A stretch of 64,000 bases of DNA from Chloroflexi bacterium CSP1-4 (GTDB lineage: Bacteria > Chloroflexota > Limnocylindria > Limnocylindrales > CSP1-4). A program made the position numbers and the translations under genes. Where the stretch lies: the NCBI GenBank assembly GCA_001443375.1, contig LDXM01000001.1:121922-185921 (forward strand), in the 5' to 3' direction. Position 1 is the stretch's first letter; every line of letters starts with the position of its first letter. The notes beneath the pieces were generated by a model. That model was given only the letters and a program-made list of their open reading frames with translations. It was not told the DNA's origin and ran no database searches. Below are positions 1-64,000 of this stretch, piece by piece.

Positions 1-1
1 C

Positions 2-679
2 AAGAACATCGCCATCCCCACCTCGATCATCGACGGCTACGTCGTGGCGCCGGGCGAGTGGTTCGACTTCTTGACCGTCGTGGGCGAGCTCAGCACCGAG
101 AAGGGCTACGGGCCGGGCGGCGCGATCATCAACGGACGCACGGAGCCAACGGGCGCTCTTGCCGGCGGCATCTGCAGCACCTCGACCACGCTCTTCAATG
201 CGGCGCTTCGCTACGGCCTGGAGATGGGCGCACGGCGCAACCACTACTACTACATCACGCGCTATCCGCTGGGACTCGACGCCACCGTCTTCAAGAGCGC
301 GGGCGGCTCCAACCAGACGATGAGCTTCCGCAACGACACGCCCAACCCGATCCTCATCCGCGGCATCAACGCCTACGGCCTCGTCACCTTCGAGCTATGG
401 AGCGTGGACGTCGGCCGGAAGGTCTCCTTCTCCTCGCCGATCGTCAAAAACGTCCGTCCGGCGCGGGACACGATCGAGTACACGGAGACCCTGCCGGCCG
501 ACGCCACCAAGCGCATCGAGACTCCCGCCGACGGCAAGGACGTCTGGGTCACGCGCACCGTCCGGGACGCTGACGCCAACATCGTCCACCAGGAGACCTA
601 CTACTCCCACTACGCCCGGGTGGACGGCGTCACCCTGGTCGGTCAGGGGTCCACGCCACCGGAGGCTGCGACCCCCTAG
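2..679 (+). CDS. VanW family protein (5'-truncated by window start)
   Basis: Frame open from base 2 (KNIAIPTSIIDGYVVAPGEWFDF...); VanW-like GGAI..G...GGICSTSTTLFNAALRYGLEMGARRNHYYYITRYPLGLDATV. Confidence 0.85.
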   Translation, partial: KNIAIPTSIIDGYVVAPGEWFDFLTVVGELSTEKGYGPGGAIINGRTEPTGALAGGICSTSTTLFNAALRYGLEMGARRNHYYYITRYPLGLDATVFKSAGGSNQTMSFRNDTPNPILIRGINAYGLVTFELWSVDVGRKVSFSSPIVKNVRPARDTIEYTETLPADATKRIETPADGKDVWVTRTVRDADANIVHQETYYSHYARVDGVTLVGQGSTPPEAATP

Positions 680-781
680 CGTGCCCGGTGCCGGGTGACC
701 ATCGGCGGCCGCGTTCGGGCCGGACGGCCGTCGCCGAACGCGGCTCCCCGGGATCAGGATTCGTGGCGGAGGTGCATCGCC

Positions 782-1135
782 ATGCAAGCCACACCGACCG
801 CCACGCACGTCCCGCCCGGCTCCGCCGCCGCCGCCTGGGTCGACCTCCGCCACGCGATGGTCGCCCGCTCCGCGCCCGACGGCTCGGTCGAGGTCGTCGA
901 GCTGCGCCGCCCGGCCACGGTCGACGAGCCGGTCGAGCAGTGGCTCGCCGTCGTGGCCGACGCCATCGGCGACCACGAACGCGTCGTCATCCTCGGCTCC
1001 GGGCCGCTGCGCCTGGCGCTCGAGCGCGAATACGTCTCGATCTTCCACCGCCCCGACCGCATCGTGGACGTCGAGCCCTCCGAGCCGGTCGGCCGCGAGG
1101 AGCTGATCCGCCGGGTGGCCGAGCTCAGGGGCTGA
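782..1135 (+). CDS. hypothetical protein (~117 aa)
   Basis: ORF 695..1135; ATG at 782 (MQATPTATHVPPGSAAAAWVDLRHAMV...) preferred; followed by a strong hairpin. Confidence 0.55.
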   Translation: MQATPTATHVPPGSAAAAWVDLRHAMVARSAPDGSVEVVELRRPATVDEPVEQWLAVVADAIGDHERVVILGSGPLRLALEREYVSIFHRPDRIVDVEPSEPVGREELIRRVAELRG

Positions 1136-1152
1136 GCGCGCAAAGGCACAGC

Positions 1153-1185
1153 GAAACGGCGCTCCCGGCGGAGGAGCGCCGTTTC
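1153..1185. terminator. bidirectional hairpin terminator between convergent hypothetical gene and ssrA
   Basis: Perfect 13-bp inverted repeat GAAACGGCGCTCC / GGAGCGCCGTTTC with 7-nt loop. Confidence 0.7.
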
Positions 1186-1197
1186 AGAGATGAGTGC

Positions 1198-1571
1198 TGG
1201 TGGAGATGGGGGAGGGTCGAACTCCCCGTCCAGAACCATCAGCCGGAGACCACTACGAGCGTGTCCGATGCTTTGTCGTCGACCGCCCGGGCCACCATCG
1301 GCAGCGTCCCCTGCGGTCCAGCCGCGTGTCCCTGGATCGGGCCTGGTCCCCGGCTACGCGACGCTCGCCGGAGCTGCATCCCCGCTGCATGACGCTTCCA
1401 CAGCCCACGGGGAGGAGGCTGCTTCCACGCTCACCTTACTGCCTAAGCAGCGAGGGCGAGAGCAGGCTGGCGGTTGCCAGTTACTTCGTTTTGCCGCCGG
1501 TTTAACGAGGCCTGACGGCACCTCGGCTCGCGTTCTCCGGGGATCCGGCCCTGTCGAAACCACGCATCCCC
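1198..1571 (-). ncRNA. ssrA: transfer-messenger RNA (tmRNA)
   Basis: Minus strand begins GGGGATGCGTGGTTTCGACAGGG and ends GTTCGACCCTCCCCCATCTCCACCA; 7-bp acceptor stem GGGGATG/CATCTCC; tag reading frame ends ...QPALALAA-TAG (1443..1490); smpB lies nearby. Confidence 0.93.
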
Positions 1572-1961
1572 ATGAGTCCCGGAACCCTGTCCGGTGCCTC
1601 AATCCTACCACCAGGTGGCGAGGCAGCCGATCGGCCTGCTCGCCGACGCAGCCGACGGGCTAGGGCGCGGCCGCGGCCGGTGCTGGTCGTGAGGTGACAG
1701 GGCAGCGCCCCGAGGAAGACGCCGTCGCACCCTCCCGGCGCGTGTTGTTCCCTGGACACCAAGCTTGCGCTCTTCGGCGGTCGTGGCCCGACTGGAGCTG
1801 GCGATCACCGTCGTCCGTGAGCGTTGCGCCGCCGATCCGGCCCGGGCCGGGAGCCGCGAGGGGGCGTCCCGGGTCCCGGAAAGGCGGCGTTGGTGCTCCA
1901 GGAACAACGCCCCAACGGAGCGCAGCCAACGTCGGGGTCCGGCCCCTAGCGCCCCCGGCCC

Positions 1962-2426
1962 CTACCGCCCGCGACGCACGCCCGCCATCTCGCGGTCGAG
2001 GTCGCGCTTCGCGTCCCGCTCGGCTATGGCGCGCCGCTTGTCGTGCAGCTGCTTGCCCCGCGCGAGCCCCAGCTCGACCTTGGCGTGCCCCTTCTCGTCG
2101 ATGTAGAGGCGCAGCGGCACGAGCGTCAGGCCCTTGGACCTGGTCCGCCCCAGCAGCTCGTCGATCTCCTTCCGGTGCAGGAGCAGCTTGCGCGTGCGGC
2201 GCGGCTCGTGGTTGAAGCGGTTGCCCCCGGCGAACGGGGCGATCGTGACGCCGATCAGCCAGGCCTCGCCGCGCTCGATGCGCGCGTAGGACTCCTGGAG
2301 GCTGACCTTCCCGGCGCGGATGCTCTTGATCTCGGTGCCGGTCAGGGCGATGCCCGCCTCGATGTGCTCCTCGATCGTGTATTCGTGATACGCCTTGCGG
2401 TTCAGCGCGGCGGTGTGTTCGCCCAT
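1962..2426 (-). CDS. smpB: SsrA-binding protein SmpB
   Basis: NRKAYHEYTIEEHIEAGIALTGTEIKSIRAGKVSLQESYARI...KGLTLVPLRLYIDEKGHAKVELGLARGKQLHDKR. Confidence 0.95.
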   Translation of the reverse strand: MGEHTAALNRKAYHEYTIEEHIEAGIALTGTEIKSIRAGKVSLQESYARIERGEAWLIGVTIAPFAGGNRFNHEPRRTRKLLLHRKEIDELLGRTRSKGLTLVPLRLYIDEKGHAKVELGLARGKQLHDKRRAIAERDAKRDLDREMAGVRRGR

Positions 2427-2496
2427 CGTGGGGTCCTTCGGCGGCGGGGCTCAGGGTCGGGAGACGGCGGCGCCCGCACTGTACCGGACGCACGAA

Positions 2497-2520
2497 CGCC
2501 GGTCCGTGACCGGACCGGCG
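2497..2520 (-). promoter_or_regulatory. hairpin in the smpB upstream region
   Basis: Perfect 10-bp inverted repeat CGCCGGTCCG-TGAC-CGGACCGGCG. Confidence 0.5.
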
Positions 2521-2554
2521 CTCGAGTACGCGATACCACCCGGCGGGGTTCTGG

Positions 2555-2605
2555 TTAGGCGGATGCCTCCCGCGAGGTGGTGCAGCGCTGCGGACTGTCG
2601 ATCAC
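2555..2605 (-). CDS. candidate 16-aa leader peptide MIDSPQRCTTSREASA upstream of smpB
   Basis: GTG start (2603..2605) preceded by AAAGGAGGTGAT (2611..2622), a near-perfect Shine-Dalgarno with 9 nt between AGGAGG and GTG; stop TAA at 2555..2557. Confidence 0.35.
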   Translation of the reverse strand: MIDSPQRCTTSREASA

Positions 2606-2686
2606 TGCACATCACCTCCTTTCGTCTGGCGCGGACGATAACGGACGGCCCGCGTCGGCGCAAGTGGCGAGAGCGCCGAGGTGCGC

Positions 2687-2847
2687 TGTGCACCGGGTGT
2701 TCGAACCAGCGAACGAGGTCGCGTCCGGTCGCGTTCCTGTGCGCGGGATGTCCAGGAGGGCGGAGGAAACCCCTCGGCCGGCCGGAAGGGGGTCCGCCGG
2801 GCCCGTTCGGGCACCGTTCGTTCGTCCGGTTGAACGCTGGGTGCACA
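2687..2847. repeat. long imperfect inverted repeat, possible structured RNA in the ctpA-smpB intergenic region
   Basis: Left arm 2687..2716 TGTGCACCGGGTGTTCGAACCAGCGAACGA pairs with right arm 2818..2847 TCGTTCGTCCGGTTGAACGCTGGGTGCACA at about 25 positions with small bulges. Confidence 0.5.
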
Positions 2848-2924
2848 ACGAGACCTGCCCGGGCACCCGCCGCCAGGCGAGCCACCGGCACGCTGCCCCG
2901 CCGGCAGCCGACCCCGCCCAGGCG

Positions 2925-4247
2925 CTACGTCTGCGCGCCCGTCAGCAGCTCGATCGCCTTCTCCAGCACCACGTCGGTCGTGGCGCCCTCCGGGACGGTC
3001 ACCGGCACGTCCGGCAGGAGGCCCTGTCCGTGGATCCAGCGCTTGTCGGGGGTCAGCCACTTGGCCACCGACAGCCGGAACCCGCCGGTGTCGTTGGTCA
3101 ACGTCTGCCACTGCTGGATGGTGCCCTTGCCGTAGCTCTTCTCGCCCACGAGCTGTGCACGCCCGGTGTCCTGCAATGCGCCCGCGACGATCTCGCTGGC
3201 GCTGGCCGAGCCGGCGTCGATGAGCACGACGACCTTGATCCGAGGATCGGTCGCGAGGCCGCCGGCGACCGCCTCGTGGACCTTCTGGGTGCCATCGGCG
3301 AATTCCTCCCAGAAGACTGGGCCGCTGGCGATGAACTCGCTGGCGATCTGCTCGGCCGCGTCGACGAAACCGCCCGGGTCGCCTCGCAGGTCGAAGACGA
3401 TACGCTCGAGCCCCTGGGCCACGAGCCCCTCCAGGTGCTCGCGGAAGTCCCCGGCCGCGGAAGCGCTGAAGCCGTCGAGCCGGATGTAGCCGACCGTGCC
3501 CTCGGCGATGACCTCGCTCGAGACGGCTTCGACGTGGATGATCTCGCGCACGATGGCCAACTCGAATGGATCGCCGGCGCCGCGCACGATGGTCAGTCGG
3601 ACCGTCGTCCCCCTGGGGCCCCTGACCAGGCCGACCGTCTCCGCCAGCGTCTTGCCGGTCAGCGACGCGCCGTCGACGGCGACGACCTCGTCGTTCTCCT
3701 GCAGCCCGGCCTTCTTGGCCGGCGACTCACGGATCGTGCGCACGACGACGATGTGGCAGTCGGGCCCGACTTTCTCACAGCCCTCCTCACCCTTGCCGTC
3801 GCGGGTCGTCATGACCGCGCCGATGCCCTCGAACTGGCCAGAGAGGCCGGAGATGGAATCGCGGTACTCCTCGGAGTCGAGGTACTGGCTGAAGGGATCG
3901 CCGATCGCGTCGAACATGCCCTTGATGGCGCCCTCGACGAGCTTCTTGCTGTCGGCGCCGCCGACGTACTGGCCGGCGATGGCGTCGTAGGCGTCCCAGA
4001 AGGGCTCGAAGAGCTGCTGGCGATCGGCCGAGGTGCCCGGCGTGCGCGCCTCCTGGCGGCCGAGCAGGAAGCCGGCTCCGAAGAGGGCCGAGCCACCGAG
4101 GACGGCCACCAGCGCGAGGGCGACGAAGACCGGGCCACGGCCCCTGCGACGGGCGGGCTCGTGGACGTACGGCGGCGCGGGTGAGGGCTCCAGCGCAGGC
4201 TCGAGCGCAGGCTCGAGGATGGGCTCCGTCGGGTCGAGGTCGGTCAT
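2925..4247 (-). CDS. S41 family C-terminal processing peptidase (PDZ domain)
   Basis: N-terminal TM; PDZ-like GIGAVMTTRDG...SPAKKAGLQENDEVVAVDG; FDLRGDPGGFVDAAEQIASEFI; VVLIDAGSASASEIVAGALQDTGRAQLVGEKSYGKGTIQ. Confidence 0.93.
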   Translation of the reverse strand: MTDLDPTEPILEPALEPALEPSPAPPYVHEPARRRGRGPVFVALALVAVLGGSALFGAGFLLGRQEARTPGTSADRQQLFEPFWDAYDAIAGQYVGGADSKKLVEGAIKGMFDAIGDPFSQYLDSEEYRDSISGLSGQFEGIGAVMTTRDGKGEEGCEKVGPDCHIVVVRTIRESPAKKAGLQENDEVVAVDGASLTGKTLAETVGLVRGPRGTTVRLTIVRGAGDPFELAIVREIIHVEAVSSEVIAEGTVGYIRLDGFSASAAGDFREHLEGLVAQGLERIVFDLRGDPGGFVDAAEQIASEFIASGPVFWEEFADGTQKVHEAVAGGLATDPRIKVVVLIDAGSASASEIVAGALQDTGRAQLVGEKSYGKGTIQQWQTLTNDTGGFRLSVAKWLTPDKRWIHGQGLLPDVPVTVPEGATTDVVLEKAIELLTGAQT

Positions 4248-4313
4248 GTGCCAGGGAAGTCTACGCGGGCGTGGCGCAGACGGTCCCGAACGTGGATGAA
4301 GCTTCGCCGGACC

Positions 4314-5204
4314 TCACTTGATGAGGTAGCTGCGCACCGAGATCGTCGCGCCCAGGCCCCCCAGCAGGGCGCCGGCGCCGACCACGAGGAGCACCAGCTG
4401 CTCGCCCAGCCGCTGGTCGAAGCCGACGGGGATCTCGCGCAGGACGGTCGAGCCGAGCTGGCTGATGGCCGGCGCGGCGACGGCGAGGATGCCCAGCGTG
4501 ACGAGCGAGCCGAGCAGTCCCACGAGCAGCCCCTCGAGGACGAACGGCCAGCGGATGAACGCGTCCGAGGCGCCCACGAGGCGCATGATCTCGATCTCGT
4601 CGGCCCGCGCCATGACCGCCATGCGGATGGTGTTGACGACGATGAACAGGACGGTCAGGGCCACCATCAGCATGACGCCCAGGCCGACCGTGCGCAGCAC
4701 GCCGGTGATGGCCACCAGCGCGTCGACCACCCGCTGCGTCTCGAGGACCTCTGCCACGACGCCCTTCGGCGCCTTCAGGATCTCCACGACCTGGCCGTAC
4801 TGGCGTGGATCCTTCAGCTTCACGTTCAGGCTGGCGGGGATGGGGTTGGTGCCGGTCAGACCGGTCAGATCGGGGCGGCCCTGCGCCTCCTGCTGGGCGC
4901 GCCAATCGGCCAGCGCTTCTTCCTTGCTGGTGTGGGTGACGGTCGCCACCTCCGGGAGGGCCGCCACCTGCTCCTGCAGCCGGGCCACCCGCTCGGGCGC
5001 CACGCCGTCGTTGAGGAACGCCTGCACCTCGACCTTCGACTCCACGAACTGGAGGCCGGCCTCCAGCCCCGAGAGCACGAGCACGAGTCCCGACAGGAGC
5101 ACGAGCATGAGGACCATGGTCACGGTCGCGGCGAGGCTCATGACGCGGTTGCGCCAGAAGCCCTGGGCGGCGCGGCGGACGGAGAAGGCCAGGAAGGAGA
5201 GCAT
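4314..5204 (-). CDS. ftsX: cell division permease-like protein FtsX
   Basis: N-terminal FSVRRAAQGFWRNRVMSLAATVTM, extracellular domain, MARADEIEIMRLVGASDAFIRWPFVLEGLLVGLLGS; adjacent to ftsE. Confidence 0.92.
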   Translation of the reverse strand: MLSFLAFSVRRAAQGFWRNRVMSLAATVTMVLMLVLLSGLVLVLSGLEAGLQFVESKVEVQAFLNDGVAPERVARLQEQVAALPEVATVTHTSKEEALADWRAQQEAQGRPDLTGLTGTNPIPASLNVKLKDPRQYGQVVEILKAPKGVVAEVLETQRVVDALVAITGVLRTVGLGVMLMVALTVLFIVVNTIRMAVMARADEIEIMRLVGASDAFIRWPFVLEGLLVGLLGSLVTLGILAVAAPAISQLGSTVLREIPVGFDQRLGEQLVLLVVGAGALLGGLGATISVRSYLIK

Positions 5205-5208
5205 CGGG

Positions 5209-6050
5209 TCAGTACTGGCGGTGGTAGCCGCCGACCTCGTCGCGCACGATGCGGCCCTCCTCGAGCGCCACGACGCGCTTGCGCAGGGCGGTCACGACCT
5301 CGGCGTTATGCGTGGCCATGAGCACGGTCGTGCCCAGCTCGTTGATGCGCAGCAGGAGCTGGATGATCTCCCAGCTGATGAGGGGATCAAGGTTCCCCGT
5401 GGGCTCGTCGGCGATGATGATGCGCGGTCCGTGGACCATGGCGCGGGCGATGGCGGTCCGCTGCTGCTCCCCGCCGGAGAGCTGGTTCGGGCGCTGCTCG
5501 GCCTGGGCGGACAGGCCCACGAGGGCCAACGCGCGCTCCACAGCCGGCCCCACCTCGCGGCGCGGCGTGCCCGTCACCTCGAGCGCGAAGCCGACGTTCT
5601 CGTGCACGGTCTTGCTGGGCAGCAGCTTGAAGTCCTGGAAGATGATGCCGATCTCGCGGCGGAGGTGCGGCACGTGGCGGCGGCGCAGGCGGGCGAGGTC
5701 GCGACCGGCCACCAGGACGGTGCCGGTCGTGGCCAGCTCGTCGCGGATGAGCAGCTTGATGAGCGTGCTCTTGCCCGCGCCGGACGGGCCGACGAGGAAG
5801 ATGAAGTCGCCCTCGGGCACGACGAGATCGACCTCGATGAGGGCGCGCTTCCCGTTGGGGTAGACCTTGGTCACGTCGTGCAGGGCGATCGCCGCATGCC
5901 TGAGGTCCGGGATCGTGGCGTCGGCGCCGGGCCGCGCGAGGGCGGGATCCGCGGGCCGGTCCGGCGTAAGGGCCGACGGCGCGGGCGCGACGGCCTCGAG
6001 GGCGCCGGCGCGGGGCCGGAGGCTGGCCCGGAGGTGCGAGAAGGTCACAT
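5209..6050 (-). CDS. ftsE: cell division ATP-binding protein FtsE (N-terminus uncertain)
   Basis: VTKVYPNGKRALIEVDLVVPEGDFIFLVGPSGAGKSTLIKLLI...LSGGEQQRTAIARAMVHGPRIIIADEPTGNLD; candidate GTG start near 6050. Confidence 0.88.
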
Positions 6051-6249
6051 ACGGCTCCGCGACTGCCGGGACCGACGCGACCGGGGCGTCGGTGAGCCGG
6101 CCGCGGCTCGGCACGCGGGCACGGCGAGCACGACCACGACGCCGGGGAGCGTAGCACAGGGGCTCGTGAGCCCTCTGCCACCGCCCGCTCGCGCGTCCCC
6201 GCCTGTGCGCTACGCTCGGGCACACGTCGGGCACACGAAGGAGGAGTGG

Positions 6250-7158
6250 ATGGCACCCACCATCGAGCAGGTCGTCGCCGCGATCCCGGAATGGCTTGGG
6301 CGCCACGTCGACGTCGCGGAGATCCCGGGCGGCCTGACAAACCGCAACTACCGCCTGAGCGTGGACGGCGTGCCGATGTTCGTACGGATCCCCGGGCAGG
6401 GGACCGAGCTGCTGGCCGTCGACCGGGCCAACGAGCTCCACAACACGCGAGCGGCGGCGGAGGCGGGGGTGGGCGCCCGCGTCCTGCACCACCTGCCGGA
6501 ATGGGACGTGATGGTCCTCGAGTGGCTACCCGGCCGGACGATGTCGAATGCCGCCTTCGCCGAGCCCGGCATGCCCGCCCGCATCGCCGCGGCGCTTCGG
6601 CGCCTGCACGCCGGCCCACGCTTCCGGGACGACTTCGACATGTTCCGCCTGACGGAGTTCTACCTGCGCGTCGTGGACGAGCACGCGGTGCCCATCCCGG
6701 CGGGCTACCGCGACCGGATCCCGCTCCTGCCGCGCATCGAGGCCGCCCTGGCCGTCGGGCCGCTCCCGACCGTGCCCTGCCACAACGATCTCCTGGCCGA
6801 GAACTACCTCGACGACGGCGAGCGGTTGTGGATCGTCGACTACGAGTACAGCGGCAACGATGACCCGACCTTCGAGCTGGGCAACACCTGCCAGGAGCTC
6901 GGTTTCGACCGGGCCCGGACCATCGAGCTGTGCACCGCCTACTTCGGCCGGGCGACGCCGGCACTGCTGGCGCGGATGCACCTCCAGATGATCATGTCGG
7001 ACATGGGCTGGACGCTATGGGCGGCCATCCAGGCGCGGATCTCGACGATCGACTACGACTTCTGGGGCTGGGCCGAGGAGCGCTGGGGACGAGCCGCGGC
7101 CAGGCTCGACGGGCCCGAGCTCGCAGGCTGGCTGCGCGAGGTCGGTTCGGGGGCCTGA
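6250..7158 (+). CDS. choline/ethanolamine kinase-like phosphotransferase (LicA/APH fold)
   Basis: C-terminal part of ORF 4465..7158; ATG at 6250 after AAGGAGG; GGLTNRNYRL, VPCHNDLLAENYLDDGERLWIVDYEYSGNDDPTFELGN. Confidence 0.88.
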   Translation: MAPTIEQVVAAIPEWLGRHVDVAEIPGGLTNRNYRLSVDGVPMFVRIPGQGTELLAVDRANELHNTRAAAEAGVGARVLHHLPEWDVMVLEWLPGRTMSNAAFAEPGMPARIAAALRRLHAGPRFRDDFDMFRLTEFYLRVVDEHAVPIPAGYRDRIPLLPRIEAALAVGPLPTVPCHNDLLAENYLDDGERLWIVDYEYSGNDDPTFELGNTCQELGFDRARTIELCTAYFGRATPALLARMHLQMIMSDMGWTLWAAIQARISTIDYDFWGWAEERWGRAAARLDGPELAGWLREVGSGA

Positions 7159-7164
7159 AACGGC

Positions 7165-7194
7165 GACGGCCCGGGTCTCCGGGCCCGGGCCGTC
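7165..7194. terminator. bidirectional hairpin terminator
   Basis: GACGGCCCGGG-tctccggg-CCCGGGCCGTC, perfect 11-bp stem between convergent genes. Confidence 0.7.
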
Positions 7195-7224
7195 GATGGC
7201 TTGCTGCCGGGCGATCCCGACGGA

Positions 7225-8883
7225 TCACTCCGGCGGGATCTCCTTGAACGCGTATTCCACGTTGATGCCGCCCGAGCGACGCACCATCTTCGTGACGATG
7301 TACCAGAGGGCGGAGAAGACGAGGATCCCGCCAACCACCGTGTAGGCCAGCTGGCTGGTCAGGCCGAGCTGCGAGTTGGTCAGGAAGAGGACCAGGAAGA
7401 TCGTCCCGGCGATGAAGCCGAGTGCGCCGACGATCGTCACCGTGGGGATGCCCGCGATGGTGAACTTCGAGCCCGGCGAGGCCTCGTAGACGCCCTTGGC
7501 CCGGAAGGGCAGCAGGGCGCCGGCCAGTGCGGTGGCGACGAAGACGTAGCCACAGGCGAAGGTCACGCCCAGCGTGAGCGACGTCCAGGAGGTCGTCGAC
7601 CCATCGGCGTTGGTGACCGCGAAGGTGTTGAACAGCCAGATCACCGGGATGCTGGCCAGGAAGTAGATGACGTGGGCGTTGACCGGAGTGTGGAAGCGGT
7701 CGCTGACGCGGCTGACCAGCTCCGGCAGGACGCGGTCGAGCGACATCGCGACCATCACGCGGGTCATGCCGATATAGCAGTTGTGCACGATCTGATGGCT
7801 GTTGAGGATGAAGCCCACCGAGATCAGCAGGATCACGAGTGGGCTGGCCGAGATGGCGATGGCCAGGATGTTCGGCCACAGGTAGAAGCCGCTGAGCGTA
7901 GCCTCCCCGACCAGCGACCAGTAGCCGGCACCGGCCACGTACAGGAACTCCGTCCCGACGGCGCGCTCGAGGACGAAGGCGAGCGTGGCGAGCAGGATCC
8001 CGGTCACGACGAGCGCGCCGACGATGATCATGGCCTGGTTGCGGAACGAGCGGGCGTCCTTGATCTCGCCGTTCTGCTGCGTGCTGTAGGTCGCCCACTG
8101 GAGCGATGTCCAGGCGATCGGTGCGATGAGCAGCGTGGCCAGCAGGCTGAAGGGCGGATTCGTGTCCACGCCCGCCGCCGTGGTCGCCGCCACAGCGTCC
8201 TGGTAAAACGTGGCGGATCCGCCGATGGAGGTCGAGAACGCGTTGAGTGCGCCGGGCACGTCCGCCGCGTTCGTCGTGAAGAGCACGACGAGCATCGTCC
8301 CGAATGCGAGCAGGGTGGCGATCCACATCACCCGCTGGAGCCTCACGTAGTTCTTGAAGCCGGACGCGAGGATGAGCAGGGCCAGGAGCGCGTTGGCGAT
8401 GCTGGTCACGATGATCCCGTTGGCCGTCGTGAACCAGGTCGCGAGCTCGATCATGCCGGCGTTGCCCAGCGTGGCGCCGAGGCCCAGGAAGAGCGGTGCC
8501 AACCCCAGGTAGGCGAGCAGCCAGCCCGAGAGCGCCACCCACTGGAGGATCCAGATCACGAAGCCGGACATGACCAGCGTGAAGGCGATGCCGCCGCCCA
8601 GCACGCGGCTCTGGAAGACATAGTCGCCGCCCGAGCGCGGCAGCGCCGTCGAGAGCCATACGTACGCCAGCGCGATGGGGATCTCCAGCACCACCGCCAG
8701 CAGGATCCCCCACACGAGCTGGCCGCCCGGCAAGGCGCCCGGCGCCCACAGGTACGTCCAGGGGAAGATCAACCCCATCGTCAGGACGTTGTACACGAAG
8801 GCCGAGGACGGGGACATGACCCGCACCAGACCCGACGATTTCCGGACGAAGACCTCCGGTGCCGCCGCTGTCGCAGTCGCCAT
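7225..8883 (-). CDS. APC superfamily amino acid/amine permease
   Basis: ~12 TM helices; PRSGGDYVFQSRVLGGGIAFTLVMSGFV; SDRFHTPVNAHVIYFLASIPV; GAFT..CGYVFVATALAGALLPFRAKGVYEASPG. Confidence 0.85.
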   Translation of the reverse strand: MATATAAAPEVFVRKSSGLVRVMSPSSAFVYNVLTMGLIFPWTYLWAPGALPGGQLVWGILLAVVLEIPIALAYVWLSTALPRSGGDYVFQSRVLGGGIAFTLVMSGFVIWILQWVALSGWLLAYLGLAPLFLGLGATLGNAGMIELATWFTTANGIIVTSIANALLALLILASGFKNYVRLQRVMWIATLLAFGTMLVVLFTTNAADVPGALNAFSTSIGGSATFYQDAVAATTAAGVDTNPPFSLLATLLIAPIAWTSLQWATYSTQQNGEIKDARSFRNQAMIIVGALVVTGILLATLAFVLERAVGTEFLYVAGAGYWSLVGEATLSGFYLWPNILAIAISASPLVILLISVGFILNSHQIVHNCYIGMTRVMVAMSLDRVLPELVSRVSDRFHTPVNAHVIYFLASIPVIWLFNTFAVTNADGSTTSWTSLTLGVTFACGYVFVATALAGALLPFRAKGVYEASPGSKFTIAGIPTVTIVGALGFIAGTIFLVLFLTNSQLGLTSQLAYTVVGGILVFSALWYIVTKMVRRSGGINVEYAFKEIPPE

Positions 8884-8940
8884 CCGATTTCACCTCGTAG
8901 CAGGGGGACGCGAGCCGTCATTGGGGGCGGCTCGATGGTG

Positions 8941-8960
8941 GGCGGCCGCGCGCGGCCGCC
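8941..8960. terminator. perfect 20-bp GC palindrome, putative terminator of metallophosphoesterase gene
   Basis: GGCGGCCGCGCGCGGCCGCC lies downstream of the 9039 stop on the minus strand. Confidence 0.45.
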
Positions 8961-9038
8961 GCTCAGTTCCAGCCTCCGATGGCACCTCCCTTCCTCATGT
9001 CGCCACAGGTCCGCGTGGGCTCGCGGGCGGTGGCCGCC

Positions 9039-10034
9039 TCAGCCGGCCGTCATCTGGTAGCTCCGGACCTTCCCACCCGCGATGGTCAGCAGGCAGCCCC
9101 TCAGGATGCCCTCGCCGTACTCGCTGCCGGGGTTGATGCAGAGCGTCCGGCCGAGCCTGGCCGCCGCCTGGGACTCGTGGATGTGGCCATGAAGACCGAG
9201 CATGGGCTGGTAGCGCTCGATGGCCGCGCGGACCGACTGGCTGCCAGCGCCGTACAGCACCGGCTGGCCGCCGGTGACGATCTGCGAGGGTGGATCGGTC
9301 GACCAGTCGAGCTGGGGACACGTGTCGAGCGTCGAATCCCTGGGCGGAGCGTGGAAGTTGAAGATGACGTGGCCGTAGTCGCCGAAGCCACCGGCGACCC
9401 GCTCGATCTTCTCGGCCAGCTCGGGTTCCGGTGCCTCGCGGGGCGTCTTCCAGGGTGTCGGGTTGACGTAGGGCATGCTGACCATCAGGTGCTCATCGTC
9501 GAGCGGGACGACCCGGTCCTCACAGGCCACGAACGCCCTCGTGTCGGGCCGCTGCATGGCCGCCATGACCTCTGGGACGTCGTCGTTGCCGCCCGTCGCA
9601 CAGCAGCGGATGCCGGTCCCGGCCAAGCGCGTCTCGGTGAGGTCGATCCAGCGCGTCAGCCGCTCGATGGCGAGGTCGTGGAACAGGTGCACGACCGCCG
9701 AGGGATCGTCGCGCACCGCGCGGTACTCGTCTTCGTCCATGGTGGCGTGATAGAAACCCAGGTCGGCGATGCGCTCGCGCATCGCCTCCACCTCCGACGC
9801 CGTCTCGAGGTGCTCGACCCGACTGTGGATCGTGGCCCGGTGACGTCCGCTGGCCTCGCGGATGATGGGGATCGCCAGCTTGCCCATGACGTCGCCGCCC
9901 ATGACCAGGACGTCGGCACCGTAGAACTTCCCGGCGTTGAGGAACTTCCGCCACGTGCGCTCCGACCCGTGGACGTCCGTGGCGTAGAAGATCCGCGTGC
10001 CCCTGGTCGCGCGGTCGCGCCGGAAGAGCGGCAT
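9039..10034 (-). CDS. metallophosphoesterase family protein
   Basis: ATG at 10034 (MPLFRRDRATRGTRIFYATDVHGSERTW...); metal-binding motifs ATDVHGSE, VMGGDVMG, TGGNDD, LGLHGHIHESQAAARLGRTLCINPGSEYGEG. Confidence 0.85.
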   Translation of the reverse strand: MPLFRRDRATRGTRIFYATDVHGSERTWRKFLNAGKFYGADVLVMGGDVMGKLAIPIIREASGRHRATIHSRVEHLETASEVEAMRERIADLGFYHATMDEDEYRAVRDDPSAVVHLFHDLAIERLTRWIDLTETRLAGTGIRCCATGGNDDVPEVMAAMQRPDTRAFVACEDRVVPLDDEHLMVSMPYVNPTPWKTPREAPEPELAEKIERVAGGFGDYGHVIFNFHAPPRDSTLDTCPQLDWSTDPPSQIVTGGQPVLYGAGSQSVRAAIERYQPMLGLHGHIHESQAAARLGRTLCINPGSEYGEGILRGCLLTIAGGKVRSYQMTAG

Positions 10035-10047
10035 CGAGCGACCCGCC

Positions 10048-12477
10048 TCAGCCGCGCATCCGGAAGCCACGGGGGTCGTACATGACATCCGCTGCGATGA
10101 CCGCCGGGACTTGCTCGTCGAACACGTCCACCAGGAGCTGGGCTCCCTCCTCGAGTCGAGACGGAAGATACACGTAGCCGATGGTCCGCGATACGGTGGA
10201 TCCGTAGGCCACGCTCCGCAGGCGCCCAACGACGCGGCCTCCCGACCGGACCGCCTCCCCGCCGTAGACAGGCACGTAGTCCGCGCCGCCGACGAGCACC
10301 GTCCGGAGCCGCTGGCTCGGACCGTCCGGCTCCCGCTCGAGCCGGGCGCGCAGTGCATCCCGACCGACGAAGGGACCCTTGTCGAGCGCGACGAATGCCC
10401 CCAGGCCCGCCTCGAACGGTGTCTCCAGCATCGTCAGGTCCGTACCGTAGTAGCGGTAGCCCTTCTCCATGCGCAACCCGTCGAGCGCCCGGTAGCCGAA
10501 CGGCCGCAGGTCCACCCCACGCCCGGCGGCCGCGAGTCGGTCCCAGGCCTGGATCGCCCAGGCAGCGTCGACGTAGAGCTCCCAGCCCAGCTCGCCGGCG
10601 TAGCTGATGCGCACCGCCTGGACGGGCGCGCCCGCGATGCGGATCCCGCGCGCTTGCCGGAGCGGGATCGCCCCATCGCTCACGTCGTCGTCGGTGGCGG
10701 CGGCGAGGACGTCACGCGCCCGCGGCCCCCAGAGGCCGAGGCAGGCGAGGTCGCCACTCACGTCGTGCAGCTCGATCGCCGCGTCGTCGTCGGCGACGTG
10801 CCAGCGCAGCCAGGCGAGGTCGCCGGCGAGGTAGCCCGCTCCGGTCACGACGCGGAAGCGGTCTTCGGCCAGCCTCGTGATCGTGACGTCCGCGACCATG
10901 CCTCCGCGCTCGTCGAGGAACTGGCTGTACGTCACGCTGCCGACGGGTCGGTCGACGTCATTCGCTGCGACGCGCTGGAGGAGGGCCAGGGCGCCCGGCC
11001 CCGCTACGGAGATCTTGCCGAACGAGCTCAGGTCGATGAGGCCTGCGCGCTCGCGAACGGCGACGGCCTCTTCCTCCACCCGCTCGAGCCACGGTGGTCG
11101 GGTGAAGCCGTACGCACGTTGATCGCGGCCGCTGCGACGCCAGGCGCGGCCCGGCTCGAGATGGTCCGCCCGCTCCCAGCCGGCCTTCGTTCCGAACACC
11201 GCGCCGAGCTCCTGGAGCCGACCATGCAGCGGTCCTGGCCGGCGCGGCCGCCCGGCCTCGTCCGCGTCGTGCGGGTAGCGCAGCCGGTAGTAGTCCGCGT
11301 AGGTCTCCCTCGCCAGCGCCGCCGCGTAGGTCGGATCACGATGCACCTCGCCGAAGCGCCAGGCCCGGTATGGCCCGATGTCGACCCCCGGTTCCCCGGC
11401 CGTTATCCAGCCGGCGAGCGCCCGCCCGATACCGCCTCCGCCGCCGAACCCGTTGAGCGACAGCCCCGCCGCGAGCCAGAAGCCACGGGCTCCCGGCAGC
11501 GGCCCGAGCAGCGGATTCGCGTCCGGCGTCATCGCATCCGGATGGCAGACGAGGCGGATCACCTCTGCGTCGGCCAGGAACGGGAAGCGACGGACGGCGC
11601 CGGCCATGAGCGGGGCGAAACGCTCGAAGTCGGGCGGCAGCGACCGCGCGGCGTGATCCCAGGGGACGCCGTCGACCCAGCGAGACTGCGGTTCGGTCTC
11701 GTAGCCGCCGAAGAGCATGCCGCCCTGCTCGCTCTTGCCGTAGACGAGGTTGTCCGGGTCGCGGAAGCACGGCATGTCGTGTGGAAGCTCGTGGCCGGGC
11801 ACGGCGCGCAGCGCGATGTGCTGATGGTCGACCGGCGTCGAGGGCACGAACGCCCCGACCATCGCCGCGACCTGCGGCGCCCAGATCCCGGCTGCATCAA
11901 CGACGTGCTCGGCGGCGATGGGGCCGTTGTCGGTCAGGACGCGGGTCACCTCGCGGCGCGGCGAGAGCTCGATGCCCGTGACGCGCACGCCCGTGCGGAT
12001 CCGTGCCCCGAGGGCCCGGGCGGCCTCCGCCAGCGCGTGCGTCGCCGTGTGCGGGTCCAGGTGGCCGTCGCCGGGCAGATGGATCGCGCCGTGGAGCGAA
12101 TCGGACGAGATCGCCGGCATCAGGCGCAGCGCCTCCTGCGCGGACACGACCTCCACGTCCAGGCCGATGCCCCGGGCACGGCTCGCGCCGCGTTCGAGCT
12201 CGCGGAGCTGGTCGTGACTCGATGCCAGCCGGAGGCTGCCTACCCGCTGGAACACGCCGAGCCGTTCGTAGAGCTCCACGCTGTAGCGGCGGAACCGCAT
12301 CATGGTCGAGGAGGGATTGAAGACGGTGACGAGGCCGGCGGCGTGGCAGGTGGAGCCGGCGGTCAGCTGCGCCTTCTCCACGAGCATGACGTCTGTCCAG
12401 CCGGCAAGGGCGAGGTGGTAGGCGACGCTGCAGCCGGTGATCCCGCCGCCGATGACGACGACCCGCGCCTGTTCCAC
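10048..12477 (-). CDS. FAD-dependent oxidoreductase fused to GcvT-like aminomethyltransferase domain (dimethylglycine/sarcosine dehydrogenase-like), paralog 1
   Basis: N-terminal VVVIGGGITGCSVAYHLALAG (FAD); C-terminal GcvT-like SFGKISVAGPGALALLQRVAANDVDRPVGSVTYSQFLDERGGMVADVTITRLAEDRF. Confidence 0.88.
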   Translation of the reverse strand: MEQARVVVIGGGITGCSVAYHLALAGWTDVMLVEKAQLTAGSTCHAAGLVTVFNPSSTMMRFRRYSVELYERLGVFQRVGSLRLASSHDQLRELERGASRARGIGLDVEVVSAQEALRLMPAISSDSLHGAIHLPGDGHLDPHTATHALAEAARALGARIRTGVRVTGIELSPRREVTRVLTDNGPIAAEHVVDAAGIWAPQVAAMVGAFVPSTPVDHQHIALRAVPGHELPHDMPCFRDPDNLVYGKSEQGGMLFGGYETEPQSRWVDGVPWDHAARSLPPDFERFAPLMAGAVRRFPFLADAEVIRLVCHPDAMTPDANPLLGPLPGARGFWLAAGLSLNGFGGGGGIGRALAGWITAGEPGVDIGPYRAWRFGEVHRDPTYAAALARETYADYYRLRYPHDADEAGRPRRPGPLHGRLQELGAVFGTKAGWERADHLEPGRAWRRSGRDQRAYGFTRPPWLERVEEEAVAVRERAGLIDLSSFGKISVAGPGALALLQRVAANDVDRPVGSVTYSQFLDERGGMVADVTITRLAEDRFRVVTGAGYLAGDLAWLRWHVADDDAAIELHDVSGDLACLGLWGPRARDVLAAATDDDVSDGAIPLRQARGIRIAGAPVQAVRISYAGELGWELYVDAAWAIQAWDRLAAAGRGVDLRPFGYRALDGLRMEKGYRYYGTDLTMLETPFEAGLGAFVALDKGPFVGRDALRARLEREPDGPSQRLRTVLVGGADYVPVYGGEAVRSGGRVVGRLRSVAYGSTVSRTIGYVYLPSRLEEGAQLLVDVFDEQVPAVIAADVMYDPRGFRMRG

Positions 12478-12607
12478 GCCCGTCCGACCCTCCCGCTGAA
12501 CGCCCGCGACGCCGACGGTCGCTATGGGACGCTACGGTACGGCGTGGCGCGGCACGGCTTCAAGCGTCGGCGCGCCAGGCGACCGGGTCCGCCTACAATC
12601 ACCAGCC

Positions 12608-13393
12608 ATGGCCACCCCGCGCGACCAGAATGCGATCGTCATCGACCGCGCCGTGCTCGAAGCGGAGGTCGAGCGGCTCGTCACCGCCGCTGATGAGGCT
12701 GGTCTCACGGTGCGCGTGCTCGGTTCCCTGGGTGTCTCGATCCACTGCCCGGATGCTGCCGCGCTCCTGCCGAGCTTTCAACGGACCTACGCGGACATCG
12801 ACTTCGCCGGCTATCGCCGCCAGGCGAAGGGCCTCGCCACGCTCCTCGCCGGACTGGGTTACGTCGACGGCCGCGAGGTGTTCATCACGTCCGAGGGCCG
12901 CCGATCGATCTTCGACGCTCCCCGCAGCGGGATCCACCTGGACGTCTTCTACGACCGGCTCGAGTTCTGCCACGTGATCCCGCTGAACGGCCGTCTCGAG
13001 GCGGATCGCCCGACGATCCCTCTCGCCGAGCTGTTGCTGTCGAAGCTCCAGATCGTCCGGATCAACGAGAAAGACATCGTCGACACCGCCCTGCTGCTCC
13101 TCGACCATCCGCTGGCCGATGGCGACGTGGACAGCATCGACGTCGGCCGCGCCGCGCGCCTGTGCGCGGCGGAGTGGGGCCTGTGGCGGACGGTCACGAT
13201 GAACCTCGAGAAGGTCACCGCGCTCGTCTCGGGGTACCCCCAGCTCCGTGACGACCAGCGCGACCGTGTCCGGGCTGCCGTCGCTGCGCTGAAGGCCCGT
13301 CTCGACGAGGAACCCAAGCCGATGGCCTGGCGGATGCGGGCACGGGTCGGCGACCGACGCCAGTGGTGGACCGACGTGGATGAGGTGCGCTAG
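12608..13393 (+). CDS. nucleotidyltransferase-like protein of unknown function
   Basis: ATG at 12608; VLGSLGVSIHC...ADIDFAGY...GIHLDVFYD resembles GS-DxD-D of minimal NTases. Confidence 0.55.
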   Translation: MATPRDQNAIVIDRAVLEAEVERLVTAADEAGLTVRVLGSLGVSIHCPDAAALLPSFQRTYADIDFAGYRRQAKGLATLLAGLGYVDGREVFITSEGRRSIFDAPRSGIHLDVFYDRLEFCHVIPLNGRLEADRPTIPLAELLLSKLQIVRINEKDIVDTALLLLDHPLADGDVDSIDVGRAARLCAAEWGLWRTVTMNLEKVTALVSGYPQLRDDQRDRVRAAVAALKARLDEEPKPMAWRMRARVGDRRQWWTDVDEVR

Positions 13394-14367
13394 ACGCCGC
13401 TCCGGGAGACATCCTGCAGTGCCTGCTCGAACGCCGGGGTCGAGGCGTTCGCCAGCAACCGGCTGAGATGCCTGTCGGCGTAGGCCACGAAATCCACATC
13501 GAGCGTGCTGATGGCTTGCTGCAACACGCCCCACATCGCCTCGCGGAAGTCCGACACGACGCGCATGAGGCGCAGCCGGGCCAGGCGCTCGCGGCGCGCC
13601 TCGCCCTCGTAGGCGGCGAGGAGTGCGGCGTCCTCCGCCGCCGAGAGGCCGTGGTTGACGCTGAAGTTGCCGAGGTCGAAGAACGGGTCGCCCATGCCCG
13701 CGTACTCCCAGTCGACGATGCGCACGCGTGTGCCGTCGTCGATGAAGTTCGCGTTGAGCAGGTCGTTGTGGCAGGGTCGCATCTCGACCGGGTTGCGCAG
13801 GAAGGCGACCTCGATGCGGCGGATCCGCTCGTGCGCCGGCTCGTATGCGTCGGGGATGGGCACGCCGCGCGCGAGCGCCAGGGCACGGTACGCCTCGCCG
13901 ATGCGGTAGGGCACGAAGATGCCGGGGATGGCCGGCCCCTCGTGGATGAGGCGGATCGAGTCGGCCACGCGGCGGATCGTCTCCGGCTCATGGACCGCCT
14001 CGTCGGAGATGCCGCTGCCGACGATGAAGCGCGTGACGAGGTAGCCCTCGGGCCGGATGTAGGCCGTCACCTCCGGACCGACCCCTACCCCGGCCGCGGC
14101 TACCGTGGCGGCGTGCTCGACCTCGCGGCTGATGCCCAGCAGGTGCGTGTCGTTGCCGCCCAGGCGGATGACGAACGTCTCGCCGCCTCGCGCGGCCGCG
14201 GCAAGTCCTCCGTCCGCGTCGACGCGGAAGTTGCGGTTGGTGATTCCCCCGCTGATCGGCGTCAGGACGAGATCGCGACCGGCCAGCTCCGGCACGCGCT
14301 GCATGGCCGCGACAAGGGTCTCGCGCAGCTCGCCGCCGAGCGGTTCCTCGGGTCCCGGGGTGGTCAT
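13390..14367 (-). CDS. choline/ethanolamine kinase-like phosphotransferase, second copy
   Basis: GGITNRNFRV, MRPCHNDLLNANFIDDGTRVRIVDWEYAGMGDPFFDLGNFSVNHGL. Confidence 0.88.
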   Translation of the reverse strand: MTTPGPEEPLGGELRETLVAAMQRVPELAGRDLVLTPISGGITNRNFRVDADGGLAAAARGGETFVIRLGGNDTHLLGISREVEHAATVAAAGVGVGPEVTAYIRPEGYLVTRFIVGSGISDEAVHEPETIRRVADSIRLIHEGPAIPGIFVPYRIGEAYRALALARGVPIPDAYEPAHERIRRIEVAFLRNPVEMRPCHNDLLNANFIDDGTRVRIVDWEYAGMGDPFFDLGNFSVNHGLSAAEDAALLAAYEGEARRERLARLRLMRVVSDFREAMWGVLQQAISTLDVDFVAYADRHLSRLLANASTPAFEQALQDVSRSGV

Positions 14368-15227
14368 CGGCGTGCGTCGCCGTCTCGGGGGCCCGCCAGC
14401 CCCGCCAGCAGGGCGTGGTGCAGGAGGCCGTTGGAGGCCATCATGGTGGGCTCGTGGATGGAGCGCCGGCCGGCGAAGTCGGTGACCACGCCTCCCGCCT
14501 CCTCGATGAGGATGAGCGGCGCGGCCAGGTCCCAGGCGTTCATGCCGACCTCGATCATCGCCTCGGCGGCGCCCTCAGCCACGAGAGCGTAACCCCAGAA
14601 GTCGCCGAAGCCGCGGTCGCGCCAGGCGCGGGCGAGCAGGCCGCGGAAGCCGGGCGCCCAGGGCTCGATGTCGGTGGGCGAGCTGTACACGAGCTGCGCG
14701 TCGGCGAGGGCGGCCACACGCGAGACGTGGATGCGCCGCTGCTCCCCCGGCCCCAGCCCGGCCCCGCCCACGGCCCAGGCGCCGCCGCCGCGCCAGGCCA
14801 GCCAGCGCTCGCGCAGCGCGGGGGCGCTGATGACGCCGACCTGCATCTCGCCGTCGCGCTCGACGCCGAGCAGCGTGCCGAAGAGGGGCACGCCGCGCAT
14901 GAAGTTGTGGGTTCCGTCGATGGGGTCGACATACCAGCGCACGGACGCCTCGCCGGCCTCCTCACCCTCCTCCTCGCCGATCAGGCCGTGGTCGGGGTGG
15001 ACGGCCAGGATGCGCTCGCGGATGCGTCGCTCGATGGCCTTGTCGGCCTGGGTCACGAAGGACCGGTCGGGCTTGGCCGTGATCTCGAGGTCGCGCCGGA
15101 AGTGGGCCAGGGCGAGGGCGTCGGCCTCGTCGCAGAGCGCCAGCGCGAGGTCCAGCCAGCCGCGCAGCTCGGCCTCCGTCCCGAGCCGCAGCGAGGCGCT
15201 CCATTCGGGACCGTAGGGGGCACTCAC
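14364..15227 (-). CDS. inositol monophosphatase family protein
   Basis: IGEEEGEE...VRWYVDPIDGTHNFMRGVPLFGTLLG...MNAWDLAAPLILIEEAGGVVTDFAG; GTG start overlaps upstream TGA. Confidence 0.9.
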   Translation of the reverse strand: MSAPYGPEWSASLRLGTEAELRGWLDLALALCDEADALALAHFRRDLEITAKPDRSFVTQADKAIERRIRERILAVHPDHGLIGEEEGEEAGEASVRWYVDPIDGTHNFMRGVPLFGTLLGVERDGEMQVGVISAPALRERWLAWRGGGAWAVGGAGLGPGEQRRIHVSRVAALADAQLVYSSPTDIEPWAPGFRGLLARAWRDRGFGDFWGYALVAEGAAEAMIEVGMNAWDLAAPLILIEEAGGVVTDFAGRRSIHEPTMMASNGLLHHALLAGLAGPRDGDARR

Positions 15228-17650
15228 GAGCGGATCCGCTCCCCGGCCGGGTCCCACAGCGGCTCGCGCACGACCTCGGCGCCGACCCAGGCGCCGAAGA
15301 CGTCGATCTCGCCACGCGTGCCGGGGACGGCCCGCTCAGGCGGCAGGTAGGCGTAGGCGATGCTCTTCGCCACGGCATGGCCGTAGCCCCCCGAGGTGAC
15401 CCGGCCCACGATCGCCCCACCGATGCGCACGGGCTCGTTGCCCAGCGTGACCGAGCGCGGGTCGTCGAGCACGAGGCAGGCCAGGCGCCTGCGGGGCCCG
15501 GCCGCCTTCCGCGCCAGGAGCGCCTCCCGGCCGATGAAGTCGGTGCCCTTGTCGAGCCTGACCGCGAACCCCAGGCCGGCCTCGTAGGGCGTCTCCTCGG
15601 GGGTGATGTCGCTCGACCAGACGCGGTAGCCCTTCTCCAGACGCAGCGCGTCGATGGCTCGGTACCCGCCGGCCAGCATGCCCTGCGCCCGTCCGGCCTC
15701 CCAGAGGGTCTGCCACAGCCCGCGTCCGTATTCGCTGGGCGGATACAGCTCCCAGCCCAACTCGCCCACGTACGTGACGCGCAGCGCCAGCACCGGGACG
15801 TGCGCCAGCGTGATCTCGCGCGCCGTCAGGTAGGGGAAGGCCTCGTTCGACAGGTCATCCCGGGTGAGCGGCGCGAGGATGTCGCGCGCCCGCGGCCCCC
15901 AGATGCCGAGGCAGGCGCGGGACGAGGTGACGTCGCGCACCCGGACGGAGCCGTCCGCGGGCAGGTGGGCCCGGATCCAGCCCAGGTCGTGGTTGCCGAA
16001 GGCTGTCCCGGTGACGATGAGGAAGAGCTCCTCGGCCAGGCGCGTGACGGTGAAGTCGCACTCGATGCCGCCGCGCGTGTTGAGCATCTGCGTGTAGGTG
16101 ATGGAGCCGACCGGGCGGTCGACGTCGTTGGCGCACAGTCGCTGCAGGAAGGCGAGGGCGCCCGCCCCCGAGATCTCGATCTTGGCGAAGCTCGACTCGT
16201 CGAAGAGGGCGGCCGCCTGCCGCGTCGCCAGGGCCTCCGCGCCGATGGCCGGCGACCAGTGCTGGCCCGCCCAGCCGTGCGGGCGCAGCGCCTCGTCGCC
16301 CAGGGCGGCGTTGGGCTCGAACCAGTTCGGCCGCTCCCAGCCCGACTTCTCGCCGAAGACCGCACCGAGCGCGCGCAACTCCTCGTAGGCCGGCGAGAGG
16401 CGCAGCGGCCGGCCAGCCTGCCGCTCCTCGTTGGGGTAGTGGATGTCGTAGTAGGTGGCGTACGTCTCGAACGTCCGGGCCAGCGTGTACGCCTGGGAGC
16501 GGTACTGCGCGCCGAAGCGGCGGATGTCCATCTTCCAGAGGTCCAGCTCCGGCTCCCCCCCCACGATCCACTGGGCCATCTGCTGGCCGATGCCCCCGGC
16601 GCCGGCGATGCCATGGGCGCAGAAGCCGGCGGCCACGAAGAAGCCGCGCACCTCCGACTCGCCCAGGATGAACTCGTTGTCCGGCGTGAACGCCTCCGGG
16701 CCGTTGATGAGCCGCGTCACCTCCGCGTCGGCGATGGCCGGCACGCGCCGCACGGCGCCATCCATGATCGCCGCGAAGCGCGGCCAGTCCGGGGCCAGCA
16801 GCCGGCCGTTGAAGTCGGGCGGCACGCCATCGAGCGACCAGGGCGCAGGGTCGCGCTCGTAGCCGCCCATGCACAGGCCGCCCACCTCCTCACGGAAGTA
16901 GACCAGGTTGTCCGGGTCGCGCATGGTCGGGATGTCCGGCCGCACGCCCGGGATGGGCTTGGTCAGCAGGTACTGGTGGGCCATGGGGATGATGGGCACG
17001 GTCACGCCGGCCAGGCGGCCGATCTCGGGCGCGAACATGCCGCCGGCGTTGACCACTACGTCCGTCCGGATCTCACCGCGGTCGGTGACCACGCCGCGCA
17101 CGCGGCCGCCTTCGACGCTGATCCCCGTGACGCGGTGCTCGGTCAGGATGCGCGCGCCGCGCGCCTTCGCTCCCGCGGCCAGGGCGAAGGCGAGGTTCGA
17201 GGGGTCGAGCCAGCCGTCGGTGGGCAGGAAGACGGCGCCCAGCACGCCCTCGGGGTCGAAGAGGGGGAAGAGATCGTGCGCCTCCCGCGTGGAGACCAGC
17301 TCCAAGGGCAGGCCGAAGGTGCGCGCCCAGCCGACCTGGCGCCGCAGCTCCTCGAGGCGCGCCGGGGAGCTGGCCAGGCGCAGCGAGCCGACCTCGTGCC
17401 AGGAGACGTCCACGCCGGTCTCCGCGGTCAGGCGCCGGTACAGGCCGGCGCCGTACATCATCATCCGCGTGAGGGTCGTCGAGCTGCGCAGCTGCCCCAC
17501 CAGGCCGGCCGAATGGAAGGTGGACCCGGACGTGAGCCCGGCGCGGTCCACGAGCACGACGTCATGCCAGCCCAGCTCGGCGAGGTGATAGGCGATGCTG
17601 GTGCCGCCCACGCCGCCCCCGATCACGACCGCCTGTGCCTGCTCGACCAT
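15224..17650 (-). CDS. FAD-dependent oxidoreductase fused to GcvT-like domain (dimethylglycine/sarcosine dehydrogenase-like), paralog 2
   Basis: AVVIGGGVGGTSIAYHLAELGWHDVVLVDRAGLTSGSTFHSAGLVG; C-terminal SFAKIEISGAGALAFLQRLCANDVDRPVGSITYTQMLNTRGGIECDFTVTRLAEELF. Confidence 0.9.
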   Translation of the reverse strand: MVEQAQAVVIGGGVGGTSIAYHLAELGWHDVVLVDRAGLTSGSTFHSAGLVGQLRSSTTLTRMMMYGAGLYRRLTAETGVDVSWHEVGSLRLASSPARLEELRRQVGWARTFGLPLELVSTREAHDLFPLFDPEGVLGAVFLPTDGWLDPSNLAFALAAGAKARGARILTEHRVTGISVEGGRVRGVVTDRGEIRTDVVVNAGGMFAPEIGRLAGVTVPIIPMAHQYLLTKPIPGVRPDIPTMRDPDNLVYFREEVGGLCMGGYERDPAPWSLDGVPPDFNGRLLAPDWPRFAAIMDGAVRRVPAIADAEVTRLINGPEAFTPDNEFILGESEVRGFFVAAGFCAHGIAGAGGIGQQMAQWIVGGEPELDLWKMDIRRFGAQYRSQAYTLARTFETYATYYDIHYPNEERQAGRPLRLSPAYEELRALGAVFGEKSGWERPNWFEPNAALGDEALRPHGWAGQHWSPAIGAEALATRQAAALFDESSFAKIEISGAGALAFLQRLCANDVDRPVGSITYTQMLNTRGGIECDFTVTRLAEELFLIVTGTAFGNHDLGWIRAHLPADGSVRVRDVTSSRACLGIWGPRARDILAPLTRDDLSNEAFPYLTAREITLAHVPVLALRVTYVGELGWELYPPSEYGRGLWQTLWEAGRAQGMLAGGYRAIDALRLEKGYRVWSSDITPEETPYEAGLGFAVRLDKGTDFIGREALLARKAAGPRRRLACLVLDDPRSVTLGNEPVRIGGAIVGRVTSGGYGHAVAKSIAYAYLPPERAVPGTRGEIDVFGAWVGAEVVREPLWDPAGERIRS

Positions 17651-17698
17651 GCCGGAACGGGACCCTCCTGCTGTGGTGGGCGGGGCGCGGGGACGCCG

Positions 17699-18637
17699 CT
17701 ACGGTAGCGCGAAGCTCCGCATGAGGTAGCGCTCCGCCGCGAGCATCGGCTCCGTCGCCGAGAGGATGGCCGGCGATCCATCGAGGCGCAGGCCGGCGCG
17801 CAGGAGCGCGGGCAGCGCTGCCGACGGGCCGGGCACGACGAGCTGCCAGCTGCCGGCGGGCTGGACCGTGGTCATGAGGTGGGCGACGACGCCCTCCAGC
17901 ATGGATCCGTCGCGTACCACGACGGGCCCCAGGCGGCCGCTGGGCTGGGCATAGCCGTAGCCGATCACCGCCCCACTGCGCCGGTGTCGGTAGAGCCAGC
18001 CGCGCCGCCCCTCGTCGCGGTCGTCGCGGTGGTCGACGGGCCGGCGGTGGCCGACCGCGCCCAGGTCCAGCTCGTCGAGCGCGTCAGCCAGGACGATGCC
18101 CTCACCGGCGGCCTCGAGCGTCTCGAAGGCGGCCGCCGCGAGCGCGTCCGGCAGCGGCGCCAGCGCGCCCGGTCGGGGCGTGCCGGTCACGAGGTGGACG
18201 GGCACCTGCGGCACGAGCCCGTAGCGCGCGTAGAGACCCGTCGAAACCGGTTGGATGGCCTCGACGCAGGTGGCCAGGACGCCGCCTTGAGCGCGCCAGG
18301 CGTCCGGTCCGCCGCTGGGGAACGTGCGCTCCAGGAGACGACGCCCCAGTCCCGCCGCCTGGAAGGCCGGCTCCACGAAGAGGAAGGCGAGGAACCAGAG
18401 CCGCTCGCGCTCGACGGCGATGCCGAAAGCGACGGTCCTTCCGTCCGATTCGGCCAGCCAGGCGCCGGCCGGATGGCTGGCCGCGAGCCGGCCGAAGAGC
18501 CGCTCCAGGGCCCCCTCGTTGCGCGGCCAGCGCCCCTCGCGGCGGCGATCCTGAAGCTCCTCCATGGCCGCGTAGAAGACGGCCGTGCAGGCCGCCAGGT
18601 CGTCAGCGCCGATCGGCCGCAGGGTGGGCTCGGGCAC
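17699..18637 (-). CDS. GNAT family N-acetyltransferase
   Basis: LRPIGADDLAACTAVFY...AFLFVEPAFQAAGLGRRLLERTF. Confidence 0.75.
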   Translation of the reverse strand: MPEPTLRPIGADDLAACTAVFYAAMEELQDRRREGRWPRNEGALERLFGRLAASHPAGAWLAESDGRTVAFGIAVERERLWFLAFLFVEPAFQAAGLGRRLLERTFPSGGPDAWRAQGGVLATCVEAIQPVSTGLYARYGLVPQVPVHLVTGTPRPGALAPLPDALAAAAFETLEAAGEGIVLADALDELDLGAVGHRRPVDHRDDRDEGRRGWLYRHRRSGAVIGYGYAQPSGRLGPVVVRDGSMLEGVVAHLMTTVQPAGSWQLVVPGPSAALPALLRAGLRLDGSPAILSATEPMLAAERYLMRSFALP

Positions 18638-18640
18638 TCG

Positions 18641-19742
18641 CTAGCCCGCCTCGACGCCAAGGGTGGCGAGCCGCTCGAGCTCGGCCTGCATGAAGGCGTC
18701 GAGGTCGCCGTCGAGGACCGCCGCCGTGTCGGAGGTCTCGTACTCGGTGCGGTGGTCCTTGACCATCTGGTAGGGGTGCAGGACGTAGGAGCGGATCTGG
18801 TTGCCCCAGCCCGCCTCGACGTGCTCGCCGCGCAGCTCCGCCAGCTCCTTCTCGCGCTCTTCCAGGGCTCGCTCGAGCAGCCGCGCCCGGAGGATCTTCA
18901 TGGCCGCCTCCCGGTTCTGGACCTGGGAGCGCTCGTTCTGGCTCTGGGCCACGATGCCCGTCGGGATGTGCGTCAGTCGCACGGCCGAGTCGGTCTTGTT
19001 GACGTGCTGCCCGCCGGCGCCGGTGGCGCGGTAGGTGTCGACGCGCAGGTCGTCGGGGTCGATCTCGACCTCCACGTCGTCCTCGACCTCCGGGAGCACC
19101 TCGATGAGCGCGAACGTCGTCTGGCGCCGCTTCTGCGAGTCGAAGGGGCTGATGCGCACGAGCCGGTGGACGCCACGCTCGGCCCGCAGCCAGCCGTAGG
19201 CGGCGCGACCGCTCATCTCGATGGTGGCGCTCTTGATGCCCGCCTGCTCGCCCTCCAGGCGATCGAGGATCTCCGTGGCGAAGCGGTGGCGCTCGGCCCA
19301 GCGCAGGTACATGCGCAGCAGCATCTCGGCCCAGTCGGTGGCCTCCGTTCCGCCCGCGCCGGCGCTGATGCTCAAGAGCGCGCTACGCTCGTCATAGGGG
19401 CCCGAGAAGAGGAGGCTCGTGCGCTGGCGCGCGTAATCCGCGGCGAGCGCGACGTACTCCGCCTCGACGCCGACCGCCAGCTCGGGGTCCACCGCCAGCA
19501 GCTCGTGGAGCTCCGCCAGGTCCCCGGCGCGACGCTCCAGGTCCCGCCACGTGCGCAGTTCCTGGCGCAGCCCATCCGCCTCTCGCAGGACCTTCTGGGC
19601 CGCCCGCTGGTCGTCCCAGAAGCCGGGTTGGGACGCCCGCGCCTCGAGCGCGGCTAGGGTCGCCTCCCTGGTCCCGAGGTCAAAGACGCCCCGAGGTCGC
19701 GCGGATCCGCTCGACGAGATCGCGGACGTCTGACGCGTCCAC
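18641..19742 (-). CDS. prfB: peptide chain release factor 2, expressed through a +1 programmed frameshift
   Basis: 0-frame GTG at 19742: VDASDVRDLVERIRATSGRL-TGA; slip site CTT TGA C (19680..19685) moves to the frame reading DLGTREATLAALEARASQPGFWDDQRAAQKVL...; RF2 SPF and GAGGQHVNKTDSAVR motifs. Confidence 0.93.
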
Positions 19743-19999
19743 TATCCACGACCTCGCAGGTCCTGGAGGAGCAGCGGCCGCAGTTCGATGATCCGCAGGG
19801 CCGTCTTGCTTCTCGCGACGACGGGGTTCACGCAGGGGCAGTAGCCGTTGTGGATGCAAACGCCACAGTTGCCGTCACAGTCGAGCCACGCGGCGTAGCT
19901 GCATTTCCGGCAGTCGCGCTCGCAGGCGATGAGGTCGACGAACTCGTCGTCGACGGCACCCGACTTCAAGCGATCCTCGCTCCCTCGATGGGCCTCCAC
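19742..19999 (-). CDS. small cysteine-rich protein (<=85 aa, 8 Cys)
   Basis: ACERDCRKCSYAAWLDCDGNCGVCIHNGYCPC; stop TAG overlaps prfB GTG (TAGTG); real start may be the TTG before KSGAVDDEF. Confidence 0.65.
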   Translation of the reverse strand: MEAHRGSEDRLKSGAVDDEFVDLIACERDCRKCSYAAWLDCDGNCGVCIHNGYCPCVNPVVARSKTALRIIELRPLLLQDLRGRG

Positions 20000-20070
20000 G
20001 CGACGCCGGGGCGCTGCGCGCCGGAAGGCAAACCGAACGCCGGAAGGGCGACCTCCGGCGTGTTTCAGCG

Positions 20071-20099
20071 AGTATACGGAGGCGCCCCGCGGGCCTCAA
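20071..20099 (-). promoter_or_regulatory. SigA/sigma70-type promoter for Cys-rich ORF-prfB
   Basis: TTGAGG - 17 nt - TATACT on the minus strand. Confidence 0.7.
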
Positions 20100-20144
20100 T
20101 AGGTCGAGCGGGGAAAAAAGGCCAAAAGGCCATGAAATCCGCCT

Positions 20145-20731
20145 TCACGGCCCGAAGAAGTAGCCGCCCAGCGCGGCCAACTCATGCAGTGTCGCCTCGA
20201 GGCGGGGCCCCGGCTCCAGGTCGGCGGGGCTGGTCCGGGTCGGCGATCCGCGGCCGGCGATGCCCAGCTCGCGGGCCACGAGGAGCACGCGCAGCATGTG
20301 TGTCCGGTCGCTGACGAACAAGGGCCGATCGAGGCCGTTGCGTCGCAGCAGCACGGCGACGTTGGCCAGCGACTCGCGCGTGTCGCGCCCGGTCGTCTCG
20401 GCCAGGATCCGATCCGCCGACACGCCGTGCTCCACGGCGTAGGCGCGCGCTGCCTCCGCCTCGGAGAAGCGGTCGCCCGGCTGGCCGCCCCCGGTCACCA
20501 CGAGCCACGGTGCGGCACCGTTGAGGACCAGCTCGACCGCGTGGTCGAGCCGGGCCCGGAAGATCGGCGAGGGGACCCCGCCGTACTGTGCCGCGCCGAG
20601 GACCACGACCGCGTCCACGGGCACGGCGCGTTCGTCGCGCTCACCCTGCTGCCAGATGCGGAAGGTGGTGTAGCCGGCGAGGAGTGCGAGGCCGAGGAGG
20701 GCCGACAGGGCCAGCCGAACCAGGTCGCCGC

Positions 20732-20747
<16 letters not shown>
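20145..20747 (-). CDS. YdcF/DUF218 family protein
   Basis: VDAVVVLGAAQYGGVPSPIFRARLDHAVEL...APWLVVTGGGQPGDRFSEAEAARAYAVEHGVSADRILAETTGRDTRESLANV; GTG at 20747 overlaps secA 3' end. Confidence 0.88.
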
Positions 20748-23692
<2,945 letters not shown>

Positions 23693-23744
23693 CGGACGGC
23701 CAAGTATAGGGCCGGGTCTCTCTCGGGCCCCCCACGGCCGGGGG

Positions 23745-23972
23745 TCAGCTCCAGAAGCCGATGCCGTAGCCGATGACGAGCAGCACGAAGGTCACTGCCG
23801 CGAGGCCGCCGAAGAGGAGGACGGCCCCCAACGGGCCGGCCTCCTGCCCTTCCGGGTTCTCGAGCGGCGCGGCGTCCCAGCGCGACGAGCGTAGCCGATG
23901 TCGCCAGCTCTTCTGCTCGACGGGGCTCGGCTCGAGGCCCCTCGTCACGGGCCGGTAGAGCTTCAGACTCAC
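23745..23972 (-). CDS. small single-TM hypothetical protein
   Basis: GTG at 23972; MSLKLYRPVTRGLEPSPVEQKSW...GPLGAVLLFGGLAAVTFVLLVIGYGIGFWS. Confidence 0.6.
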   Translation of the reverse strand: MSLKLYRPVTRGLEPSPVEQKSWRHRLRSSRWDAAPLENPEGQEAGPLGAVLLFGGLAAVTFVLLVIGYGIGFWS

Positions 23973-23991
23973 GGGTCGTCGCCCCTCGCTG

Positions 23992-25065
23992 TCAGGGGTT
24001 GCCGGCGCCGGCCGGGGTCGGCTCGGGTCGGCTGGAGATGGTGCGCATGCCGCCGTCCTCCCACAGGACCATCTCCTGCACGAGCTGGATCTCGCTTGAG
24101 AAGAGCGCCCCGACCGACTGCCCATAGTGGATGCGCCGGATGGCCTCGCCGATGAGGGGCGCGACGGAGAGCGTCTTGATCACGGGGATGCGCTTGGCCG
24201 GTTGCAGCGGGATGGTATCGGTGACCACGACCTCGCGCAGGACCGAGTCGCGGATGCGCTCCACGGCGGGACCGGAGAGGACGCCGTGCGTGGAGCAGGC
24301 GTAGATCTCCTCCGTGCCCTCGCGCTGCAGGGCGCGGACCACCTCCATGAGCGTGCCCCCGGTGTCGATCTCATCGTCGACGATGATGGCCCGCTTGCCG
24401 CGCACTTCGCCGATGACGTTCATGAGCACGGCCTGGTCGAGGTTGCCGACGCGGCGCTTCTCGATGACCGCCAGCGGCGCGTCGAGCAGCGCGGCGAACG
24501 TGCGCGCCCGCTTGGCGAAGCCGAGGTCGGTGACCACGACGACGTTCTCCATCTGCTTCTGGCGGAAGTAGTTGCTCAGCAGGTGGACCGCCGTCAGCTC
24601 GTCCACGGGGATGTTGAAGAAGCCCTGGATCTGGCCCTGGTGGAGGTCCATGGTCAGCAGCCGGTCGGCGCCGGCGACCTGGATCATGTCCGCGATGAGC
24701 CGCGCCGTGATGGGCACGCGCGGCTGGTCTTTCTTGTCCGAGCGGCCATAGGCGTAGTAGGGCACCACGGCCGTGATCCGCCCGGCGCTGGCGCGCTTGA
24801 AGGCGTCGATCATGATCAGCAGCTCCATGATCGACTTCTGGACCGGCGAACAGGTGGGCTGGACGAGGTAGACGTCCCTCTCGCGAACGTTGTCCAGGAT
24901 CTTGACGAAGATGTTCTCGTTGGCGAACTCGAAGACGTCCGCCCGCCCCAGCTCCTTGCCCAGATAGCGGCAGATCTTCCTGGCCAGGTCCGGGTTGGCG
25001 TTGCCCGCGTAGAGGCCGAAGTCCTCCCCGAGGCTAGCCTTGGCGGCCGCGCCGAAGTCGCTCAC
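23992..25065 (-). CDS. prs: ribose-phosphate pyrophosphokinase
   Basis: LYAGNANPDLARKICRYLGKELGRADVFEFANENIFVKILDNVRERDVYLVQPTCSPVQKSIMELLIMIDAFKRASAGRITAVVPYYAYGRSDKKD; start GTG ~25065 likely. Confidence 0.95.
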   Translation of the reverse strand: MSDFGAAAKASLGEDFGLYAGNANPDLARKICRYLGKELGRADVFEFANENIFVKILDNVRERDVYLVQPTCSPVQKSIMELLIMIDAFKRASAGRITAVVPYYAYGRSDKKDQPRVPITARLIADMIQVAGADRLLTMDLHQGQIQGFFNIPVDELTAVHLLSNYFRQKQMENVVVVTDLGFAKRARTFAALLDAPLAVIEKRRVGNLDQAVLMNVIGEVRGKRAIIVDDEIDTGGTLMEVVRALQREGTEEIYACSTHGVLSGPAVERIRDSVLREVVVTDTIPLQPAKRIPVIKTLSVAPLIGEAIRRIHYGQSVGALFSSEIQLVQEMVLWEDGGMRTISSRPEPTPAGAGNP

Positions 25066-25099
25066 GGGGTCGCTCGCTCCCGGATCACCGTGCCGCACC

Positions 25100-27645
<2,546 letters not shown>

Positions 27646-27649
<4 letters not shown>

Positions 27650-28676
27650 TCGCTCAGGCTCCTATCGGCTCGGTCCACGGGGAGGTCACGGACGTCGGGC
27701 AGGCCGCCCGCGACGAAGGCCAGGGCGGCGGCCTGGGCGCGGCCGGTGTTCGGCGCGCCGGGGCGGCGTCGGAGTCCGGCCAGGAGCGGGCGCAGCTCGG
27801 CGGCGAGGGCGGGATCGGCGCCGGCGCCGGTGAGCGCGTCGCGCACTACCCAGGCGCGCGCGCCGTCGTCGGTGTCCCGAGCGCGGGCCGCCTCACGCCG
27901 GAGAAGTGCGGTCACCCCGGTGGGATCCACCTCGCGCCACGAGCGCAGCGCCCAGGAGAGCGCCTTCTGCACGTCCGGTTCGTCGTCGCCGATCATCGCT
28001 TCGATGATCGGCAGACCGGGACGGGGGGCAAGGCTGGGGCGCTCTGCGGGCGGGAGGCGGAAGGGCAACTCGGCCAGGGTGGAACCGACCAGGCGGCGTT
28101 CCCAGCGGTGGGGCGAGTAAACGAGCAACTCGAGTTCCGCCCAGCGGAAGGGCTCGAGGAGCACGCCCCGTGCGACCACGCCGGCCAGCGAGTCGACGCT
28201 GACCCAGTCGCCGGCGGCCCGGGCGAGGCGGCGGATGAGCTGCCAGCTGCGCTCGGGGTCGGCAGGCAGGCTACGCCGCAACGGCACGTGGGCGAAGAGG
28301 CGGACCTCGAACGCCTTCGCCTCGGCGAGGGCCTGCGCCAGGTCGAGGGCGAGGGCTGGCGAGGTCGCGGCGAGCGGGCGCCGGAGGGCGCTCTCGACGG
28401 CATGCACCAGCGGCCAGCGGACGCCCAGCACCGATCGGCTGCCGGGGGCGATCCAGGCCTGTGCATCGCGATACCCCGGGTCGGCGAGACGCTCGAGTCC
28501 GGCTGTCAGGTGGGCCACGAAGCTCTGCGGGTCGCCGAGGTCGTCTGACAGACGCCGGCCGAGGGCGCGAGCCTCCGGAAGGAGAGCGGCCACGAACGCG
28601 GTCGCACGCTGCGTCGTGGAGCTCACCGCGCCTGCCGAGGCGGCGCGGATCGGTCGATCGGCCACGGCGGTGGGGC

Positions 28677-28680
<4 letters not shown>
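27646..28680 (-). CDS. DNA alkylation repair (AlkD/HEAT-like) protein, putative
   Basis: HEAT-like helices; [17 protein letters not shown]...[20 protein letters not shown]...[35 protein letters not shown]. Confidence 0.65.
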
Positions 28681-32023
<3,343 letters not shown>

Positions 32024-32027
<4 letters not shown>

Positions 32028-32836
32028 GCCACGGCCTTGGAGACCGGCGCGGCGAGGGGGATCGTGGCCGCGATGCCGTCACGGGCCAGGAACTCGATGG
32101 CGAGGTCGCGATACGCGGCCGCGCCGCGAGAATCGGGCCGGTAGCGCGCGATGGGCTGACCGTAGCTGGGCGCCTCCGAGAGGCGCACGCTGCGCGGCAC
32201 GACCGTCTCGTAGACGCGCTCGCCGAGATGGCGGCGCACCTCGGCGGCCACATCGGCGGAGAGGTTCGTCCGGGCGTCGTACATCGTCAGCAGCACCCCC
32301 TGGACACGAAGCGACGGGTTCAGGTGGTCGCGCACGAGGTCGATCGTGGCCAGGAGCTGGCCGAGACCCTCGAGCGCGTAGTACTCGCATTGGAGCGGGA
32401 TGAGCACGGCGTCGGCGGCGGTGAGGGCGTTCACGGTCAGGAGTCCCAGTGCCGGCGGGCAATCGATGAAGACCACGTCGTAGTGGCCGGCGACGGTCTG
32501 GAGCGCGCGGGCCAGGCGACGCTCACGCTGGGCGGTGCCGGCCAGTTCGACCTCGATGCCGGCCAGGCCGATCGCCGACGGCACGAGATCGAGGCCGTCG
32601 ATACCGCTGGCGACGATGAGCTCCTCGAGCGGCAGGCCATCGCTCATGGCCTCGTAGGCCGATGCGGCCAGCCCGTCGCGATCCACGCCGAAGCCGCTGG
32701 TGGCGTTTCCCTGGGGGTCGAGGTCGAGGACGAGGACATGCCGACCGCCGAGTGCCAGGTAGGTGGCGAGATTGACGACCGTCGTCGTCTTGCCCACGCC
32801 GCCCTTCTGGTTCGCGCACGCGATCGTCTCGCTCAC
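32024..32836 (-). CDS. parA: chromosome partitioning ATPase ParA/Soj
   Basis: IACANQKGGVGKTTTVVNLATYLALGGRHVLVLDLDPQGNATSGFGVD. Confidence 0.96.
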
Positions 32837-32990
32837 AGGCTGCGCGGTAAGTGCGTGTTCACTGCCGTCGATTCTAGCCGAAACGGCCCATTCGAGCCGC
32901 CTTCGGGCGCTCGGGGGAGGGTGAGCCAGAAGGTAGCCGAGGCAGGTCTACGGCCGCTTGGCGGTGCCTCATCGGCCGCTTACGAGGCCG

Positions 32991-33006
32991 CGTTCCACGT
33001 GGAACA
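32991..33006. promoter_or_regulatory. parS centromere-like site 1
   Basis: CGTTCCACGTGGAACA; palindrome core GTTCCACGTGGAAC, close to the bacterial parS consensus TGTTTCACGTGAAACA, next to parAB. Confidence 0.85.
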
Positions 33007-33033
33007 GTCGTGAGCGGCTCAGCGAACCGGCCG

Positions 33034-33049
33034 CGTTCCACGGGCAACA
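33034..33049. promoter_or_regulatory. degenerate parS-like site 2
   Basis: CGTTCCACGGGCAACA, 14/16 identical to site 1, 43 bp away. Confidence 0.5.
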
Positions 33050-33215
33050 TCCGGGCGGCACGGGGATCGCGGTTCGCCGTCGCATCCAGCGAACAGTCGT
33101 GAGCCGGCCCAGCGACGCGGCGCGCTATACTCCGGCCCGGCAGCGCTGCTCACCCGGCTCCGCCTCGACCCCGTCCGTCGAGCGGCTGCGGGTCAATCCA
33201 CGAGGCGACGACTCG

Positions 33216-33716
33216 ATGAGCATCCCCCTTGCCGCGGTCGGCGCCGTCGTGGCAGCGCTCCTCGAGACCAGCGTTCTACCGGAGTTGACGATCGCGGGCG
33301 CGAAGCCCGACCTCTTGTTCATCATCGCCGTCGCCGCGACGACGATGATCGGGATCGAAAACGGCCTGACCTGGGCCTTCGTGGGAGGCCTGATGCTCGA
33401 CCTGCTGACACCCGGGCGACAGCTCGGTGCCACGTCCCTGACGCTCCTGCTCGTGGTGGCTGCGACGGCAGCCGCCATGCGCTTCCTGCCGCAGCGCCGC
33501 GTTTCCGTCACCGTGGCATCCGTCTTCGTGCTCGGCTGGGCCTACCAAGTGCTGAACGTCGCCATCCTCGGCTTCACGGCCGGCACGGCCGCGACGCCGT
33601 CGGTGGCGGACATCGCGCCCGCCGTCGCCCTGAGCACGCTGCTCGCGGTCCCCGTGGCGGCCGCCATGCGCCTGTCGTGGCTGCGCTTCGGTGCGCACGA
33701 CCGTATGGAGTGGTGA
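33216..33716 (+). CDS. mreD: rod shape-determining protein MreD
   Basis: LLETSVLPELTIAGAKPDLLFIIAVAATTMIGIENGLTWAFVGGLMLDLLTPGRQLGATSL; followed by PBP2 and RodA. Confidence 0.88.
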   Translation: MSIPLAAVGAVVAALLETSVLPELTIAGAKPDLLFIIAVAATTMIGIENGLTWAFVGGLMLDLLTPGRQLGATSLTLLLVVAATAAAMRFLPQRRVSVTVASVFVLGWAYQVLNVAILGFTAGTAATPSVADIAPAVALSTLLAVPVAAAMRLSWLRFGAHDRMEW

Positions 33717-33720
33717 CCGC

Positions 33721-35649
33721 GTGACGGCCATCGACCTCGATCGGCGCTCACCGCGGGGCGGGCTTCTTCCCCGTTTCGTCGTCTTCGGCCTCGCCGTGGT
33801 CGTCGTCGTCTCGGCCCTCTCCCTCCGGCTCTTCCAGCTGCAGGTGGCGAACGGCGGCTACTACGCGACGCTCGCGGATGACAACCGGGTCCTGCTCCAA
33901 GCGCTTCCCTCGAGCCGCGGCCTCATCTACGACCGCAATGGGCTTGCGCTCGTGCGGAACGTGCCATCGTTCACGGTGAAGATTCGGCCGGCGGACCTTC
34001 CGTTCTCGAAGCGCGACGAAGTCGTGGGCCGGCTGTCGAGGCTCGTCGGCATGACGCCGGCGGCGATCAATGAGGCTATCGACCGCAACCCCGGTTCGCG
34101 CTTCGATCTCGTCCGCGTGGCTGGCGACGTCTCCGAGGACGTGGCCCGGATCATCGCCGAGGAGCACCTCGCCCTCCCGGGCGTCCAGGTCGACGCGGAA
34201 GCGCGGCGCGAGTACGTCTACGGCTCGCTCGTGTCACAGGTCGTCGGCTACAGCGGCGCCGTCACCGCAGAGGACCTGAAGCGGCTGCGCGAGGTCGGCT
34301 ACCTGCCCGACGACACGATCGGCAAGGCCGGAGTGGAGAACGTCTACGAGACGGAGCTGCGCGGTCGCTACGGCCTCGAGCAGATCGAGCGCGACGCATC
34401 CGGACGCAAGATCCGCGTTCTCGCGCAGGTGCGCCCGCCGCGCACCGGTGATTCGCTCGAGCTCAGCCTCGACCTGGACACCCAGCGCGAGGCCGAGCAG
34501 GCGCTGCGCTGGGCGATGGGCCTGGCCGGCCTGAAGCGCGGCGTCGTCATCGTGATGAACCCGCAGACCGGCGAGATCCTGGCCATGGTCTCGCTGCCCA
34601 CGTACGACGACAACCTGTTCGCCCGGGGCATCAGCGTGACGGACTACGCCAAGCTGGCGAAGAACGCGGACCAGCCCCTGTTGAACCATGGCATCAGCGA
34701 GCAGTACCCGCCGGGCTCCACGTACAAGCTCGTGGCCGGTTCCGGCGCGCTGGCCGACGGCCTGATCACGACCAGGACGGAGCTCGATACGAAGCCCTAC
34801 CTGCTGCTGGGGCGCACCTATCGCTTCTGGGAGTGGAACCGCCGCGGCTGGGGGCCGCTGACGATCTACGACGGCTTCGCCCACTCGAGCGACACCTTCT
34901 TCTTCCAGGTCGCAGCGCGACTGGGCATCGATCGCCTGGCCTACTGGGGCAAGCAGTTCGGCTTCGGCGCCCGCACGGGGATCGACCTGCCCGGCGAGGC
35001 GAAGGGGACCGTGCCCTCGAACGAGTGGAAGCAGGAAGTCTTCGGCCAGCCCATCTTCCCGGGCGAGACGTACCACGCCGGCATCGGCCAAGGCTACGAC
35101 ACGGCGACGCCGCTGCAGGTCCTGAACGCTTACGCGGCGCTGGCCAACGGCGGTCGCCTGCTCCAGCCCCAGGTCGTTCGTCGCGTGATCGCACCGGACG
35201 GGACCGTGGTGAGGGAGTTCGAACCGAAGCTCATCCGCGAGTTGCCGGTCGAGCCGAGCGTGCTGCGCGACATGCGCATCGCGTCGCGGCGCGTCGTGAC
35301 CATCCGCCACACGCGCAACCTCGTCGAGCTGCCGATCGTCGTCTCCGGCAAGTCCGGAACGGCCGAGTTCGGCAAGCGCGACCGCCAGGGGCGCCTGCCC
35401 TATCACTCCTGGTTCGTCGCCTTCGTGCCCAAGGATCCCTACCCCAAGGCCGACGACGCGAACGGCTACAAGGCCGCCGCCCGGACCGACTCCGAGCTGG
35501 CCATCGTCGCCTTCGCCTTCGACTCAAACACGAAGGGCAACGCCGCCATCGAGATCGTCAAGTACTTCCTGCAACTCCATTACGACCTGAAGGTGGACCT
35601 GCGGAACCTCGACCTTCTCGAGCGCGCCAACTTCTACCAGGGCAATTGA
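33721..35649 (+). CDS. mrdA: penicillin-binding protein 2 (elongasome transpeptidase)
   Basis: GTG start; RGLIYDRNGLALVRNVPSFTV; SxxK PPGSTYKLVAG; KSG in VVSGKSGTAEFG. Confidence 0.95.
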   Translation: MTAIDLDRRSPRGGLLPRFVVFGLAVVVVVSALSLRLFQLQVANGGYYATLADDNRVLLQALPSSRGLIYDRNGLALVRNVPSFTVKIRPADLPFSKRDEVVGRLSRLVGMTPAAINEAIDRNPGSRFDLVRVAGDVSEDVARIIAEEHLALPGVQVDAEARREYVYGSLVSQVVGYSGAVTAEDLKRLREVGYLPDDTIGKAGVENVYETELRGRYGLEQIERDASGRKIRVLAQVRPPRTGDSLELSLDLDTQREAEQALRWAMGLAGLKRGVVIVMNPQTGEILAMVSLPTYDDNLFARGISVTDYAKLAKNADQPLLNHGISEQYPPGSTYKLVAGSGALADGLITTRTELDTKPYLLLGRTYRFWEWNRRGWGPLTIYDGFAHSSDTFFFQVAARLGIDRLAYWGKQFGFGARTGIDLPGEAKGTVPSNEWKQEVFGQPIFPGETYHAGIGQGYDTATPLQVLNAYAALANGGRLLQPQVVRRVIAPDGTVVREFEPKLIRELPVEPSVLRDMRIASRRVVTIRHTRNLVELPIVVSGKSGTAEFGKRDRQGRLPYHSWFVAFVPKDPYPKADDANGYKAAARTDSELAIVAFAFDSNTKGNAAIEIVKYFLQLHYDLKVDLRNLDLLERANFYQGN

Positions 35650-35668
35650 TGCGCGACGAGGATCGCTG

Positions 35669-36823
35669 ATGGGCACGCTGCGCCTCGAGCCGACCCGCGT
35701 CCAGGCCTGGGCGGCGCGTTCTGCGACCGCCGTGTGGAACGCCTTCGACGTCCAGCTCGTGATCTATGCGCTGCTGCTCGCGGTGATCGGGCTGCTGATG
35801 GCCTACACGAACTCCGGCGACACGCCGCTCGCCGCAGGCTCGACGTTCGCCCGCGGTCTCATCTGGCTGGCGATCGCCATCGTCGCCTTCGCGCTCACGG
35901 CGGCCTTCGACTACCGCTGGCTGAAGACGTTCGCGTGGCCGCTCTACTTCGTGAACATGGGGCTGCTCGTCACCTCGCTCTTGATCGGCGACGGCGTGGG
36001 CGGCGTGGCCCGCTGGGTGACGATATTCGGCCTCCAGTTCCAGTTCTCGGAGCTGGCCAAGATCCTCATGATCGTCGTCCTCGCCAACTGGATCGCCAGC
36101 CGCCAGGGCGCCCGGCTGCATGGCCTGGCCACGATCGTCGGCGCCAGCGTGCTCGTGGTACCCGCGCTCGTCCTCGTGCTGATGCAGCCCGACCTCGGCA
36201 CCTCGATCGTCTTCGGCGCGATCCTCGTCGGCACGCTCTTCATGGCCGGGGCCAGCCTGCGCTGGCTGCTCGTCCTCGGTGGAGCCGCCACCGCCTCCCT
36301 GCCGTTCATCTGGTCGTACGTGCTGCTCGACTACCAGAGGGGGCGCCTCTTGTCGTTCCTCGATCCGAAGGCCGACCCCCTTGGCTCCGGCTACCACCTC
36401 ATCCAGTCGCAGATCGCGGTGGGCAGTGGCGGCCTCTTCGGCAGGGGCATCACGAACGGGACACAGAACCAGCTCGACTTCCTTCCGGTCCAGTCAACGG
36501 ACTTCGTCTTCGCGATCCTGTCCGAGGAGCTCGGCTTCGTCGGCGGACTGCTCGTCTTCGCGCTCTTCGTGGCCCTCCTGTGGCGCGTCCTGCTCGTGGG
36601 CTGGCGGGCCGAGGATCCCTTCGCCCTGGCCTTCGCGGGCGGCCTGGCGTCGATGATCCTCTTCCAGTTGCTGGTCAATGTCGGTATGGTCATCGGCATC
36701 ATGCCCATCACCGGCATCCCGCTCCCGTTCATCACGCACGGCGGCGCCTCGCTCATCAGCATCGCCGTCGGCCTGGGCATCCTCCAGAGCATCAACCTGC
36801 GCCAGGCGCGACCGACGTGGTGA
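35669..36823 (+). CDS. rodA: rod shape-determining protein RodA (SEDS family)
   Basis: LMQPDLGTSIVFGAILVGTLFMAG; DYQRGRLLSFLDPKADPLGSGYHLIQSQIAVGSGGLFGRGITNGTQNQLDFLPVQSTDFVFAILSEELGFVGG. Confidence 0.96.
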   Translation: MGTLRLEPTRVQAWAARSATAVWNAFDVQLVIYALLLAVIGLLMAYTNSGDTPLAAGSTFARGLIWLAIAIVAFALTAAFDYRWLKTFAWPLYFVNMGLLVTSLLIGDGVGGVARWVTIFGLQFQFSELAKILMIVVLANWIASRQGARLHGLATIVGASVLVVPALVLVLMQPDLGTSIVFGAILVGTLFMAGASLRWLLVLGGAATASLPFIWSYVLLDYQRGRLLSFLDPKADPLGSGYHLIQSQIAVGSGGLFGRGITNGTQNQLDFLPVQSTDFVFAILSEELGFVGGLLVFALFVALLWRVLLVGWRAEDPFALAFAGGLASMILFQLLVNVGMVIGIMPITGIPLPFITHGGASLISIAVGLGILQSINLRQARPTW

Positions 36824-36920
36824 CGCCCGTATGCGCGACCGGGAATGGCGGACAGTCGAAGGACGTGGGCCTCTCCGGCCCGGCGTCGCCGGTGGTGGCG
36901 GCCGGCGTCGAGCGGGGGCC

Positions 36921-37433
36921 GTGACCGGGCACCTGCGCATCTCGAAGCGCACCCGCGTCGGCGAGGTCCACGGCCGTCTCGACATCGAGCCCGTCGTCGT
37001 CGGGGTCGACGAGGATCTGATCTCCGCCGCGCGACGCCCGATGGCCCAACCAGGGACGCGACTCCTCGCCGTGGTGGACGCTGAGGGCCGCCTCGTCGGC
37101 GTCCTCCCCGTCCTGCGCCTGGTCGAGGAGATCGTCGCCCGGGTCTCCCCCGAAGAGCTGATGGCCGAAGTCACGGATCTCGAATCGGCCGGCCGGTTCG
37201 GCCGTGAGGTCGGCGCCCATGTCTGTCGGGATCTCATGGGCCCGCCCGTCCACCTCACACGCGACTCGACCGTGGCCGACGCGTTCCGAGCGATGCACGA
37301 ACATCAGTACTCGGGCCTTCCCGTGGTCGACGACCAGATGCAGGTCGTCGGCTACGTCGACCTGCTCGAGCTCGCGCTCCGCTACCTCGACCAGTTGCCC
37401 GCCTCGAGCGCGCCAGAAGCTCTACCGAGCTAG
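36921..37433 (+). CDS. CBS-domain protein
   Basis: Two CBS repeats; VCRDLMGPPVHLTRDSTVADAFRAMHEHQYSGLPVVDDQMQVVGYVDLLEL; GTG start likely. Confidence 0.82.
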   Translation: MTGHLRISKRTRVGEVHGRLDIEPVVVGVDEDLISAARRPMAQPGTRLLAVVDAEGRLVGVLPVLRLVEEIVARVSPEELMAEVTDLESAGRFGREVGAHVCRDLMGPPVHLTRDSTVADAFRAMHEHQYSGLPVVDDQMQVVGYVDLLELALRYLDQLPASSAPEALPS

Positions 37434-37439
37434 ACGCCG

Positions 37440-38702
37440 GTGGACGTCTGGCTCGCCGCGCTCATCTTCGTCGCCACGTACGTGGTGATCGCCACGGAGC
37501 GTGTGCACAAGACGGTCGCCGCCCTCGGCGGTGGCGTGCTCATGATCGTTTTCCAGATCCTCGACCAGGACGAGGCCTTCGCGGCCATCGACTTCAACGT
37601 CATCTTCCTTCTGCTCGGGATGATGGTCATCGCCAACATCATGCGGAAGACCGGCGTCTTCCAGTGGGTGGCCATCCGCGCCGTCCAGCTGGCCGGCGGA
37701 CAGCCGTGGCGGATCCTCGTCGTGCTCTGCCTGATCACGGCCATCGCGTCGGCCTTCCTCGACAACGTCACGACCGTCGTGCTGATCGGGCCGATCACGC
37801 TCTACGTGGCCGCCGCGATGCGCGTATCCCCGGTGCCGTACCTGATCGCAGAGATCCTGGCCTCCAACATCGGCGGCACGGCCACACTCATCGGGGATCC
37901 GCCGAACATCCTCATCGGCTCCGCGGCGGGCTACGACTTCGGCACGTTCACGCTCAACATGGCGCCAGCCTCCATCCTCGTCTTCGCGGGCTTCCTGATC
38001 CTGGCCCGGTTCATGTTCGGGCCGGAGCTGGCGCGGCAGCGCGACGGCCTCGTGATCGCCGACCTCGACCCGAGCGGCGTCATCACGGACTTCCGCATGA
38101 TGCGCATCTCCGCAGTGGTGATGCTGGCGACGATCATCGGCTTCGTCATCGCCGGACCCCTCGGCTACGAGCCGGCCACGGTGGCGCTGCTCGGCGCCAG
38201 CGCCATCCTCCTGCTGGCGCGCGGGGATCCGGCCGAGATCCTTGCCGAGGTCGAGTGGACGACGCTCCTCTTCTTCGTCGGCCTCTTCATCGTCGTCGAG
38301 GGCGTCATCCGCGTGGGCATCATCGAGGCGTTCGCCAACGAACTCTTCAGCGCGACGCGGGGCGATGTCACGCTGACGAGCCTGGCCCTGCTGTGGGTCA
38401 GCGGCCTGGCATCGGGGATCGTCGACAACATCCCGTACACCGCCACGCTCATCCCAGTCGTGCAGCAGCTCGGAGCGCGCGGGGTCGAGCTCGATCCGTT
38501 GTGGTGGTCGCTCGCGCTGGGGGCGGACCTGGGTGGCAACTCCACGATCATCGGGGCTTCGGCCAACGTCATCATCGTGAGCCTTGCCGCCCGATCGGGC
38601 CACGAGATCCGCTTCGGCGCCTTCCTGCGTTATGGCATCGCGACCGTCGTCCTGTCTCTCGCGATCGCCAGTCTGTACGTGTGGGTGCGCTACCTGTTGT
38701 GA
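37440..38702 (+). CDS. ArsB/NhaD (ion transporter superfamily) permease
   Basis: DFNVIFLLLGMMVIANIMRKTGVFQW...LDNVTTVVLIGPITLYVA...LASNIGGTATLIGDPPNILIGSAAG. Confidence 0.9.
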   Translation: MDVWLAALIFVATYVVIATERVHKTVAALGGGVLMIVFQILDQDEAFAAIDFNVIFLLLGMMVIANIMRKTGVFQWVAIRAVQLAGGQPWRILVVLCLITAIASAFLDNVTTVVLIGPITLYVAAAMRVSPVPYLIAEILASNIGGTATLIGDPPNILIGSAAGYDFGTFTLNMAPASILVFAGFLILARFMFGPELARQRDGLVIADLDPSGVITDFRMMRISAVVMLATIIGFVIAGPLGYEPATVALLGASAILLLARGDPAEILAEVEWTTLLFFVGLFIVVEGVIRVGIIEAFANELFSATRGDVTLTSLALLWVSGLASGIVDNIPYTATLIPVVQQLGARGVELDPLWWSLALGADLGGNSTIIGASANVIIVSLAARSGHEIRFGAFLRYGIATVVLSLAIASLYVWVRYLL

Positions 38703-39961
38703 GCGGACTGATCGCGACCGTCCTGGCTCCGACAGCGCTGCCCGGTCCGGCTCCCTTCGCCGTCGCCGAGGCCGTGGTGCCCGCTCTGCTCGGCCTCTTC
38801 GCGCTCTTCGTCGGCGCCAAGGTCGGCGAGGAGATCGCCCGCCGGCTCGGCCAGCCGCCAGTGGTCGGCGAGCTTGCCGGCGGCTTCATCGTCGGCCCGT
38901 ACGCCCTCGGCCTCGTGGTGCCGGGCGAGGCCGCGCTCGTGTTGTCGGAGCTCGGCGTGGTCGTGCTCCTCTTCTCAGTCGGCCTGGAGGTGCGCACCGA
39001 CCAGCTGCTGGCCGTGAGACGCTCGGCCGTCGCCGCCGCGGTGCTGGCCATGGTCCTGCCCATCGCCGGCGGCATGGCAGTGATGCTCGCCACCGGCGCA
39101 GCGCCCGGGGCGGCGGCATTCGTGGGGCTCGCGCTGGCCGCCACCAGCATCGGCATCACCAGCCGCGTCCTGGCCGAGATGGGGGTCCTGGACCGAACCT
39201 TCGCCAGGGTCATCCTGGGCGCCGCGATCGTCGACGACGTGCTGGCCCTCGTCGCCATCGGGCTCGTCTCCGGTCTTGCGACCGGCGACGTCTCCGCCTC
39301 CACGCTGGTCGTGGCCGTGGCCGGCGTGGCGCTGGTGGGACTCGGCTTCGCCGTCGCCCGGCGTGCGCGCGGGCTGCGCCGGGAGGCGTTCACCTGGCCG
39401 CTCTTCGCGGACACCCCGCTCGTGCCGGCCTTCATCGTCATGCTGGGGCTGGCGCTCGTGGCCGTGGTGGTAGGCCTGGCGGCGATCATCGGCGCCTTCG
39501 TGGCCGGCCTCATCGTGGCCGAGACCGAGGCGCGCGAGGAACTGGAACACGAGATCCGGCCGCTGGCGGCGATCTTCACGCCCTTCTTCTTCGCCGTGAC
39601 CGGCGCCGCGGTCGACCTGCGCGCCATCTTCGAACCGCGGATCACCCTCCTGGTGCTCGTGCTCACCGCGGTCGGCGTGGCCACGAAGCTCGCCGGCGGC
39701 TACCTCGGCGCGCGGGGCCTGGGTCGGGCGCGTGCGATGGCCGTGGGCGTCGGGCTCGTGCCGCGCGGCGAGGTCGGCATCGTGGTCGCCACGCTCGGCC
39801 TGGGGCTGGGGCTGCTGACGCCGGACCTCTTCTCCGCCGTGCTGGTCACGGTCGTGGCCACGACGGTCGTGGCGCCGTACCTGCTGGTGCGGGTCGTGCC
39901 GGCAGCCGCGGCGGCAGAGGATGTCCTGGCCGAGCGCGCCGGGGTGACGACGCTCGCCTGA
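38699..39961 (+). CDS. CPA2-type cation:proton antiporter
   Basis: GTG 38699 overlapping preceding TGA; PPVVGELAGGFIVGPYALGLV..LSELGVVVLLFSVGLEV; SIGITSRVLAEMGVLDRTFARVILGAAIVDDVLALV. Confidence 0.92.
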   Translation: MSGLIATVLAPTALPGPAPFAVAEAVVPALLGLFALFVGAKVGEEIARRLGQPPVVGELAGGFIVGPYALGLVVPGEAALVLSELGVVVLLFSVGLEVRTDQLLAVRRSAVAAAVLAMVLPIAGGMAVMLATGAAPGAAAFVGLALAATSIGITSRVLAEMGVLDRTFARVILGAAIVDDVLALVAIGLVSGLATGDVSASTLVVAVAGVALVGLGFAVARRARGLRREAFTWPLFADTPLVPAFIVMLGLALVAVVVGLAAIIGAFVAGLIVAETEAREELEHEIRPLAAIFTPFFFAVTGAAVDLRAIFEPRITLLVLVLTAVGVATKLAGGYLGARGLGRARAMAVGVGLVPRGEVGIVVATLGLGLGLLTPDLFSAVLVTVVATTVVAPYLLVRVVPAAAAAEDVLAERAGVTTLA

Positions 39962-39975
39962 TCCCCGACCCTCCG

Positions 39976-40623
39976 TCAGCGACGGCGGAACAGGCCGCGC
40001 CGCTCGGGCTCGGTGGAGGCCGTGGTGCGACGACCCGCGGCGCGAAGGAGGCGATCGATCTCTTCGCGGTACTGGCGCCCGATCGGCATGCGGTCGAGCC
40101 ACTCCACGTACTCGAGGTCGCGGCGGGCGATCTCGCCCAGCGACCAGCCGGCGTAGCGACCGAAGTTCAGGACGCTCCCCGACGGGTTGCCGGGCGGCGG
40201 GCCGGCCGCGCCGTGGCCCGCGGGCGTCCCCATCGACGCGGGGTCGTAGCCACTTCCCGCCGACGAGCGGCCACTGGTCCAGTTCGGGCTGGTTTCCTCG
40301 GGCGGTCGCGCGCGATGCGGCGGCTGGGCCGGGGACTCAGAGGCCGCTGTGTGACGGTGCGGTACGGACGGAGGAGCTGCGTGCGGCCGCGTGGCGCCGA
40401 CGTGCCCGGCGCCTGCGCGCTGGGTGTCGTATGCGGCCCGACGGGCGGGGTCCTTCAGCACCGCCCAGGCGGCGTTGATCGCGGCCATGCGCGCGGCGGC
40501 CTCGGGGCTCTCGGCAACGTCGGGGTGGTACTTGCGCGCCAGCCGGCGATAGGCGGCCTGGACGACCTCGGCCTCCGCCTCCGGGTCGACCTGCAGGACC
40601 TTGTAGTGGTCGGTGTGCGACAT
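39976..40623 (-). CDS. DnaJ domain-containing protein
   Basis: DHYKVLQVDPEAEAEVVQAAYRRLARKYHPDVAESPEAAARMAAINAAWAVLKDPARRAAYD. Confidence 0.92.
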   Translation of the reverse strand: MSHTDHYKVLQVDPEAEAEVVQAAYRRLARKYHPDVAESPEAAARMAAINAAWAVLKDPARRAAYDTQRAGAGHVGATRPHAAPPSVPHRHTAASESPAQPPHRARPPEETSPNWTSGRSSAGSGYDPASMGTPAGHGAAGPPPGNPSGSVLNFGRYAGWSLGEIARRDLEYVEWLDRMPIGRQYREEIDRLLRAAGRRTTASTEPERRGLFRRR

Positions 40624-40626
40624 GGG

Positions 40627-41850
40627 TCAGGCGGTACTGGCCGGCGGGTCCGCGGCGGTCGCCGTTAGGGGGGCCATCGTCGCCTCCGGCACCCGGGCCG
40701 GTGCGGACCCCGGCATCTCGGGCGCGCCCGGGGGCGGACGGTAGCCGGGCGACTCGGACGGTGGGGCGCCGCCGGCTCGACGGAAGACGTAGCGGTAGAT
40801 GTCGCGCGACGCGGCAGCGATGGGCAGCGAGAAGATCGCGCCGAGCAAGCCGGCGATCGCGGCGCCGACGGTGAGGGCGAGGATGACGACCGCCGGATGC
40901 AGCTCCACTGCGCCGCCCTGGATCTTCGGCACGAGGATGTTGTTCTCGAGCTGCTGCACGACGATGTAGAGGAGCACGACCGCGACGACCGCGTCCACCC
41001 GGCCCGTCGTGGCGGCCAGCAGCAGCGTGGGGACCATGGAGATGATCGGCCCGATGATCGGCAGCAGCTCGAGGACGCCCGCGATGACCGCCAGCAGCAC
41101 CGCGAAACGCCCGAAGATGGGATCCACCGCGACGTCCAGCAGCAAGAGGCCGGCGAAGGTCGCGATGCCCACGGCGAAGCACAGGACGAACTGGCCACGC
41201 AGCCAGCGCCCGAAGACCCGCTCGATGATGGCGATCACCGACCAGGCGTCCTCGCGCCAATCCTCGGGGATGGCGTTGCGCACCGCGAGCACCAGCCGGT
41301 CGCGGTCCTTGAGGAGGTAGAACGCCCAGACCGGCACGATGGCCAGGGCGATGATGTTGCCCACGAAGGAGACGACGCCTGTGGCGATGGGCAGGATCGC
41401 GCCGGGGTCGATGGCGCCGCCACCCGGGCCGCCGCTCGCCAGCGCGGCGATGAGGCCGTCGATGAAGTCGCGCAGCACCTTGGGCAGCTGCAGCTGATCG
41501 TAGGCCCGGGTGAGGTCGTCGAGCCGGGCCTGGAGTTGCTCGAGCAGCGAGGGCAGGTCCTCGACGAAGGCGACGACTTGGCGCACGAGGGGGCCGAACA
41601 GCAGCGACAGCCCCTCGACGAGGATGACGATGGTCGCCGCGTAGACGAGCAGGATGGCCAGCCAGCGCGGCGTGCGGCGACGGGTCAGCCAGCTCACCGC
41701 CGGATCGAGGACGTAGACGAGCAGGGCGCCGAGGATGAACGGGCCGAGCGCGCTGCGGCCGAGATAGAGGACGATCAGCAGCAGGATCGCGGCAGCCACA
41801 GCCACGGTGGCGCGCGGCGTGGGTGGTCTTACGCGGCGGATGCTCTCCAT
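40627..41850 (-). CDS. AI-2E family transporter (PerM-like)
   Basis: Multi-TM; LLEQLQARLDDL...VLLAVIAGVLELLPIIGPIISMVPTLLLAATTG...QQLENNILVPKIQGGAVELHPAVVILALTVGAAIAGLLGAIFSLPIAA. Confidence 0.93.
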   Translation of the reverse strand: MESIRRVRPPTPRATVAVAAAILLLIVLYLGRSALGPFILGALLVYVLDPAVSWLTRRRTPRWLAILLVYAATIVILVEGLSLLFGPLVRQVVAFVEDLPSLLEQLQARLDDLTRAYDQLQLPKVLRDFIDGLIAALASGGPGGGAIDPGAILPIATGVVSFVGNIIALAIVPVWAFYLLKDRDRLVLAVRNAIPEDWREDAWSVIAIIERVFGRWLRGQFVLCFAVGIATFAGLLLLDVAVDPIFGRFAVLLAVIAGVLELLPIIGPIISMVPTLLLAATTGRVDAVVAVVLLYIVVQQLENNILVPKIQGGAVELHPAVVILALTVGAAIAGLLGAIFSLPIAAASRDIYRYVFRRAGGAPPSESPGYRPPPGAPEMPGSAPARVPEATMAPLTATAADPPASTA

Positions 41851-41942
41851 GGCCACGGTCGGGAGCGTAGCAGACGGTCCGTGAGGGGGCGATGGCGCCG
41901 GCGGAACAAGGTCCCGCCGCTGGCTTCCTCTTACGCGCATCG

Positions 41943-42138
41943 GGTGAGCCGAAGAAGGCCTTGCCTGCCTCTCGCGGTAGATGCGTGGGTGATAGTTAGC
42001 CGCTAGGGACTAATACCGCCATCTTCGTGGCTTCCCAGACCCTCCTCTGACTCCTAACGCTCCGGTGGCGCGCGAATGAGGGAAGATGGCGTGGCCGCGG
42101 TTGGCCCGGCGTGATCGACGGGATCGGGCCGGCTCACC
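41943..42138. other. unexplained intergenic region with nested inverted repeats
   Basis: Outer 9-bp IR GGTGAGCCG (41943..41951)/CGGCTCACC (42130..42138); inner perfect 10-bp IR CGCCATCTTC (42017..42026)/GAAGATGGCG (42082..42091). Confidence 0.35.
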
Positions 42139-42158
42139 GAAAGCCGAGGCCACCCTGT

Positions 42159-42187
42159 TTGACGCTTCCACGACCCGGCAGTACCAT
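42159..42187 (+). promoter_or_regulatory. SigA-type promoter of rplU-rpmA-rpmE
   Basis: TTGACG - 17 nt - TACCAT. Confidence 0.7.
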
Positions 42188-42262
42188 GCCTGTTCGCGCC
42201 CACGGACTCGACGCCCAGCTTCGCGTCGTCCGCCGCGCGCCCGACTCAGACGCAAGGGAACC

Positions 42263-42937
42263 ATGTACGCAGTCATCGAGAGCGGCGGCAAGCAGTACCG
42301 TGTCCAGCTGGGCACGGAGCTGGCGGTGGACCGGCTCGACGTCGAGCCCGGCCAGACGATCGAGTTCGAGCGCGTCCTGCTCGTGGCCGACGAGGACCGG
42401 GCGGCCATCGGCCAGCCGCTCGTGAAGGGCGCGCGAGTCAGCGCGGACGTCGTGCGCCAGGACCGCGGCGACAAGATCGTCGTCTTCAAGTACCGGCCCA
42501 AGGCACGCAGCCGCGTCAAGCAGGGCCACCGCGCCGATCTGACCATCCTGCGCGTCTCGGACATCGAGCTCGACGGCAAGAGCGCCCGGAAGCTCGCCGC
42601 CGACGCGGTCACCGAGCGCCAGCGCCTCGAGGCCGCCGCCGCGGAAGAGGCCGCCAGGCAGGCCGCCGCCGACAAGGCGCTCGCCGCGAAGCTGGCGAAG
42701 GAGGCGAAGGCCGCCGAGGCCGCAGCCGCCGCCGAGGAGAAGCCCGCCAAGCCCGCGACCAAGGCGAAGGACGAGCCCAAGGCCGCGACCAAGGCGAAGG
42801 CCGAGCCCAAGGCCGGAGCGGGCGCCAAGGCCGCGCCGAAGGCCCCCAAGACCGCCGCCAGCCGCACCCAGGCGCCGCCGCCGGCCGCGAGGCCCAAGGC
42901 CCCGCGCGCGACAAAGCCGACGAAGAAGGACGAGTAG
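42263..42937 (+). CDS. rplU: 50S ribosomal protein L21 with long Ala/Lys-rich C-terminal extension
   Basis: [41 protein letters not shown]...[24 protein letters not shown], then ~115-aa A/K/P-rich tail. Confidence 0.93.
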
Positions 42938-42942
42938 CCGCG

Positions 42943-43215
42943 ATGGCGCACAAGAAAGCCGGTTCCAGCTCGCGCAACGGCCGCGACAGCGTCGGCCAGC
43001 GGCTCGGCGTGAAGGCCGGCGACGGCCAGCTCGTCACCGCCGGCTCGATCATCGTCCGCCAGCGCGGCATGACCTTCGTCTCCGGTGAGGGCACCGGCCT
43101 GGGCAGGGACTACACGGTCTTCGCCGTGCTCGATGGCCGCGTCCGTTTTGAGCACCAGACGAAGAACAAGAAGCGCATCCGCGTGGTCGCCGAGCCCGCG
43201 GAGATGCAGGCATGA
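42943..43215 (+). CDS. rpmA: 50S ribosomal protein L27
   Basis: [42 protein letters not shown]. Confidence 0.97.
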
Positions 43216-43424
43216 AGCCGGGCCTCCATCCCAAGTACGTCCAGGCCGAGGTGAGCTGCGGCACATGCGGCCGGAAGTTCCAGGTCGGCTCCACCCGCCA
43301 GACGCTGCACGTCGACGTCTGCTCCAACTGCCACCCGTTCTACACGGGCAAGCAGACGATCGTGGACACGGCCGGCCAGGTCGAGCGCTTCCAGAAGCGC
43401 CTCGAGCGCGCCGCGCGATCCTGA
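43212..43424 (+). CDS. rpmE: 50S ribosomal protein L31 (zinc-type, C+)
   Basis: [48 protein letters not shown]. Confidence 0.95.
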
Positions 43425-43501
43425 TCGTCCCCCTCGCACCTGCCGCGGCGGATCCCACCGGGTCCGCCGTCCTGATTCCCGGGCGCCGGTAGACTTCCGC
43501 C

Positions 43502-44478
43502 ATGCCGCGCTTCGCCTACGGTGGTCAGGCCCTCATGGAGGGCGTCCTGATGCGTGGCCGCGACGCCATCGCCGTCGCCATCCGGCATCCCGACGGCGGC
43601 ATCGTCACGGCCACCGAGCCGCTGGACTCCGTCCTCCATCGCAGCCGCTTCGCGCGAGCGCCGTTCTTCCGGGGCGTCGTCCTGCTCTATGAGACGCTGG
43701 TCATCGGCACCCGCTGGCTCATGCGCTCCGGGTCGGTCGCGGCGTCGGCGGAGGGGGTCGAGCTCGGTCGGGGTGCCATCGCCGGGACGCTCGTGCTCAC
43801 CTTCGGCTTCGCCATCGGGCTCTTCGTGCTGCTGCCGCTCTTCCTGGCCCAAGCCGCGACGCCGGCGATCGGGCAGGCAGAGGCCTTCGTCGAGCACCTG
43901 GTCGAGGGGCTCATCCGCGTGGCCATCTTCGTCGCCTACCTGCTCCTCGTCAGCCAGGCGGGGGACATCAAGCGGGTCTTCCGCTACCACGGCGCCGAGC
44001 ACATGACGATCCACGCGCTCGAGCACGACCAGGCCCTGACCATCGACAACATCCGCCGCCACCCAACGGCCCACCCGCGCTGCGGCACCGAGTTCCTCGT
44101 GGTCTTCGTCATCGTCAGCATCCTCGTCTTCAGCCTCCTGGCCGGGCAGAACCTGCTGGTCAGCGTCGTGGGGCGGATCCTGCTCATCCCGGTCATCGCC
44201 GCGCTGAGCTACGAGCTGCTGCGCTTCGGCGCTCGCCATCGCGACAGTGCGCTGGTCCGGGCGATCTTCCAGCCCGGCATCTGGCTCCAGCTCATCACCA
44301 CCAAGCAGCCCGACGACGACATGATCGAGGTCGCCGTGGCCTCCATGCGCGAGGCCCTCGCCATCAGCGGTGACGAGGCGCCCGAGGGCAGCCTCGACCC
44401 GGAGCGCCGGCCGCTGACCGCGTCGACCGCCGCAGCCGAACCGGGGCCGGAGAGGGAGCCGGCCGCAGGCCTGGAGCC

Positions 44479-44482
<4 letters not shown>
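43502..44482 (+). CDS. DUF1385 domain-containing membrane protein
   Basis: [30 protein letters not shown]...[38 protein letters not shown]. Confidence 0.92.
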
Positions 44483-45564
<1,082 letters not shown>

Positions 45565-45579
45565 GGAGAGCGGACGAGC

Positions 45580-46488
45580 GTGGCCGGCATCCGCGAGACG
45601 CTGGAGGTGGGCGGGGCGCGCCTGCGCGGGGCGGGCTCGGAGTCACCACGGCTCGACGCCGAGCTGCTCCTGGGGCACGTCGTCGGGTTGGAGCGCACGT
45701 CCATCCTCGCGCACCCCGAGGCGCCCCTGAGCGATGGGCAGCTGGAGCGCTTCAGGGCCCTCGTCGAGCGGCGCGCGGCCGGGGAGCCGGTCGCCTACAT
45801 CCGCGGCGTGAAGGAGTTCTACGGCCTCGCGCTGGCCGTCGACCCGCGGGCGCTCATCCCCCGTCCGGAGACCGAGTCGCTCGTCGAGCTGGCGCTGGCG
45901 CGCGTCCGTGGCGCGCTGTCGGCCGCTCCCCGGCCGGCCGGCACGCGGCCCTTCCGGGTGCTCGACGTGGGCACGGGCAGCGGGGCCGTGGTCGTGGCCC
46001 TGGCGCGCACACTGGGCCGCGCCGGCTACGGCGAGGCGGTCCGCTTCACGGCCAGCGATCGCTCCCAGGACGCCCTGGCGCTGGCCGTCGAGAACGCGGT
46101 GAGCCACGGCGTGGCGGACCTGATCGACTTCCGCGTCGCCGACCTGCTCGACCCGGCCATCGAGGTGGACGGCCCGATCGACCTCGTGGTCGCCAACCTG
46201 CCGTACATCCCGAGCGCGGTCCTGCTCGAGTTGCCGGTCGCGGCCAGCTTCGAGCCGCGCGAGGCGCTCGACGGCGGCCCGGACGGCCTGGACCTCGTGC
46301 GACGCCTGCTCGTGGACCTGCCGCGCGTCCTGGTCGCGGGCGGCGGCGCGCTGCTGGAGATCGGCGCTGACCAGGGGGAAACGGCCGTTGCTGCCGCGGC
46401 CGAGCGCCTGCCCGGCTGGCCGGCCACGATCCATCCGGACCTGGCGGGGCAGCCCCGGGTCCTGTCGGTCGAGCGGCCGGGGCGGTGA
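45580..46488 (+). CDS. prmC: release factor glutamine methyltransferase
   Basis: ALIPRPETESLVELAL; LDVGTGSGAVVVALAR; NLPYIPS; follows prfA. Confidence 0.93.
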   Translation: MAGIRETLEVGGARLRGAGSESPRLDAELLLGHVVGLERTSILAHPEAPLSDGQLERFRALVERRAAGEPVAYIRGVKEFYGLALAVDPRALIPRPETESLVELALARVRGALSAAPRPAGTRPFRVLDVGTGSGAVVVALARTLGRAGYGEAVRFTASDRSQDALALAVENAVSHGVADLIDFRVADLLDPAIEVDGPIDLVVANLPYIPSAVLLELPVAASFEPREALDGGPDGLDLVRRLLVDLPRVLVAGGGALLEIGADQGETAVAAAAERLPGWPATIHPDLAGQPRVLSVERPGR

Positions 46489-47303
46489 CGCGCGTCCGCC
46501 TGCTCGCCCTGGACCTGGACGGGACGATCCTCGGCGACGACCTGCGCATCAGCGCGCGGACGCGGGTCGCGATCCGCGAGGCCATCGCCCGGGGCGTGAC
46601 GGTCGTGCTGGCCACCGGGCGGATGTACCGCAGCGCCCTGCCCTACTCCGAGTCGCTGGGGCTATCCGGGCCGCTCATCTGCTACCAGGGCGCCTACGTC
46701 CGCGAGCGGCCGGGTCCCGGCGGCGCGCCCGGCGCGATCCTCCGCCACATCACGATGGACGCGGAACCGGCTCGGGCGGCCGTCCGCTGGGCGCGCGAGA
46801 ACGGTCTCGACCCGCATGTCAACGCCGACGACCAGCTGCTCATGGAGGTGGGCGACGAGGAGGCGCCCGACTACGAGCGCCTGGCGGGCATCGGCGCCGA
46901 GTTCGTGCCGGACCTCGTGGCCGCCATCGACCACCCGGCGACGAAGGTCCTGGCGGTGGGCCCGGCCGGCCTGCCGGCCCGGCTGCTGGATGCGGGGCGT
47001 GCCGCCTTCGCCGGCCGTGCGGAGGTGACCGTCTCGCACCCCGAGTACCTGGAGTTCACGGCGCCCGGCGTGCACAAGGGGGCCGCGTTGCGCTGGCTGG
47101 CCCTGCGGCTGGGTATCCCGATGGGAGCGACGATGGCCGTGGGCGATCAGCACAACGACCTCGAGATGATCGCCGCGGCGGGGGTCGGCGTGGCCATGGG
47201 CGGCGCCCCGCCCGAGGTGCGCGCCGCCGCGCGCCACGTCACGGCCCCGCTCGAGGAGGATGGCGCCGCGCAGGCCATCGAGGAGTTCGTGCTGCGCGGC
47301 TGA
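46485..47303 (+). CDS. Cof-type HAD-superfamily hydrolase
   Basis: LLALDLDGTILGDDLRISARTRVAIREA; MAVGDQHNDLEMIAAAGVGVAMGGAPPEVRAAARHVT. Confidence 0.92.
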   Translation: MTRVRLLALDLDGTILGDDLRISARTRVAIREAIARGVTVVLATGRMYRSALPYSESLGLSGPLICYQGAYVRERPGPGGAPGAILRHITMDAEPARAAVRWARENGLDPHVNADDQLLMEVGDEEAPDYERLAGIGAEFVPDLVAAIDHPATKVLAVGPAGLPARLLDAGRAAFAGRAEVTVSHPEYLEFTAPGVHKGAALRWLALRLGIPMGATMAVGDQHNDLEMIAAAGVGVAMGGAPPEVRAAARHVTAPLEEDGAAQAIEEFVLRG

Positions 47304-47574
47304 GGCGGCCGACGGGTCTGGCTCTCGGCGCCGGGCGTCGCGGGTCCTCTCACACGAACGTCGCCGGAGCGTTGGAAGCCTTGCCGGGGCTCACTGAGGT
47401 CGGGGCGGTCGGTCGAGAGCCTGGAAGTAGCCGTCAGCGGCTAACCGACGCCTCCGTTGGGCGGGTCGTGTGCGACATGCGGCGGCTCCAGGCTTCTAGT
47501 GCTCACGTGGTGTGCGAATGATGATGCCGGGCTGGGTCGCGGCGGCATCAGGCGTCTGCCGCTTCGTGGACAGG

Positions 47575-47607
47575 CACGCAGTCGGCCTTCGAGACACGCA
47601 GTCGGCC
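47575..47607. repeat. tandem 13-bp repeats upstream of glyA (20-bp period)
   Basis: CACGCAGTCGGCC at 47575..47587 and 47595..47607. Confidence 0.6.
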
Positions 47608-47691
47608 ACCGCGGGCCGTCGCGGGTACACTCAGCGCGGCCGCGCGCCGCGCGCGGCGAGGGCCCGGGTCGCTGAGGAGAGGCAGAGGGCG

Positions 47692-49026
47692 ATGAGCGTG
47701 ACGGCGGAGGGCGGACTCGGGCTCGGGTGGGCCTCCATCGCCGAGGTCGATCCGGATCTGTGGGCGGCGATGGTCGCCGAGCGCGTCCGCCAGCACCGCA
47801 AGATCGAGCTGATCGCCAGCGAGAACTACGTCTTTGCCGCGGTCATGGAAGCGCAGGGCTCCTGGCTCACGAACAAATACGCCGAGGGTCTGCCCGGCCG
47901 GCGCTACTACGGCGGTTGCGAGTACGTGGACGTCGCCGAGCGGCTGGCCCAGGAGCGCGCCCTGGCCCTCTTCCCGGGCGCCGAGCACGTCAACGTCCAG
48001 CCGCACAGCGGCGCCCAGGCGAACATGGCCGCCTACATGGCCGTGCTCGAGCCGGGTGACCGGTTCATGGGCATGAACCTCGCCCACGGTGGCCACCTGA
48101 CGCACGGGATGCACCTCAACTTCAGCGGCCGGCTCTACGAGGTCCACCCGTACGGCGTGCGCGAAGACGACGGCCGCATCGACTACGACGCCCTCGAGGC
48201 GACGGCTCGGGAGGTGCGCCCGAAGCTCATCGTGGCCGGAGCCTCGGCCTACCCGCGCATCATCGACTTCGAGCGCATGGCGGCCGTCGCCCACGAGGTC
48301 GGGGCCCTGCTCATGGTGGACATGGCACACATCGCCGGACTGGTGGCGGCCGGCGTCCATCCCAGCCCCTTCCCGCACGCCGACATCGTCACCACCACCA
48401 CGCACAAGACCCTGCGCGGCGCACGCGGGGGCACGATCTTCAGCCGCGTCCACCTGCCCGACGCGGTCGATCGGGCCCGCTTCCCGGCCGTCAAGGGGAC
48501 GCTCGCCGCGTCCATCGACCGGAACGTCTTCCCGGGCACGCAGGGCGGGCCGCTGATGCACGTCGTCGCCGCCAAGGCGGTCGGCTTCAAGCTCGCGCAG
48601 CGGGAGGAGTTCCGCGAGGACATGCGGCGCACCGTGGAGAACGCGCGGATCCTGGCTGAGACGCTCGTGGAGCGCGGCGCCCGCGTCATCTCGGGCGGCA
48701 CGGACACGCACCTCGCACTGGTGGACGTGACTCCGCTCGGGGTGACCGGCAAGGAGGCCGAGCGGCTGCTCGACGAGGTCGGCATCACCGTCAACAAGAA
48801 CGCCATCCCCTTCGATCCGCTGCCGCCGAATACGGCCTCGGGCATCCGCGTGGGCACGCCGGCCACGACGACGCGCGGATTCGGGCCCGACGAGATGCGC
48901 CAGGTGGCGGCGCTCATCGTGCGCACCATCGAGAGCCGGGACGAGCCGGCGGTGCTGGCCGGGATCGGGGCCGAGGTGGACGCCATCTGCGCCCGCTTCC
49001 CGGTGCCCGGGCTCCCGGCCGCGTGA
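47692..49026 (+). CDS. glyA: serine hydroxymethyltransferase
   Basis: [59 protein letters not shown] at 47692. Confidence 0.97.
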
Positions 49027-50132
49027 CCCCGGAGAGCTCCTCGACGATCCTTCTCATCGTCGGGGCGCTCGCTGCGGCGCTGGTCGTCGCCTTCGCCGTC
49101 ACGCCCCTCGCGGGGCGCATCGCGGGCCGCTTCGGGGCCATCGACCAGCCCGGGGCCGCGCGCCGCGTACATGCCGCGCCGATCCCGCGGGCGGGCGGGC
49201 TGGCCGTCGCGTTCGCCTTCGTCGGCGTGGGGATCGCCGCGATCGCCCTCAACGGGCGCCTGGCGGTCGTGCCCGAGCTCCGCACGGTCGGGCCCGCGCA
49301 GCTCGGCGCCCTCTTCGGCGGTGGCGCACTGGCGGCGCTGATCGGCTTCCTCGACGACGTGGTCCAGCTGCGCGCCCGCTGGCAGCTCGTCCTCCAGCTC
49401 GGGCTGGCCGGCGTGGCCATCGTCGCCGGGGTGACCATCGACGCGGTCAACAACCCCTTCGGAGGCGGCGTCATCCGCTTCGCCGAGCCGTTCGCCGTCG
49501 GCTTCACGGTGCTCTGGGTCGTGGGCATGATCAACAGCATCAACTTCATCGACGGGCTCGACGGCCTCTCGACCGGCGTCTCGCTCATCGCCGCGCTCAC
49601 GCTCGGCGTCATCTCCCTGACGGCCGGCATCGACCAGCCCGAGATCGCCCTCCTGTGCGCCGTGCTGGCCGGCTCGCTGGCGGGCTTCCTGCCCTGGAAC
49701 TTCCACCCGGCGCGGATCTTCATCGGCACCACCGGGGTCTACCTCATCGGCTATGCCCTGGCCATCCTTTCGATCCTCGGCACGGCCAAGGTCGCGGTGG
49801 CGTTGCTCGTGCTCGGGGTGCCCATCATCGACACGTTCTGGATCATCGTCCGCCGGCTCCTGGCCGGCCAGTCGCCGTTCACGCCCGACCGCGGCCACCT
49901 GCACCACCGCCTGCTCGACCTGGGCCTGACGCACCGGGGCGTCGTGCTCACGATCTACGCCATCTGCGGCGTGCTGGCCTTGCTCAGCCTCCTGCTCACG
50001 GGAAGCGGCCAGCTCTATGCCTTCCTGGGTATCGTCGTCACCGGCGGCGCGTTCCTCTACCTCGTCACCCGGCGCACACAGGACGCCCTGGACGCTTCGA
50101 GCTACGAGGACGAGGATCAGCCGCCGGGTTGA
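49023..50132 (+). CDS. MraY/WecA-family undecaprenyl-phosphate glycosyl-1-phosphate transferase
   Basis: [75 protein letters not shown]. Confidence 0.92.
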
Positions 50133-50195
50133 GCCTCTCTACGGTGCTAGCATCGGTGCACGGCCGCACCGGGCCGGGTCGCTCGAGAGAGGTGC

Positions 50196-50903
<708 letters not shown>

Positions 50904-50943
50904 CCCCGGGACGGTCCGTCGGGCCGGAGCGTCGAGTCGCAGC

Positions 50944-50952
50944 TGCTATACT
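50944..50952 (+). promoter_or_regulatory. extended -10 promoter element upstream of the atp operon
   Basis: TGCTATACT (TGn-TATACT); no clear -35. Confidence 0.45.
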
Positions 50953-50975
50953 GCGCCGGCCTTGACAGGCTGCCC

Positions 50976-51200
50976 GTGAACGGTATCGGTCGCCTGAGCG
51001 CCTATTTCGCACTCTTCTCCGAGATCGCTCTCGTGTTCCTGGTGACCACGTTGGCCGGCGCACTCGCCGGCCACTGGCTGGACGGCCAGCTGGGGACGAA
51101 TCCCCTCCTCGTCCTGATCGGGTTGCTGGGCGGTTTCGGGCTCGGGGCCATCGCGGTCCACCGGCTCGTCACGCGCTTCCTGGCGAAGTTCGAAGACTGA
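50976..51200 (+). CDS. AtpZ/AtpI-like protein
   Basis: 74 aa, two TM helices, FLVTTLAGALAGHWLDGQLGTNPLLVLIGLLGGFGLGAIAVHRLV; immediately before atpB. Confidence 0.8.
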   Translation: MNGIGRLSAYFALFSEIALVFLVTTLAGALAGHWLDGQLGTNPLLVLIGLLGGFGLGAIAVHRLVTRFLAKFED

Positions 51201-51229
51201 TGCGAGCGCGGCCGTGAGCCGCGCTCCAT

Positions 51230-52294
51230 GTGTGTGGAGCGATCTTGTCGAGCGACCAGCCCGTGGCCGTCGAAGTGGCCGACACCAGCAGCGTTGATGT
51301 GCCGGCCGGCGCCTCGAAGGCCCGGCGCAACCTGCTCCTCGTCGTCGGGGCGGTGCTCGTCCTCAACGTCGTCGCGCTGATCCTCTTCCCACCCTTCCCG
51401 CGGGGCGGCCAGCCCGGCGAGGCGTGCGCCTTCCCCGTCTGCTACATCGACGGCAACCTTGAGTTCCCGGCGCCGCACGTCGTCCTTGACCTCGCGCCGG
51501 GCGGCGATGCCAGCGCGCTCGTCACCTTCCATCCCAGCCTCACCTCGACCATCGTCACGATGTGGCTCATCTCGGCGCTGCTGCTCGTCGCCGCCTTCCT
51601 GGTCGGCCGCCGCAGGCAGCTCGTCCCCGGCCGCGTCCAGAATGTCGCCGAGTTCATCCTCGAGGCGCTCGCCGGCTTCGCCACGTCGCTGGGCGGCCCG
51701 CAGGCGCGCCGCTACGTGCCGATCTTCGCCGCACTCTTCATCTACATCCTGTTCTTCAACTGGAGCGGCCTCATCCCCATCGTGGGCAAGGTCGAGTTCC
51801 TGCGCGCTCCGACGAGCGATGTGAACATCACCATCGGCCTGGCCCTGGTCTCCTTCGCCCTCTTCCATATCGAGGGCGTGCGGGCCATGGGCATCCGGGC
51901 CTACCTGGGCAAGTTCTTCCCCCTCCGCGAGTTCCGCAACGGCATCTCCGCGGGGCTCATCGCCATGTTCGTCGGCCTCGTGGAGCTGATGCTCGAGTTC
52001 GTCAAGCCCCTCACGCTCTCGATGCGACTCTTCGGCAACATCTACGGCGGCGAGGTCGCCCTGGGCGTGATGACCTCGCTCACCCTGGCCTTCATGGTCC
52101 CCGTGGCGCTGCTCGGGCTGGAGTTCATGCTGAACTTCATCCAGGCGCTTATCTTCAGCGTGCTCACGCTGATGTTCATCCTGGCGGCCATCGAGACCCA
52201 CCACGACGAGCACGCGGAGCCGGCCGTCGAAACCGGCCACGGTCGCGACGAGGCTCGTGCCCCCCATCCTGAGCCGCTCGCGGCGGCCCACTGA
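51230..52294 (+). CDS. atpB: F0F1 ATP synthase subunit A
   Basis: LRAPTSDVNITIGLALVSFALFHIEGVRAMG; LRLFGNIYGGE-type motif SMRLFGNIYGGEVALGVM; TTG at 51245 is an alternative start. Confidence 0.93.
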   Translation: MCGAILSSDQPVAVEVADTSSVDVPAGASKARRNLLLVVGAVLVLNVVALILFPPFPRGGQPGEACAFPVCYIDGNLEFPAPHVVLDLAPGGDASALVTFHPSLTSTIVTMWLISALLLVAAFLVGRRRQLVPGRVQNVAEFILEALAGFATSLGGPQARRYVPIFAALFIYILFFNWSGLIPIVGKVEFLRAPTSDVNITIGLALVSFALFHIEGVRAMGIRAYLGKFFPLREFRNGISAGLIAMFVGLVELMLEFVKPLTLSMRLFGNIYGGEVALGVMTSLTLAFMVPVALLGLEFMLNFIQALIFSVLTLMFILAAIETHHDEHAEPAVETGHGRDEARAPHPEPLAAAH

Positions 52295-52351
52295 CCAGCG
52301 GTCCCAATGAACCCGGGCCAGCCGCCCGGGGTGTAGGAGGAAAGCCCTGAC

Positions 52352-52564
52352 ATGGAAAACATCGGCGCGGGCCTGGCGGCCCTCGGCGTCTTCGGCCCCG
52401 GCATCGGGATCGGCATCCTGGCCGGCCTGGCGGCCACGGCAATCGGGCGCAATCCCGACGCGGCCGGCCAGATCCGCGGCCTGGCCATCATCCTCGCGGC
52501 CTTCGCCGAAGGGCTCGGCGTGCTGGCCATCGTGGTCGGCCTGCTGACGATCTTCATCAAGTAG
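52352..52564 (+). CDS. atpE: F0F1 ATP synthase subunit C
   Basis: MENIGAGLAALGVFGPGIGIGILAGLAATAIGRNPDAAGQIRGLAIILAAFAEGLGVLAIVVGLLTIFIK. Confidence 0.96.
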   Translation: MENIGAGLAALGVFGPGIGIGILAGLAATAIGRNPDAAGQIRGLAIILAAFAEGLGVLAIVVGLLTIFIK

Positions 52565-52589
52565 CCCGCCGGTTCACGGAGAGCACGTC

Positions 52590-53165
52590 GTGGAGATCCT
52601 GGCCGTCGCTGACGGCCTCGTTCGAGAGGTCGCCCGGTTCGCCGCGGCCGAGGCCGGGAGCGAGGGCGCCGGCCTGACCATCAACTTCTTCTGGGTGATC
52701 ATCAGCTCGCTGAACTTCCTCGTCTTCCTCGCGCTCATCTGGACCTTCGCGTTCAAGCCCATCACACGCACCCTCGAGGAGCGCCGCGCGAAGATCGAGC
52801 AGGGCCTGAAGGATGCGGACGCGGCGCGGCGCGAGCGGGAGGCGGCGGCCGACGAGCGCCTCGCCACCCTGACCGATGCCCGGCGCGAGGCGAAGGAGAT
52901 CCTCGATCGCGCCCAGAAGGTGGCCGATGAGACCCGCCAGCGCGAGCTGGACGTCACGCGCACCGAGCTGGAGCGCGTGCGCATACAGGCCACGGCCGAG
53001 ATCGCCTCCGAGAAGGACCGTGCCCTGGCCGAGGTCCGCGGCGAGATCGCCGATCTGGCCCTGCGGGCCGCCGGCAAGGTCGTCGGGGAGACGCTCTCCG
53101 CGCCGCGCGAGCGCCGCCTCGTCGAGGAGTTCCTCGCCGAAGTCAGCCCGGGACAGGGGGCCTGA
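52590..53165 (+). CDS. atpF: F0F1 ATP synthase subunit B
   Basis: N-terminal TM then long charged helix ERRAKIEQGLKDADAARREREAAADERLATLTDARREAKEILDRAQ. Confidence 0.93.
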   Translation: MEILAVADGLVREVARFAAAEAGSEGAGLTINFFWVIISSLNFLVFLALIWTFAFKPITRTLEERRAKIEQGLKDADAARREREAAADERLATLTDARREAKEILDRAQKVADETRQRELDVTRTELERVRIQATAEIASEKDRALAEVRGEIADLALRAAGKVVGETLSAPRERRLVEEFLAEVSPGQGA

Positions 53166-53170
53166 CCGGG

Positions 53171-53716
53171 ATGGCCCGCTCGTCCAGCTCCGCCCGGCGC
53201 TACGCCGACGCCGCCTTCGCCATCGCCCTGCGCGACGGCACCGTCGAGCCCTGGCGCCGCGAGTCGGCCGCAGCGGCCGCGACGCTGGGCGAGGAGCGGC
53301 TGGCGCGCGTCCTGGCCAACCCGGCCGTCCCGCTCGCCTCGCGGGCCGAGCTGGTCGGAGTCGCCGTGGGCGCCTCCATCAGCCGTCCCGTGCTCAACCT
53401 GGTCCTGCTCCTCCTCCGTCGCGGCCGGATCGACCTGCTGCCGCGCGTGGCGCGCGAGTTCGCCCGCCTCGACGATCTGCGCAACGGCGTCGTCAACGCC
53501 ACCGCCACCAGCGCGGCGCCTCTCGACCCGGACGAGGTCCGCGCTCTGACGGCCCGCCTCCAGCGACTCACCGGCGGCCGCGTCGAGCTGACCACGAACG
53601 TCGATCCGAGCCTGCTCGGCGGCGTCGTCGTGCGGCTCGGCGACCGCCTGATCGACGGGAGTGTCCGAGGCCGCCTGGAGCGGTTGCGGAGCCGGCTCGC
53701 CTCGGGCGCCCTCTAG
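53171..53716 (+). CDS. atpH: F0F1 ATP synthase subunit delta
   Basis: [24 protein letters not shown]...[55 protein letters not shown]. Confidence 0.93.
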
Positions 53717-53729
53717 GAGAATCCCACCC

Positions 53730-55261
<1,532 letters not shown>

Positions 55262-55293
55262 CGGTCGGTCGGGACCAGGCGAGCGAGGCGGAC

Positions 55294-57584
<2,291 letters not shown>

Positions 57585-57624
57585 GCGCTGGTCCGATGAC
57601 CGCTCGCAGGTGGAGGGGCGCCGC

Positions 57625-58053
57625 ATGACGCTGCGCCTGGAGATCGTGACGCCGGAGAAGCTCGCCTACTCGGACGACGTGGATAGCGTCGTCTGCCCCG
57701 GCGTGGAGGGCGAGCTGGGCATCCTGCCTCACCACGCGCCGCTCCTGACCACGCTCGGCTACGGGGAGCTGCGCATCCGCAAGGACGGGCGCGAGGAGTA
57801 CTTCGCCATCGCCGGCGGCTTCCTCCAGGTGCGTCCGGACAAGGTCGTGGTGATGGCCGAGACGGCCGACATGGCCTCCGAGATCGACCTGCAGAAAGCG
57901 CACGCCGCCCGGGCCGAGGCGGAGCGGGCCCTCGAGGCCGGCTTCGTGGAACCCGCCGACCTGTCGATGGCGCGCGCCCAGCTCCAGCGGGCCCTGCTGC
58001 GGATCCGCGTCGCCGAGCGCCGCCACCGGGAGGGTCCGCGGCAGCGCGGCTGA
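57625..58053 (+). CDS. atpC: F0F1 ATP synthase subunit epsilon
   Basis: MTLRLEIVTPEKLAYSDDVDSVVCPGVEGELGILPHHAPLLTTLGYGELRI. Confidence 0.95.
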   Translation: MTLRLEIVTPEKLAYSDDVDSVVCPGVEGELGILPHHAPLLTTLGYGELRIRKDGREEYFAIAGGFLQVRPDKVVVMAETADMASEIDLQKAHAARAEAERALEAGFVEPADLSMARAQLQRALLRIRVAERRHREGPRQRG

Positions 58054-58057
58054 TCTG

Positions 58058-59419
58058 GTGGCCGACGCTCGCCCGTTCCACTGGGAATTCACGCCGCCGG
58101 CGGTCCCGCGCGAGATCTTCCGCGTCGAGGGCGGCCGCCCGCTGCACGGCCGGTTGGCCGTCAGCGGCTCCAAGAACGCCGCCCTCAAGCTGCTCGCCGC
58201 GGCCACGCTGACCGGGGAGCGCTGCCGGCTCACCAACGTGCCCGAGATCGAGGACGTGCGCGTGATGGCCGAGACGCTGCGCGACCTCGGGGTCGTCGTC
58301 GACCACCCCGAGGCGAACGTCTACGAGATCGCCTCGGGCGACGTGGACTGGCTCTTCGTGCCGCTCGAGGCGGCAGCGAGGATGCGCGCCAGCTTCATCC
58401 TCCTGGGGCCGCTCCTGGCGCGCTTCGGGCGGGTCATCATCAGCAACCCCGGCGGCGATCGCATCGGGCGGCGGCCGGTCAACCTCCACGTGGAGGCGAT
58501 GCGTGCGCTGGGCGCCCAGATCGACTACCGCAACGGCTACTACTTCGCCCGGGCGCCCGGGCGACTGCGCGGCGGTGAAGTCGTCTTCCCCACGGTGACC
58601 GTGATGGGCACCGAAAACGCCATCCTCGCGGCCACGCTGGCCGAGGGCACCACCCACATCCGGCCCGCGGCGCAGGAGCCGGAGGTGGACGACCTGATCG
58701 CCTTCCTGCGCAAGATGGGCGCCGACATCGAACGTGCCGCCCCGGACACGATCGTCGTGCGCGGCCAGCGCCGCCTGCGCGGTGCCGAGCACCGCGTCCT
58801 GCCCGACCGCATCGAGGCCGGCACGTTCGTGGTCGCGGCCGCCATCACCGGGGGAGAGGTGACCCTGGAGGGCGCCCCGTGCGAACACCTCGGCGCCTTC
58901 CTCGGCGTGCTCGCGGAGGTGGGCGTGGCGGTGGCCTGTGGCCGCGACACGATCGAGGTGCGCGGCGCGCCCCCCGGCAGTGGCGCCTACCGCGCAGTGG
59001 ACATCGCCACCGACGCGTACCCCGGCCTGGCCACCGACCTCCAGCCGCCCACCTGCGTCCTGCTCAGCCAGGCCAGCGGGACCAGCCGCGTCCACGAGAC
59101 GATCTTCGAGGACCGCCTCGAATGGCTCGCCGAGCTGGCCCGCATGGGCGCAGCGGTCGAGATGGCGGACCCCCATCATGCCGCCATCCACGGTCCGGCC
59201 CGGCTCCACGGCGCGGACGTCGAGATCGGCGACCTGCGCGCCGGGGCCTCGCTCATCCTCGCCGCGCTGGCCGCCGAGGGGACGACCACGATCCACGGCG
59301 CGCACCACGTCCGGCGGGGGTATGAGAACATCGAGCGCAAGTTTCAGGAGCTCGGCGCGCGCGTGACGCGCCTGCCCGAGCCCGGCACCGCGGAAGGGAT
59401 GGCACCCCCCACCTCATGA
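58058..59419 (+). CDS. murA: UDP-N-acetylglucosamine 1-carboxyvinyltransferase MurA (Asp at catalytic Cys position)
   Basis: [95 protein letters not shown]. Confidence 0.95.
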
Positions 59420-60405
59420 AGATCGGCATCGACCTCGGCACGGCCAACGTCCTCGTCTACGTCAAGGGCCGCGGCGTGGTCATCCAGGAACCGTCGGTGG
59501 TCGCGGTCAGCGACGACAACCACATCATCGCCGTGGGCGAAGAGGCGCGCGAGATGATCGGGCGCACGCCGGGCAACATCACGGCCATCCGACCCATGAA
59601 GGACGGCGTCATCGCCGACTACGTCATCACCGAGGCGATGCTGCGCTACTTCATCAGGAAGGCCGGCCGCTGGATGACGAAGCCGGACGTGATGATCAGC
59701 GTCCCCTCAGGCGTGACATCGGTGGAGAAGCGCGCCGTGCGCGACGCGGCCCTCAAGGCCGGCGCGCGAGAGGCGTACCTCATCGAGGAGCCGCTGGCGG
59801 CGGCCATCGGGGCCAACGTGCCCATCTCGGGGCCGTCCGGAAACATGATCATCGACATCGGCGGCGGAACGAGCGAGATCGCCGTCATCGCCCTCGGCGG
59901 CATCGTCGTCAGCGCCTCGCTGCGCGTGGGCGGCAACCGCTTCGACGACGCGATCGCCAACTACATCCGCAAGAAGTACAACCTCATGGTCGGCGAGCGC
60001 ACCGCCGAGGACGTCAAGATCCAGATCGGCGCCGCGCTGCCCCTGGAGCGCGAGCTCCAGATGGAGGTGCGCGGGCGGGACCTCATCGCCGGCCTGCCGC
60101 GCACCATCTCGCTCACCAGCTCGGAGGTCACCGAGGCGCTCGAGCAGCCGCTCCAGCAGATCGTGGCCGCGGTGCGCCAGGTGCTCGAGCAGACGCCGCC
60201 GGAGCTGTCGAGCGACATCATCGACAAGGGCATGGTCATGTCCGGCGGCGGCGCGCTGCTGCGCAACATCGACAAGCTGCTCACCCAGGTGACGGGCGTG
60301 CCCTGTCACGTGGCCGAGGATCCGCTGAACTGCGTCGCACTGGGCACGGGACGCGCCCTCGAGCACTTCGACTTCTTCAAGAAGTCGCTCGTGCCGCGGA
60401 TCTGA
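59416..60405 (+). CDS. mreB: rod shape-determining protein MreB
   Basis: [64 protein letters not shown]. Confidence 0.97.
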
Positions 60406-60418
60406 CCGCGCGCCGGCC

Positions 60419-61141
60419 ATGCCTGGCGATGACGTCAGGGGGGTCTTCGCGGATCTCCACTGCCACAGCTCGGCCTCCTTCGATTCGCTGAGCCGGCCGA
60501 AGGACCTGGTGCGCCTGGCGCGGCAACGCGGCCTGACCCATCTCGCGATCACCGACCACGAGCGCATCGAGGGCGCTCTCGCCGCCCGGGAGCTGGCGCC
60601 CCAGGGCCTGACCGTCATCGTGGGCGAGGAGGTGCGCAGCACCGACGGCGACGTCATCGGCCTGTACCTCGAACGCACCGTGCCGCCGGGCCTCTCGGCA
60701 CTGGAGACGATCGCGGCCATCCATGAGCAGGGCGGCCTGGCCGGCATCCCGCACCCCTTCGACCGCTTCCGGGTCTCGGGCATGGCCCGGCTCTCCGGGC
60801 AGCGGCTGGCGGACGTGGTGGCGGTCGTGGACTACGTCGAGACCTGGAATGCGCGCGTGCCCGCCGCCTCGGTCAACGAGCGAGCGGCAGCCTTCGCGCG
60901 CGACCACGGGCTACCCGGCGTGGCCGTGTCGGACGCGCACTCGCTGATGGAGGTGGGCGTCGCCTGCACGCGCCTGGCCGGGCCGATCGACGGCCCCGCC
61001 GAGCTGCGCGCGGCCCTGCCGGATGCGACGCTCGTCCCCGGCCGCGCCTCGTACCTGGCGCGGGCGCTGACCCCACTGGCGAAGCTCGTGCAGCGCACGC
61101 GCGGCAACGGGCGCATCCGCCCCATCACGAGCGCCCGGTGA
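60419..61141 (+). CDS. PHP domain-containing metal-dependent phosphoesterase
   Basis: FADLHCHSSASFDSLSRPKDLVRLARQRGLTHLAITDHERIEGAL; VSDAHSLMEVG. Confidence 0.9.
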   Translation: MPGDDVRGVFADLHCHSSASFDSLSRPKDLVRLARQRGLTHLAITDHERIEGALAARELAPQGLTVIVGEEVRSTDGDVIGLYLERTVPPGLSALETIAAIHEQGGLAGIPHPFDRFRVSGMARLSGQRLADVVAVVDYVETWNARVPAASVNERAAAFARDHGLPGVAVSDAHSLMEVGVACTRLAGPIDGPAELRAALPDATLVPGRASYLARALTPLAKLVQRTRGNGRIRPITSAR

Positions 61142-62361
61142 GCGACCCGTTGCCGCCCTCCTCCCAGGGGCCGCCGCTCGAGGTCCTGCTCGAGGCAGGG
61201 GCCGGCGAGGAGGTGCGGCGCGAACAGATCTCGCTGGCCCGCCGGCTGCGGGACCCGCGCACGATCATCTCCATCGCGCTGCCCATCGTCATCATCGCGC
61301 TGGTCCTGCGCAGCCTGCCCGGCTTCCATCTCGACGATCTCGTGCGCCTGATCCTGGCCGCGAACCCGCTGTTGTTGCTGGCCGGGTTCGCCATCTACTA
61401 CCTCGGGTTCCCGCTGCGGGGCTATCGCTGGGCGTTCCTCCTGCGCCGCACCGGCATGTCCATCCGGGTGCGCGACTCGACCGAGATCATCTTCATCAGC
61501 TGGCTGGTCAACTGCCTCGTGCCGGCCAAGCTGGGCGACGTCTATCGCGCCTGGCTACTGCGCCTGAATTACGCCGCCTCGCTGAGCCGGACCTTCGGGA
61601 CCGTCTTCATCGAGCGCGTCTTCGACCTCTTCGCCATCGCCATCCTCGGCCTTGCCGCCGGCTTCTGGAGCTTTCGCTCCGGCCTGGCGCCGGCGGTCCA
61701 GTTCATCCTCGGCCTCGGTGTCGTCGTGGTCATCGCGCTCGCGGTGGGGCTCTTCACGCTGCGCAATTTCGGGCGCCGGCTGATCGCCCGCCTGCCGCTG
61801 CCCGGTCGCGTGAGCGACTTCTACGAGCGCTTCGAGGAGGGCGTCTTCGCGCTGCCCGCCAGGCAGGTGCCCTTCCTCGGCATGGTGACCGTGCTGGTCT
61901 GGACGACCGAGGCCTTCCGCCTCTTCTTCGTCATCCAGGCGCTCGGCTTCAGCGACCTCCATCTCGGCCTGAGCGGCACGATGTTCGTCGCCCTGGCGGC
62001 CTCACTCCTGACCGCGGTACCCCTCACGCCGGGCGGCCTGGGCATCGTGGAGGCGGGCATCGTGGGCATCCTGACCGGGATCTACGGCGTGCCGCTGACC
62101 GAGGCGACCGCGATCGCCCTCGTGGACCGCGCCATCAGCGTCCTGTCGATCATCGTCCTGGGCGGCATCGCCTACGTGCTCTCGCCGAAGACCAAGGGGC
62201 TGCGGGGGACCGAGCCGCGTTCCGAGGCGCGGGCGCCTGAGGGAAGCCCCGCCGGCCGCCGACGCCGATCGGCGCCGGGCCAGAGAAAAGCCGAACGCCG
62301 GTCCCCAGTGACCGGCGTTCGACCGTTTCCCCGAGACCCGGCGGTGACGCGGGTCGGATGA
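61138..62361 (+). CDS. lysylphosphatidylglycerol synthase TM region/UPF0104 family membrane protein
   Basis: NCLVPAKLGDVYRAWLLRLNYAASLSRTFGTVFIERVFDL...LTAVPLTPGGLGIVEAGIVGIL. Confidence 0.88.
   Translation: MSDPLPPSSQGPPLEVLLEAGAGEEVRREQISLARRLRDPRTIISIALPIVIIALVLRSLPGFHLDDLVRLILAANPLLLLAGFAIYYLGFPLRGYRWAFLLRRTGMSIRVRDSTEIIFISWLVNCLVPAKLGDVYRAWLLRLNYAASLSRTFGTVFIERVFDLFAIAILGLAAGFWSFRSGLAPAVQFILGLGVVVVIALAVGLFTLRNFGRRLIARLPLPGRVSDFYERFEEGVFALPARQVPFLGMVTVLVWTTEAFRLFFVIQALGFSDLHLGLSGTMFVALAASLLTAVPLTPGGLGIVEAGIVGILTGIYGVPLTEATAIALVDRAISVLSIIVLGGIAYVLSPKTKGLRGTEPRSEARAPEGSPAGRRRRSAPGQRKAERRSPVTGVRPFPRDPAVTRVG
62292..62321. terminator. hairpin terminator inside the annotated 3' end of the UPF0104 CDS
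   Basis: Perfect 12-bp stem CGAACGCCGGTC-cccagt-GACCGGCGTTCG. Confidence 0.65.
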
Positions 62362-62364
62362 GCT

Positions 62365-62790
62365 CTAGTTGCGCTTCGGGAAGCGCACCAGGGGTGTGGC
62401 GCCCGGCCGGGCGGCGGCGCCGGACATGGGCCGCGCCGCCAGGCGGCGCATGCGCACGGCGAGGTAGTACTCCATGACCTGGCGGACCTGCGCTTCGCTC
62501 AGGTACTCGTCGGCGCGCAGTGAGTACTCGACGCGCGCGGTGGGGTTCGTGGCGGTGGAGGCGACGAGGCCGAAGTACTGCGGCGTGTCCGCCTCATCGT
62601 GGATCTCGCGCAGGCCGCGGGCGAGCTTCGTGGCTGTGCCCAGCGAGGGGGTGCGGTCGCCGCGGATCAGTCGTGAGATGGTCGAGTGATCGACGCCCGA
62701 CTGCTGCGCCAGCTGGCGCTGCGACATCTTCTTCGCCTTGAGCTGCGAGCGCAGCCACTCGTTGAAGGCGCGGCCGTTCTGGACACTCAT
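62365..62790 (-). CDS. XRE-family HTH transcriptional regulator
   Basis: MSQRQLAQQSGVDHSTISRLIRGDRTPSLGTATKLARGL. Confidence 0.9.
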   Translation of the reverse strand: MSVQNGRAFNEWLRSQLKAKKMSQRQLAQQSGVDHSTISRLIRGDRTPSLGTATKLARGLREIHDEADTPQYFGLVASTATNPTARVEYSLRADEYLSEAQVRQVMEYYLAVRMRRLAARPMSGAAARPGATPLVRFPKRN

Positions 62791-62903
62791 CTGCTGGCCT
62801 GCCTGACCTCAGCGTGAAGGGTTCCCGATGCGGGAATCATCCGAGGGGCGGCTCCGGCTCGATATAGGCCCTTCGTACCGTGGGCCCCGGACTTCGGGCC
62901 TCA

Positions 62904-62922
62904 GCGGTCCTCACAGGACCGC
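62904..62922 (-). terminator. hairpin downstream of endonuclease IV gene
   Basis: GCGGTCCT-CAC-AGGACCGC, 8-bp perfect stem. Confidence 0.4.
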
Positions 62923-62967
62923 ACCGCAGCGGCCTGCCACGGTGCCGCGCGCCACCGGGGCCTTGGC

Positions 62968-63942
62968 TCAGCCGCCCCCGGCGGGCGCGGCGCGGGCGCG
63001 ACTGCCCTTGAGGTTCAGCGCCGTGGGTGCCAGGTCGGGCAGCGGCTCGCCTGCGAGGAGGGATCGGACGCGCTCCATGTTCAGCGCGTCGTAGCCGTCT
63101 TCCATGCCTGGCGTCTCGAGGAAGAACGGGACGCCGGCCAGGCGCGGGTGGCCCAGCAGGTGGCGGAGTCCGTGGGGGCCGATGTTGCCCCCGCCGATGT
63201 GCTGGTGGCGGTCGAGATGCGAGCCGCAGGCGGCCTTGGAGTCGTTGAGGTGGATCATGGCCAGGCGTCGTGCGGTGAGGCGTCGGTCGAACTCCTCGAG
63301 GAGGGCGTCGAGGACCTCCGGGCGGCTGATCTCGTGGCCGGCCCCCCAGAGGTGCGCGGTGTCGAGGCAGAAGGCGACGCGCTCCGCGTCGGCGCCGGCG
63401 ACCGCGACGGCCTCCAGGATCGCCTCCAGCTCGTCGACCGTCGCACCCATGCCGTCCCCGCCACCGGCCGAGTTCTCCAGCACCAGCAGCGGCGCACCGA
63501 CTCCCCCGGGCGCCTCATCGAGGACGCGGCGAAGCCCGGCCGCGAGGCGCCGCCGGCCCTCCTCGAGGCCTGTCCCGCGGTGCGAGCCGATGTGCACGTT
63601 GACGAACGCCGCCCCGTAGCGGGCGCCCATGCGCAGCTCGGCGGCCAGGACGCCGATCGAACGCTCCCAGAACGTCACGTCGGGGCCGGCGAGATTGACC
63701 AGGTAGGCGGCGTGCGTGGCCAGCGGCGTGATATCGAGCGCGGCGAGGCGGGCCCGGAACGCGTCCAGCTCGGCCGGTGGCTCGCTCCGGCGGCGCCAGG
63801 CCGTGGGGTTGTCGGCGAAGACCTGGATGGCCGTGGCGCCGATCTCCCGCGCCCGCTGCGCTGCCTTGACCATGCCCCCGCCGAGCGGCAGGTGCGCGCC
63901 GATGCGACGGCCGCCCAGGGCCGCCAGGGGGTCGGGGATCAT
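62968..63942 (-). CDS. nfo: deoxyribonuclease IV (AP endonuclease family 2)
   Basis: GAHLPLGGGMVKAAQRAREIGATAIQVFADNPTAWRRR; FVNVHIGSHRGTGLEEG; LENSAGGGDGMGATVDELEAIL; FCLDTAHLWGAGHE; HLNDSKAACGSHLDRHQHIGGGNIG. Confidence 0.93.
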   Translation of the reverse strand: MIPDPLAALGGRRIGAHLPLGGGMVKAAQRAREIGATAIQVFADNPTAWRRRSEPPAELDAFRARLAALDITPLATHAAYLVNLAGPDVTFWERSIGVLAAELRMGARYGAAFVNVHIGSHRGTGLEEGRRRLAAGLRRVLDEAPGGVGAPLLVLENSAGGGDGMGATVDELEAILEAVAVAGADAERVAFCLDTAHLWGAGHEISRPEVLDALLEEFDRRLTARRLAMIHLNDSKAACGSHLDRHQHIGGGNIGPHGLRHLLGHPRLAGVPFFLETPGMEDGYDALNMERVRSLLAGEPLPDLAPTALNLKGSRARAAPAGGG

Positions 63943-64000
63943 CGGCGGATGGTAGCCGAGGTGCCGCCCGGAGGCGCCCGGGCGGCGCTGGCGTGGCCGC

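Follow-up and report, generated by a model that had tools for sequence, protein, structure and literature searches.

The question raised by this locus is what a Chloroflexota bacterium would do with two LicA-type kinases and two FAD-GcvT fusion proteins that are encoded side by side, in a block of eight genes (A-H) at positions 6250–17650 of the window (the whole stretch of DNA analysed, 64,000 nucleotides long). Membrane lipids give rise to choline, dimethylethanolamine and other methylated amino alcohols, compounds that abound in soil and sea, and in the textbook bacterial route the alcohol is oxidised first, from choline to betaine and then dimethylglycine. A route in which phosphorylation is followed by N-demethylation, if true, would be a second entry into one-carbon metabolism and would supply functions for hundreds of genes labelled 'phosphotransferase' or 'FAD-dependent oxidoreductase'. 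Literature searches returned no published description of this cluster.

Gene content and insertion site

All eight genes are real open reading frames, with boundaries about where the original prediction placed them, and their domains were assigned using Pfam and NCBIfam profiles.

6250–7158, + strand: kinase A, LicA/choline-kinase family with a W-type choline box, partner of D (Choline_kinase, 79.3 bits)
7225–8883, − strand: B, APC-family permease, candidate importer (AA_permease_2)
9039–10034, − strand: C, calcineurin-like metallophosphoesterase (metal-binding motifs)
10048–12477, − strand: D, predicted FAD-GcvT demethylase, partner of kinase A (DAO, FAO_M, GCV_T, GCV_T_C)
12608–13393, + strand: E, nucleotidyltransferase-fold protein (invariant GS and three Asp, fold match)
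13390–14367, − strand: kinase F, LicA family with a rewired, RE-type pocket, partner of H (APH/Choline_kinase, Pfam)
14364–15257, − strand: G, HisN-type protein of the inositol-monophosphatase (IMPase) family (HisN, 239.2 bits)
15224–17650, − strand: H, predicted FAD-GcvT demethylase, partner of kinase F (DAO, FAO_M, GCV_T, GCV_T_C)

The protein families named in the original prediction are all present. Both proposed FAD-GcvT fusions (D and H) match their four Pfam domains above the cut-offs, the two LicA-type kinases (A and F) match Choline_kinase/APH, and the permease and the IMPase-family phosphatase match AA_permease_2 and the inositol-phosphatase family respectively. C and E have no Pfam hit in the domain search; the metallophosphoesterase assignment of C is borne out by D-x-H, GD, GND, H and GHIH metal-binding motifs that are invariant in 12 homologues, and the nucleotidyltransferase-like character of E by the GS, D-x-D and third Asp that are invariant in its homologue alignment, and by a predicted model that matches nucleotidyltransferases, for example ANT(2'')-Ia and JHP933 (probability 1.00, TM ~0.4).

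H, G and F overlap end to start by 34 and 4 bases, and D and C are spaced by 13 bases. The proposed position between ftsEX and prfB is exact, and relatives have ftsX-ftsE-GNAT-prfB at this site, where the island is absent. Because close relatives keep the site order, ftsX-ftsE-(IMPase)-GNAT-prfB, without the block, the block is an insertion at the ftsEX/prfB site.

G was originally counted as a member of the cluster, a view that has to be given up: it is a resident gene, carried by members of this bacterial family whether or not they have the cluster, and is co-located rather than cluster-specific. It is kept in relatives that have no kinase/FAD-GcvT pair and occupies the same site in genomes G006 and G008. 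G scores 239.2 bits against the HisN model (TIGR02067), below the cut-off of 275.15, a profile search for HisJ returned none above cut-off in its own genome, and G is probably HisN, of histidine biosynthesis. A role for G as the pathway phosphatase, in a scheme of phosphorylation, demethylation and dephosphorylation, was dropped here since it is a resident gene in this family. Elsewhere, IMPase genes accompany kinases of this kind in Ruegeria, Salipiger, Agrobacterium and Shinella.

In Anaerolineae, and likewise in an unclassified bacterium, B (54–82% identity) adjoins C, E and the kinase/FAD-GcvT genes. C nearly always adjoins B, and E lies beside B and C across Chloroflexota (50–71% conserved). 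Most relatives carry a different APC permease upstream of F, which is absent from this genome.

Two kinase pockets and two FAD-GcvT clades

Kinase residues were numbered on LicA and judged against the published description of that enzyme (PMC4364537). The LicA catalytic residues T29, D176, N181, D194 and E196 are present in both A and F in the alignment, and the fold is shared with the LicA structures (4R77, 4R78, 4R7B) and with 3DXQ; the predicted model of F is of middling quality (pLDDT 70) and served for the fold match only. The original assignment to choline/ethanolamine-type LicA kinases fits A, which has the choline-binding box and its rim (Y197, W251, W254, Y268 and E213 read Y, W, W, W and E, with only Y268 replaced, by W). 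It does not extend to F, where comparison with LicA finds the choline box absent (W251E and E213N). Among F homologues, W251E and the loss of E213 are universal (96/96 each) and I250R is nearly so (92/96). W251E, usually I250R, and the loss of E213 define, at the sequence level, a kinase subfamily, referred to as RE-type, and the tree indicates that the signature has one origin across phyla; convergence is not supported, as RE-kinases still form one group (97/90) after the signature columns are masked.

The best NCBIfam model for both kinases is GntI, a pre-guanitoxin N-oxide kinase (NF041256), at 287.8 bits for F, 184.3 for A and 328.9 for a class-F relative (locus L115). None of these scores reaches the cut-off of 357, and the neighbourhood, in which no guanitoxin genes were seen, appears catabolic; a guanitoxin-like role was discarded.

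D and H share the FAD and GcvT architecture and the catalytic residues of dimethylglycine enzymes (DMGDH/DMGO; rat 4P9S, human 5L46, Arthrobacter 1PJ5). Numbered on 1PJ5 (AgDMGO) and judged also against PMC5082570 (DMGDH), both keep all six positions tested, which are the covalent-FAD histidine (H48), the His225/Tyr259 dyad and the folate site formed by Asp552, Tyr651 and Glu658. Loss of active-site residues, a concern raised in the original prediction, is therefore not seen, and the residues for FAD, THF and ATP binding all persist in D, H and the kinases. Unlike DMGDH/DMGO, D and H are strictly kinase-paired and fall in two separate clades of their own, apart from the characterised enzymes, with which orthology was not found in the tree. 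The idea that both families had been duplicated within the locus does not hold, since A and F (36% identity) and D and H (47% identity) belong to old, separate clades in the kinase and FAD-GcvT trees.

Co-occurrence across genomes and phyla

Co-occurrence was counted in 61 related genomes. F and H are found in an identical set of 16 (Fisher p 5e-15, uncorrected for phylogeny), with H orthologues at 72–82% identity, and A and D in an identical set of 8 (Fisher p 3e-10, likewise uncorrected). The grouping of these genes is not by chance. The genome collection holds 48 loci in which F is flanked by 3.5 kb or more on each side; 41 of them contain an H orthologue, at no more than 1 kb from F in 34. 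RE-kinases without H occur at loci L150, L151, L154 and L073. A has a D-type neighbour in Anaerolineae and also in an unclassified bacterium.

Kinase/FAD-GcvT pairs are also found in other Chloroflexota, Dormibacterota, Actinomycetota, Acidobacteriota and Alphaproteobacteria, where betaine/choline-type ABC transporters, EutH, ETF, FolD and PurU are recurrent neighbours in other phyla. The order is betaine/choline-type ABC, RE-kinase, FAD-GcvT, FAD-GcvT and W-kinase in Rhizobium rosettiformans; RE-kinase, FAD-GcvT, ETF beta, FAD-binding protein, FolD and PurU in Salipiger; and RE-kinase, FAD-GcvT and EutH in Nitratireductor. In Agrobacterium and Shinella, related kinase pairs occur together with a HisN-type gene and EutBC. 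The alphaproteobacterial FAD-GcvT partners fall outside the H clade in the tree, so the demethylase partner is not strictly inherited. Conservation of the neighbourhood was the test set by the original prediction, and kinase, FAD-GcvT and permease do co-occur across genomes and phyla; the methyl-amine/amino-alcohol chemistry it envisaged fits the recurrent transporters, EutH, the ETF-FolD-PurU set and EutBC near related kinases.

A candidate phosphorylate-then-demethylate route

There is about an even chance that the block works as a portable cassette for the catabolism of N-methylated amino alcohols, made up of two kinase/N-demethylase pairs (F-H and A-D) and a permease. A more tentative proposal is that it represents an undescribed and widespread route, in at least five phyla, in which methylated amino alcohols are phosphorylated and then N-demethylated, RE-type and choline-box kinases each feeding a dedicated FAD-GcvT protein. 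An importer, here perhaps APC permease B, would take the compound in, and a LicA-type kinase would place a phosphate on its hydroxyl; C and E may have roles alongside. The phosphorylated product would then be the substrate of the partner FAD-GcvT protein, which would oxidise an N-methyl group at its histidyl-linked FAD, with electrons leaving via ETF and the GcvT half passing the one-carbon unit to tetrahydrofolate to give 5,10-methylene-THF. Kinase A, with its full choline box, may act on a fully alkylated ammonium, and kinase F, in which Glu and usually Arg replace pocket residues, on a less methylated N-H ammonium. A quaternary amine should not be demethylated by an FAD-GcvT enzyme, so if choline were the entry compound another enzyme would have to take the first methyl. 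The route can be tested directly by way of the exact pairing and the two-pocket signature.

Characterised DMGDH-type enzymes take carboxylates (dimethylglycine, sarcosine), not amino-alcohol phosphates. The substrate could instead be a hydroxylated N-methyl amino acid (N-methylserine-like, or a betaine-like hydroxy acid), phosphorylated on its hydroxyl and demethylated with the DMGDH carboxylate contact retained, the RE-type Arg binding the carboxylate. The Arg at LicA position 250 in most F homologues and the betaine/proline-type ABC transporters found with the pair in Alphaproteobacteria are in keeping with this, as is the use of N-methyl amino acids by known FAD-GcvT family members (PMC5082570). 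It nevertheless seems unlikely, given that EutH adjoins the pair and EutBC adjoins related kinases, both signs of an amino alcohol that has no carboxylate, and that kinase A has a choline-type box and no extra Arg. Equally, one operon might hold two independent activities. The kinases would then serve headgroup salvage, phosphorylating, for example, choline or ethanolamine, and what they produce would not be what the demethylases consume: the FAD-GcvT proteins would act on an N-methyl amino acid in its free form, such as dimethylglycine or sarcosine. The match of catalytic and THF residues to DMGDH/DMGO and the RE-kinases without FAD-GcvT favour such a split, to which we give a low probability: it is at odds with the exact co-occurrence and one-to-one pairing of F with H and A with D, with the recurrence of the pairing in Alphaproteobacteria, where the FAD-GcvT partner is of another clade, and with a betaine-type locus elsewhere in this genome. 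That locus (L187, contig C3) has glycine betaine demethylation-like genes and its own DMGO-like FAD-GcvT, which groups with AgDMGO in the tree (100/100), and ordinary glycine betaine/dimethylglycine degradation is for this reason an unlikely function of the cluster.

Several groups have other enzymes around the pair (KbaY-type aldolase, HisC-type aminotransferase and HAD phosphatase; or GlnS, PuuD and ALDH), so substrates of another kind are conceivable. The first three, with a DeoR regulator, follow or flank the pair in about a dozen loci from Anaerolineae, which would suit a polyol-amine pathway where an N-methyl-2-amino-polyol is phosphorylated and demethylated, the resulting primary amine transaminated to a ketol phosphate and this cut by a class II aldolase. 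Such a pathway is very improbable here: none of these four genes lies in the window, the HisC homologue comes close to the threshold for true HisC (273.1; cut-off 276.55), and the 469-residue class II aldolase beside the cluster in relatives, rejected as a pathway gene, is a housekeeping gene present in 54 of the 61 genomes regardless of the cluster.

Amino-alcohol phosphorylation coupled to N-demethylation would resemble corrinoid (MttB-type) glycine betaine demethylation with DMGDH, in that successive N-demethylations feed one-carbon carriers, but the cluster in the window has kinases and is without corrinoid genes, MttB or a ProU transporter. The likeness to ethanolamine utilisation lies in the Eut neighbours of the pairs and is confined to distant relatives, whereas Pfam and NCBIfam profiles find no eut gene (EutBC/EutH) among the cluster genes. 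3DXQ, an uncharacterised kinase from Mesorhizobium, groups in the tree with the W-kinases that adjoin FAD-GcvT genes in rhizobia, and the proposed route, if true, would provide a lead for this orphan structure.

Gene content and distribution of the cluster

The source assembly is 2.59 Mb with a completeness of 92%, and each of the eight genes in the original prediction is found in the window, followed by a GNAT gene.

A, 6250-7158 (+): LicA/choline-kinase family, W-type (choline box)
B: APC permease
C (-): metallophosphoesterase
D, 10048-12477 (-): FAD-GcvT N-demethylase-type fusion
E (+): nucleotidyltransferase-fold protein
F, 13390-14367 (-): LicA/choline-kinase family, RE-type (Glu at LicA position 251, usually Arg at 250)
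G, 14364-15257 (-): HisN-type IMPase
H, 15224-17650 (-): FAD-GcvT N-demethylase-type fusion
17699-18637: GNAT-family protein, with H on one side and prfB on the other

H and G overlap by 34 bases and G and F by 4, a gap of 13 bases separates D from C, and A and E lie on the strand opposite to H, G, F, D and C. C and E have no Pfam matches; comparison of homologues reveals invariant phosphoesterase motifs in C and invariant nucleotidyltransferase motifs in E, whose predicted model matches nucleotidyltransferases in fold.

The predicted clustering of kinases with FAD-GcvT proteins is borne out, with the same pairing recurring in related genomes and other phyla. Orthologues of F (identity ≥65%) and H occur in the identical 16 of 61 genomes and those of A and D in an identical 8, all inside the set of 16 (p = 5e-15 and 3e-10 respectively, statistics that ignore phylogeny), and carriers are spread over 12 of 33 genera. 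A search with F of 84,980 species genomes gave 570 relatives, from which 80 loci were retained; 48 of them extend for at least 3.5 kb to each side, and in this subset H orthologues are located no more than 1 kb from F in 34, or in 41 when the whole locus is counted. The near relatives known by name that share this cluster are metagenome genomes of Chloroflexi and Candidatus Limnocylindrales. F adjoins H in a range of taxa, among them Chloroflexota, Candidatus Dormiibacterota, Actinomycetota and Acidobacteriota. B, C and E remain grouped in Anaerolineae and one unclassified bacterium. The kinase/FAD-GcvT pairing is also present on alphaproteobacterial plasmids, in records annotated by others.

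Ruegeria: DeoR, betaine-type ABC, kinase, FAD-GcvT, IMPase
Salipiger: the Ruegeria parts, with ETF beta, FAD-binding protein, FolD and PurU 3' of FAD-GcvT
Nitratireductor: kinase, FAD-GcvT, EutH
Rhizobium rosettiformans: kinase (RE-type), FAD-GcvT, FAD-GcvT, kinase (W-type), mirroring F-H and D-A
In Agrobacterium and Shinella, two related kinases occur with a HisN-type gene and EutBC.

Insertion site and mobility

The ftsX-prfB spacing is 1.8 to 2.9 kb in 17 other family genomes with both genes on one contig, and 13.4 kb in CSP1-4. Read directly, the order at this site is ftsX-ftsE-GNAT-prfB in G010 and ftsX-ftsE-IMPase-GNAT-prfB in G006 and G008. Given this short spacing and the IMPase at the G006 and G008 sites, the island is an insertion into a site already holding G in close relatives; the GNAT gene is part of the site and not of the cluster, since it is found there in island-free relatives.

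In CSP1-4, G is flanked by A to F on one side and H on the other. The IMPase, counted as part of the cluster in the original prediction, fails as evidence for it in this genome, as G is present in relatives without any kinase/FAD-GcvT pair, either adjoining a housekeeping aldolase or between ftsE and prfB. G is best read as a resident gene adjoining the cluster, probably of histidine biosynthesis; no HisJ scored above cut-off in the CSP1-4 genome.

Gene order in G003 and G017 is (G)-H-A-B-C-D-E-F, and the CSP1-4 order A-B-C-D-E-F-G-H is a circular permutation of the G-H-A-B-C-D-E-F in L074 and L068, which suggests a tandem or circular intermediate in cluster movement. The housekeeping aldolase adjoins the cluster in G003; in CSP1-4 no cluster separates the aldolase from the aminotransferase and spermidine/putrescine-type ABC genes, which are its direct neighbours. 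The block is therefore mobile as one unit.

Active sites and phylogeny

Measured against LicA (PMC4364537) for catalytic and choline-box residues, kinase A retains all of them except Tyr268, which is Trp, and kinase F retains the catalytic residues. In F, Trp251 is replaced by Glu (as in 96/96 homologues) and Ile250 by Arg (92/96), and Glu213 is lost (96/96). Read from the sequence, the aromatic box in A suggests a fully alkylated ammonium as ligand, and the Glu in the F pocket an ammonium with N-H. F and the alphaproteobacterial RE-type kinases form one group in the tree (support 99/95), and the RE-type kinases remain a single group when the three signature columns are masked (97/90). The solved Mesorhizobium loti kinase (PDB 3DXQ), compared with L193 and L194, groups with W-type kinases near FAD-GcvT genes from Rhizobium rosettiformans and Shinella sp. 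HZN7.

In D and H, the His that binds FAD covalently is retained, as are the His/Tyr dyad and the residues of the folate site, all known from dimethylglycine oxidase (AgDMGO). PMC5082570, on DMGDH, provides background. H and D form separate clades of their own, whereas Arthrobacter DMGO groups with the FAD-GcvT of the CSP1-4 betaine-type locus.

The CSP1-4 genome holds six FAD-GcvT fusions, not counting separate GcvT-domain proteins; two are in tandem at a contig end (L185, G000:C10, 14637-19376). A separate locus (L187, G000:C3:31000-50000, 226-17338) carries a TMA/MttB-like methyltransferase and a DMGO-like FAD-GcvT and, by eye, a RamA-like activator, a methyltetrahydrofolate methyltransferase-like protein, a corrinoid protein, ETF-like subunits and a ProU-like ABC transporter, and is probably for corrinoid glycine betaine demethylation.

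Proposed pathway

The anatomy and conservation of the cluster and its retained catalytic residues are direct observations, and their most economical reading is a pathway in which an importer would bring the compound in and two amino-alcohol kinases would act before two dedicated N-demethylases, which would feed tetrahydrofolate. We infer both the substrate class and the order of phosphorylation before demethylation. To our knowledge, the substrates of characterised FAD-GcvT enzymes are carboxylates, and a hydroxylated N-methyl amino acid is for this reason a live rival to the amino alcohol.

The kinase/demethylase coupling is strong, but not absolute, because alphaproteobacterial FAD-GcvT partners belong to a different clade and lone RE-type kinases without an H partner exist (L073, L150, L151 and L154). 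All enzymes of the cluster are from known families; judged by the open-access papers searched, a set that takes in only a minority of subscription journals, neither the paired cassette nor the RE-kinase subfamily seems to have been described.

The kinase of L073 (G016:C39, 7868-8845) is solitary with the full signature, beside iscS-like, mnmA-like and alaS-like genes and with no FAD-GcvT nearby. In L150, L151 and L154, which lack H, the RE-type kinase is followed by a KbaY-type aldolase, a HisC-type aminotransferase, a HAD phosphatase and a peptide-type ABC transporter; this arrangement may serve a related pathway that uses a different amino alcohol.
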